From NCBI GenBank assembly GCA_946699065.1, contig CAMPDV010002894.1, positions 1 to 64,000 on the forward strand: a DNA stretch of 64,000 nt, read 5' to 3'. Below the pieces are notes generated by a model, which was given only the letters and a program-made list of their open reading frames with translations, did not search any database and was not told the origin of the DNA. A program made the translations under genes and the position numbers. The stretch is from Loxodes magnus. Taxonomy: Eukaryota > Ciliophora > Karyorelictea > Loxodida > Loxodidae. The stretch's first letter is position 1; each line of letters starts with the position of its first letter. Below are positions 1 through 64,000 of the stretch, in pieces.

Positions 1-288
1 TCTATATGGGATTTCCAAATTATATATAATTTAATATTTCTTTAAAAGTTCCAATTAAATCTAATATATTTTTAACTTATTATTTATTAGGGAAATTATT
101 TAAAATCAGTGATAAATTGAATTTTATATTTGAAAAATTAATTAATTTTGCTCATAATTATTCAAAGATAAATTATAAATTAAAATAATGTCTTGAACTA
201 TCTTGTCATGTAGGAAAAATTTGAAAAGGAATTAAATATTTTTTATTTAATTTCCATTTTAAAGTCTAAAAGAAAAAAAGATAACTTT
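1..288. other. A+T-rich left flank, no gene seen
   Basis: Sequence before the start of the large duplication. It has no counterpart before the second copy, so the duplication breakpoint lies at its right edge. No coding pattern or repeat recognised. Confidence 0.4.
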
Positions 289-889
289 ATTACAATCTCA
301 AGGATAAAACTAAACCTTATTAATATTTAGAACTATTAAATTTAATAATTAACTTAAATTAAAATTTGTAAATAAGCTCTTATATTTTAATTATTTTTTA
401 GTTTTTTAAAATTAAACTAAATTGTTTTAATTTCTAAATGATAAACTCTTAATCTCTTAATATAATCATTTGTATTAAAAATAGTGAATAATATAGTGCT
501 TTTATTATATAAATGTTCAACAATTTTAACTAATATCTTACTTTTATTGTATATTTAGCGTAAAAAGTTGATTGCTTAGTCTTATAAAATATATTTGAAT
601 CAAATTTAATTTAATACTCTCGTAATACCTTTTAATGCTCTTATTAGTCTAAGTATTTATCATCATTTCTTTATTAATTATCATTTTTCTTCTTTTATAT
701 AGACCTGAAATATATGCTTAATTTTTATAGTTTAAGCTATATTTTTTTAGTGCATATATTAATATTTAAAATTTTTAAACAATTAATAATTGAAAAATGA
801 TAATATCATAAGAGGAAAATAAAAAAATTAAAATATTAAATCAGATTTATCAAATTTAGTGAAGTAAAGAAATATTAAAATTAAATAGT
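289..889. other. A+T-rich spacer, no gene seen
   Basis: Shared with copy 2 (45996-47574), where a young CCHC retroposon sits inside it. The empty insertion site here lies near 340-370. No coding pattern seen. Confidence 0.4.
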
Positions 890-1229
890 AATAATGAGAA
901 GTACAAATAGACCTGAAATAACCTAAGAAAAGTATTTAGAAAAATGCTATTTTCTGTGAGAGAATAACAATTAATGAAGATGATGCTAATATAGAAAATA
1001 AATTTAGAAGATAATTTGGAATGATCTGACATAATTTTTCGAAACCTGAGGTGATGAATCTAGAGAAGAAAAATATGCTGAGTCAACCAACTCGAAAAGT
1101 TGAAAGTGAAAGAAGGAATAGACTTCCAATTCTTCAAGAAAATATTGGCTGGATAGGGAGCAGATATCTCTTTAGAAAACAGTCCCCTTCTCTGAACCCT
1201 TTTTAATTTAATTTAATTTAATTTAATTA
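890..1229 (+). mobile_element. Degenerate, 5'-truncated CCHC-ORF retroposon
   Basis: The 3' part of the ORF is recognisable by comparison with the intact element at 46073-47031: a stretch reading like N-R-L-P, then G-W-I-G-S-R-Y-L-F-R-K-Q-S, matches that element's S-W-I-G-S-R-K-L-L-R-K-Q-S. The zinc-knuckle region upstream is decayed (its first two cysteines are visible in copy 2). It ends in a (TTTAA)n-like tail. Present in both copies of the large duplication, so it is older than the duplication. Confidence 0.6.
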
Positions 1230-2312
1230 AATAATAATAATTTTGCTAATTGTAAAATAAAGTTTTGACTTCCCTAGGCTTTCCAAATAGATATCTGTGA
1301 ATAAATTTTGTTTCGTAGTTGTATTACACAATTTTTAAAAAATTAAGGTATTACTTCCATAGAGTATTTGCTTAATTTCTTATTGGTAGTTTCTATTTTA
1401 TAGACGTATCATTCAGCTATTCATAGCTTGTTAAAATTTTTTTAAGTTCTTTGCTTTTGATTAAGTTTGAGTTGCCTTCATTTTTTTCATTATCTTAGTT
1501 AACGATATCTAGATTAACAATGCCAAAAATTTTAATACTTTTTCTTATTTTCTTCTTTGGATAAATCTTTTTTCCAGTATCTTAATTTATTTGGTTATAT
1601 TTATATACATTTTTTCTTAAATTTACTTTTCTTAATGCTGTGTTGAGTAAATCCTTAACTATAATCAATTTTTATCATTATGTGAAATTAATTTAATGCA
1701 TTTCATATAATTAATTTTCTGAAACTAATTTTTGTTTATCAATTGATTTTTAAGAAATAGCAATTCAACGTTTTGGTCTTCTATGCAATTTATTATCTCA
1801 CATATTTTTTCCTTTATTAAAGAAAATCTCTTCATACTATGTAATTTATGTTTTAATTTGTTCAATTTCATTTTAAATAATTTATTATTTTTAGTTTCAG
1901 AATTAGATCATTCAGAAAGACAAAGCATTACTTTCTCCTCTGAAGAAAAACTAGATTCTAGCTTTTCTTTTTTATTTCTCCTTTTTAATTCTTATAGTAA
2001 TGCTCTACACCATTTTAAATCTATTAAAACTAAAAGACTGAATGATATAAAAAATAAATGGTAGGCAAACAATAACTTTTTACTAGCACTACAAGTGAGG
2101 AGTAGAAAACTGAAGGGAATATAGCAAGCTACAACCTAGATCTTGTAGAAAATCATTCAAACCTTCTTAAAAATATCCTACAGCAAACTTGTCACTTCAT
2201 CGGACTGCTGAGAAACCTAGGAAGAAGCAATAATTTTGCCCCTCAGTAATCATTTTAAACTCTTTAATCACCACAGGAAACTGAATTAAAAAATAACTGT
2301 TGCTGAGTTGTA
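1230..2312 (-). pseudogene. Minus-strand coding remnant between two retroposons
   Basis: The minus strand is purine-rich and reads as lysine/glutamate-rich protein in several overlapping open stretches, for example I-N-C-I-E-D-Q-N-V-E-L-L-F-L-K-N-Q and L-L-N-T-A-L-R-K-V-N-L-R-K-N. It lies just beyond the 3' tail of LINE-A, so it belongs to something else: an older LINE piece (endonuclease-to-RT linker style) or a host gene hit by LINE-A. The frame changes at least once. No catalytic motif seen. Confidence 0.35.
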
Positions 2313-5184
2313 GCAGATAATAAATAAATAAATTTGACTATAGAACGCGTAACCCCTTGTTGGTTCGCAGCTCTTTCCATATTCAATATATGTCTGTTTC
2401 TGCAAGTATGCCTTCAGGTAATAGAGATTTTTCTCTTATAAGTTGCATATCTTCCTCATTTTCCTCTAAATTATCTCTTATTCTTTTGTCTTCTAACTAT
2501 CTATGCTTTATTAAATCAATATTGAAAGCTTAATTTATTTTTTCTTATATATCTTACTAATTTTAATTTCTAATTCTTTTCTTGTTAATCAATGCTTTTG
2601 AACATTCATAAAAATTAAAGTTTCCTGCTCTATATTATTTTTCAATTTATTTTTTCATTCAATTTTTTTTTATTTATCCTTTTTCTAATATATCTTTGAT
2701 ATAATCTTTTATTATCAAATCATCTTTTGCTCTTTTTTACTATTTTATATGTTAATAAAAAATTCTAGAATTTAGCCGTTACCTCATATTTATATCAAAT
2801 AATTCCATTCTTATCTTTTACTCTTATTGCTCTTAGATTTCAAATACAAATTTATCTTCCTTCTTTTTATTCTGAACATTTTTCTATGATATGCCCTTTC
2901 ACTTTCTCTTGCATTAATTACAGATAGGGCATTGACTTGTCACAACTAGGTGTCTTTCTTTTCTATTTTTATTGTATCTCAGGTAGTTTGGACGATCCCG
3001 TCACATATTTATCAAATCATGTTCTATACTGTAATGTTGCTATCATTTATTCCATTCTTTCTCTATCTTCTACGTATACTCTATATTCTCAAATTGCACG
3101 ATCAATATTTTTCTTCTCTTTTTTATTAATTATTACCATCATCTATAAACATATCTTTGTCTTCAATTCTTAATTCTAATTTTATTCCCGTGCTATATTA
3201 TTCAAATATAAAGTTCTCTTCCTTACTTAGGTCGAACATTAATCCATCAACTGTTTTTCCTTAATTACCTATTAATTTGCCTCTTTAATCTCAACGTTTT
3301 CTGTCATAGGTAGTGTTTAAATTTCAGAAAATACAGTTCATGTTCTAACATCTCATTTTGCACTTAAAAAAGAACATTCATGATTGATCGTAAAGATCAT
3401 CTCTATATTATTTATAAATGCTTCATCATTTATTTTCTACGAATTAGTCGCAATATGGGATCACTTCTGTCCCATAACCAAAAACTGAGCTTACAAAGGT
3501 TTTTATCATTATTCCGGCATTATATGGTGTTAATCCCCTTATTCATTGTTATTTTTTCCCAGTATTTAAGTTTGCATCTTTTATGCTGTTTTCTAGTCTA
3601 TTCTTCATGTATTTTTCAAAACTGAAGTTCTCTTCTATTATATGACCTAGGTACTAAAGATCGTTACTCTTTTCGATCCGTAAATTTTCCCACTTTGATG
3701 GTATTTCCAATATTTTCTCAGTTACTATTTTCTGCTGCTTTTCGTATAATTAATTTTGTTATATCTGCAATTTCCAATTTGTACTTTTCTGCCCATTAGG
3801 TTAAATTTTTCGATTATTTCCTCTAATTGTTCCCATTCACTTATTAAGGCTTGGGTATTCTGCGTATGCAAAACATCCTGCATATATTTCATATGTTCAT
3901 CCCTCTTCATTTTTTAGTTTATAGTAATTCCTAGCTTTTAATCTTCCAAGTTATGGAGAAGTCTTGTTATTATCAAGTTAAAATAGCCTTCGCGACGTTA
4001 TGCCTCCTGTTTAATTCTTTATTTGTCGAGAATGATTTCGCTATTTAATCAATGATTTTCAGTTTAATTTCTTCTCATAGTAGAAGTTTTCTAGAAGTTT
4101 AATTATCTATTCTGGTAATTTTTAGATCAATTAGGATTTATCATATATCTTTTCTTTTGTACTGTTTCATAAGCTTTCTTAATATCAACAATATTTACAA
4201 AAACATCTTTTTAGTTCCGCATCAATGATTTCAATACTGTTCTTAGATTGAAGGATTTATAGTGCGCATGGTTTACCTTTTTGAAATCATATTAATATTC
4301 ATTTTTATCATTATTTATCTTCCTTTTTTTGTATTATAATACTATGTATTTATTATTTCATCTCCTAAGGTATTATAAATCATCTTAGCTATCCTTTTGT
4401 AGTTACTTCTATTTAATTTTTTCCCACCTTTTTAAAATTATTCATACTTATATTTCATCATATCCTGCTAATTTTAATTTGCCAATTAGTTAATACTTTC
4501 TCAAATTTCATATTCGTTTACCACTTTTTGTCTTTTGTTTAAAAATTTAGTTTGGTAACGTATTATCGCCATATTCATATAACTACTATCATTCATCGCT
4601 GAAAATCTTAACATCTAATTTTGATAAGGTTACTAGCTAATTATTTTTTCTATTAAGCAGTGTTTTTAGTTTCTTCCACATTTCTGTCAGGTTTCCTTTG
4701 ATTAAATTTTTCATAAATAGGTTAAGTTAGTTTCTTTTATCTTTTTTTCTTGATTAAATGTATTCTTGTCTTACTCTTTGGCAATCTCTATATTTCTCGT
4801 TTTATTGATTTTTATTAATTTCTTTATTGTTCTTTATCCTTTATTTTAATTGTTTGCTGCATTTTCTGAATATTTTATTAAATTATTTTGTTGTTTCTGA
4901 GTAATTATATATCTTAAAGTTTTATGCTTTACTGTTCCACAAGTCATTTAAACTCTTTCTTGAATCTTTTTTAATCATTTATATAAATATTAATAGGTTA
5001 TTATATTCTCATCCATATTTTTTAACTTTGCTGAATATTAGTGTTCTTATATAGCAGCTTTCTTTATTTAAGAATAGCTTTATGAAATTATAAACGTGCA
5101 ATATTTTTATAATATTTTCAGGATTAAGAAATTAAATTAAAATTTTATTTTTTAATTAAAAATCTTAGTTTGCTAATTTCTACA
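2313..5184 (-). mobile_element. LINE-A: 5'-truncated non-LTR retrotransposon (RT ORF), broken
   Basis: Read on the minus strand with TAA/TAG as Gln. RT motifs in order: F-V-N-I-V-D-I-K-K-A-Y-E-T-V near 4208-4157 (palm motif A), G-G-I-T-S-P-R-L-F-N-L-I near 4008-3960, then F-A-Y-A-E near 3870-3850 where the F-A-D-D catalytic box should be, so the catalytic aspartates look lost. Near 2940-2890 follows a C-P-I-C-N-N-A-R-E-S-E zinc-binding segment typical of LINE ORF2 C-termini. No endonuclease domain is visible, so it is 5'-truncated. Several one-base frame changes are evident. The 3' end is the conserved tail at 2317-2378. Identical arrangement in copy 2. Confidence 0.8.
2317..2378 (-). repeat. 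LINE-A 3' tail with (TTTA)n
   Basis: On the minus strand: GAGCTGCGAACCAACAAGG, then GTTACGCGTTCTATAG, then repeats of ATTT. The same module, with variations, ends the pieces at 5186-5255 and 8130-8190, so it is a shared 3' terminus recognised by one LINE machinery. Confidence 0.7.
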
Positions 5185-5530
5185 TAATAAATAAATAAAT
5201 AAATTCAATTATAGAGCGCGTAACATATCAACGGTGCGCAGCTCTTTAATAAAGATTTTTAAAGTTAGAAAAATTTCTACTTGGAAGATCTTCTAGAGCT
5301 TTTCTCCCTTGAAAATTCTGTCTTTTAATAGGGCATGGTTGGAATGATGTCCCAATAGATTTAATCGTCTGGCATCTTTCATCAAACGTTACTCAATTGC
5401 CTCCAGTTCTTTCTTGCTTGGTTCCTGCAAGATTCTTGCTCAGTTTGTCGTTCCTGAAGTATTTACTGGTACTCGAGTTAAGTTAATCTCAGTTGTAGAA
5501 TTGCTTCTCCCTATTTAGAATATATATAAT
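5185..5530 (-). mobile_element. Short 3' fragment of a LINE-A-type element
   Basis: The 3' tail module (5186-5255, minus: GAGCTGCGCACC, then TACGCGCTCTATAATT and (TTTA)n) is preceded on the minus strand by a coding piece at about 5510-5270 containing K-E-L-E-A-I-E-Q-R-L-M-K-D-A-R-R-L and L-L-G-H-H-S-N-H-A-L-L-K-D-R. This is probably the C-terminal end of an element ORF. It sits directly upstream of LINE-A in the same orientation, so LINE-A lies just beyond its tail. Confidence 0.5.
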
Positions 5531-7680
5531 AAAATATGTTCTTGCTATTTAAATTTATCTAAAATGATAAATCTTAAATTAAAATGTCATAACCTAATAA
5601 AAAACTTATCTTAGGATTTATTATTCCAATAAGAGGCAAAATTTAATAATTTAACTAATTGCTTTATTTTTAATTTATTTTATTTAAATTAACTTACTTT
5701 CTTATAACTTTAAGAATTTAAATTAAAGAATAGAGAATAAACTAGGTTAATCATCTAAAAAATATAAAGCATTTTAATTATAAAAATTAATAGATGCATT
5801 TTTCTCTTACTTTTATAGTTTATTTAAGAAAAATGAAAACAATTTTATAGCTTTATAGTAATTTTTATTTAGTTTAAATTAAAGAAAACCCTGTGATATA
5901 TAAATAACTAAGATAATAAAAATAAGTTTGCTCTAATATTTATTTAAGCTTAAAGTTCTTATATTTTGAAATTATTAATGAATAAATAGAAAATATTATT
6001 AATATTATTAAGTTTTTAGATATATAATAATGAGCTAGTTGCAAGAGTATTTAAAAGTTGTATACACTAATAGCTTTTCCTAATTTTTTATAAATTGCTT
6101 CTAATAAATAAATTAATAAATTAATTATTATATAAAAATCTAAATATCACATACATTATACCATTAAGCTAGTAACTAGAAGTATATAGAGTACTTAGTA
6201 TTTATTAAAAACTAAGAAATGAAGGATCATTATAAATAAAGTTTTATATAATTGATTTTAAAATCAATTTACGTAAAATATAAAAAGCTATTTAACAAAA
6301 TTATGAAATGATTGTGCTTCAAAAATAAAAAATTTGTTTTCCTAAGAGAATTTATTAAGAAACTAAATAATAATCTACAATATTATATTAATAATTAAAA
6401 TACTTTTTATAAGTAACTTTATCCTCTTAATAAAATATAGAATCTTTTTATTAAAAAAAATTAAATAAATAAACTAAGATTTTAGTATTATACTTTTAAT
6501 TTTATTTGAACTATTTAAATGAAAACAAGGAAAAAGAAATTTATTAATTAAAAACGAAAAAAACTGAGCTTCTAGATTCTAAAAAAATAATTTGCTGATA
6601 TAAACTTATGTCCAATATACAGAATCTATTATTTAATTAAGTTTAATTTATCCATCGATTTATCTTTTAAGTTTCTATTTATTTGAACAATTATTTAAAA
6701 ATAAGATAATCTAAATTTATTAAATTATTATAAATAACCTTAATATCCTTTACTTTTTAGATTAGTTTCGTTAGTTATAATTAGAATTTGTTAACTAACT
6801 AGATGAAAATAATAATTGTATTAGTCTTATAAAGAAGCTTAATAATTTATTTTAATTATAAATAGTTTAAAACTCTTAGAATTATTAATTTGATGATATT
6901 TAAAAACTTTAACTAAAGATTTATAAATGTTAATTAAGATTAAGATTTATCTTAGTTAATTTAAACGTAAGAATTTTCACTAATATATATTAAAGTTTTT
7001 TTAACTTTTATTATTAAGTAAATAAAATTTAGATTTTTTAATATTCTTAAGATTAAACTAATAGCGTATTGCTAAATCTTAATTTGTACTGATTATAACT
7101 TATATGATTCGTTATGCTTTTATTTATATAGATTACCTCTCTTTTTATACAACTAGCTATTTTTATTTTTTTGCAAGATTTATTTCTAGAAATTTGACTA
7201 ATAAATTATTTTTTGGGATTTTTCAATTTAAATTTATCTAATAAAATATAGATAGTTCTCATCTAACTCTTGCATAGGTATAAACTGATTTTAAATTAAA
7301 TCAAAGATATAGCAAAATATCTCTATTATAAATAAATAAACTTCTATATTTTAACTTATAGTTAAAATTAATAAAGCTTAAGGATACTTTGTTTATTAAT
7401 AGTTATATAGCAATATAATTTAGAACTAATAAAAGGAGATAAAGAGGAAATTTATTAAGTTAAATTAATATTAAAACAAAAGATAAAAATAAGCAAAAAT
7501 TATCTACATTTTTAATATTTAGAACCTAATTAAACAAATTAAAGCATTTTTATAAATTTTGGTAGGCAAAAAAAAACTATTTAGATAGATAGTTATAAAT
7601 CCTAATGTTTAGCATTTTTGTATAACTAGAGATGTTAACTCATAATTATAATTATTTAATATTATATTTTTTTTTAAAAA
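5531..7680. other. Extremely A+T-rich spacer, no gene seen
   Basis: About 2.1 kb with very few G or C. No reading frame with convincing protein composition on either strand. Nearly identical in copy 2 (52180-55197), apart from a retroposon inserted there at 54088-54931. The empty site here is near 7411-7426. Confidence 0.45.
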
Positions 7681-8190
7681 CCGCCATAGTTGTTCGAAGA
7701 TGAACAACAAGGTCATCTTCATCTGAGATTGGGGAAGCTAAGTACCCATAATCGACTTTATGTCTTCCTCTGCTTTGGTTTGGCCTCAAGACATAAGATT
7801 CTTAGACCTTCGACACTGGCTTGGCTTAATTTATTTTTAATTCTGGAATGAAAAAGAAATAATATTGCGAGCTTCATCAGAGGTGGGGAATTTAAGTACC
7901 CATAATTGACACATGTCGTCCTCTGCTTTGGTGATGCAATGAGACACAATCCTGCCATGTCCTTGGACCTCCAACAAGTATTAAAGATTACGAGTATTCT
8001 AAAATTATATCAGTATTGAACATTTTTATCAGTACTGAATAATTATACCAGTATTGAACAAGGTTTATCAGTATCTGATAATTTTATCAGTAAGAAACAT
8101 TCTTGTCAGTATGAAACATTTTTTTTTAAAAGAGTTGCACACCAACGAGAGTGCTACGCGCTCTATAATAAAATTTATTTATTTGTTTAT
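7681..8190 (+). mobile_element. SINE-like element with LINE-A tail
   Basis: A GC-richer block of about 510 bp. It starts with a perfect hairpin (GTTGTTC-loop-GAACAAC). Then come two diverged copies of a unit of about 90 bp (about 7720-7806 and 7878-7972) sharing AAGTACCCATAATYGAC and TCCTCTGCTTTGG, an array of short repeats, and the LINE-A tail (GAGTTGCACACCAACGAGAG, TACGCGCTCTATAATA, (TTTA)n). No protein is encoded convincingly. No clear Pol III box or target duplication found. Probably a non-autonomous element using LINE-A enzymes. Confidence 0.6.
8008..8120 (+). repeat. Short tandem array, unit about 16-20 bp
   Basis: Six or seven variants of TATCAGTATTGAACATTTT inside the SINE-like element, drifting in sequence and spacing. 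Same array at 55529-55637. Confidence 0.7.
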
Positions 8191-11100
8191 ATAAAATATA
8201 AATTCCTAAGTTATAAATAAACTAAAATAGTAATTTATTTAAATATTGTTAATATTAAAATAATTTTATGTAAATCAGTCTTTAGGATTCTTAAGGATAT
8301 CAATAGTTTAGTTTAAAATCAGAGCAAGTTTATTATATGCAAATGAAATTATAACTATAAATAATTACCTTAATTAAGAATTAAATAAATATAAGATAAA
8401 ACTAATAAAAATATAAATAAGACTAACAAGAGCTTTATTAAATAGAAATTACTAATACAAATAAAAAATTCTCAATATTTTACCAAAGCTTGAAGAATTA
8501 AATACATTTAGAAGAAAATTTAAATTAAATAACTAAAAGAAAAAAATTTAAAGCCAATAGCATAATATTTTACATATCTATCAGAAGTAAATTTTGCAAA
8601 CGGACCTTAATATTTGTTGATTAAAAATTGTAAAAGAACCACCAAAATGGTAAATGTTTTAATTAAAAATACGAAAAATGTATAAAATAAAAAGTGATAT
8701 TGTTCAAAAAGCAGGTATGCATTTTACATGCACTGAAAATAAAAAAAATCCAATGATTTAAAGCGATAATTTAAATAATGTTCTTTAATCATTTTAAAAA
8801 TATACAAGTATTATAACTTATATAAATATATTTTTCTTTTTAATATAAGTAGCTTGAAATATTTTTTTATCTAAAGTAGGCTCTAAAAGACCTGATTTTA
8901 TCAAAGAATAAATTAAAAATATTGGGATTTGCAAATAATAAAAATATTAAAAAAATAGACTTATTTTTCTAATTAAACTGATGTTTGAGAATTATTAACA
9001 AAATAAGTTTATCAGCCAACCTTTGAAATGAGGATAAGAGTAAAGGTTATTTTGGTTTAGAATCTATTTCATAATTGAAATAATAAAAATAAGTTATAAG
9101 CAATTAATTTAAATTTGATCCCTTTAAAGCTCTTTTAATTTGTAAAATAAATTTTGTATTTATTGATTAATAATTTAATAATAGGTTTAGGTAAAATAAT
9201 TGGATTGATTATGATGCTTTATACTTGTTATTATTATATAAAAGGTAAACATAATTTCTAAGGCTTACACTGTTTATATTATTATATGAAAGTATGAGAA
9301 TTAATTTATCTTAATAGTGTGTCTTTTAAAAAATAAAAGCTTATTATTCTTTATAATAAAGTTAAATAATATTTATCTAGAAATTTCTCTAAAAGAATAA
9401 TTTGAGTTTAGTAATTTGAAGTATATTTTTTAGAGGATGGGATATGCAATTAGATTATTGATTTATATAGCTTAATGAATATTAGAAATAATATCTAACT
9501 AAACTTAGTAACTAAGAAATTACTTTCATTAAAGTTAAAATTTTAAATTAATAAATTAATATATTTAGCTATTTTATCTGAATAACTTAATTTAAGCTAT
9601 TTGAATCAAAAGTAGCTATGTAATTATAAATAAATAGCATAATTAAATGAGTGGCTTCTTTATTATTTTCTATTTAATTGAAATGATGCATAGGATAATA
9701 ATAGAGTTGATGAAAAGAAATAAATTTTGAAGATTTGAATAATTAAATTTATAAATTAAAAATACATATAGTGCTAGCTAGTTTTTCATAAGCAAAGTTT
9801 AAGTTACTAAATAGCTTTATATTATATTTCCTTAATTATAAACTTTTTAATTTATTTCTAGATAAATAATTACATTTATTTAATCTCAATCATTACAGAT
9901 GCTAGTTACTTAGCATTTTAAATAGATAAAATAAGATAATATTTAGAAGCTAATAAATACACTTAACGGTAAGGTTTTAAAAAATAATTAGAAGATAGGA
10001 ATTAATTAAAAAGATAAAAACTAGGATATAAAATTAAAATATTAGAAAATTAAATAAATTTAGAATATCTAAACTATTACTTTACCTATAAAAGCTATGC
10101 AAGTGATATCCATAAATATATTCCTTATGCTTAAAGTTATCTAAAAGTTGTAAACATTTTAAAATTAATTAAAAGCTGTCAAGAAATATAATAGCTGTAA
10201 ATGTATTTTAAATTAAAATAAAAAAAGCTTTAATCATTATTTTAAAATAATCAATTCTTAAAGATTATATCATTTTAACTTTTAGTTCCTTCTTAATTAT
10301 TATAAAAATACAAAATTAGTCAATAATGCAGGCTATAAATAATTCAAAATCAAATATTCAACTTTATCAAAACCAATGCACTAAAAGAAAAAACTCCTGC
10401 AAAACTTTCAAAGGATTCTAGATGTAAAATATAATAATTAAATAGCAAAAAAGTTATTTCGCTTCTGCTTTTATTTCATGTTATAGAATATTATTTTAAT
10501 ATTTTGTTATTTTAAACCTCTTTTAAGGATTTGAAAGTCTTGGTCTACTCATATAGCTATGGAATGTTTTTTAACTAGTTCTTTAAATATTTTAAAATAA
10601 CTTCAAAAAGATTCATAATAAAAGCATAAAACTACAATATTTATCTTCTGACTGCTAATTAAGCTAGATAAAGATAAGAAGCATTAGCAATTTAAAATTT
10701 AATAAGTTTCTTTACAAATATAGAATAAAGGATTTATCATATACTTTTCCTAGTTGATAAATAATAGTAGCTTATATTAATAATTAGAAATTTTCCTCAT
10801 TTGTAAGCTAATTTAAAATAGAGACATTCTATTAATTATTACCTTCAAATAATTTTAACTTTATCTCTTTTAGGTAAGTTTTAAGGAAGAAAGTAAGATA
10901 AATTTATCTTAACTATGACTTAAAGTGATTTGTAAATATCTGAATTATCGGCTTCTTAGAATTAAAATTTTGTAAATAATACATTTTCATATAAGAGAAT
11001 GGTTTACATTTATCCTTAATATAGATTAATAAATGGGAAATATAGCTTTAATTAAACTATAAAGCCTTTATGATTGATAGTTATATGGTTTATATTAATG

Positions 11101-12200
11101 ATATAATTAATGAATAGGATTAAATAATTAATTAGCTTATATATTTGATGTTTAATTATTATTAACTTAATATTATATCTCATACAAATTATTATTATTT
11201 CATTCTAATTCATCTAAAGTCTTCATCTATACTTTATTATATGCTTAGATTTATTACCTTTTAAAGGCAGGTAAAAAACTAATTGTTGAGAACTAAATAG
11301 AAAATTAGGGTGATTTAATTAATGTAAAATAGATAATTTCCAAAATTATTGTTCTTTAAATTCTAATAATTGTACTGCTTTGCGAAGATTTAAATTTGGC
11401 TTATATTTGATATATAAAATAGATAATTGACTAAGTTTTATACCTCTAGCACACATATAAGAGCACTAATAATAAAAAAGTATGTAGCATCTACTAAAAT
11501 ATAAAAATAATCCTATAATTGTATTTTTTTAGTTTCCCATCTATTTATGATGCTTATATTTTTTAATTAAAATAATCATATCCCTTAGTTCAAAGTCCTG
11601 CTTAAAGTAAAAGTTCAAAATTAAGACTAAACTTTATCTAATGAATTTCTAAATTTATTTTATCTTTATAAGTCTATTATAAAGAGAGAGAAAGTATTTA
11701 GCATATCCTATTTATTATATAGGCATTTTCTTATGATTAATAATTTCTAAAAAGTAGCATTAGCTATTAAATTAATAGTTAAACAGTAAATACTTATAAA
11801 TCTAAAATTATAAAGGTTATTTTGCTTGTTGATATCTACAAATATTTATTAATTTAGAGCTGGCTAATTTAAGCATACCAAATATTAATTATTTATAAAA
11901 TAGTCAAAGAAGCTAAATAATAAAAGCTACTAAAATTACACCTAGCCTTAGTTTATATTAGCTAAACTAGTTAGTTCAAATTTAATTAGTTATAACAGAA
12001 ATAAAGAGAGTTCATTGTTAGTTATATCCTTATCTTAAATAAATGTATGTTTATTCCTTATTAAATAGAAAATTGTATATTTGTACAATATTAAACCTGC
12101 TAAGTTAAAATAAGTGTTAGTTCTATAGCTTCTTTATTTGTATTAATATAGCAAGCTGTATTTAATTTAATTTTAATTGCTTTAATTTATAATAAAAGGA
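8191..12200. other. A+T-rich spacer upstream of the surface-protein gene
   Basis: 4 kb with no convincing coding frame, RNA gene or element. It is nearly identical to 55706-59730 in copy 2. The last stretch before the ATG must hold the promoter, but no motif can be singled out. Confidence 0.4.
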
Positions 12201-15200
12201 ATGAAGCAAATCCTTATAGCTTTTGTTCTTTTTCAATTCTCTCTTATTCTAAGCTAGGCGGCTCAGGTTTATGTGACTACTCCTGAGGTTTTCAAGAAGC
12301 TTGGACTTAATTTCTCTAACGGCTCGAAGGAATTCCCTTTCACTTCGCTCTCTTAGGTTCTCTTTGAATTAAGTGAAGGAAGTTTTCACAATGTCTATTT
12401 ATCTCCTCATGAGCATTTTCTAAATTGTTTGAATTGTCCTTGATGCTTAAATGAATGTGAAATCATAAGAGGAGGATTTCAAGCAAAGCTTCCTAAGTCA
12501 ATCTTTATTTAGACCTACGAAAAATGTTTAAGTGAGTTTTTATTCTTCTATGTGTTTAAATAAAAACAGAATTCAACAGTAAAAGTAAAAAAAACGGATA
12601 TAACTCTCATTTTATAAAACGATTATTTAAACATAAACAATTTAATTATAGATGGGTAGTTATTACTTGATGGAAAATCATGTGACTAAGTAGATTGCTC
12701 TTAATATAATAAAAACTGTTTCATTAGAGCAACTAACTCCTTCATGTTCTTTTACAATATCAATATTATCAATTTAGCAGCTAGATTCAATAGTTATTTT
12801 TATTTAAAGAGCAGCGCGATAAGTTTTTAATAATCATCTATTTATAAAAATCAGCCAAGTAATGAAGGATAATTTTTATAAGCTTAAAGTTCGGAAGTTT
12901 ATATAGTAGATAGTAAAATTATTGGAAATGGAATAAAAGTCATAAATGCAGTGAAAGGCCATTTGCTGGTTTATAATTCAATTTTTTATTAAAATGTAGC
13001 ATTATGAACTGCTATAAATTCATTTGAATCTACCTTATAAATATATAACTCCTAATTTATTAATAATTAAGGTTAGTTTGGTGGAGTAATATTTGCATAT
13101 AATACAGAACTATATTTGCTTGATAGTAAGTTTTTAAGCAATAAAGGACTTTATAATGGAGGGGCTTTATATTCAGATAATTCTAACTTATATTTTTATA
13201 ACAGTTAATTTATTTCTAACTAAGCTTAAGAAGGAGGATCCTTATATATTTTAGATAGTGATATAAGCATTATTTAAAGCAGCTAGTTTACTTAAAATAT
13301 AGCAGAATAATAGGGAGGAGCTATTTATGCTAAGAATACATAAATGGAATTAATTTTAAACAGTTAGTTCATAGAGAACTCAGCAGCATCAGGAGGAGCT
13401 ATTTATATATAATATTCTGCAATCCTTTCAATATTAAGCTCCTCTTTTATATAAAATTAAGCAGACTGAGGAGGATCATTATTATCACTAGTTTCTAATA
13501 TAAGTGAAATATCGAACATTACATCATATGAAAACATAGCTATTTCAAATGGGGGAGGGTTCTTAGGTTCGTAATAATCAAATATTAATTTTATAAGAAA
13601 CAGTCAGTTTATTAAAAAATACTGCTTTTTGATAAGGAGGTGCTATATTTGCATTGAGCTCTAGTTTTGTTGAAATAAGTAATAATACTTTTACTCTTAG
13701 TTATGCTTAATACTCAGGAGGAAGTATTAATTTATGGTTTTCTAATATAAGCATAATAGCAGAAAATAAATTTACTCAAAATTAGGCTGATTAGTTTGGA
13801 GGAGCCATATACTGCTTGTCTTCGAATATCTAGCAAATAAAAAATAGTTTATTCAAAGAAAATCTAGCGAATAATGGAGGAGGATTGCTTTTATAGCATT
13901 CTTTAGTACTTGAAATTTTTAATATATTCAGTAAAATGAATTGTGCAACTTCATCGGGAGGGTTTCTAGAATTACGGGATTCTATTATACATACTTTAAG
14001 AGATAATTAGTTTTATCAAAATTTTGCCTCCGATAAAGGAGGAGTTTTTGAAGTTACTTATTTTTCTGAGATTTAGGAAATTGAAGGAAACATTTTCTTT
14101 TAAAATACAGCAGGATGCTTTGACGTATCTAAATTTTCTAAAGTGGAACTATTTATAAATAACTTATTTATGCAAAACAAAGCAAATAATAGAGGAGCCA
14201 GTATTTGAATCTAAGACTCTTCCGTTTTTCTTATTGAAAACTGTACTTTTTATTGAAAATATTGCTATGGAAGGAGGTTCCATTTATAGTTAAGATTCAA
14301 ATATAACATTGATTTAAAATAATAGGGCTATAAGTAATGTAGCCTTAACAAAATAAGGAGGATTTTTTAGCTTTAGAGGCTTCTAATGTCACTAGTATTT
14401 CTTCTAATTCCTTTAGTTATAACTAAGCTGGTTAGTTTGGAGGAGTTATAGCCTTAACATGATAATCAGAGATTAATACTATTAAAGACAATTATTTTAG
14501 CAACAACACAGCTTTATAAGGAGGCTGCTTGTATTTATAAGACTCTACTTTTAATTTAATTACCAACAACTAATTTCTATCAAATGAAGCATTAGATTAT
14601 GGGGGAGTTATTTTTTACTAATAATGGCGTAATAAACTTTGTTGATAATTGCTTATTTGATGATAACTAAGCAAAATTATGGAGGTGCTATATATACATA
14701 CTTCTCCTAAGTTAACTTCTATTCAAAACGTAATTGCTCGAAGAAACAAAGCTTTAGTATGGAATGGAGGATTTTTATTTTATTAGAATTCTAATTTAAC
14801 TTAAATAAAAAATAGCATCTTTACTGAAAATACTGCATTTAGGTAAGGAGGAGTTTTAGCTTTTTACTTCGATGTATATCAAAATAAATTAGAAATCTAT
14901 AATAATTCCTTTATCTCCAACTAAGCTTTTCATGAAGTATCGCGTATTTCATGAGGTAAAAAGTGATTCTTTCAGATTTGGAAGTTTTTGATAACTTAGC
15001 TTTAGAATAAGGAGGACTGTATTTGGATTAATCAGAAGCTAACATTTCTTATATTAATACTTAGTATAATAAAGCTAATAAAGGAGCTTTTATTTATAGC
15101 TTTTACTCTAGCATTTATTTATAGCATATTAAGTCTGTCAAAAACTAAGCTTTTGACGCAGGAGGTTTTATTTACTAGTAAAATGGGTTTTTATAAATAA

Positions 15201-18200
15201 GCTAAATAACAGTATCAGAAAGCAAAGCAAAATATGGAAGCTGCTTATATATAACAGAAGCTGAGTCAGTTTTGATAAAAGACAGTTATTTTAATGGTAA
15301 TGAAGCTTCTGATGGAAGCTTATTAGAAATAGCAAACATCAATAGCTTATAAGTTTAGAAATGCTAATTCCATAAGAACTCAGGTGGTGGTATTTTATAT
15401 GGTGCTTAAATGAAGGAATGGTTGATTGATAGGAGTGACTTTAGCTATAATATCGCTTAATGAGGTTTAATAAAAGCTATAAGTGTAAATACATGAATAA
15501 TAGAGAGTGAAATGAAATGAAATGTTATTAATAGTGGAGCTTTAGTAGAGATAACTAATAAGAACTTTAGCTTACTTGACTGTTAAATTCAGTTTAATTC
15601 TAATATATATGGAACTATGGTTTCTTTAACTAAGACAGTTAGTAAAATAATTAACTCTACATTTAGTGGAAATTTAGGAATGGAAGGGTCTTCAATAAAG
15701 TCATAGTTTAGTGACTAAGAAATAATAGGAAGCTTATTCTATAACAATAAAGTGCGAGATATTGGAGGAGCCATAGTAGGAAGCTAAGACAAAGTTAGAA
15801 TTTATAACAGTACGTTTATGAAAAATGAAGCTTTTGAAGGAGCAGTTTTCTATTTTTCGTAAGTAAATTGTTAAATGGAAGATATTAAAGTTTATGATAA
15901 CTAAGCTAATATAGGAGGGTGCATGAAATCATAGCAATCTAATATTACGATTAAATATTCCCAATTCTATAATAACTTAGCAGATGAAGGAGCTGTTTTT
16001 CACTTCTCCAAAACGAACTTAATAGTAAGTTAAGTAAGTGTTTATAAAAATAAAGCTAAAAGTAAAGGGGGAGTAATTTTTATGGAGCTTAGAAGTACTT
16101 TGAATTTAAATGATGCTTTAGTTACTAATAATGAAGCAGATGAAGGAGCTTTTATATTCAATCAGAACTCTCTATTTCAAATAAGCAATACTCAAATCTA
16201 TGATAATAAAGCCTTTACTGTTGGAATTATTAATCTATGAACTGCTAAATAGTTACAACCAAATATTTTAAGAAACACCAATCTATTTAATAATCATATG
16301 AAGACTAGTCTAATTTTCGCTTACTAAAGTAGATTAAATCTCTAAAACCTTCAAATTCTATCAAATCAAGCACTTAGTATTCATCAGGAATACATTGTCA
16401 AAATTCTGAAATCTTTATTGAACAAACTTAGTTCTAGAATCAATAAGCACTAACTGGTACTTTCATAAGGGGAGAGTAGTAGTCATATATAAATGTTCTT
16501 TCATCTTCATTTATAAATGGAGAAGCAAACTTTGGAGGTGCTATACATTTAACTTAATCAGTTCTAATTTTAAACCAAATTAGCTTCTAAAGGATGAGAG
16601 CTATTTAAGGTGCTGTCATATATGCTATTTAATCTAATTTAAGCATTCAAAGCTCATTATTTGAAAAGATCAATTCTTCATACTAAGGATCAGTTGTATA
16701 CATGTAAAAACTCATAGATGTCTATACAAGGGTGTTATATAGCCAATTATTAAAGCACTGCATTAGCTATAGTAGATTAAAGTCAACTAAGTTTAGTGAA
16801 TGCAACCCTAGTTAATGGATTGAGTAATAATGATTATGGATCAGCTGTTTATTCTCTAAACTCGTAAATAGATATACTTAACTGCTAGTGCTTTAATCAA
16901 TAAGCAAAGTCAGGTTCATGCTTTACTATTTTAAATGATAGGTTAAAGTATAAATACTTCATTTCAAATAACTCATTTCAAAATTCCTCTGCTACACAAT
17001 AGGGAGGAGTTGGCTTTTGCTAAAACGCAAATGTAACTTTCTACAATAATTTGTTCAAAAACAATCAAATAAAAGGGGACTAAATATAAAAGGGAGCAGC
17101 TTTAAGATTAACTTGCGACTAACAATAGTCTTGTGAGTATAGACTAGAAAATAACTTATTCTTCAATAATAAAATCTATAGTCACATAAGTGAAGGAGGA
17201 GCTATTTCTTTTTAAGGAGTCTTACCTATTTTTATTCCTGATGTATGAAGTAAGGAAATCTGTCCTCTTTTTAAAAACAACTCTGCTACTTATGGAAACA
17301 ACTTTGGATCTTTCGCTTATGCTTTAAGCAATTAAAAAAGTAGAAGATGTTTTTAGACCATTGTAATTCAAATGAACTCTAAGAGATAGTTAGCAAATTA
17401 GTTACCAGGATTTCCTATTTCTGAAAGTGAAGTTTTCATTACAGATATTTTGGTCAAATTGTAAAAACTGATAATACCTCAATAGCTCAAATTTATAGTA
17501 ATGACTCAGAACTTTCTGGTAAAACGAGAGTCTATTCTTAAGAAGGTGTTTTCTATATAAAAGATATTACCATCAAAGGTAAGCCTGGAACTTAAGTTCA
17601 TTTATAACTGGAAACAAATGCAATTGACCAAAATAATTTACCTTCAGATACAAGTAAATAAAACATTCTTAACTTCTAACTATAAATGTAGCAGTGCTTA
17701 GCAGGATAAATACTGATAAATGGTAATGAATGCTAAAATTGTTTCTATGGGTAATATTCATTAAGCACGAATGATACTAAGTGTAAAGAATGCATGTAAG
17801 GAGCCAAATGTTTTGGAAGTAATTTGATAGTTCCAAAAAAAGGATATTGGAGAGAAAACTTCAAATCAGATCATATTCAAAAATGCCCTAATTTTGATGC
17901 ATGTTTAGGAACCTAAATAAAAAAATAGCTATGAAAATAAATATCTATAAGCAACTGATAGCTATGAAAGAGTAGAGCTATAAAAATAATTAAATTGATA
18001 AGGAGAATGTGAAAATGGGTATAAAGGTGTTTTGTGTGATGTTTGTGAAAAAGTTGAGCAAAAGACGAAGATAATAAATGCTAAAAATGTTTAGATAGTA
18101 AAAAATAGATAATAACAACTTTGATAATAATATTTATGTTTAGTATTTTTATACTTTATTTAGTAAGATAAACTTTGATATCTGCTAGTAAGGAAGATTC

Positions 18201-20018
18201 ATATTATGGTGCTTATTTCAAGATTTTAACAAACTATATGTAATTCTCTGTTCTTATTTAGAACTTCAAATTTGATTGGCCTAATTATTTTAGTAGATTC
18301 TTTCAGTTAAATTTAGGATATTACTAATTACTTCCAACATTTTTAACTTTGATTGTCTATAATATGAAGGAGAAAAAATTTATTACAACAAAGTAATTTT
18401 TAAAATAGCCCTTCCTTTTATCATTTTAATCCTCACTCTTATAGTGCTAACTCTATGAGCTATATTAAAGCATAAAGCTTTTAACAAATCTATTTGCATA
18501 ACTATAATGAGCGTTTCGTTCTTTTAGATTTATACATCTTTAATATAGACAATTTTCAGTGCTTTCAGTTGCTTAAGTATTTCGGAAAATAATGAAGTAT
18601 TAAATGCTTACACTGATATTGTATGCTGGCAAGGAAAACACATGCAATTTATCTTCATTTTGCTTTACCAGGACTACTTTTTTATGGAATTTTAGTTCCT
18701 TTGATAGTTATAATTTATTTATATAGAAATAGAAAAATAATCAAATCTTATCTTATTAAGTCACAATTAGGCTTTCTTACAATAGGATTTAAGGAGTAAT
18801 TCTATTTCTGAGAGTTTGTTAAGTTTTTCCAGAAGTTTAGCATTTCTTTAATTTTCGTTTTTCTATAGAATACTTCTATCATTTTCTAGTACTGATGCTT
18901 AATGTCTATACTATCTTTATGCTTATACCTATAACATAAGTACTAGCCTTATATTAATAACGATCTTAACAACTTAGAGATAACATACTTGATGGTGGTT
19001 ACTTTCACACTGTATCTAGGAATTTACTTTAACTCAGGCTAGCGTTATGAAGTTCTTGATATAATAGTCTTTATTTTGTAGGTTGCAGCTAATGTCTATG
19101 TTATATTAGAATGGATTAAGTAACTTATTCAATTAATTGGATTTAAGTTGAGCTAAGTTCCTTCTAAATGGCATTCCTATTTATAATGTCTAGGCTACAA
19201 AAACAAAATTCAACTATAAAAAATAGTAGAAAACTGAGATAAATAATAAACTAAAATGATGCTCAAAGTATAGAAATGTGTCAAGCTAAGACTATGTATT
19301 AATAAGCTCTTCTGTAACTAAAAAAACCACCAACAAGAATCTAAATAGCAACGTTTATTCAATTTAGATTAAGAAAACAAACATAGTAAACAGCTTAAGC
19401 AAATGTTCTAGCACGAGCAAGTTATATAACTAATGAAGTCTATAGAATGATATTTTATATATGACTCTAGTTTAGAAGATTTATGCTACTAACTCAATTA
19501 AAATGCTTTTATTACATAAGAAAGCTACTGAAATGCAAGAATTTCAGATTTTCTCGATAAATATGAGCATTTTGAAGCTTTTTACTTAGCTAATTAGAAT
19601 TACTATGACTAAAATACAGAAAATACTGTACTAAACGAAACAACTAACTAGCAATAAGAATATTTCAAAATGTTGATTTTTAATAAGTAAAGAGTCTCAA
19701 AGAATAAGAAATGTCAATTTCTGATTATTCTAACTAAGAAATAGAGATATAAGATACTTTATACTCCCAAATGCATGCTAAGTCCTAAAAAGATAATATA
19801 AGAAAAATATTAGTATAAAATAAAAAAGCCAATATCTATTCCTAAGGCTTAGAAATTATCTAAGAGGGGTATGAAGATAATTTTACATCATAGGAAGATA
19901 ATAAATCAACATTATAATAAAATGTGCAAAAGAAAAGCAAAGTGAGGCCTCTAAATAGTAGATAGCTTATCTTACAACCGAAGAAAATTGGAATGATATA
20001 TCATTTTCTCAACTGTGA
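12201..20018 (+). CDS. Giant surface protein with Pmp-like GG repeats (copy 1, many indels)
   Basis: Starts with a clear signal peptide, MKQILIAFVLFQFSLILSQ. About 1,700 residues of degenerate repeats follow (N-x-x-F-x-x-N-x-A, then G-G-A-I-Y), the style of polymorphic outer-membrane protein/pectin-lyase-like repeats common in large ciliate surface proteins. Near 17690-17910 comes a cysteine-rich segment ending G-Y-W-R and A-C-L-G, then G-E-C-E-N-G-Y-K-G-V-L-C-D-V-C near 18003-18047, then several membrane spans (18110-19130) and a Q/N-rich cytoplasmic tail. It is thus a type I-start, multi-pass membrane protein at the cell surface. TAA/TAG read as Gln and TGA as Trp throughout (e.g. Q-A-D-W-G-G-S). 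Relative to copy 2 it has about eight one-base changes that shift the frame (near 13610, 14250, 14366, 14611, 14677, 14709, 14936, 16375), plus one near 17930, nearly all in homopolymers. Either a decaying copy or uncorrected sequencing error. The terminal TGA at 20016-20018 is a best guess. Confidence 0.8.
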
Positions 20019-20778
20019 AAAACATATAAACATATAGATTTAATATTTAATATTAAAATATAAATATTTTTGTATCTAATTAAATGTAACTTAAACATAA
20101 TATTATATTGTGATGCTTAATTAAAATATATAGCATTTTTAATATTATATTACTTTAAATTTGCTATGTCTTCTTTTCATCATTTTATAAATCTTCATAT
20201 GCTTCTCAACTATATATAGAAATTATCTTATCAAGATTAAATGAGTTTAATAGATAGTTATGATATCCATTATACTATATTGTTCAGATTATTCTGTATT
20301 TTTAAGATGAAATAGAAATATATTATTTTTCAGATATTGTTCTCTATAAAATAACTTTAGGAAGAAATAATTTTGTTAAATAGTTTTAAAATTCCTTAAC
20401 TTAATGCATTAAAATACTTCTTCTTGAATAGTTAAAGCATTACCTCACAATATATTTCTAATTTTATTAATCTAGTAGATGAATTATCACTCTCTACTTT
20501 AGATTTTTTGTATAGTAAATTGAACCTTTTGATATATCTTTAGTTACTTAATTTATTTTACTTTTTGTAAATATATAAAGATTCAATCAAACATAATACA
20601 ATATAAAGAATGTAAGTAACTTTAATTATTATATTATAAATTTATATTAAAATGAGGAGCAACCATTTATATATATTATGTAAAATTATCCTATTCCAAG
20701 AGGTATAAAATTACATTTTATATTCATAAAGCTTTTTATACATATTATCAAGTATAAATACAATAACAATTAAATCTT
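20019..20778. other. A+T-rich spacer between convergent genes
   Basis: Lies between the 3' ends of the plus-strand surface-protein gene and the minus-strand gene at 20779-21582. No gene seen. It should contain both transcript ends. Confidence 0.45.
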
Positions 20779-21582
20779 TCACGTTCTTGGAGCTATTTCA
20801 ACCTCTTTCTCGCCAACCTCTAGATTACTCTAGAGGTTAAATATATAAATATGTAAGTCTATATAACTCTTCTCCTTGCTATGAATGTAATCCAAAAAAA
20901 TTCTTCTTTCTTAGATAATTTTTGGTGGATTTTTTCTTGTATATATTTCCTAATTTTTACAAGATAATTTTTATCTTCTTTTTATTCTCTCACTTCGTCT
21001 AATAGTTTCAGTATTCTTATTTAAAATTACGAAATTTCTACCATCTTTTCTATATACTCATTCGAAAGCTATATTAATAGAGCTTTTCATTTATCTAAAT
21101 TTAAATTTTGAATTTTTTCTTCTTCGATTATCATTGGATGGTTTCCTTATTCTCTTAGTTCCATTTATCGCTGTAATTTTTGGTGATTCTCTTCAATTTT
21201 TTATATTCTACAGTTTTTTATATTTCTGTTGCTTGTTTTATGATTGGCTGTTCTGATCTTTTTAAATTAATCAAAAGGCTTTAAGTTTACTTTTCTTAAG
21301 TCATGAGTCTTGATTCTATTTCAAATTTTTCATTTGTTTTTATTATTTTTCTTCAGTTTTTTAATCCTTCCTGGAGGACCAGTACTACTTTAATTGCTTG
21401 ATGGTGAATTAAGTGACTTCCGAGTGTATCATATTTTTGTCTATTTCCTAGATTTCTGTTGAGGAGAAAAGTTTAAATTTGATTGGCAGCCTTTTTGATT
21501 TTAAGTTCTCTAGGATTTGGTGGTGTTTTTTTAAACAGCAAAAATCTTAATCTAAATCCTGAGATTTTTTAAAGTATTCCAT
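20779..21582 (-). CDS. Unrecognised Lys/Gln-rich protein
   Basis: From an ATG at 21582 the minus strand reads M-E-Y-F-K-K-S-Q-D-L-D-Q-D-F-C-C and continues open, with TAA/TAG as Gln, to a TGA at 20781-20779 (267 codons). Four inner TGAs are read as Trp. In the second half another frame looks better, containing I-E-K-M-V-E-I-S-Q-F-Q-I-R-I-L-K-L-L and K-I-R-K-Y-I-Q-E-K-I-H-Q-K-L, strongly helical and coiled-coil-like. An intron or indel near 21210 may therefore join the two. I recognise no domain. The strand is supported by strong purine bias. Confidence 0.5.
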
Positions 21583-22271
21583 AAAGATTATTAGAATAAA
21601 ACTAATCATTTGATTTACTATTGCTTCTTTTATAAACTATAAAAATGGTAGCTTTTTATATTAATTAGTTTTAATTGTATAAAATAGCACTGAAATTTTC
21701 GATTGTATTCGATATTGATTATGCTTTTTTAACTTGAATACTTAAATTTTGATTGCTTATTATTATATAAATTATAAAATTGAAATTTATAATACATGAT
21801 ATGTAGTTAAATATATGAATACATAATAAAATAGGATTAACATTTAAGGATATAGAGATATAGTGATAATACTTATAAACTAGGCTTTATTTATAACAAA
21901 TATATAAGTTTTGTTATTTTGACTGAGAATTGTTCTCTTAACAAAAGCGAAATGATATTACTCCTTTGTTTTGGTGAGATTTATTTTATTTTTATGTTTT
22001 AATAATTTTAAAACATTTTCTAGTTCTTTTAACGTTTCATAATATTTTAGCTAAATGAAATAAATAGTTTATGAATTTATTAGCTTATTAATTTAATCAT
22101 TATATTTTTATATACTTACTTATATCATTTTTTAATCAACTTAGCTCTTATGCTACCTTTCAATCTAATTCACTTTCAAATTTCTAATAATTTCTAATCA
22201 CATTAACACAAGTAAATATCATAATTATCACATTTACAAATTAGTTATACTAAAAAAATTATATGCCAGCG
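21583..22271. other. A+T-rich spacer; right part may hold the lost 3' end of the next gene
   Basis: Mostly A+T-rich without clear genes. The minus strand just left of the target duplication (about 22271-22140) stays open in the frame that the gene at 23182-23661 would have had before the retroposon landed, so it may be the separated last exon. Confidence 0.35.
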
Positions 22272-22286
22272 CAAACGAAATTTTAT
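22272..22286. repeat. Target-site duplication, left
   Basis: CAAACGAAATTTTAT, matching CAAAAGAAATTTTAT at 23183-23197 with one difference. Brackets the CCHC-ORF retroposon. Confidence 0.7.
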
Positions 22287-23182
22287 AATAATGAAATTAA
22301 AATGTTCAACAGTGCCAATCTGGACACCGTTTAAAATAAGTTGTTTTATCAGCAACACTTCTCTTCATTCTTGACTTTCTAATGAAATTATCTTCACTAA
22401 GGTCTTCTCAGTTTATTTGATTTCTTGTTGTTATTATTTCAAAAGGTACTTAAAATCATTTTTTTCTGTAAATATCTCCATGCTAGTTACAATAGAGTCT
22501 CTAGTATTTTTCTTATTCTTTACGCCAAAATTTTCTCTTGAAAATCTAAAATTTTTAGCAATTCTTGTACAAATGTCACTTACTCTTACAGTATTAGCAT
22601 TTCTTCCTTACTTATCTAATTGGTTTTCGATTTATAATCTCTTTTTATTCTATCTCCATCTAATTGGTCTAATTAGTTATGTTTGTGCTAATATTCTTTT
22701 GCTTAATAAACTCCAACTCTTGTTTTTATACGAATTTTCCAAGCCTTGCTGTTTCTTATCTATGTTCAGTTTAAATGTTCCAATATGCTTGGAGTTCCCT
22801 TTCTTAATTAATAATTTTAATCTCTAAGTTATCTTATCCAAGCGATAATGAGTTTCTTAGTTCTTAATTTTCCTACTTAAGCACTTTAATCTCTTCCTAG
22901 AGATTGGATATTTCAAATATTAACTGTTAAATATTGATTTCCTTTTTAATTATCTTTGATGGAAGTTCTTTTCCTGTTATTATATTAGATTCCTTTCTTT
23001 TTATTACTTTAGGAGATGTTTATTATAGTTATTAGGTTCTTTATTAGTTTTGTAAGTGAGGAGAAGAAGACTCTTGATACTTTTTTTATGTCTGCTTTTT
23101 CTCTAGAGCTTTTTTCTCTTCTTTGCTCAAGAAAAAGCCGGGAACAAGATTTTAAGACTCCATTTTTATTTAAACTTAATAT
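22287..23182 (-). mobile_element. CCHC-ORF-only retroposon, apparently whole
   Basis: About 896 bp bounded by a 15 bp near-perfect target duplication. One ORF fills almost the entire unit, leaving roughly 19 nt on each side. No RT or endonuclease. The 3' end (minus strand: CTGTTGAACATTTTAATTTC) resembles those of the elements at 46073 and 54088. It has landed near the 3' end of a host gene. Confidence 0.8.
22306..23163 (-). CDS. ORF1-like protein with CCHC zinc knuckle
   Basis: 285 codons from ATG (23163) to TGA (22308-22306). The N-terminus is basic and Gln/Ser-rich. The middle is coiled-coil-like (L-Q-E-E-I-K-V-L-K-Q-E-N-Q-E-L-R). Then comes a perfect C-x2-C-x4-H-x4-C knuckle, K-K-C-Q-Y-C-K-S-K-W-H-L-Y-K-N-C, in which W is TGA. 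After it comes G-D-I-Y-R-K-K, the motif shared by all members of this family. Expected role by analogy with LINE ORF1: nucleic-acid-binding chaperone of a ribonucleoprotein. No enzyme domain. The frame is unbroken, so the insertion looks recent. Confidence 0.82.
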
Positions 23183-23661
23183 CAAAAGAAATTTTATTGA
23201 AGCTCATAGAAATATTTCTTCAACATATAAATAGAAATAGTAACTCTAATAAAGTGTTTTGAGTACTTAATTTTCTACTTTTCTGGTAACAAAATTAAAA
23301 ATTTTTAATTCTACCAATAAATCTAAACATAATTGTCATAAATGTGTTCTTTTATAGACTTTCCTTAACAAATTTCTAATTTTGCTAAAGTTTATTAGGT
23401 TATTGGTATTTCATTATCTAAAACTACTAAAAATTATCAGATCTTCAAGTTTAATCCTATTTCATTTTTACTATATATAATTAATCCTTTTTTACTTCCC
23501 TCATATATAGAACCAATCAGAACTTTAAGTACATAAATATAAATATTTCTAATTTTAACAAATCCTGTAACTTATGGAATAATAGTATCCTTTATAAGCT
23601 TTAGATTTAAACTTTTAGAAAGTTGATACATAATAGTTAATTAGCAAAACTAAATAAACAT
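23182..23661 (-). CDS. Unrecognised protein, C-terminal exon, cut by retroposon
   Basis: Open on the minus strand to a TGA that falls exactly at the retroposon junction. Sequence such as D-T-I-I-P-Q-V-T-G-F-V-K-I-R-N-I-Y and L-P-E-K-Q-K-I-K-Y-S-K-H is protein-like. One inner TGA is read as Trp. Upstream, another frame at about 23774-23613 reads S-N-I-L-G-F-K-I-L-K-N-K, then F-E-D-Y-T-G-N-Q-F-G-D-I-E. The two frames join cleanly if a 23 nt GT-AG intron (23590-23612) is removed. So the exon probably begins at 23589 and the gene continues upstream towards 24472. Without the insertion the frame would read on past 22271. Function unknown. Confidence 0.5.
23183..23197. repeat. Target-site duplication, right
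   Basis: CAAAAGAAATTTTAT, partner of 22272-22286. Confidence 0.7.
23590..23612 (-). other. Candidate 23 nt GT-AG intron
   Basis: On the minus strand it starts GTTTAAATC and ends CTTATAAAG. Removal joins the two best coding frames (…N-F-L-K / D-T-I-I-P…). A shorter 14 nt GT-AG alternative with the same 5' end also restores the frame. Confidence 0.45.
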
Positions 23662-23860
23662 TCTATATCACCAAACTAATTACCTGTATAATCTTCAAAA
23701 CAATCAATCTTAATGCTTTATAAACTATTCTAATTCATTTTATTCTTCAAAATTTTAAAACCCAATATATTACTTATATATGCAAATATCATAAATTTAA
23801 CTTTTTAAAAATTGTTTATCGCTACATTTCTAGAGTTATCTCCTTTCTTTATTATATTAT

Positions 23861-24472
23861 TCATTTATATTCAAACTTCTATCTTTCATTATGCAAAAAC
23901 ATCTATCCTACACCATTAACATTCTATTCAAAACCCTACAATTTTAACTTCCTTTATATATCAGTAGTTAATTCGCAACTTCTTCCAAACTTATAGAATA
24001 TTTAAGTAATAAAATCACAAATTACAAGATTCTAAAATTTATTAGTTTAGCTATAAGAAGTTTACACTTGTTACCATGAAAGTTAATCAACATACTATAT
24101 TATGAAAGACCATTCTTTATGTGGATCTTAATTTTTGAAGAAGTTCTCTTAACTTTAATCATAATTCATATTTTTCCATTTGATTAAGCAAAAATCTTTT
24201 GTGAAAATAAGTTTATCTTGGTTAAAACATTGAGCTTTCATGTAGATTTAATGTTTTTTTTTCCAAACTTATTATATTTTTCTATTTTAAAAGTAGTTCT
24301 AAACTTAGATTTTAGCCTTTTATTTTTTACAAAAGCATAGATGTATTTTATTTCTTCTAACAGTATTAAGGATTTATATCCATTAAATGAGGCATAAATA
24401 TACTTTTATATTAAGGATAATATCTTTTAAAAGCGTTTATTTGATTGAGTATATATTTTTGCCTTAAAACAT
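23861..24472 (-). CDS. Unrecognised protein, 203 codons, possibly the 5' part of the same gene
   Basis: ATG at 24472, preceded in frame by a TGA, running 203 codons without inner TGA to a TGA at 23863-23861. Segments such as K-D-F-C-L-I-K-W-K-N-M-N-Y-D and D-F-I-T-Q-I-F-Y-K-F-G-R-S-C look like real protein. No domain recognised. It is divergent from the plus-strand gene at 24863 and in line with the exon at 23182-23661, so the final TGA may be read through as Trp or bypassed by splicing. Confidence 0.55.
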
Positions 24473-24862
24473 AATCACTTCCTAACTTCACACTTGTTTT
24501 ATCAATTAAAGACTATTTTCATATTATAACAAATAAATGCCTCTTTATCATTTTCTTATTGTCTTAATGAATATTTTTATAGCTTGCTTATACTTTAATT
24601 ATAGTATCTAGTTCTAAATCTTCATTACTATATTTGAATGGTTTATAGGATTCTCAAGTATCTCAAAATATTTCTCTTTACTAACATTTAAAAATGATTG
24701 ATAGTTTACTAAAACATAGCTATTGCTTTCTATTACATCTTATAATTTCCCTAAGCATATTAAATTTAATTTAATCTTTTTTATAATTTTAAGCGCTAGA
24801 TTTAAAATACTTTACGAAAGATCTTAATAAAAAATAAGAAAGCATTTAAAAAGGTTAATAAG
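24473..24862. promoter_or_regulatory. Divergent intergenic region, presumed two-way promoter
   Basis: 390 bp between two outward-pointing genes. No specific motif seen; inferred from gene layout only. Confidence 0.35.
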
Positions 24863-25646
24863 ATGTAAATGATTAAATTTAAAGGTAAAGGTTATATAAA
24901 ATTAGACTTAGAAAGGATAACTAATATTAGAATATCATAAAATAGATTAATCTAAGTATAATAATAGTCTCTAAAATAGATGGTAAGTTAAATGCTTATT
25001 AATATTATTTAGAGTATTACATAGCATTTAATAATATAGTTAAATTATATTAATAAGCATAGCTTTATTGATATTTTATAATCTTACTAGCATTATTAAA
25101 CATTATTATAACTAACCTAGCTTTCTATTACTCTATTTTTAAGAATTAATTAAAGAGATGTATATAAAATAGGTTTTAATCTGAAGTATATATAGATTTA
25201 AAAATAGTAAGATAGTCATAAAATAAAAGATTCTATAACTACATAAAACAAAGCAGTGCGATGATATAAGAGAGAAAGAGTTAACTTAGTTAAATATATT
25301 AGCTGTAAATAATTTAATATCTATTTAAGATATTGAAAAGCTATTATAAGCTAATAAAATTAATTAGATTCACTAAAGCAATTGTATAGTTAATAAGCAA
25401 CTCTATGATTACTAATAGATACTCTAAGATATTTATAAACTATCAAATTAAATAAGAATTATCTATTATTAAGGTATATATCTATATATGCTAAATCTAT
25501 TTAAAATTCTTAACTCAATCATTTCAAATTATTTGCTATGTGGCTACTTTTTTTATTTATTAATCTAATTACTATTAGTGTAGGTGTTAAGCAAAACGCT
25601 ACTAAATATTAGAGCTAATTTTTAAATTGTAATTAAATAAACTTGA
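24863..25646 (+). CDS. 5' exons of a large unrecognised gene
   Basis: From ATG at 24863 the plus strand reads M-Q-M-I-K-F-K-G-K-G-Y-I-K-L-D-L-E-R and stays open to about 25257. From 25248 an overlapping frame continues T-K-Q-C-D-D-I-R-E-K-E-L-T-Q-L-N and runs to a TGA at 25644-25646 (133 codons), with a hydrophobic stretch L-L-C-G-Y-F-F-Y-L-L-I-Q-L-L. A short intron or indel must connect the two. Very rich in Gln written TAA/TAG. Probably continuous with the coding at 25684-28067. Confidence 0.45.
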
Positions 25647-25683
25647 AATATCAACTTAAGCCTAAAAAAATCTTTATATAGAT

Positions 25684-26014
25684 ATGCCAAATACTTGGTA
25701 AATGCTTAGAAGCGCAAGAGAAGAGAAGATTAAATCATTAGAATTAATAGATTTCTAGACTCTAAAAAACTTTGGACAAGAGTTATCTGGGATTTTTTCT
25801 TTTGAACTAAAAAAGTGATATGTCATGGTACAGTATTAGAATAGGTAATAAAAATAGAATTAATAAACTAGTAATTTCACTTTAAGTTTCCAAACCTTTA
25901 ATTAACTGTTGCTTTGTTTCTCGCTTATTCCGAATAAAATGGAAAATTACTTTCATATAAAAAGATTCTTTACAATAAGGATTTTGGATAAAGAAAGATT
26001 CTAATTAATTTTAA
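25684..26014 (+). CDS. Middle coding segment, ends at a SINE-like insertion
   Basis: Reads M-P-N-T-W-Q-M-L-R-S-A-R-E-E-K-I-K-S-L-E, later F-F-T-I-R-I-L-D-K-E-R-F-Q. A second frame is also open and protein-like here, so the exact frame is uncertain. The segment runs into the target duplication at 25998-26014. Across the element, the uninterrupted sequence would keep reading. Confidence 0.4.
25998..26014. repeat. 17 bp target-site duplication, left
   Basis: ATTCTAATTAATTTTAA, identical to 26322-26338. Confidence 0.85.
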
Positions 26015-26321
26015 TTTAATTTTAAACTTAAAGAGTTTTGGACTGCAACTTCTTGCAGTTTAACGACCCCAACACTCCCTTCATGGGATAACGGGGATAT
26101 CCTGTTGCTTTCGAAAAGCAGCTGCCAGGGAGATCCATCGCTATGGGCAGCCAGACTCCAAGCCCCTACCAGGAGTGGATAATCAAAAGGAAGGCGTTCC
26201 CTTGCAAAGGTTGACTTTGACCAGGGACTTTCTCAGCGACAGGAAAGGAACTTGTTCCTAGCCATAAAACCAGAAAGTATGATTCAGAAGGTCAATCTCA
26301 GCTCCCACCATCTTTTTAATT
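26015..26321 (-). mobile_element. GC-rich SINE-like retroposon
   Basis: 307 bp with about twice the G+C of its surroundings, bracketed by perfect 17 bp duplications. On the minus strand it ends with a hairpin CTGCAA-GAAG-TTGCAG, then TCCAAAACTCTTTAAGTTT and an A/T tail next to the left duplication, so it is a minus-strand insertion. That 3' end resembles LINE-B (CAAAACTCTTTTAGTTTAAA) and the element at 54088 (CAAAACTCTACTAACTTTAA). Both strands happen to be open when TGA is Trp, so coding capacity cannot be judged. I favour a non-coding SINE. Confidence 0.75.
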
Positions 26322-26338
26322 ATTCTAATTAATTTTAA
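26322..26338. repeat. 17 bp target-site duplication, right
   Basis: Identical to 25998-26014; marks the insertion of the SINE-like element. Confidence 0.85.
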
Positions 26339-26375
26339 AATAGTCTAATATAATAGTAAGGTTAGATAAGCTAAA

Positions 26376-28067
26376 ATGGTTTCTAATTAATATAGAAGTT
26401 TGGTAACTAAAAAGGAATAATCTCAGCTTACGCTAGAAGTTTCTAAATTTTTACTTAAAGATGAAGTTTAGAGAAAATCTAGTCTTTTTGTAACGAATAT
26501 ATTATAAAGTGATCAAAGGTATTCTTTCTAAGTACTACTTTAAATTGGAAATATTTAAGCTCTAAAAGAAATTTGAATTGACTCAATCTAATAATAAAAT
26601 CTTATATATGAGCAACTGCTAGCTCTTTTAGGTACTTTGATAGAAGTTCCAAATATTTTAGAATACTAAGAAGCGTTTAGAACTTTGATTATTTTAGCTT
26701 AGATTTATTACTAAGAATATGCAAGAATTTAAAATGTCTCAGTTGGCCGAGGGAACGAACTTGGAATGATCAACAGTGAAAGAAGACTTTGTTGAGTTTG
26801 ATTTTTGTCTGGCGTGTAAAGAGACGTAGAAGACACAGAAAGAGGTCGCTGAGTTGAAAAAAACACTACTCTAAATGTCGCTTTACTTATCCTGTTGTGA
26901 AGTAAGTTTCTAACAGTCGACTGGGTGGAAAAAACTGCATTGATGAAGTCAGTAATTAGCGAATTCACCAGATAATCGGAAATATTTTCACTTCTTAACA
27001 AAAAGAGAAGAAATATTCCATTAAAAAAACTAAATGCATTAGAAGTTAAAAACTTACAAGTAAACTTGTTCATTCAGCACTACATTTTATAATAAGACTT
27101 CTGCCCGCTGATTTATAAAATTAGTTAGATTTGTTTGACTATTATCTGTCTTAAGTATGGTAGAAGAATTTTATAAGCAAAGAGAAATTTTGACATTAAC
27201 ACTACTGAATTATCTTTTTCTTTTAAAAAATCCTAGTTGGAATAAAGATTAAAAAGCTTAGATAAAGAGCCATATTTAGTAAGAAAGCTTTTAGGTAAAA
27301 TAGCAGTAACATACAGTTTTAATAGTAGAGAGTTCTTGAAAGAAATACTAAAATAGGCTTAAATTTTGGATTATCGTAATCATTGTTGAAAAAATTCAGT
27401 TAAACTTAATTTAAGCTATTCCAAGAAATAAATTTAGATTTGCAAAAAGCCTAATACAATCAAAACTCAGCCTATAAATATACTTGATAATTTTCTAGTG
27501 ATTAGCTTACAAAAGATTAATTTTCTATTATTAGGAAATGAAAAGCCAGAAAGAATATTGAAATTTCTAGCACTTTATCAGATAAATGTAGCCAGTAAAT
27601 GCTTATTAAAACTTCAATATTTTCCAAATTTCTTGATTTCTATATTATTAGCACTAGCCTTGAAGTAAAATTTAGAATTTCAAACGGTTAGTTCTTCAGT
27701 TATTTTCTTAGATCAACCTGAAATCTTCTAATAAGTATAGCAATAGCATTTTTGATAAATATTTCCTTGTAGTTTACCTTTTTAACTAGGTTCTTATATA
27801 TAAATTACGTAACGAGAGTCTGTTATATGCTAAATCTTAATGATGAATGCTTGCTATACAATAAAGTTAATCATAGAGTTGAATCTTTTCATATGCTTAT
27901 GATATTTCTTTTACAATTAGCATCAATAAGCTTCTTTTTATAATTTTAAAGTCAACAGATTAAAAAGGTAGTAATAATAGTAGGTACGTTTTTCAATTAA
28001 AAAGAGGAATTTTGAATTTGAGAAAATGAAATAGAAATGTTAAGGTTAGTTAGGAAGTAATGATTGA
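26376..28067 (+). CDS. Large helical protein, unrecognised
   Basis: 563 codons from ATG at 26376 to TGA at 28065-28067, without frame break when TAA/TAG are Gln and TGA is Trp. Examples: S-Q-L-T-L-E-V-S-K-F-L-L-K-D-E-V, Q-V-L-L-Q-I-G-N-I-Q-A-L-K-E-I-W, L-A-L-L-G-T-L-I-E-V-P-N-I-L, V-R-K-L-L-G-K-I-A-V-T-Y-S-F. The pattern suggests an alpha-solenoid (ARM/HEAT-like) but no family is identified. The tail is basic (V-N-R-L-K-R, F-S-I-K-K-R). G+C rises at 26730-27110. Seven or more inner TGAs, including two in C-W-V-W-F, are read as Trp. It may be a separate gene or the 3' exon of the gene starting at 24863. Confidence 0.6.
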
Positions 28068-29342
28068 AATAAGGAATAAATATGTATAATAAATAGAGAC
28101 TAGTAAATGATGAACTGTAATGTTGTTATAAGTATAATTAAGAAGCATTATTAATAAGCCATATAGATTTAGTTTTGAAGATAATTTGAATAATTGGTAT
28201 AGTTGATATAGCTGGAAGTTATGGAATAATTAGAGAATAAATAAAATTGGATAGATTTAAGTATATAAACTAGAATATTAAAGATATGTTGATATAATAA
28301 TAATAAATTGATTAGCGCTGTTGATTTAATAACTAGTTATATGGCTTTTATATAATATGATTGTTAGATATAAAAGAGTTAATAATATTATGTAGAGGAT
28401 CTATATAATTAGTAAAATTTTAATAAGTTTTATCTAAAATTAATACTAAGCAAACTATAAGATTATTTAAAATTAATTAATACCAATAACTTACATTAAA
28501 AATAGTATTGTATAAAGAAAATATTTACTAACCTTTTAAGAAAATATCAATATCACAATATTATTAGAGAAAGATAAGAGTCAAAGTCTTAGTCAAATAG
28601 ATGCAAATTTACTAGTATTATTGTGAGAATACTAGAATCTTAAATAGAATGTAATCAAATGGACTTACAATTTTTAGGTTGTAATTTCTAGTTTGGTTTA
28701 TAAATCCACAAAGATAATTGCATATTACCTATTATAACTTTTATATCCATCGACTATTTTATTATTTTCGCCCTTAATAATTATTAATTCTTTTCTATTA
28801 AGCATGCTTTGTAATATCTTGGAAACAAATACAAGTTTATCTAGATTTGTTTGAAGTAAATTAAGGATGATTCTAAAGAATTTAGCACTTATATTAATAA
28901 ATCTTAATCTTAGAAATTTGAGGAGAAGTTAAGAAGTAATAAAGCTATAATGAAGGATTAATATTAACAAGAAAGAAGTTACTTAAGTTAAAAATTATCT
29001 TCTATTAGCATCTTATTTAAATTAAATATTACCTTAAACAAAATCAAAAGATCAAGGGGAAATAGTTAAACAGCTAATATCATTAACAACTATTTTATTA
29101 TTCATTATCTTTAATCAATACAAACCTACTATATTGTAGTGCTTTCTAAAATTCCCCTTAAATCAAATAGCTGCGGACTTTAAGATTAATTCATCATTTA
29201 TTTGTATCTTATAAGCAGATTAATATTTAATTGTTATCAACAGTTTATAAGCTATACAAGATAGGATATTATTAAATAGATAGATATTCTAATTTATTAC
29301 CATAAATAAACCAAAAGTAAATAAAACCTAAATATAGCTTTA
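28068..29342. other. A+T-rich region, start of the diverged direct repeat
   Basis: No convincing gene. From about 28243 the sequence is recognisably homologous to 36318 onward, at clearly lower identity than the core further right. Confidence 0.4.
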
Positions 29343-29702
29343 TCATAATACACCTCTTTATTTATTCTTTAATCTTAATCAATTTTCATTAATTCCAAAA
29401 GAATAATACTCTCCTATCTACTCTTCATCTAATTCAACTCTTTTTGCTAAAATTTATTATTCTCTATTTCTAAAATTTCTTATATCCATTTAGCTTCTAT
29501 TTTTAAGCATAAATTAGAATGGAATTAAAGACTAATAAACTATAACCATTTTTAGTGAATCATTCTTTCTTTTGCATTATAGTCTATTAATTTTAGTAAC
29601 TAATTCACATTTTTTTCGCTTACAAATGTTCAAATTATTCGCTTTAGCCTCATTGATTTTTTAATCTTAGCTTGACGAAAATTTTCTGATTTTAGGATTA
29701 TT
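29343..29702 (-). CDS. C-terminal coding segment, paralogue A, unrecognised
   Basis: On the minus strand reads R-K-K-C-E-L-V-T-K-I-N-R-L-Q-C-K-R-K, M-L-K-N-R-S-Q-M-D-I-R-N-F-R-N-R and V-E-L-D-E-E-Q-I-G-E-Y-Y-S-F, to a TGA at 29345-29343. A diverged counterpart lies at 37330-37620 (K-I-N-Q-L-Q-W-K-S-K, P-I-Y-F-M-L-K). May be the end of the gene at 30380-32645 or a small neighbour. The start is not defined. Confidence 0.45.
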
Positions 29703-30379
29703 TTTTAAAACTAAATTAAATAATACTAAAGATTATTTACTTTTTTATTAGTTTTATGATATACAATTTGCATGCAAACTTAAGAAAAGCTTTTTCTAGT
29801 TAAAGCTATAAAGATAGTATTATAAATCTAATTAATGAACTGCTTAAATAGAGTATAAAAAGGGTATGTTTGTATTAGGAAGATAATAGATAAATTTAAA
29901 AGAATGACTGTAGTATTTTAGTAGTTAGTTATTATTATAGTTATTTCTTTTAAGGTATATTTTATAAGTAGCTTTATAATATCTTAAGTTAATTTATCTT
30001 ACTAACTAGAAATTATCTTACTAATATACCAATTATATCTTTAATATTAGACTGGAATAGTTTAAATACCAAGATAAAGCTACTAATATCAAATAAATCT
30101 TAGATTTATATGAATAACTTTAATTAAATCAGTAAGTAAAATAGTTATAGACTTGTATGCTTAGAATCTAATTTAGTACATGCATTAATAAGCAATCTTA
30201 GTCATAGTTAGAAGTAATTAACTAAATATTAACTTTATTTTTATTATCACTTATTAAATCATTAATAGAAATACTTTAAATCTACCAATTAACCAAATTA
30301 ATGCTTTATTTAAGTAATAAAATAAGCAAATGTAACCCATCTATTATAACTAAATCAGTCTAGAATTAAAAAATGTAAT
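29703..30379. other. A+T-rich gap within unit A
   Basis: No clear coding frame; homologous to 37621-38230. Could be an intergenic space or long intron. Confidence 0.35.
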
Positions 30380-32645
30380 ACTTTAGCTTAAATAATAAGC
30401 AAAGGTAGAATTATTAATTTATCATTAATAGCTAATCAAGATTTATTATATGTTTTGATATACTCGTATTAATTTATCCAGGAATTAGTTCTAAATGTAA
30501 GCAAAAGCCAAAAATTACTTTCAATTACTTTTTTGAGAAGTTCTAAAGCAACTTTAAAAATAATTTTTAAGAATTTTGGTATGATTATTATTTTTTTTGT
30601 AAGCTTTTGCTTTATCCAATCAAAATAATAAACTAATTTTGCAGTTTTCAGCCTTCGATTTAATTTAAGCTAGGCTGAAATAATCAAAATATTTGATAAG
30701 ATCTTTTTGATTAAATAATATGCTTCTTTAATTTCTTGAAAAACATTTCTAAAGTATCCCTGAGTTCCGTATAAAAAACGAAGCGCCAGGATAACATGAT
30801 TTTATTATTTCATAGGATTTATTTTTTACACTTTTGATTGAATTTATTTACTACTAATCTTCTTGAGTCCTTCAAATATTTTATGAAGTTAGTGGCTAAT
30901 TTTTTTCCACTCCTAGTAATTAAGTCTCTATTTTTGTTGCAATCATTTAAAAATCTCTCAAGTAGTCGTTTCTAAATTTTTTGATAAGTAGTTTTTTCTA
31001 CAGCCTTTATTAAATTTGTACTAATTGTCATTATAATGCCAGAATATTCTTATAGTAAAATGAGCACTTGTTTAGATTTCCTAGCAGGATATGCTAAAAA
31101 CCATACACTTTCCTTTTAGTGAAATTTTTTGGTTATTTATGTCATTTTTGAGTAAAACTTCAGATATCTTTTAATATATAAGCTCTCAAGTCCTACTAAA
31201 TTATTTAGAGCCTAATCAATTACTTTCTTTTTTTGTACTTTTATTTCTAAGGATTGTCAATCAAAATTTCTTAGAATTAAATTGTATAAAATTAGCGCAT
31301 GTTTGAGTTTGAATGTTAAAAGCTCCAATTTAGTTTGCTTTAATCTTTTGGTACTTATTTAAAGTTACTGACTATTCCATATTTATACAAGGAAAATTTC
31401 TTTTTTTCCTAAGTTAATAATCCAGATGTTTCTTAAGTTTATTAAAGAAACATCAAGGTTCCCTCTTTCATATTAGCTATTGACTACTTTCAATCGGCAA
31501 GCCTTTCTAAAATAGTCATACTAACATTTCAACCTATCAACTCTATCCCTAGCACTCAAACCCAAGAAACTGCTTTTCTTAATTCTTTATAATTTACAAA
31601 GAAACTTACAAGTTTCACTTGCACTTATAATTTTTCCTGTCAAGCTTTAATATCTCTATCTTTACTAGGCTTTCTCTACTTTATTAATTAGATCTGTACT
31701 TTATAAATTATCTTAAAAATTCCAAAATTACTTGTGAGAAATTAAGAACACTTGAAGTCTAGCTTGTTAAAAAGAAAGAGTTGCTTTTCTAATGTCTCTT
31801 TAAATTTATTTAAATTTTGCTGCTAAGCTATAAATTATCTCTTAGAATCCGTTTTAAGCTCTTAATTGCCTTTTAGATAGAATAGCTGCTAATTTTTCAG
31901 CTTTTATAGAACTAAGCCTCTTGAACTTTTAAGATCAAAAAGTTTGGCAAGTTCTAGAATAAGAAGATATTTTTCTAGCATCTAAATAAATAATACTTAC
32001 AGTATTCTTTATTTGCTATAATATATGCATAAACTCTACTTTTTGTGAACTTAATGAGATTCAGTTTAATTAGTATCAACAGGAAGTCTTAGTGGTTTTC
32101 AGAATTTTAATTGTTATGGAAAATTCAAACTCTTCTAAAATGTGTCAAAGTTTGACAAAACCTTTGGCTCTTTCAATGTTTGCTAAGATTAACTCATCTT
32201 AAAGTCATTAACTTAAATCTACTCCTATTAAAATTTTAGGCCTTATCACCTTTTGCCTTTAAGTATTTTTTGATCGAAAGATAGTTCCAATCTATTTGCT
32301 TTCCTAATCTTTAATACTATAAATATTATACTTTTAAGGAGATGCCTTTTTTCCGGAGGTCAAAGGTAACTTAATCTTTGATTAATCAGAAGAAAATACA
32401 CTAAAGATATTCCTCAATCTACTAATTCTATTTTAGCTTTAGTTCTTTTTACTTAGATTAAACTTTCCTAGTATTTTTTAGAGTAAAAGTATCAGATGGG
32501 CTATAGAATAAGAATCTTCTATCAATTTATTTATTTTAAATAGAAAGACTAATCTTTCGTCTCTTCCTTATTTTCTAAATGGTTGCTAGTCTTTACTTTT
32601 TGTTGTGGATTAGTGTTTCTATGTTGTAATTTGAATATTATCCAT
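30380..32645 (-). CDS. Paralogue A of an unrecognised helical protein, multi-exon
   Basis: ATG at 32645 (M-D-N-I-Q-I-T-T). Coding is convincing in two frames. Near 32000-31610: L-L-I-L-E-L-A-K-L-F-D-L-K and N-L-N-K-F-K-E-T-L-E-K-Q-L-F-L. From 31577: K-S-S-F-L-G-L-S-A-R-D-R-V-D-R-L-K-C-Q-Y, and near 30985-30860 L-L-E-R-F-L-N-D-C-N-K-N-R-D-L-I-T. A 32 nt GT-AG intron at 31578-31609 joins these frames. Purifying selection is visible: near 31965, three differences from paralogue B in I-L-E-L-A-K-L are all third-position and silent, and near 31550 G-L and Y-D-Y codons differ silently. Near 30550 it matches B at the protein level only. Another frame change near 32350-32500 is unresolved. No domain recognised. 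Confidence 0.6.
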
Positions 32646-33022
32646 TTTATTTGATTTTAAAATTTTAAAATTAACTCAAACTAAAAAAGTCATTAAGCTA
32701 GATTACATCTAAAGCAAATTAATAGAGTAATATTAAAGTTAAGAGATAATTAAAGTTATTTAAATATATTAATATATTTAAATAAAAAAGATTCTTAAAG
32801 TTAGAGGAAGATCTTAGCTCTATAGAAATAATAATCACCAATCTAGTTTTAATACTCTAAGTTTTATTATGTGTTTGTTATTCTAAATTTATAAGTATTT
32901 CTTATTTTTATTTAAATTATTTCTTATGAGTCAACTACATAAATAATTAAGGCTTAACTTGTATATTCTATTAATCAATCTTACATCCAAATTTAAGACT
33001 CTATTTAAATACTTGAGGTAAT
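31354..33022. repeat. Near-identical core of unit A (conversion tract)
   Basis: About 1.67 kb matching 39085-40762 with only scattered differences. Identity falls abruptly at both ends. It covers the 5' half of paralogue A and its upstream region. Confidence 0.85.
31578..31609 (-). other. Candidate 32 nt GT-AG intron
   Basis: Minus strand starts GTAAGTTTC and ends AATTAAG. Removing it joins V-Q-V-K-L to K-S-S-F-L-G-L in frame. Same sequence at 39308-39339 in paralogue B. Confidence 0.5.
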
Positions 33023-33539
33023 AAGCTTTCGTTATTTGTTATATTAGTGATTATATCTCTAATTATCCTAACTGTGTATCAAGCACAGTATTTCATATAT
33101 TTTATCTTTAAATCTTTAGTATCTTTCTAATATTTTAAAATAGTTTTCAGCTAATGTAGTTCATTCAATTATTTTAATGGAAATGTGGTTTATTAAGTAA
33201 AAATAAATAATTTGCTAATAAAATAAATAGTAGTATAAGATATCTATTGATTAAGATTAACTTAAGAAAGGAATGTTTAATTTATCAGTTACTTTTAAAT
33301 TACTAAGCTTCTTAGCATTAGTTATTTAGCCTTAGTTAAATTACATATATAAGCTTACTAATGCTATTATTTTTAACTTTAATTTTATTATTAGATTCCT
33401 TTATTTAGTTTATAATACTTTATTATTTTAGCTTTAGACATTTCCTTATAATTAAATGCATTTAGCATTTATAGATTAGTTAGTGCTTCTTTTATCTATT
33501 ATTATAAAGTTTATATTTTAAAGATTGTAGAGAACAATA
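32646..33539. other. Intergenic, A+T-rich
   Basis: Upstream of paralogue A and downstream of the minus-strand gene to the right. The first 380 bp belong to the conserved core and should include A's promoter. No other feature seen. Confidence 0.4.
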
Positions 33540-35050
33540 ATTTAAATATAGCTAACTTAAATAATTAAATTCTAGCTTTAATCTTTTTTAAATTTCTTCA
33601 GCTTTTTGCAAATATCCAAAGGTAAATTTTATAATCCTAATTTAAACTTAAGATATCTTAAATAATTTTGTGAAATAGTTGCTAAAAATCCCTCAGTCAC
33701 TTTCTATCAGTACATGCTAACAAAATTTTACTAGAGAAAATTAAAATTGGCTTTCTAGATTGATTTCATTTTAGCTGTCTTTTTCTATGTCTTATTTCCT
33801 ATATCTTTTATTACATTAAATATCTTTCCCAAAATTCTATTTTCTCTTTCCATTTATAGAATTGAAAGCTGTAGCTCATTTTTATGGTCTTTAATTGTTT
33901 TCTATATCTATTTTTTATCATTTTTGTAATTATTTAATGAGGCGTTCCTTTCTTTTTTCGAAGATTTTTTTGAATCTCTAAATGAAATTTAATCTGATTA
34001 TAATACTTTCTTCTTTTTATATTTCTTGATTTTGCTTTTAGCGAATATTCTTAGTGCTTTATACTTATTCTGCCCAATTAATCCTTTTTCTCTTAAAAAA
34101 ATAGTTTCTAATAGCTTCATTAAATCCTTAAAGTCTTAAGATTTTAATTTTGTAATATCTATTAATTTATTTTTGATTTATGACTTAAACTTTCTTATTT
34201 GTAAATTATCATAATCATTCTTATTAATAAGCTAAGTCTCCAATTCTAATTTTGGAATAATTTCTCAGTTAGTTTAAACGCAGATAAAGTTTTAATTAAA
34301 ATTTCTAAGGCATTCGAACTTGATTGCTCCCAGTTAAGTCTATTATTCTTTAATTAAAGTGAAGAAGGAAGTTTTCTTTTATTTAATTAAGATGTATATT
34401 AAATTAAAGATATATTAATATATTATTAATAGAAATACTTTTAGTTTAATAGTCTACTAATTATTATTTTCCTTATTCTTTAAATTATACTAACTCTCTT
34501 TATCTAAACTTTAGTCTCATTATTATTATTTTCATCAACCTCTTATTTATATTAATATGATTCTATTATTTTGGTTTAATGCTTATAACTAGAAGATTAA
34601 AATTTAAATAATGTTTGAAAGATAATCAAGATAGCTAATGATCTTATTCTAAATAATTCAATAAGTTAATAATTATTAGATAAATCAAATTTTACTTGTA
34701 CACTTAAAACATTATTTCATATCTATATTGTGTTCCTAAACTATTCCTTTTTCCACCTCTACTCCCTTTTAGTTATTTTTTAATTTTTGAGTTCTTGATG
34801 TTCCGGCCTATTGAGGTTTCACTTCTATAAAATCCTTGAATTTAATTTAAAACTTTCAGATAATCTTTTCATTTAACTTCGATGCTTTTGAACATCTTCT
34901 TTGGATTCTACTAATCTGTTTAAAAATTGTTTCTTTAAATTAAGTCAAGGAATTTTTAAGGATCGATACCTTAGCATGATACCATGTAAAGAATCTTCAG
35001 TGAAGCTTGAATATCACTCCTTTAAGTTGTATTTCAATTAGGTTATAAAT
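33540..35050 (-). CDS. Unrecognised Lys-rich protein, multi-exon
   Basis: Three protein-like stretches on the minus strand. About 35040-34720: W-Y-S-S-F-T-E-D-S-L-H-G-I-M-L-R-Y and R-L-V-E-S-K-E-D-V-Q-K-H-R-S-Q. About 34350-34250: N-R-L-N-W-E-Q-S-S-S-N-A-L-E-I-L-I. About 34240-33540: D-F-K-D-L-M-K-L-L-E-T-I-F-L-R-E-K, L-Q-L-S-I-L-Q-M-E-R-E-N-R-I-L-G, and N-Y-L-R-Y-L-K-F-K-L-G-L. They are in different frames, so short introns or indels separate them. Start and stop are not fixed. No known domain; coiled coil is likely in the last part. Confidence 0.5.
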
Positions 35051-37329
35051 GTACATATTAAGGATATTAAAGTGTTCTTATTTAATCTTCACTTGTTACT
35101 TCTAATGTTTATATTATTATATTAAGAATTAAATCTCTTTTTCAATCTTACAAAGTAAATACACATAATATGTTTATGAATATAATATAACAAAAAATAG
35201 AAGGTTTTGCTGATTCTATAGCTCTCTTATAATGACTTTTAATCTCTACAGCTAATATAATCGTTTAGTAAGTTTATTAAGAAGATAATTATTTGCTTTG
35301 CTTTAACAAGTTAAAATTTAACTATTTTTCCTTTTTCCTTTTTTAATATAAAACTTAAAATATATCTTTATGTATGTTTTTTTATATAAGTATTGATAAA
35401 TATAGATCTAAGCATATTCACAATATCATTATAAATAAGCTGTAGTGTATAAGATGAATTACTTGAATACCAATCTTGTAAAATTTCTTTTATTATTTAA
35501 TAGCTTTAAAGCATTTATCCTTTTGGATATATTAGTATATAAAAATAATTAGATAATTGGTCAATATTATATAGCAACTATTTATAATTTAGGAACCATA
35601 AATAATTAAATTCAGAAAAAAGGAAACAATATACATATATGATAAGTTTCTTTGAGTTTAAGTATTTTTGGGATTATATTTAGAAGGGAATTAAGTATTA
35701 TATACCTTTTAATAAAAGAAAGTTTAGTTATATAAATAACAGCGATAAATGACTATAAATAATAAATAATTTTGGACATAGATAGTAATTCAGTTAAGGA
35801 GTATTAATAAAGTTTTATAATAAACTTTCATATTTTATCTCTTTTACTTTAATATTCTTGCAGCAAAATATCTAAATAAGTTAACTATTAAGAGTTAATT
35901 AATTAAAAAATTTGTTTTTACTTTAGCATTTCTAGTTGATAGCTTATCTCTTAGAATTATTTTAGATAATTTATATAGGATTGAAATATTATGGTGATTA
36001 TAAAGTAAACTATCCTTTTCTTTGGCATATACCAATAGTTATTTATAAATTAGGTAATAATAGTCTAATAAATGGTAAATCTTATTAGTTAATTTGTAGT
36101 AAAAGAATTAAAGCTAATAATAATGTAGAATCTTTATATATCTTTATTAATATTTACTTTTACTACTAATATCAAATAACCTTATTTTTATACTTTAAAG
36201 AAAACAGATAAAGAAATATAGTGGTAATAAAAGCTAAACATTTAGCTAAAAAGAGGAAGAACTATTTTAGTGTTTAGCTATAAATCAAGCAATTATGGTA
36301 GTCGAATAATTTTAGAATATATTAAATTAAATAGATTTAAGTATATAAACTAGAATATTAAAGGTATCTTCATATAATAATCAGAACTTTGTTTAATAGT
36401 TAGTTATATATAAAAGGCTTTTAAAAATATATATAATATGATTATTATTTGCTTAAGATATAAAAGATAGAGTTAATAATTTTATATTGAATACACTATA
36501 TAATTAGTAAAGTTATAATAAGCTTTATCTAAAATTAATACTAAGCTAACTATAAGATTATTTAGAATTAATTAATAGCAATAGCTTACATTAAATCTAG
36601 TATTGTATAAAGAAAATATTTACTAAGCTTTTAAGAAAATATCAATATCGTGATATTATTAAAGAAAGATAAAAGTAAAAGTTTTAGTCAAATAGAGATA
36701 TATATAATTTACTAGTATTATTATGAGAGTATTAGTATCTTAAATAGAGTGTAATAAAAAGGACTACAATACTTAGGATGAAATTTCTAGTTGAGTTTAT
36801 GAGCCTCAAAGATAATCGTATCTTATCTATTATAAATTTATATCCATTCTGCAATTTTATTATTTTCTGCTGATATCTCCTGTTTATTCCTCACTATTAA
36901 GCATGCTCTTTTTTAATATCTTGGAAAATATAAAATTTTACCTAGATTGGCTTGCTATTTAAGTTAGTATTAATTTAAATAAAATCAAAAGATGAAGAGG
37001 AAATAGCTAAGAGCTAATATAATTAATTTATCTAATTATTAATTATCTTTAATAAATAGAAAGACACTCTATTGTAAATTTTTGAATGCTATCTTTAATT
37101 AAATCTCCCGCCTTTTTTAAATAAAAGAGTTGTAGACTTTAAGATTAATTTACTATTTATTTGCATCTTATAAGTAGATGGATATTTAATAAGTATAAAG
37201 AGTTTATAAGCTTAAGAAGATAGGATATTATTATGTAAATGTTCTAATTGATAGGTATTGCAATTTATTAACATAAATATAGGCTAAGTAAATCAAACTT
37301 AAATATAGCTATTATCCATAATAGACTCT
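35051..37329. other. A+T-rich region, no confident gene
   Basis: Intergenic-looking. From 36318 it is the diverged start of unit B. No coding pattern I can support. Confidence 0.4.
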
Positions 37330-37620
37330 GTAAATTTCTCAATTTTATGTTTAGTTTAAATAAATTATTATTTATTACAAAAGAATAACCCTCTCATTAT
37401 ATCTTCTCTTCATATATTTCAACTAATTTTGCTTCAAAGAATTACTTTTTATTTCTAAATTTTCTATTATCTTTATAGCTTTTATTTAAGCATAAAGTAG
37501 ATTGGAAGTTCAGACTAATAAATTATAATAATTTGTGAGTCAGTCTTGCTTTTTCATTATAGCTAATTAATTTTAGTTCCAAGATTAGATTTTTTTGGTT
37601 AAAAGTGTTAAAATAATTTG
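37330..37620 (-). pseudogene. Counterpart of the 29343-29702 coding segment
   Basis: Weak protein-level match to unit A (K-I-N-Q-L-Q-W-K-S-K, then I-I-I-Y-Q-S-E-L-P-I-Y-F-M-L-K). The frame is less clean than in A, suggesting decay. Confidence 0.35.
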
Positions 37621-38229
37621 GTAATAGGTAGATAATAGATTTTAAAGGATGACTAGAGTATTAGAGTAGTTAGTAATATTGATTATTAGGAATATTAATA
37701 AGTAGCTTTATAATATCTTAAGTTAATTTATGCTGGTAACTTAAATTAATCTTACAATTATACTAATTATATGTTTAATATTAGACTGCTAGGTTATTTA
37801 AAATAGGTAGATAAAGCTACTAATATAAAAGAAATCTAAGAGTTATATAAGTTTAGTTAAAAGAGTAAGTAAAATGGTTTAAAACTAATATATTAATAAT
37901 TAAAATTAAAGCTATTATTTAATAAGCAATCTTAGTCATAGTTAGAAGTGCTTAAGTCAATATTATTATTATAACTTATTAAATCATTAGTAGAACTAAG
38001 TTGAATCTATCATTTTAACAAATCATCCTTAATAGCCATAATATCAAGGAAAACATAACCAAGTTCTCATTACTCTTATTTGATTATACTTCAATAAATC
38101 TATTATTTTAAAACTATCTATTCGTGTTTTAGCTAAATTAGTAAGAATTGATAGAGCTTTTCATTAATCATTAATAAATAGACAATATTGATTATAATAA
38201 TTTGATATTCTCGTGTTGTTATCTAAAGG
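37621..38229. other. A+T-rich gap within unit B
   Basis: Homologous to 29703-30379; no coding frame supported. Confidence 0.35.
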
Positions 38230-40384
38230 AATTATTCCTAAAGTTTTAAAGCTAAAAGATCTTCTCAAGCAACTTTAAAAAAATGTATTTAAGAATTTTG
38301 GCCTTACTATTATATCTTTTAAAGCTTTTGCTTAATTTAATAAAAATGATAAACTCACTTTAATAGTTTTTAGCCCTTGATCTAATTTAAGCTATGGCTT
38401 AAATTAAAGCAAGATATTTTTTAAGATCTATTTAATTAAGTAACTATATCTCGTTAATTTTTTTAAAAGCTTTTTCTAAAATTATCCCTGAGTTATTCAT
38501 ATGTATCTGGATACCAGGAATAATAAGCTCTTTTTATTTCATAGGATTTATTTTTTACTTTTTCTGGCTGAATTTACTGAAGCTAATCTTCTTGAGGCCT
38601 CCAAGTATTTTATGGAGTTAGTGGCTAATTATCTTCAACTCTTAGTAATTAAGTTTCTATTCTAGTCGTAGCCATTTAAAAATCGCTGAAGCAGTTGTTT
38701 CTAAATTTTTTGTTTAGTCAATTTCTTCAGTCTTTTCTAAATTTGTACTAATTGACATGCTCCCACCTTGCCAGAATATTCTTATAGTAAACTGAGTACT
38801 TTTTTCTATTTTCTAGTAATATAAAGCTGAAACCATCCACTTTTCTCTAAGTTAAATTTTTAGTTATTTATATCTTTTTTAAGTAAGCTTCAGATACCTT
38901 TTAATAGATAAACTCCCAAACCCGATTCAATTATTTAGAGTCTTGCCAGTTATTGTACGTAATATTAATTTTATTTCTGAAGGATCAGTAATCAAAACTT
39001 CTTAGAGCTAACGTATATAATCTTAATGTAAGTTTAAGTTTGAATGTTAAAAATTCTAATTTAGTTTGCTTTAATCTTTGAGTGCTTATTTAAAGTTACT
39101 GACTATTCCATATTTATACAAGGAAAATTCCTTTTTTCCTAAGTTAATAATCCAGACGTTCCTTAAGTTTATTAAAGAAAAATCAGGGTTCCCTCTTTCA
39201 TATTAGCTAGTGACTACTTTCAATCGGCAAGCCTTTCTAAAGTAATCATACTAACATTTCAACCTATCAAGTCTCTCCCTAGCACTCAGACCCAAGAAAC
39301 TGCTTTTCTTAATTCTTTATAATTTACAAAGAAACTTACAAGTTTCACTTGCACTTATAATTTTTCCTGTCAAGCTTTAATATCTCTATCTTTACTAGGC
39401 TTTCTCTACTTTATTAATTAGATCTGTACTTTATAAATTATCTTAAAAATTCCAAAATTACTTGTGAGAAATTAAGAACACTTGAAGTCTAGCCTGTTAA
39501 AAAGAAAGAGTTGCTTTTCTAATGTCTCTTTAAATTTATTTAAATTTTGCTGCTAAGCTATAAATTATCTCTTAAAATCCGTTTTAGGCTCTTAATTGCT
39601 TTTTAGATAGAATAGCTGCTAATTTTTCAGCTTTTATAGAACTAAACCTCTTGAACTTTTAAAATCAAAAAGCTTGGCGAGTTCAAGAATAAGAAGATAT
39701 TTTTCTAGCATCTAAATAAATAATACTTACAGTATTTTTTATTTGCTATAAGATATGCATAAACTCTTAATTTTTTATGAACTTAATGAGATTCAGTTTA
39801 ATTAGTATCAACAAGAAGTCTTAGTGGTTTTCAGAATTTTAATTGCTATGGAAAATTCAGACTCTTCTAAAAAAGTCATCAGATCTGACAAAATTTTAGC
39901 CTATTTCAATGTTTGCTAAGATTAACTCATCTTAAAGTCATTAACTTAAATCTACTCCTATTAAAATTTTAGGCCTTATCACCTTTTGCATTTAAGTATT
40001 TTTTGATCGAAAAACAGTTCCAATCTATTTGCTTTCCTAATCTTTAATACTATAAATGATATACTTTTAAGGAGATGCCTTTTTTTCTTGGAGATCAAAG
40101 GTAACTTAATCTTTGATTAATCAGAAGAAAATACACTAAAGATATTCCTCAATCTACTAATTCTATTTTAGCTTTAGTTCTTTTTACTTAGATTAAACTT
40201 TTCTAGTATTTTTTTCAGAGTAAAAGTATCAGATGGGCTATAGAATAAGAATCTTCTATCAAATTAGTTGTTTTAAATAGAAAGACTAATCTTTCGTCTC
40301 TTCATTATTTTTTAAATGCTTGCTAGTCTTTATTTTTTTGATATAGACTAGTGATTCTTTAGTTGTAATTTGAATATTATCCAT
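38230..40384 (-). CDS. Paralogue B of the unrecognised helical protein, multi-exon
   Basis: ATG at 40384 (M-D-N-I-Q-I-T-T-K). The N-terminal part includes S-P-S-D-T-F-T-L-K-K-I-L-E-K-F-N-L-S-K, which reads better than the same region in A. The middle is almost identical to A. The C-terminal half is diverged but clearly homologous: Q-L-L-Q-R-F-L-N-G-Y-D-Q-N-R-N-L-I-T-K against R-L-L-E-R-F-L-N-D-C-N-K-N-R-D-L-I-T-R in A, roughly two-thirds identical. The same 32 nt candidate intron is at 39308-39339. Some frame changes remain unexplained, including a two-base difference near 40090. Function unknown. Confidence 0.55.
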
Positions 40385-40762
40385 TTTATTTGATTTTAAA
40401 ATTTTAAAATTAACTCAAACTAAAAAGTCATTAAGCTAGATTACATCTAAAGCAAATTAATAGAGTAATATTAAAGTTAAGAGATAATTAAAGTTATTTA
40501 AATATATTAATATATTTAAATAAAAAAGATTCTTAAAGTTAGAGGAAGATCTTAGCTCTATAGAAATAATAATCACCAATCTAGTTTTAATACTCTAAGT
40601 TTTATTATGTGTTTGTTATTCTAAATTTATAAGTATTTCTTATTTTTATTTAAATTATTTCTTATGAGTCAACCACATAAATAATTAAGGCTTAACTTGT
40701 ATATTCTATTAATCAATCTTACATCCAAATTTAAGACTCTATTTAAATACTTGAGGTAATAA
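39085..40762. repeat. Near-identical core of unit B (conversion tract)
   Basis: Partner of 31354-33022. Confidence 0.85.
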
Positions 40763-41104
40763 TTATTCGTTGCTTGTAGATTACCAATTAAATCTATAAA
40801 TATTTACTTAAAATATTCTAGATGTGTATCAAGCATAGGGCATAATATATTTGCTTTAAAATCTTGAGTATCTTTCTAATATTTTAAGATAACTTCAGCT
40901 AAGAAAGTTCAATGATCCACTTTAATGGAATCATAGTTAAATAAGTAAAAAAATATTAAAAAAATACTATTGAACAATTTGAAATAAAAGTAAAATAAAA
41001 TATATATCGATTAAGATAAACTAAAAAAAGAAAAAAAATTTGGTTACTTTTAAATTACGAATATTTTTATATTTAGTCATTTAGAACAAGTTAAATTTAA
41101 ACTA
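40763..41104. other. A+T-rich spacer
   Basis: Diverged counterpart of 33023-33300, then unique sequence up to the LINE-B 3' end. No gene seen. Confidence 0.4.
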
Positions 41105-41117
41105 AAAGAGTTTTGAG

Positions 41118-41159
41118 ACGTCTTTAATTGCAAGAATTGCTTCTTTCAATTATAGACGT
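41118..41159. repeat. LINE-B 3' UTR hairpin
   Basis: Inverted arms ACGTCTTTAATTG (41118-41130) and CAATTATAGACGT (41147-41159), 13 bp with one mismatch, 16 nt loop. Its position just before the 3' end fits a reverse-transcriptase recognition structure. Confidence 0.7.
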
Positions 41160-41203
41160 TAGTAAATGTTTTTAAATTGTTTTTTAATCTTGTTTACATC
41201 TCA

Positions 41204-42715
41204 TCATTTTTCTTTAATTAGTTCTTCTTTCTATTCATCTTTTGCTTCTTCCTTTTTTGCTTTCTCCATTTCTAGAATCTCAAGTCTCCTTGTCATTAGC
41301 TTCTTGTGAAATATTTTGATCTATAAGTCTAAATACTCCAATTTAGACCTTGAAAATGAGTTTAGATATTCTTGATCATATAGTATAAGGCGCCTTAAGT
41401 CATAATTTCCGATATTTTCCGATAATCAATTAATTATATTAGAATAGTACACACATTTAAAAATATGCTCGAAAGTTTCATACTCTCCACACATACAATA
41501 GGGATTATCAATGGGGTAGTGACGATCTTAAAGATCCTTACGAAAATTATAAGTTTAGGTTCTAAGTCTATATATACTGATAATTTCTCGTCTATACTAT
41601 TTGTTTAATTTCGTATAAGTAATTTGTGGAAATTGTTAAAGATTACCAAATTATTCAGTATATACTTTAGCTGTTTTCATTCTCATAAGTTTTTTAGTAG
41701 CTACTTTGTAGAAATATTGTTGTATTTTTTCTCTTATATGTTTAGTAAAAGTTTTAAGATTGGTATTATTCTATTAATTCTGCAGATCGATATTATAAAA
41801 GTCTGATAATTGCTACACTTAATCGTAATATTGAAATCCTTTTTTCCATATATTAATGAAAAGAGAGCCTATTGTTGATCTTGGAAAATAAATACTTTCT
41901 TATTTAATTTTATAGTAGAATCTGAAGAATTTTACAGCCATAGTGTGCTTAAAGGATAATCAATTCAGGTCTATATAACATGATTCATTAAATGTTGAAG
42001 TTGCTACTTAAAAAGCTTTTCTTGAAATTAATCTCATGCTTGATTCAATTCTGTTCAGAACTCCAGTTACTCCTTTTTGAATATTTCATAGTACTAAATT
42101 TCCTCCATATTCTGCTTTAGGTAATGTAAAAAGTCTACATAAAGTTTTAAAATGTCAAGGAGTTACATTCTTATATCTCATCAATTAAAAAACAGCTTTC
42201 TTCATTGCAGCTGTATATTTGAATGCAACTTCTTTGCAATGGGGATTAAAATTCTTCTTCTGATGTAGAATAACTCCTAAATATGTTACTTGTTCTTTTA
42301 AAGCAATTGATTAATTTCCTAATTATAAATTTAAAATTTATTATTTCTGATTCTTTTTTAGGAATTAAATGCATTCAGATTTGGTAGCATTTATCTTTAA
42401 ATGTGTTCATGCAAAAACTTTATTTGTTTCATTTATTAATATCTACATATACTTTGCAGATTTGGAAAGAAGAATAAGATCATCTGCCCATCCTCTAGAA
42501 GCGAAGCTAATTCTTGAATCCTGGTATTTAAATCCCAATTAGTTACTTTTACTTTCCAGATATCTAATTACTATGTCATAATACAATAATGCTAAAACTG
42601 GTCCATGAGAACTTCCTTACATAATTCCATTGTTGAATTATAAAGTTCTGGTGCTCTTTCCATCTATGATAAATGAAACAATCTGATCTGAGTAATAGAC
42701 TGGAAAAATTAGAAA
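41204..42715 (-). CDS. LINE reverse transcriptase (ORF2), 5'-partial
   Basis: About 500 codons without a break. In order: G-I-M-Q-G-S-S-H-G-P-V-L-A-L-L-Y-Y-D (42635-42580; RT motif before the catalytic box), W-A-D-D-L-I-L-L-S (catalytic Asp pair at 42487-42479 region), W-T-H-L-K-I-N-A-T-K-S-E (W is TGA), V-T-Y-L-G-V-I-L-H, Y-G-G-N-L-V-L-W, and near the end C-M-C-G-E-Y-E-T-F-E-H-I-F-K-C (zinc-binding, 41505-41460). It ends in two adjacent TGA codons (41206-41201), one of the best cues that TGA also terminates. The N-terminal RT part and endonuclease are absent. It would reverse-transcribe element RNA at nicked chromosomal targets; this copy cannot act alone. Confidence 0.88.
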
Positions 42716-42725
42716 AAAAGTTAGA

Positions 42726-43168
42726 CGAACAAAAGGGCATATCTAATGATGATTGAAGAGATCAACAGGAAGACTAAGGTTAAATAAAAAAGAGTAGTAA
42801 AGAAATGCTACTACTGCAATTCGACATAACACTTGTGAAGAAGCTGCAAGAAATTCCAAAATTTAAAGACATATTATTGGAATAAATAAAGAAGAATACA
42901 AGAACAGCAGAGGAAGAAAAAACAGATACAGTAGAGACAAATCAAAAAAAGATTGTACTTAAATGAATTAGGATACATCTACAAGAGAAAATTTAATTAG
43001 AAATAAAGATAAATTGGAAGAGAGAAAAGCAATGTGAGGAGAGAGGAGTAGAGGTTTTTGAAAATTTATTTTTATACCGGAGCAATCTGGTGTCCAGCAT
43101 AAAGAGGTGAAAATTCTCATAATTGCTAAATTTAATTTATCCTATTATTATTATTAAGATATCATTTA
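42726..43168 (+). mobile_element. 5'-truncated CCHC-ORF retroposon
   Basis: Plus-strand piece abutting LINE-B head to head. Carries K-K-C-Y-Y-C-N-S-T-Q-H-L-W-R-S-C-K-K (perfect CCHC; W is TGA) near 42817-42870, then G-Y-I-Y-K-R-K near 42972, the family motif. The 3' end has TCTCATAATTGC, AAATTTAATT and an (ATT)n tail at about 43143-43165, like the element at 54088. The coding region before the knuckle is short, so the 5' part is lost. No target duplication found. Confidence 0.75.
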
Positions 43169-43539
43169 AATGTTGTTTTCATAATTTTTATTAAATTATT
43201 TTCATATATATAGTTATATTTAGAAATTGTTTCTTTAATCTTAAATTATTTAACAAATCATCAAGAATAATATTAATTTTTCTAAAATCATAATTGCGTC
43301 TACCAATAATGCTACTTTTAATATTTGTTTAAGATTTTTCATTTTTTCCTATAATCAACTTAATATTAAATTTAAAATCAAAAGCATTTGTTTTCATTTT
43401 TGTAAATTCCCTTTTAAAGTTAATTTTACAAATATAGAAGTTAAAAAAATATTTTTATTTATTTATTCCTATTTACCTTATAAAATTAAGACTTTGACGT
43501 TCTTATTAACGCTATACATTATTAACTAAAATAATTAAT
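43169..43539 (-). CDS. Possible small protein or exon
   Basis: From ATG at 43397 the minus strand reads M-K-T-N-A-F-D-F-K-F-N-I-K-L-I-I-G-K and R-R-N-Y-D-F-R-K-I-N-I-I-L-D-D-L. Protein-like but short, with no match I recognise and no firm end (a TGA lies near 43180). May be an exon of a gene split by the neighbouring insertion. Confidence 0.3.
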
Positions 43540-43860
43540 TAAATAATTAAAAGAATGAAGGTAGCAAGATTTGGAACTGTCTGATTGTACCTCCAATCCT
43601 TAGGGAAGTCCTAGACTTTATTAAAGTATTGAAGAGAATTCATTTTATACTAAAACTATCTCTTCTATTGAATGTATACTCCATAATTATAGACTTCAAG
43701 CTCCTACTGAAGTCAGATCAGATCCTGATGTTTTGTATAACATCCCGCTATATAAATCAAGATGCCGTTCTGATAATGTAGAACGGTGCGAGCAAGGCCG
43801 TTCACGAACTCTAAAGTTAATAATTATTAATTATTAACTAGTATAAAAAAAATTAAAAGA
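43540..43860. other. GC-richer patch with perfect hairpin
   Basis: About 280 bp of distinctly higher G+C. Holds CCGTTCT (43765-43771) and AGAACGG (43780-43786), a 7 bp stem with an 8 nt loop, followed by GCGAGCAAGGCCGTTCACG. Could be another SINE or a structured RNA gene. No tRNA fold and no clear target duplication found. Confidence 0.35.
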
Positions 43861-44876
43861 TGAAATTGTAAAAATTTATATCTTTACCTGTAAGTATCTT
43901 TATGGACTCGTTACGATATTTTCTCGTTACCGAGTGGTTGGTATAATTAAAATTACTTAGAGATAATATAATATTAAGCTTTTAATTCCTTTAATGTTTA
44001 TTTCAGCAGTTCTTTAATAAATTTTTATAATATTTGTCTTACAATTTTTGGTTCTAGTTATTTAAAATTTTATTTAATAAAAAAAAAAAGGTCTTTAACC
44101 ATAAATTGAATAAAGAATCTTCCAAAATTCAGATAACTTCAACAGCTAGAGATATTTATATTTTAGATGAAAGTTTTTACTATCAAATTGAAGCAAATTA
44201 AAGTAAAAACTAAAATAATATTTTAAATAAGGTTTGCTAGATTTGATTATATTAATACTTAGTTACTTCTATGAAAATTTTATATGGTATCTCTTTAATA
44301 ATCTAGAGGTCTTATTTAAAACTAAATTCTTAAATTAGAATAAATTTAATTTCTACTTCTTCAAATAATTCACCTTAATTTATATAATAAATAAACAAAA
44401 ATGCTTAAAAGCTTTAAGAATTTCATAAACCTTTCTATCTATTGCAGTCAATATTAATAAATATAATACAAGCGTTCCTTTAATAAAATACTTAAAAGCA
44501 TAATAATTTAATAATAATTATTTATCCTTTAATATCCTTCAATTATATAAGCTTTATCCATTTTATTGATAAAAGTATGAATCGCAAGATATAATCAGTT
44601 TATAAAGATTATTATTTTAAGTTTGAAAGATTTAATTGTTATTACTACTTAGTTTATTTTATATTTATTATAAATAGGTATTATAGATCGTTTATTTTCT
44701 ATTTTTCTCTTAATATGAGTATCAATTATATTTCTATCTATTAGTAACATATAAAATTTTAATACTTAAAGATGTATCTTTAAGGATAAATAAAAGTATA
44801 TTTATATTATTAGGCTATATATTCAAAATTATAGAAATATTTTATATATCTTAGTTATAAAACTAATCACTCCTCA
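43861..44876. other. A+T-rich spacer, no gene seen
   Basis: About 1 kb with no supported feature. The minus-strand gene to the right may extend into its right end. Confidence 0.4.
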
Positions 44877-45800
44877 TACAATGTCATTGCTTTCTTCTAC
44901 CATCTCGTTAATTTTGCTTACCATCTTTCTTGATATTTTTTAGAACGATAACCCGATATTAATAATTTTATTTTCCATTTCTTTTACTCATTACTTGTTA
45001 TTCTTAATGAACTGTTTTATTTGGCTATATTCATAGAGTTAATGAGAAATATTATCTTAATTTTTACTGTTTGTAGTGATATAATTCCCATTTTTTATAT
45101 CATTCTTTATTATTTACTTCTCTGATTTATTTCTACCTATATATCAAAAACTTCTTATTATTAATACTTGCAAAACACTTCCTACTATCCTTAAATTCTA
45201 TTTTACTTAAATTGATTTAAGTTAGTCATATTTAAAATAGGTTCTTTATTATATTTCTTCTATTATTTTCATAGATTTAGTTTCTTCACCAGCATCTTTT
45301 AAATTATACTACTTTAGCATATATATTAGATGCTGTTCTTTTAAAGCTTTATTATTATTAAAAAATTTCTATTCCTTAGTAATACTTCCCTGTTATCCAT
45401 TTATTCTTCATATAATTTCTTATTAAATATTCTATTTTTCTTAAATTTTTTATTTTAAATTGGAATTAAGAATACTAAAATTAAAAAATTAGAGGAATTT
45501 AATTAAATTATTGTTAATCTCTTCAAGTTTATGTCCCATTTATGATTATATGCAACTTATCGCATCCTCTATAGATGGAAATTAAAGTTTTAGTTCTTCA
45601 CCTATTTTTTCTAGTACATATTCTAATTTTTCAATCTTTAATCTATGTTGTTTAAATTCATAATGAATATTTGGACTCCTTATTAAACTAATTATGCAAA
45701 AATTTCAGCAAATTATTTCCCTTTATCTTTTTAAGGGGATTATTCGATAAAATACGATTGATATTCAAATTTTTAGCTATTCGTTTAAAGAGATCTGTTA
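44877..45800 (-). CDS. Unrecognised coiled-coil-like protein, multi-exon
   Basis: Minus-strand stretches: F-K-R-I-A-K-N-L-N-I-N-R-I-L-S-N-N-P-L near 45790; R-L-K-I-E-K-L-E-Y-V-L-E-K-I-G-E-E-L-K-L and P-S-I-E-D-A-I-S-C-I-Q-S near 45650-45540; L-K-E-Q-H-L-I-Y-M-L-K-Q-Y-N-L-K-D near 45340; and K-E-M-E-N-K-I-I-N-I-G-L-S-F near 44970. They are in more than one frame, so short introns or indels are needed. Helical, charged, with no known domain. The terminal TGA at 44879-44877 is one of two possible ends. Confidence 0.5.
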
Positions 45801-46056
45801 TTTCTTAGGTATCATTTTATTCCATAATAATTATTTATTTTAAGGATTTTAAAATTAGTTATTTCATAGTTCTAAAATAATTTTCTTGCTGTAATTAATT
45901 TATAAAAAAAATGAAAAATCTAATAATTAATATAAATATAATTATGATTTATCTTAACTCTTTTTCTTTCCTCAGTATAATATTATTCGTTTATAATTAC
46001 AATCTCAAGGATAAAGCTAAACCTTATTAATATTTAGAACTATTAAATTTAATAAT

Positions 46057-46072
46057 TAACTTAATTTAAAAT
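46057..46072. repeat. Target-site duplication, left
   Basis: TAACTTAATTTAAAAT, repeated at 47032-47047. Copy 1 carries a single version of this site near 345-365. Confidence 0.8.
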
Positions 46073-47031
46073 ATAAAATATGGTAGAAGGTTTCAAAAAG
46101 GTCTTCTATACCACCTCTTTCTAAGCTAAAAAGGAAGAGAGGAAGCAGGAAACCTAAATTTCTAAACACCACACGTCATCTTCCAAAACCAAACCTTCTT
46201 CTTAAACCATATAGGAGCAACTCTAAACAACACCCCCCAGACAACCCTAGAAACACTAACACGCAACAATATCGACTGAGGACCTTCCCAAGAAGCAAAA
46301 GATTAGTAACTTTCAGGCCTAGATTAGGACATTCAACCCCTACATGGACCTCGGAGATCTCAATAAAGAACAAATCTTAGGAATGACGAAGGAGGAAATG
46401 GCTAAGTTTATCTTAGCATTAATAGGAAAAAATAAAGACCTGGAAAAACAGATTGAAGAACTAGCTTAAGAACAGCAAGAGCATTTAGAAGATGAGGAAA
46501 CCCATGCTCCTAGAAACAAAAACTAAGCTGCCATGAATATTCGAATTGACGAATTCGACAGGCAGTTGGAATAGCTATATGATATGAACGAGAACATACA
46601 CATCAAGTTAGAGAAAATTGAAAACAATATTAACCTTAAAACGGAGAATATCAAGAATGATATCAAGATCTAGACAGCACACTCCGTTCCAATGGAGTTG
46701 GAAGAGGTCTAGAATAAGCAAATTGAATTAACTAAAGAAAGATACTTTAAGAAAAAATGCTTTATCTGTAGAAGAATAAACCATCTCTGAAGGAAATGCA
46801 GATAAAGAAAAGAGATACAAAAGAAAATTTGAAACGAACTAACCTAATTCTACCCAACTAGCAGTGGGAATATTTATAGGAAGAAAAGCAATATTCGGAG
46901 CAATCCACTGCGAAGACTTGAAAGTGACTGGAGGAACAGACCACCAAGAGTTCAAGTACCTATCAGTTGGATAGGGAGTAGGAAACTATTAAGAAAACAA
47001 TCCCTTCTCTGAATAACTTTAATTTAATTAA
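46073..47031 (+). mobile_element. CCHC-ORF-only retroposon, whole, absent from copy 1
   Basis: 959 bp, target duplications of 16 bp, empty site known from copy 1. Seven nt before the ATG and 19 nt after the stop, so the element is essentially one gene. G+C clearly above background. The 3' end reads CTCTGAATAACTTTAATTTAA. No RT, so it must be moved in trans. Confidence 0.88.
46080..47012 (+). CDS. ORF1-like protein with CCHC zinc knuckle, 310 codons
   Basis: ATG at 46080 to TGA at 47010-47012, unbroken. The N-terminus is basic and Ser/Thr/Gln-rich. A middle helical segment contains M-T-K-E-E-M-A-K-F-I-L-A-L-I-G-K-N-K and likely coiled coil. The knuckle is K-K-C-F-I-C-R-R-I-N-H-L-W-R-K-C (W is TGA). 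Then G-N-I-Y-R-K-K, and a tail S-W-I-G-S-R-K-L-L-R-K-Q-S-L-L. The same tail is recognisable in the old remnant at 1140-1200. Predicted RNA/DNA-binding chaperone of a retroposon particle. Confidence 0.88.
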
Positions 47032-47047
47032 TAACTTAATTTAAAAT
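47032..47047. repeat. Target-site duplication, right
   Basis: Identical to 46057-46072. Confidence 0.8.
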
Positions 47048-47574
47048 TTGTAAATAAGCTCTTATATTTTAATTATTTTTTAGTTTTTTTTAATTAAACT
47101 AAATTGTTTTAATTTCTAAATGATAAACTCTTAATCTCTTAATATAATCATTTGTATAAAAATAGTGAATAATATAGTACTTTTATTATATACATGTTCA
47201 ACAATTTTAACTAATATCTTACTTTTATTGTATATTTAGCGTAAAAAGTTGATTGCTTAGTCTTATAAAATATATTTGAATCAAATTTATATTTAATACT
47301 CTCGTAATACCTTTTAATGCTTTATTAATCTCAGTATTTATCCTCATTTCTTTATTGATTATCATTTTTCTTCTCTCATTTGTACCTGAAATATATGCTT
47401 CATTTTTATAGTTTAAGCAATATTTTTTTTAGTGCATATATTAATATTTTAAATTTTTAAACAATTAATAATTGAAAAATTATAATATCATAAGAGGAAA
47501 ATAAAAAAATTTAAAATTAGTTAATATTTAAATAAGATTTATCAAAATTTAGAGAAGTAAACAAATATTAAAAT
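47048..47574. other. A+T-rich spacer
   Basis: Counterpart of about 366-889; nothing recognised. Confidence 0.4.
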
Positions 47575-47925
47575 TAAATAGTAATAATGAGAAGTACAAA
47601 TAGACTGAGATAACCTAAGAAAAATATTTAGAAAAAATGCTACATCTGTGGGAGATAATAATTAATGAAGACGATGCTAATATAGAAAATAAATTTAGAA
47701 GATAATTTGGAATGATCTGACATAATTTTTCAAAACCTGAGGTGGATGAATCTAGAGAAGAAAAATATGCTGAGCCAACCAACTCGAAAAGTTGAAAGTG
47801 AAAGAAGGAATAGACTTCCAATTTTTCAATAAAATATTGGCTGGATAGGGAGTAGATATCTCTTTAGAAAACATTCCCTTCTCTGAACCCTTTTTAATTT
47901 AATTTAAATAATAATAATAATTTTG
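47575..47925 (+). mobile_element. Degenerate CCHC-ORF retroposon (copy 2 of 890-1229)
   Basis: Here the first knuckle cysteines (K-K-C-Y-I-C-G-R) can still be read, and the end gives G-W-I-G-S-R-Y-L-F-R-K-H-S-L-L followed by TGA, matching the intact element at 46073 including its stop. His and last Cys of the knuckle are lost. Confidence 0.65.
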
Positions 47926-48992
47926 CTAATTGTAAAATAAAGTTTTGACTTCCCTAGACTTTCCAAATATATATCTGTGAATAAATTTTGTTTCGTAGTT
48001 GTATTACACAATTTTTAAAAAATTAAGGTATGATTTCCATAGAGTATTTTCTTATTTCTTATTGGTAGTTTCTATTTTATAGACGTATCATTCAGCTATT
48101 CATAACTAGTTAAAATTTTTCAAGTTCTTTGCTTTTGATTAAGTTTGAGTTGCCTTCATTCTTTTCATTATCTTAGTTAACGATATCTAGATTAACAGTG
48201 CCAACAATTTTAATACTTTTTCTTATTTTCTTCTTTGGATAAATCTTTTTTCCAGTATCTTAATTTATTTGCTTATATTTATATACATTTTTTCTTAAAT
48301 TTACTTTTCTTAATGCTGTGTTGAGTAAATCCTTAACTATAATCAATTTTTATCATTATGTGAAATTAATTTAATGCATTTCATATAATTAATTTTCTGA
48401 AACTAAATTTTGTTTATCAATTGATTTTTAAGAAATAGCAATTCAACGTTTTGGTCTTCTTTGCAATTTATTATCTCGCATATTTTTTTCTTTATTAAAG
48501 AAAATCTCTTCATACTATGTAATTTATGTTTTAATTTGTTCAATTTCATTTTAAATAATTTATTATTTTTAGTTTCAGAATTAGATCATTCAGAAAGACA
48601 AAACATTACTTTCTCCTCTGAAGACAAACTAGATTCTAGTTTTTCTTTTTTATTTCTCCTTTTTAATTCTTATAGTAATGCTCTACACCATTTTAAATCT
48701 ATTAAAACTAAAAGACTGAATGATATAAAAAATAAATGGTAGGCTAACAATAACTTTTTACTAGCACTACAAGTGAGGAGTAGAAAACTGAAGGGATATA
48801 GCAAGCTACAACCTAGATTTTGTAAAAAATCATTCAAACCTTCTTACAAATATCCTGCAGCAAACTTGTCACTTCATCGACTGCTGAGAAGCCTTGGAGG
48901 AAGCAATATATTTAGCCCCTCAGTAATCATTTTAAACTCTTTAATCACCACAGGAAATCGAATTATAAATAGTCGTTGCTGAGTTATAGCAG
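47926..48992 (-). pseudogene. Minus-strand coding remnant (copy 2 of 1230-2312)
   Basis: Same protein-like minus-strand stretches as in copy 1. The plus strand also stays open here, but its T-rich, hydrophobic translation looks like the shadow. Confidence 0.35.
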
Positions 48993-51838
48993 ATAATTAA
49001 TAAATAAATTTGACTATAGAACGCGTAGCCCCTGTTGATGCGCAGCTCTTTACATATTCAATATATGTCTGTTTCTTCAAGTATGCCTTCAGGTAATAGA
49101 AATTTTTCTCTTATAAGTTGCATATCTTCCTCATTTTCCTTTAAATTATATCTTATTCTTCTGTCTTCTAACTATCTATGCTTTATTAGATCTATATTGA
49201 AAGCTTAATTTATTTTTTCTTATATATCTTACTAATTTTCATTTCTAATTCTTTTCTTCTTAATCATGCTATTATACATTCATAAAAATTATACTTTTCC
49301 TACTCTATATTATTTTCCAATTTATTTTTTTCATTCAATTTTTTTTCTATTTATCCTTTTTCTAATATATCTTTGATATAATCTTTTATTATCAAATCAT
49401 CTTTTGCTCTTTTTTACCCTTTTTAGGTTATAATAAATTTCTCGAATTTAGACTTACCTCATATTATATAAAAAAGTTCCATTCTTTATCTTCTATTCTT
49501 ATTGCTCTTAGATTTCAAATACAAATTTATCTTCCTTCTTTTTATTCTGAACATTTTTCTATGATAATCCTTTCACTTTCTCTTGCATTATTACAGATAG
49601 GGCATTGACTTGTTACAACTAGGTGTCTTTCTTTTCTATTTTTATTGTATCTCGGGTAGTTGGACGATCCCGTCACATATTTATCAAATCATTTTCTGAA
49701 CTGTAATGTTGTTATCATTTATTCCATTCTTTCTCTATCTTCTACGTATACTCTATATTCTCAAATTGCACGATCAATATTTTTCTTCTCTTTTTTATTA
49801 ATTATTACCATCATCTATAAAAATATCTTTGTCTTCAATTCTTAATTCTAATTTTTTCCCGTGCAATATTATTCAAATATAGAATTCTCTTCCTTACTTA
49901 GGTCGAACATTAATCTGTCAACTGTTTTTCCTTAGTCACCTATTAATCTGCCTCTTAGTCTCAACGTTTTCTGTCATATGTAGTGTTTAAATTTCAGAAA
50001 ATACAGTTCATGTTCTAACATCTCATTTTGCACTTAAAAACGAACATTTATGATTGCTTTTGAAGATCATCTCTATATTATTTATGAATGCTCCATCATT
50101 TATTTTCCTACAAATTATTCGCAATATGGAATCACTTCTGTCCCATAACCAAAAACTGAGCTTACAAAGGTTTTTATCATATTTCCTGCATTATACGGTG
50201 TTAATCCCCTTATTCATTGTTATTTTTCCCAGTATTTAAGTTTGCATCTTTTATGTGGCTTCTAGTCTATTCTTCATGTATTTTTCAAAACTGAAGTTCT
50301 CTTCTATTATATGACCTAGGTACTAAAGGTCGTTACTCTTTCGATCCGTAAATTTCCCACTTTAATGGCATTTCCAATATTTTCTCAGTTATTATTTTCT
50401 GCTACTTTTCATATAATTCTTTTTGCTTTATCTACAATTTCCAATTTGTGCTTTTCTGCCTATTAAGTTAAATTTTCGATTACTTCCTCTAATTGTTCCC
50501 ATTCACTTATTAAGGCTTGGTATTCTGCGTATGCAAAACATCCTGCATATATTTCATATGTTCATCCCTCTTCATTTTTATAGTTTATATTAATTCCTAG
50601 CTTTTAATCTTCCAAGTTATAGAGAAGTCTTGCTATTATCAAGTTAAATAGCCTCGGCGACGTTATGCCTCCTGTTTAATTCTTTATTTGTCGAGAATGA
50701 TTTCGCTATTTAATCAATGATTTTCAGTTTAATTTCTTCTTCATAGTAGAAGTTTTCTAGAAGTTTAATTATCTATTCTGGTACTTTTAGATCATTTAGG
50801 ATTTATCATATATCTTTTCTTTGTACTGTTTCATAAGCTTTCTTAATATCAACAAATATTACAAAAACATCTTTTTAGTTCCGCATCAATGATTTCTATA
50901 CTGTTCTTAGATTGAAGATTTATAGTGCGCATGGTTTACCTTTTTTGAAATCATATTAGTATTCACTTTCATCATTATTTATCTTCCTTTTTTTGTATTA
51001 TAATACTATGTATTATTATTTCATCTCCTAAGGTATTATAAATCATCTTAGCTATCCTTTTGCAAGTTACTTCTATTAATTTTTTCCCACCTTTTAAAAT
51101 TTTTCATATATATTTCATCAGATCCTGCTACTTTTTATTTCGCCAATTAGTTAATGCTTTCTCAAATTTCATATTCGTTTACCACTTTTTGTCTTTTGTT
51201 TAAAAATTTAGTTGGTAACATATTATCGTCATATTCATATAACTACTATCATTCATCGCTGAAAATCTTAACATCTTCTTTGATAAGGTTACTAGCTAAT
51301 TATTTTTTCTATTAAGCCGGTTTTTTAGTTTCTTCCACATTTCTGTCAGGTTTCCTTTGATTAAATTTTTCATAAATAGGTTAAGTTAGTTTCTTTTATC
51401 TTTTTTTCTTGATTAAATGTATTCTTGTCTTACTCTTTGGCAATCTCTATATTTCTCGTTTTATTGATTTTTATTAATTTCTTTATTGTTCTTTATCCTT
51501 TATTTTAATTGTTTGCTGCATTTTCTGAATATTATTACATTATTTTGTTGTTTCTGAGTAATTATATATCTTAAAGTTTTATGCTTTACTGTTCCACAAG
51601 TCATTTAAACTCTTTCTTGAATCTTTTTTAATCATTTATAAATATTAATAGGTTATTATATTCTCATCCATATTTTTTTAACTTTGCTAATATTAGTGTT
51701 CTTATATAGCAGCTTTCTTTATTTAAGAATAGCTTTATGAAATTATAAACGTGCAATATTTTTATAATATTTTCAGGATTAAGAAATTAAATTAAAATTT
51801 TATTTTTTAATTAAAAATCTTAGTTTGCTAATTTCTAC
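48993..51838 (-). mobile_element. LINE-A (copy 2), broken
   Basis: Same parts as 2313-5184, slightly better preserved: G-G-I-T-S-P-R-L-F-N-L-I-I-A-R-L-L near 50690-50630, F-A-Y-A-E-Y-Q-A-L near 50540, C-P-I-C-N-N-A-R-E-S near 49605-49570. The 3' tail is at about 48996-49052. Confidence 0.8.
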
Positions 51839-52179
51839 ATAATAATAAATAAATAAATTCAATTATAGAGCGCGTAACATATCAACTGGGCGCAGCTCTT
51901 TAATAAATATTTTTTAAGTTAGAAAAATTTCTCCTTGGAAGATCCTCTAGAGCTTTTCTCCTTTGAAAATTCTGTCTTTTAATAGGGCATGGTTGGAATA
52001 ATGTCCCAATAGATTTAATCGTCTGGCATCTTTCATCAACCGTTACTCAATGCCTCCAGTTCTTTCTTGCTTGGTTCCTGCAAGATTCTTGCTCAGTTTG
52101 TCATTCCTGAAGTATTTACTGGTACTCGAGTTAAGTTAATCTCAGTTGTAGAATTGCTTCTCCCTATTTAGAATATATA
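51839..52179 (-). mobile_element. Short 3' fragment of a LINE-A-type element (copy 2)
   Basis: Tail module at 51840-51905, coding remnant upstream on the minus strand, as at 5185-5530. Confidence 0.5.
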
Positions 52180-54071
52180 TAATAAAATATGTTCTTGCTA
52201 TTTAAATTTATCTAAAATGATAAATCTTAAATTAAAATGTCATAACCTAATAAAAAACTTATCTTAGGATTTATTATTCCAATAAGAGGCAAAATTTAAT
52301 AATTTAACTAATTGCTTTATTTTTAATTTATTTTATTTAAATTAACTTACTTTCTTATAACTTTAAGAATTTAAATTAAAGAATAGAGAATAAACTAGGT
52401 TAATCATCTAAAAAATATAAAGCATTTTAATTATAAAAATTAATAGATGCATTTTTCTCTTACTTTTATAGTTTATTTAAGAAAAATGAAAACAATTTTA
52501 TAGCTTTTTAGTAATTTTTATTTAGTTTAAATTAAAGAAAACCCTGTGATATATAAATAACTAAGATAATAAAAATAAGTTTGCTCTAATATTTATTTAA
52601 GCTTAAAGTTCTTATATTTTGAAATTATTAATGAATAAATAGAAAATATTATTAATATTATTAAGTTTTAGATATATAATAATGAGCTAGTTGCAAGAGT
52701 ATTTAAAAGTTGTATACACTAATAGCTTTTCCTAATTTTTTATAAATTGCTTCTAATAAATAAATTAATAAATTAATTATTATATAAAAATCTAAATATC
52801 ACATATATTATACCATTAAGCTAGTAACTAGAAGTATATAGAATACTTAGTATTTATTTAAAAACTAAGAAATGAAGGATCATTATAAATAAAGTTTTAT
52901 ATAATTGATTTTAAAATCAATTTACGTAAAATATAAAAAGTAATTTAGCAAATAAAAATTATGAGATTATTGTGCTTCAAAAATAAAATAAAAAATTTCC
53001 TAAGAGAATTTATTAAGAAACTAAATAAGAATCTACAATATTATATTAATAATTAAAATACTTTTTATAAGTAGCTTTATCCTCTTAATAAAATATAGAA
53101 TCTTTTTATTAAAAAAAATTAAATGAATAAACTAAGATTTTAGTATTATACTTTTAATTTTATTTGAACTATTTAAATGAAAACAAGGAAAAATAAATTT
53201 ATTAATTAAAAACGAAAAAAACTGAGCTTCTAGATTCTAAAAAAATAATTTGCTGATATAAACTTATGTCCAATATACAGAATCTATTATTTAATTAAGT
53301 TTAATTTATCCATCGATTTATCTTTTAAGTTTCTATTTATTTGAACAATTATTTAAAAATAAGATAATCTAAATTTATTAAATTATTATAAATAACCTTA
53401 ATATCCTTTACTTTTTAGATTAGTTTCGTTAGTTATAATTAGAATTTGTTAACTAACTAGATGAAAATAATAATTGTATTAGTCTTATAAAGAAGCTTAA
53501 TAATTAATTTTAATTATAAATAGTTTAAAACTCTTAGAATTATTAATTTGATGATATTTAAAAACTTTAACTAAAGATTTATAAATGTTAATTAAGATTA
53601 AGATTTATCTTAGTTAATTTAAACGTAAGAATTTTCACTAATATATATTAAAGTTTTTTTAACTTTTATTATTAAGTAAATAAAATTTAGATTTTTTAAT
53701 ATTCTTAAGATTAAACTAATAGCGTATTGCTAAATCTTAATTTGTACTGATTATAACTTATATGATTCGTTATGCTTTTATTTATATAGATTACCTCTCT
53801 TTTTATACAACTAGCTATTTTTATTTTTTTGCAAGATTTATTTCTAGAAATTTGACTAATAAATTATTTTTTGGGATTTTTCAATTTAAATTTATCTAAT
53901 AAAATATAGATAGTTCTCATCTAACTCTTGCATAGGTATAAACTGATTTTAAATTAAATCAAAGACATAACAAAATATCTCTATTATAAATAAATAAACT
54001 TCTATAATTTAGCTTATAGTTAAAATTAATAAAGCTTAAGGATACTTTGTTTATTAATAGTTATATAGCAA
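52180..54071. other. A+T-rich spacer, no gene seen
   Basis: Copy 2 of 5531-7410. Confidence 0.45.
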
Positions 54072-54087
54072 TATAATTTAGAACTAA
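54072..54087. repeat. Target-site duplication, left
   Basis: TATAATTTAGAACTAA, repeated at 54932-54947; single in copy 1 at about 7411-7426. Confidence 0.9.
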
Positions 54088-54931
54088 AATAAAATAAATG
54101 GATTAATCTCTTCGACTCTCAAAAAATTAACTTAGAAACCTAAAGAGAAAAGCGGCAAAAGAAATTTAGAAAAAATAATAACAATAGGAGGAGTCAAGCT
54201 CTTCTTCAGAAGGTAAAGCTATGGTAGGATAAATAAAGATAAGTTAACCTAAAAACGAAACTAATCAAAAACTTTAAATTTAATTAGACCAAATGTAAAA
54301 ATTAATCTCAAATTATGAAGAAACAACTTACAACTTAGGCGAAAAAATACGGGAACTAATGAGTAACAAAGAAGATTAGAACAACGAATTACTAATACTT
54401 AGAAGATAACTTATTTGTAGCAAATTAATAACAGAAGAATAACTCTGAACTTAATCATAATAAAATTTTAAATATGACACAAAAATGGAAATAGAAAAAA
54501 TACCAATAGAATTAAAAACAGAATTGAATCCAGAAAAAGAAATGATTGCTACAAGTTTCATTAAAAGATTAGAAAATATAGAAAATAAATTATCATAAAA
54601 AAGAACGAAATAAAGACAATAATAAAAACTTTGTTGATGTTGCAAATCAAATCAACATATTTTAAAAAACTGTTGATAATGAAAGAAAATAAACGAATAA
54701 GAGCAGAAAAGAACATGGAGACAACTCAATAAACTATGAATAACTCCAACAGGGATCTACAAATAAAAGCTTTTTGCAAGACCACTTGAACGGTTACAGT
54801 GGTAACCTTCCACTTAATAAAAAGGTCGTGGATCACACCCACATTAAAAAAACTGTCCGCAGGAACTGGTTGCAATTCCAGAGAATGCAAAACTCTACTA
54901 ACTTTAAGTATATTATTATTATTATTATTAT
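54088..54931 (+). mobile_element. CCHC-ORF-only retroposon, absent from copy 1
   Basis: 844 bp with perfect 16 bp duplications and an (ATT)n tail. The 3' end is CAAAACTCTACTAACTTTAA, then TATT and (ATT)n. Ten nt precede the ATG. No RT. Inserted after the large duplication, or lost cleanly from copy 1 (unlikely). Confidence 0.9.
54098..54900 (+). CDS. ORF1-like protein with CCHC zinc knuckle
   Basis: From ATG at 54098: Q/K/S-rich basic N-terminus, a coiled-coil-like middle (I-Q-L-D-Q-M-Q-K-L-I-S-N-Y-E-E), then L-C-W-C-C-K-S-N-Q-H-I-L-K-N-C (C-x2-C-x4-H-x4-C; the first W is TGA), then T-G-I-Y-K-Q-K. No TGA occurs in frame before the element end, so the real stop is unclear. Either the last part is frame-shifted or termination happens beyond the tail. 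End given is approximate. Confidence 0.8.
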
Positions 54932-54947
54932 TATAATTTAGAACTAA
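54932..54947. repeat. Target-site duplication, right
   Basis: Identical to 54072-54087. Confidence 0.9.
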
Positions 54948-55197
54948 TAAAAGGAGATAAAGAGGAAATTTATTAAGTTAAATTAATATTAAAACAAAAG
55001 ATAAAAATAAGCAAAATTATCTACATTTTTAATATTTAGAACCTAATTAAACAAATTAAAGCATTTTTATAAATTTTGGTAGGCAAAAAAAACTATTTAG
55101 ATAGATAGTTATAAATCATAATGTTTTAGCATTTTTGTATAACTAGAGATGTTAACTCATAATTATAATTATTTAATATTATATATATTTTTTAAAA

Positions 55198-55705
55198 CCG
55201 CCATAGTTGTTCGAAGGTGAACAACAAGGTCATCTTCATCTGAGGTTGGGGAAGTTAAGTACCCATAATCGACTTTATGTCTTCCTCTGCTTTGGCTTGG
55301 CCTCGAGACATAAGATTCTTAGACCTTTGACACTGGCTCAATTTAAATTTAATTTAATTTTGGAACTAAAAAGAAATAATACTGCGAGCTTCATTAGAGG
55401 TGGGGAATTTAAGTACCCATAATTGACACATGTCGTCCTCTGCTTTGGTGATGCAATGAGACACAATCCTGCCATGTCCTTGGACCTCCAACAAGTATTA
55501 AAGATTACGAGTATTCTAAAATTATATCAGTATTGAACATTTTTATCAGTACTGAATAATTATACCAGTATTGAACAAGGTTTATCAGTATCTGATAATT
55601 TTATCAGTAACAAACATTCTTGTCAGTATGAAACATTTTTTATTAAGAGTTGCACACCAACGAGAGTGCTGCGCGCTCTATAATAAAATTTATTTATTTG
55701 TTTAT
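55198..55705 (+). mobile_element. SINE-like element with LINE-A tail (copy 2)
   Basis: Same structure as 7681-8190: leading hairpin, two diverged units, short tandem array (55529-55637), tail with GCGCGCTCTATAATAAAATTT. Substitutions relative to copy 1 show no coding pattern. Confidence 0.6.
55529..55637 (+). repeat. Short tandem array (copy 2)
   Basis: Variants of TATCAGTATTGAACATTTT, as at 8008-8120. Confidence 0.7.
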
Positions 55706-58700
55706 ATAAAATATAAATTCCTAAGTTATAAATAAACTAAAATAGTAATTTATTTAAATATTGTTAATAGTAAAATAATTTTATGTAAATCAGTCTTTAG
55801 GATTCTTAAGGATATCAATAGTTTAGTTTAAAATCAGAGCAAGTTTATTATATGCAAATGAAATTATAACTATAAATAATTACCTTAATTAAGAATTAAA
55901 TAAATATAAGATAAAACTAATAAAAATATAAATAAGACTAGCAAGAGCTTTAATAAATAGAAATTACTAATACAAATAAAAAATTCTCAATATTTTACCA
56001 AAGCTTGAAGAATTAAATACATTTAGAAGAAAATTTAAATTAAATAACTAAAAGAAAAAAATTTAAAGCCAATAGTATAATATTTTACATATCTATCAGA
56101 AGTAAATTTGCAAATGGACCTTAATATTTGTTGATTAAAAATTGTAAAAGAACCACCAAAATGGTAAATGTTTTAATTAATAATACGAAAATATATAAAA
56201 TAAAAATTAATATTGTTCAAAAGGCAGGTATGCATTTTACATACACTGAAAATTAGAAAAATTAATATTAATAAATTAAAAAAATCCAATGATTTAAAGC
56301 GATAAATTAAATAATGTTCTTTAATGATTTTAAAAATATACAAGCATTATAACTTATATAAATATATTTTTCTTTTTAATATAAGTAGCTTGAAATATTT
56401 TTTATCTAAAGCAGGCTCTAAAAGACCTGATTTTATCAAAGAATAAATTAAAAATATTGGGATTTGCAAATAATAAAAATATTAAAAAAATAGACTTATT
56501 TTTCTAATTAAACTGATGTTTGAGAATTATTAACAAAATAAGTTTATCAGCCAACCTTTGAAATGAGGATAAGAGTAAAGGTTATTTTGGTTTAGAATCT
56601 ATTTCATAATTGAAATAATAAAAATAAGTTATAAGCAATTAATTTAAATTTGATCCCTTTAAAGCTCTTTTAATTTGTAAAATAAATTTTGTATTTATTG
56701 ATTAATAATTTAATAATAGGTTTAGGTAAAATAATTGGATTGATTATGATGCTTTATACTTGTTATTATTATATAAAAGGTAAACATAATTTCTAAGGCT
56801 TACACTGTTTATATTATTATATGAAAGTATGAGAATTAATTTATCTTAATAGTGTGTCTTTTAAAAAATAAAAGCTTATTATTCTTTATAATAAAGTTAA
56901 ATAATATTTATCTAGAAATTTCTCTAAAAGAATAATTTGAGTTTAGTAATTTGAAGTATATTTTTTAGAGGATGGGATATGCAATTAGATTATTGATTTA
57001 TATAGCTTAATGAATATTAGAAATAATATCTAACTAAACTTAGTAACTAAGAAATTACTTTCATTAAAGTTAAAATTTTAAATTAATAAATTAATATATT
57101 TAGCTATTTTATCTGAATAACTTAATTTAAGCTATTTGAATCAAAAGTAGCTATGTAATTATAAATAAATAGCATAATTAAATGAGTGGCTTCTTTATTA
57201 TTTTCTATTTAATTGAAATGATGCATAGGATAATAATAGAGTTGATGAAAAGAAATAAATTTTGAAGATTTGAATAATTAAATTTATAAATTAAAAATAC
57301 ATATAGTGCTAGCTAGTTTTTCATAAGCAAAGTTTAAGTTACTAAATAGCTTTATATTATATTTCCTTAATTATAAACTTTTTAATTTATTTCTAGATAA
57401 ATAATTACATTTATTTAATCTCAATCATTACAGATGCTAGTTACTTAGCATTTTAAATAGATAAAATAAGATAATATTTAGAAGCTAATAAATACACTTA
57501 ACGGTAAGGTTTTAAAAAATAATTAGAAGATAGGAATTAATTAAAAAGATAAAAACTAGGATATAAAATTAAAATATTAGAAAATTAAATAAATTTAGAA
57601 TATCTAAACTATTACTTTACCTATAAAAGCTATGCAAGTGATATCCATAATATATTCCTTATGCTTAAAGTTATCTAAAAGTTGTAAACATTTTAAAATT
57701 AATTAAAAGCTGTCAAGAAATATAATAGCTGTAAATGTATTTTAAATTAAAATAAAAAAAGCTTTAATCATTATTTTAAAATAATCAATTCTTAAAGATT
57801 ATATCATTTTAACTTTTAGTTCCTTCTTAATTATTATAAAAATACAAAATTAGTCAATAATGCAGGCTATAAATAATTCAAAATCAAATATTCAACTTTA
57901 TCAAAACCAATGCACTAAAAGAAAAACTCCTGCAAAACTTTCAAAGGATTCTAGATGTAAAATATAATAATTAAATAGCAAAAAAGTTATTTCGCTTCTG
58001 CTTTTATTTCATGTTATAGAATATTATTTTAATATTATGTTATTTTAAACCTCTTTTAAGGATTTGAAAGTCTTGGTCTACTCATATAGCTATGGAATTT
58101 TTTTCAACTAGTTCTTTAAATATTTTAAAATAACTTCAAAAAGATTCATAATAAAAGCACAGAACTACAATATTTATCTTCTGACTGTCAATTAAGCTAA
58201 AGAAAAATAAGAAGCATTAGCAATTTAAAATTTGATAAGTTTCTTTACAAATATAGAATAAAGGATTTATCATATACTTTTCCTAGTTGATAAATAATAG
58301 TAGCTTATATTAATAATTAGAAATTTTCCTCATTTGTAAGCTAATTTAAAATAGAGACATTCTATTAATTATTACCTTCAAATAATTTTAACTTTATCTC
58401 TTTTAGGTAAGTTTTAAGGAAGAAAGTAAGATAAATTTATCTTAACTATGACTTAAAGTGATTTGTAAATATCTGAATTATCGGCTTCTTAGAATTAAAA
58501 TTTTGTAAATAATACATTTTCATATAAGAGAATGGTTTACATTTATCCTTAATATAGATTAATAAATGGGAAATATAGCTTTAATTAAACTATAAAGCCT
58601 TTATGATTGATAGTTATATGGTTTATATTAATGATATAATTAATGAATAGGATTAAATAATTAATTAGCTTATATATTTGATGTTTAATTATTATTAACT

Positions 58701-59730
58701 TAATATTATATCTCATACAAATTATTATTATTTCATTCTAATTCATCTAAAGTCTTCATCTATACTTTATTATATGCTTAGATTTATTACCTTTTAAAGG
58801 CAGGTAAAAACTAATTGTTGAGAACTAAATAGAAAATTAGGGTGATTTAATTAATGTAAAATAGATAATTTCCAAAATTATTGTTCTTTAAATTCTAATA
58901 ATTGTACTGCTTTGCGAAGATTTAAATTTGGCTTATATTTGATATATAAAATAGATAATTGACTAAGTTTTATACCTCTAGCACACATATAAGAGCACTA
59001 ATAATAAAAAAGTATGTAGCATCTACTAAAATATAAAAATAATCCTATAATTGTATTTTTTAGTTTCCCATCTATTTATGATGCTTATATTTTTTAATTA
59101 AAATAATCATATCCCTTAGTTCAAAGTCCTGCTTAAAGTAAAAGTTCAAAATTAAGACTAAACTTTATCTAATGAATTTCTAAATTTATTTTATCTTTAT
59201 AAGTCTATTATAAAGAGAGAGAAAGTATTTAGCATATCCTATTTATTATATAGGCATTTTCTTATGATTAATAATTTCTAAAAAGTAGCATTAGCTATTA
59301 AATTAATAGTTAAACAGTAAATACTTATAAATCTAAAATTATAAAGGTTATTTTGCTTGTTGATATCTACAAATATTTATTAATTTAGAGCTGGCTAATT
59401 TAAGCATACCAAATATTAATTATTTATAAAATAGTCAAAGAAGCTAAATAATAAAAGCTACTAAAATTACACCTAGCCTTAGTTTATATTAGCTAAACTA
59501 GTTAGTTCAAATTTAATTAGTTATAACAGAAATAAAGAGAGTTCATTGTTAGTTATATCCTTATCTTAAATAAATGTATGTTTATTCCTTATTAAATAGA
59601 AAATTGTATATTTGTACAATATTAAACCTGCTAAGTTAAATAAGTGTTAGTTCTATAGCTTCTTTATTTGTATTAATATAGCAAGCTGTATTTAATTTAA
59701 TTTTAATTGCTTTAATTTATAATAAAAGGA
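55706..59730. other. A+T-rich spacer, no gene seen
   Basis: Copy 2 of 8191-12200. Confidence 0.4.
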
Positions 59731-62700
59731 ATGAAGCAAATCCTTATAGCTTTTGTTCTTTTTCAATTCTCTCTTATTCTAAGCTAGGCGGCTCAGGTTT
59801 ATGTGACTACTCCTGAGGTTTTCAAGAAGCTTGGACTTAATTTCTCTAACGGCTCGAAGGAATTCCCTTTCACTTCGCTCTCTTAGGTTCTCTTTGAATT
59901 AAGTGAAGGAAGTTTTCACAATGTCTATTTATCTCCTCATGAGCATTTTCTAAATTGTTTGAATTGTCCTTGATGCTTAAATGAATGTGAAATCATAAGA
60001 GGAGGATTTCAAGCAAAGCTTCCTAAGTCAATCTTTATTTAGACCTACGAAAAATGTTTAAGTGAGTTTTATTCTTCTATGTGTTTAAATAAAAAACAGA
60101 ATTCAACAGTAAAAGTAAAAAAAACGGATATAACTCTCATTTTATAAAACGATTATTTAAACATAAACAATTTAATTATAGATGGGTAGTTATTACTTGA
60201 TGGAAAATCATGTGACTAAGTAGATTGCTCTTAATATAATAAAAACTGTTTCATTAGAGCAACTAACTCCTTCATGTTCTTTTACAATATCAATATTATC
60301 AATTTAGCAGCTAGATTCAATAGTTATTTTTATTTAAAGAGCAGCGCGATAAGTTTTTAATAATCATCTATTTATAAAAATCAGCCAAGTAATGAAGGAT
60401 AATTTTTATAAGCTTAAAGTTCGGAAGTTTATATAGTAGATAGTAAAATTATTGGAAATGGAATAAAAGTCATAAATGCAGTGAAAGGCCATTTGCTGGT
60501 TTATAATTCAATTTTTTATTAAAATGTAGCATTATGAACTGCTATAAATTCATTTGAATCTACCTTATAAATATATAACTCCTAATTTATTAATAATTAA
60601 GGTTAGTTTGGTGGAGTAATATTTGCATATAATACAGAACTATATTTGCTTGATAGTAAGTTTTTAAGCAATAAAGGACTTTATAATGGAGGGGCTTTAT
60701 ATTCAGATAATTCTAACTTATATTTTTATAACAGTTAATTTATTTCTAACTAAGCTTAAGAAGGAGGATCCTTATATATTTTAGATAGTGATATAAGCAT
60801 TATTTAAAGCAGCTAGTTTACTTAAAATATAGCAGAATAATAGGGAGGAGCTATTTATGCTAAGAATACATAAATGGAATTAATTTTAAACAGTTAGTTC
60901 ATAGAGAACTCAGCAGCATCAGGAGGAGCTATTTATATATAATATTCTGCAATCCTTTCAATATTAAGCTCCTCTTTTATATAAAATTAAGCAGACTGAG
61001 GAGGATCATTATTATCACTAGTTTCTAATATAAGTGAAATATCGAACATTACATCATATGAAAACATAGCTATTTCAAATGGGGGAGGGTTCTTAGGTTC
61101 GTAATAATCAAATATTAATTTTATAAGAAACAGTCAGTTTATTAAAAATACTGCTTTTTGATAAGGAGGTGCTATATTTGCATTGAGCTCTAGTTTTGTT
61201 GAAATAAGTAATAATACTTTTACTCTTAGTTATGCTTAATACTCAGGAGGAAGTATTAATTTATGGTTTTCTAATATAAGCATAATAGCAGAAAATAAAT
61301 TTACTCAAAATTAGGCTGATTAGTTTGGAGGAGCCATATACTGCTTGTCTTCGAATATCTAGCAAATAAAAAATAGTTTATTCAAAGAAAATCTAGCGAA
61401 TAATGGAGGAGGATTGCTTTTATAGCATTCTTTAGTACTTGAAATTTTTAATATATTCAGTAAAATGAATTGTGCAACTTCATCGGGAGGGTTTCTAGAA
61501 TTACGGGATTCTATTATACATACTTTAAGAGATAATTAGTTTTATCATAATTATGCTTCTACTAAAGGAGGAGCTTTTGAAGTTACTTAATTTTCTGAGA
61601 TTTAGGAAATTGAAGGAAACATTTTCTTTTAAAATACAGCAGGATGCTTTGACGTATCTAAATTTTCTAAAGTGGAACTATTTATAAATAACTTTTTTAT
61701 GCAAAACAAAGCAAATAATAGAGGAGCCAGTATTTGAATCTAAGACTCTTCCGTTTTTCTTATTGAAAACTGTACTTTTATTGAAAATATTGCTAAGGAA
61801 GGAGGTTCCATTTATAGTTAAGATTCAAATATAACATTGATTTAAAATAATAGGGCTATAAGTAATGTAGCCTTAACAAAATAAGGAGGATTTTTAGCTT
61901 TAGAGGCTTCTAATGTCACTAGTATTTCTTCTAATTCCTTTAGTTATAACTAAGCTGGTTAGTTTGGAGGAGTTATAGCCTTAACATGATAATCAGAGAT
62001 TAATACTATTAAAGACAATTATTTTAGCAACAACACAGCTTTATAAGGAGGCTGCTTGTATTTATAAGACTCTACTTTTAATTTAATTACCAACAACTAA
62101 TTTCTATCAAATGAAGCATTAGATTATGGGGGAGTTATTTTTACTAATAATGGCGTAATAAACTTTGTTGATAATTGCTTATTTGATGATAACTAAGCAA
62201 ATTATGGAGGTGCTATATATACATACTTCTCCTAAGTTACTTCTATTCAAAACGTAATTGCTCGAAGAAACAAAGCTTTAGTATGGAATGGAGGATTTTT
62301 ATTTTATTAGAATTCTAATTTAACTTAAATAAAAAATAGCATCTTTACTGAAAATACTGCATTTAGGTAAGGAGGAGTTTTAGCTTTTTACTTCGATGTA
62401 TATCAAAATAAATTAGAAATCTATAATAATTCCTTTATCTCCAACTAAGCTTTTCATGGAAGTATCGCGTATTTCATGAGGTAAAAAGTGATTCTTTCAG
62501 ATTTGGAAGTTTTTGATAACTTAGCTTTAGAATAAGGAGGACTGTATTTGGATTAATCAGAAGCTAACATTTCTTATATTAATACTTAGTATAATAAAGC
62601 TAATAAAGGAGCTTTTATTTATAGCTTTTACTCTAGCATTTATTTATAGCATATTAAGTCTGTCAAAAACTAAGCTTTTGACGCAGGAGGTTTTATTTAC

Positions 62701-64000
62701 TAGTAAAATGGGTTTTTATAAATAAGCTAAATAACAGTATCAGAAAGCAAAGCAAAATATGGAAGCTGCTTATATATAACAGAAGCTGAATCAGTTTTGA
62801 TAAAAGACAGTTATTTTAATGGTAATGAAGCTTCTGATGGAAGCTTATTAGAAATAGCAAACATCAATAGCTTATAAGTTTAGAAATGCTAATTCCATAA
62901 GAACTCAGGTGGTGGTATTTTATATGGTGCTTAAATGAAGGAATGGTTGATTGATAGGAGTGACTTTAGCTATAATATCGCTTAATGAGGTTTAATAAAA
63001 GCTATAAGTGTAAATACATGAATAATAGAGAGTGAAATGAAATGAAATGTTATTAATAGTGGAGCTTTAGTAGAGATAACTAATAAGAACTTTAGCTTAC
63101 TTGACTGTTAAATTCAGTTTAATTCTAATATATATGGAACTATGGTTTCTTTAACTAAGACAGTTAGTAAAATAATTAACTCTACATTTAGTGGAAATTT
63201 AGGAATGGAAGGGTCTTCAATAAAGTCATAGTTTAGTGACTAAGAAATAATAGGAAGCTTATTCTATAACAATAAAGTGCGAGATATTGGAGGAGCCATA
63301 GTAGGAAGCTAAGACAAAGTTAGAATTTATAACAGTACGTTTATGAAAAATGAAGCTTTTGAAGGAGCAGTTTTCTATTTTTCGTAAGTAAATTGTTAAA
63401 TGGAAGATATTAAAGTTTATGATAACTAAGCTAATATAGGAGGGTGCATGAAATCATAGCAATCTAATATTACGATTAAATATTCCCAATTCTATAATAA
63501 CTTAGCAGATGAAGGAGCTGTTTTTCACTTCTCCAAAACGAACTTAATAGTAAGTTAAGTAAGTGTTTATAAAAATAAAGCTAAAAGTAAAGGGGGAGTA
63601 ATTTTTATGGAGCTTAGAAGTACTTTGAATTTAAATGATGCTTTAGTTACTAATAATGAAGCAGATGAAGGAGCTTTTATATTCAATCAGAACTCTCTAT
63701 TTCAAATAAGCAATACTCAAATCTATGATAATAAAGCCTTTACTGTTGGAATTATTAATCTATGGACTGCTAAATAGTTACAACCAAATATTTTAAGAAA
63801 CACCAATCTATTTAATAATCATATGAAGACTAGTCTAATTTTCGCTTACTAAAGTAGATTAAATCTCTAAAACCTTCAAATTCTATCAAATCAAGCACTT
63901 TAGTATTCATCAGGAATACATTGTCAAAATTCTGAAATCTTTATTGAACAAACTTAGTTCTAGAATCAATAAGCACTAACTGGTACTTTCATAAGGGGAG
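59731..64000 (+). CDS. Giant surface protein with Pmp-like GG repeats (copy 2, 3'-partial)
   Basis: Same start and signal peptide as copy 1. Open in one frame for about 1,420 codons to the window end with TAA/TAG as Gln and TGA as Trp. Dozens of repeats of the form N-x-x-F-x-x-N-x-A-x-x-x-G-G-A-I-Y, e.g. I-A-E-Q-Q-G-G-A-I-Y-A and N-Q-A-D-Q-F-G-G-A-I-Y. Beta-helix-like extracellular region; the Cys-rich and membrane part must lie beyond 64000. A compensated indel pair near 60070-60095 changes about nine residues relative to copy 1. Since this copy keeps the frame where copy 1 does not, it is probably the functional one. Confidence 0.85.

Follow-up and report, generated by a model that had tools for sequence, protein, structure and literature searches.

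A probable family of non-autonomous retroposons in Loxodes magnus that carry a single CCHC-knuckle protein

In the window, which is the whole 64,000-nucleotide stretch of Loxodes magnus contig CAMPDV010002894.1 analysed here (GC 23.8%), four units encode a protein with a CCHC knuckle, and two of these units are complete insertions that are absent from a duplicate of the segment around them. Throughout, TAA and TAG are read as glutamine, and TGA inside an ORF is read as tryptophan. The features are as follows.

46073..47031, + strand: unit 1, complete insertion of a probable one-gene retroposon, 959 bp; not present in the duplicate segment, flanked by an exact 16-bp target duplication
46057..46072: target duplication of unit 1, left copy, 16 bp, exact
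47032..47047: target duplication of unit 1, right copy, 16 bp, exact
46758..46799, + strand: CCHC knuckle of unit 1, with TGA translated as W at one position
46866..46886, + strand: GNIYRKK motif of unit 1, placed in a beta hairpin by a low-confidence model
350..365: empty target site of unit 1 in the first segment copy, 15/16 bases as in the duplication
54088..54931, + strand: unit 2, complete insertion, 844 bp; not present in the duplicate segment, flanked by an exact 16-bp target duplication
54072..54087: target duplication of unit 2, left copy, 16 bp, exact
54932..54947: target duplication of unit 2, right copy, 16 bp, exact
54632..54673, + strand: CCHC knuckle of unit 2
7414..7429: empty target site of unit 2 in the first segment copy
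22287..23182, - strand: unit 3, probable insertion, 896 bp, by homology and an imperfect duplication
42726..43168, + strand: unit 4, fragment with a knuckle (42806-42847) and GYIYKRK
914..1226, + strand: old decayed copy, with indels through the knuckle and a 3' end conserved with unit 1
47611..47904, + strand: duplicate of the old decayed copy

Units 1 and 2 each lie between target duplications, and this ORF is the only one they contain. In unit 1, a 7-nt leader precedes the ORF (46080-47012; 310 aa and TGA), and the remaining 19-nt 3' part ends in TTTAATTTAATTAA. Unit 2 has a 10-nt leader, an ORF starting at 54098, and a tail of ATT repeats. No in-frame TGA follows residue 214 of unit 2, a position before its GIYKQK motif. 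Unit 2 inserted recently and has no TGA in frame close to its end, so mobile copies do not all have to encode a normal protein. Its 3' part, 54740-54908, has 39% GC, compared with 24% in the remainder of the unit and 17-26% in the flanks, and Rfam reports no known RNA in this 3' part. Unit 3 consists of a 19-nt leader, an ORF (23163-22306; 285 aa and TGA) with the knuckle at 22558-22599, and a 19-nt 3' part.

The knuckle pattern CX2CX4HX4C (C..C....H....C) has exactly four matches in the six frames of the window (TAA/TAG = Q, TGA = W), and all of them are the named units. In 4/4 units, a G-(x)-IY[KR]xK motif is positioned 10-60 residues downstream of the knuckle. A chance origin of the CCHC pattern is ruled out, because 0/100 simulated windows (first-order Markov, 2-kb blocks) contain any match. 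The initial annotation, which described a perfect CCHC followed by G-x-I-Y-K/R-x-K in four units, is therefore borne out. The C-terminal blocks of the units are related, with 0/500 shuffles scoring as high in 6/6 unit pairs, and the tail of the units carries an invariant W in addition to G-(x)-IY-(K/R)-x-K. Among three pairs compared over the N-terminal 60 residues, two are suggestive (12 and 23 of 500 shuffles as good) and the third gives 156; over the middle region, one of three pairs is significant (3/500), and the other two give 208 and 309. The protein identity between units 1 and 2 is about 26%. In all, the knuckle family is largely real as an observation.

An AlphaFold2 model from the four sequences (mean pLDDT 61) predicts helices over residues 104-218, followed by the knuckle, a helix, and a hairpin that holds the GxIY motif. 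No fold relative of the model is found at E 0.001 or better. A coiled coil is predicted upstream of the knuckle; in unit 4, a coil-like stretch upstream of the knuckle is seen by eye in a different frame from the knuckle. Searches of Pfam, PDB, and PHROGs yield no convincing relative of the unit proteins; in particular, the PDB matches to HIV nucleocapsid are weak (E about 0.5) and not significant. Viral contigs give 13 and 114 pattern matches with 0 confirmed, a search that could miss relatives using a ciliate code. A window-wide profile of the blocks reveals no convincing copy beyond 914-1226 and its duplicate.

The invariant W of the tail is encoded by TGA in unit 1 and by TGG in units 2, 3, and 4, and the aligned glutamine columns mix TAA, TAG, CAA, and CAG. 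Units 1 and 3 both terminate at a TGA located 19 nt before the 3' end of the unit. In the karyorelict code, UGA means stop or tryptophan depending on its distance from the poly(A) tail (PMC11441545), and the codon usage and terminal TGA of the units, as read from the sequence, fit this code. Because the code is all-sense, an open ORF by itself means little. In-frame TGA is not clearly depleted: the counts in frame and in the other two frames are 3 versus 3 and 10 for unit 1, 5 versus 3 and 3 for unit 2, and 4 versus 2 and 5 for unit 3. In a crude composition scan, unit 2 and the first part of unit 1 come out in the correct frame, and a different frame is chosen for unit 4 and the last part of unit 1; unit 3 is not listed by the scan.

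Between unit 1 and the old copy, mismatches at the three codon positions number 17/13/34 and 17/13/32 over 46800-47012 (p 0.0009 and 0.0022), and 43/30/59 and 39/27/59 over the whole aligned part of the unit 1 ORF, 46640-47012 (p 0.004 and 0.0009), where the two values refer to the two duplicates of the old copy and are not independent of each other. The knuckle region alone has no third-position excess (7/4/4 and 4/3/5). We read the third-position excess as protein-level constraint between two lineages of the family. The identity of the old copy to unit 1 is 66% over 46800-46900, 72-74% over 46901-47012, and 82-88% over the last 19 nt; further upstream, the similarity is weak at best (9/200 shuffles as good in the best of six frame tests). 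The repeats around the old copy are just 9-10 bp long, no better than chance as a target duplication. Of the "old remnants" mentioned in the initial annotation, one is found, present in two duplicates (914-1226 and 47611-47904). Unit 4 has no target duplication at its borders and looks like a decayed fragment. Both unit 4 and the old copy may be 5'-truncated.

The evidence for mobility comes from a self-comparison of the window. Positions 289-16474 and 45996-64000 are two copies of one segment in direct orientation, with an offset of 45.7-47.5 kb. The copies align in three blocks: 289-365 with 45996-46072 (97.4% identity), 331-7429 with 47015-54087 (95.7%), and 7393-16474 with 54913-64000 (98.7%). 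The second copy is interrupted by units 1 and 2, and the first copy has a single uninterrupted target at both sites. The ungapped identity at the junctions is 75/77 and 63/66 for unit 1, and 98/100 and 90/100 for unit 2. Over about 16 kb of duplicated sequence, just two length differences longer than 21 bp are found between the copies, and both are insertions of this family. The sole other difference of at least 15 bp inside the aligned blocks is one of 21 bp at 56254-56274. The longest exact repeat in 400 random boxes is 14 bp, as against the 16 bp that flank units 1 and 2.

The empty sites and the exact 16-bp duplications together indicate that two divergent members of the family inserted after the segment copies separated. 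The segment copies are either a tandem duplication or two haplotypes in one contig, and the mobility argument holds for both alike, unless the assembly is wrong at the insertion points. With the empty sites in the duplicate segment, mobility stands on firmer ground than the initial annotation could claim. Its further claim of 15-16 bp duplications at three units holds for units 1 and 2, with 16 exact base pairs each, and is imperfect for unit 3, whose flanks 22272-22286 and 23183-23197 match at 14/15 positions with one mismatch and include 10 exact base pairs. An exact repeat of 10 bp or longer occurs in 89/400 random boxes, and the duplication of unit 3 is therefore weak taken alone. Elsewhere in the window, 28224-33342 and 36304-41097 form an older duplication, 75-87% identical in four blocks; the window has no tRNA in a bacterial-code scan and no Rfam match at the gathering threshold.

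Insertion with a target duplication and without terminal repeats is thus exact and matched by empty sites for units 1 and 2, imperfect for unit 3, and without a duplication for unit 4. When the first 60 bases of units 1-3 are compared with the last 60, the longest exact matches are 5-6 bp in direct and 5-7 bp in inverted orientation, which indicates that these units have neither LTRs nor TIRs. An LTR element is rejected on the lack of terminal direct repeats in units 1-3 (longest 5-6 bp), and so is a gag-only LTR element of the type named TR-GAG. A DNA-level element, cut-and-paste or other, would also insert precisely with a 16-bp target duplication, but is very improbable: units 1-3 lack terminal inverted repeats, the ORF has no transposase match, the tails are A/T repeats, and DNA transposon domains are rare in L. 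magnus according to PMC11441545.

The 3' tails are TTTAATTTAATTAA in unit 1, ATT repeats in unit 2, and CATTATT at the third placed end; none is poly(A). Unit 1 and the old copy have a common 3' end, and a 3' sequence shared by all four units is rejected, as units 1-4 share nothing there beyond short A/T repeats. If a helper recognises the 3' sequence, such unlike ends would call for more than one helper or for loose recognition. A common 3' RNA fold is likewise rejected for the six ends folded (z -0.01, 0.94, 0.76, -0.94, -3.05, and -0.87). The 3' end of unit 3 (22287-22372, minus strand) folds better than its shuffles (z -3.05; 3/200 as good), and this fold is not seen in the other five ends.

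At the other end, the 5' boundaries lie 7, 10, and 19 nt before the ATG in 3/3 units with placed ends, although those of unit 3 rest on the imperfect duplication. For a random point, an in-frame ATG starts within 19 nt in about 5-13% of cases. The short leaders of 3/3 units therefore speak against random 5' truncation.

The unit ORFs have no Pfam match to RT or endonuclease. By Pfam, RT and endonuclease domains are also absent from 21,800 of the 64,000 bases of the window (12001-20000, 38001-44600, and 26001-28000 in six frames; 401-5600 in five of six). Motif patterns for RT, applied to the whole window, give four YxDD-like matches (two loci, each duplicated) and one LPQG match, which by eye are not RT-like. 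No LINE is found in the parts of the window searched by domain or motif. The claim that the units lack reverse transcriptase accordingly stands, as units 1 and 2 hold only this ORF and it has no RT or endonuclease match in Pfam. In one of the scanned regions, 12001-20000, matches to the Chlamydia PMP repeat (PF02415) occur in two forward frames (E 1.8e-6 and 4.8e-7); the region is perhaps a large repetitive gene with short introns.

These data support a protein-coding, non-LTR-type, RT-less mobile family with target duplications, and its non-autonomous LINE-type retroposition is well supported. We propose, with a probability of roughly 0.7, that the units are non-autonomous non-LTR retroposons that encode one protein each and whose RNA is copied by the enzyme of a separate LINE. 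Two other origins have to be weighed against this reading. The units could be truncated or internally deleted two-ORF LINEs, representing either an ORF1 part or the C-terminal knuckle of ORF2. The ORF2 proteins of some LINE clades end in CCHC, and the possible 5' truncation of unit 4 and the old copy would agree with such an origin. More than 30,000 repeats of L. magnus are classed as LINEs, most of them incomplete (PMC11441545). However, the 3/3 placed units start 7-19 nt before an in-frame ATG, at a chance of about 5-13% each; the region upstream of the knuckle has a predicted coiled coil and no RT match; and RT and endonuclease domains are absent in the regions scanned. Truncated LINEs are therefore improbable.

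Alternatively, the units could be retrocopies, as processed pseudogenes, that LINE machinery made from one CCHC-protein gene of the host or from a few. The target duplications are compatible with this, and so would be the brevity of the leaders and 3' parts, given short UTRs in ciliates (in L. magnus, the median 3' UTR is 41 bp; PMC11441545). However, poly(A) is found at 0/3 ends, and two recent insertions of one family at about 26% identity need several parents. The presence of an older copy of the same family also argues against it. We consider host-gene retrocopies improbable as well.

In the preferred reading, the complete element of 0.84-0.96 kb would encode a protein whose N-terminus is poorly ordered and is followed by a long coiled coil, one CCHC knuckle, and a short tail that is conserved. 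Units without a copying enzyme probably borrow the enzyme of another element. The RNA of the element would most likely be copied by target-primed reverse transcription, with the endonuclease and RT supplied by a separate LINE that accepts its 3' end, which has short A/T-rich repeats and no poly(A). The protein of the element itself would coat its RNA, in the manner of an ORF1/Gag chaperone. Descent of this protein from a LINE ORF1, by the logic of HAL1, is plausible, and neither Pfam nor PDB yields an ORF1 match. Four points are thus inferred: an RNA intermediate, a helper LINE, a role as chaperone, and an ORF1 ancestry. LINEs, perhaps of the same or a related host, are candidate helpers and encode RT and endonuclease, unlike the units; complete LINE families of L. 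magnus include rnd-1_family-27 and -19. In Blepharisma, retrotransposon families are classed as LINE or LINE/RTE-X (PMC9942856).

It is unlikely, though conceivable, that the units and the LINEs form a two-component system, in which the ORF1-like protein resides on its own one-gene elements and the RT on LINEs. Elements of the RTE type frequently have no knuckle ORF1 and carry tails of short repeats, which is why we keep this idea. It would tentatively mean several long-separated lineages of one-gene elements, two of which moved recently, and RT-bearing LINEs that are perhaps RTE-like without an ORF1 of their own. In this ciliate lineage, the classical two-ORF LINE would then exist as two mobile units independent of each other, which we regard as doubtful.

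To our knowledge, the ORF1-only or gag-only non-LTR elements known are the mammalian HAL1 and the telomeric HeT-A of Drosophila. HAL1 is L1-derived and ends in poly(A), whereas the units have no poly(A) and their protein has a CCHC knuckle; in addition, strongly diverged members coexist among the units, and the insertion of two of these is younger than the separation of the segment copies. HeT-A, whose Gag has a CCHC as in the units, is telomeric and about 6 kb long, whereas the units are shorter than 1 kb and have 16-bp target duplications. The likeness lies in what is encoded: HAL1 (half-L1) is a non-autonomous L1 derivative with only ORF1p (PMC5753468), HeT-A is a Gag-bearing non-LTR element that lacks RT and depends on RT from elsewhere (PMC5537684), and the units encode one protein and no RT. 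Among the titles and abstract starts listed in the literature, no ORF1-only or CCHC-only ciliate retroposon appears; the family may be among the 915 in the supplement of PMC11441545, in whose main text the terms ORF1, CCHC, zinc finger, and nonautonomous occur 0 times.

Recently mobile examples with an ambiguous stop code and a knuckle protein constrained despite strong divergence would indicate that carrying the chaperone alone can last. They would also offer a small natural system in which to study the contribution of ORF1-type proteins where the RT has another source. As Loxodes is without extensive DNA elimination, the family would also bear on how such a genome lives with active retroelements.
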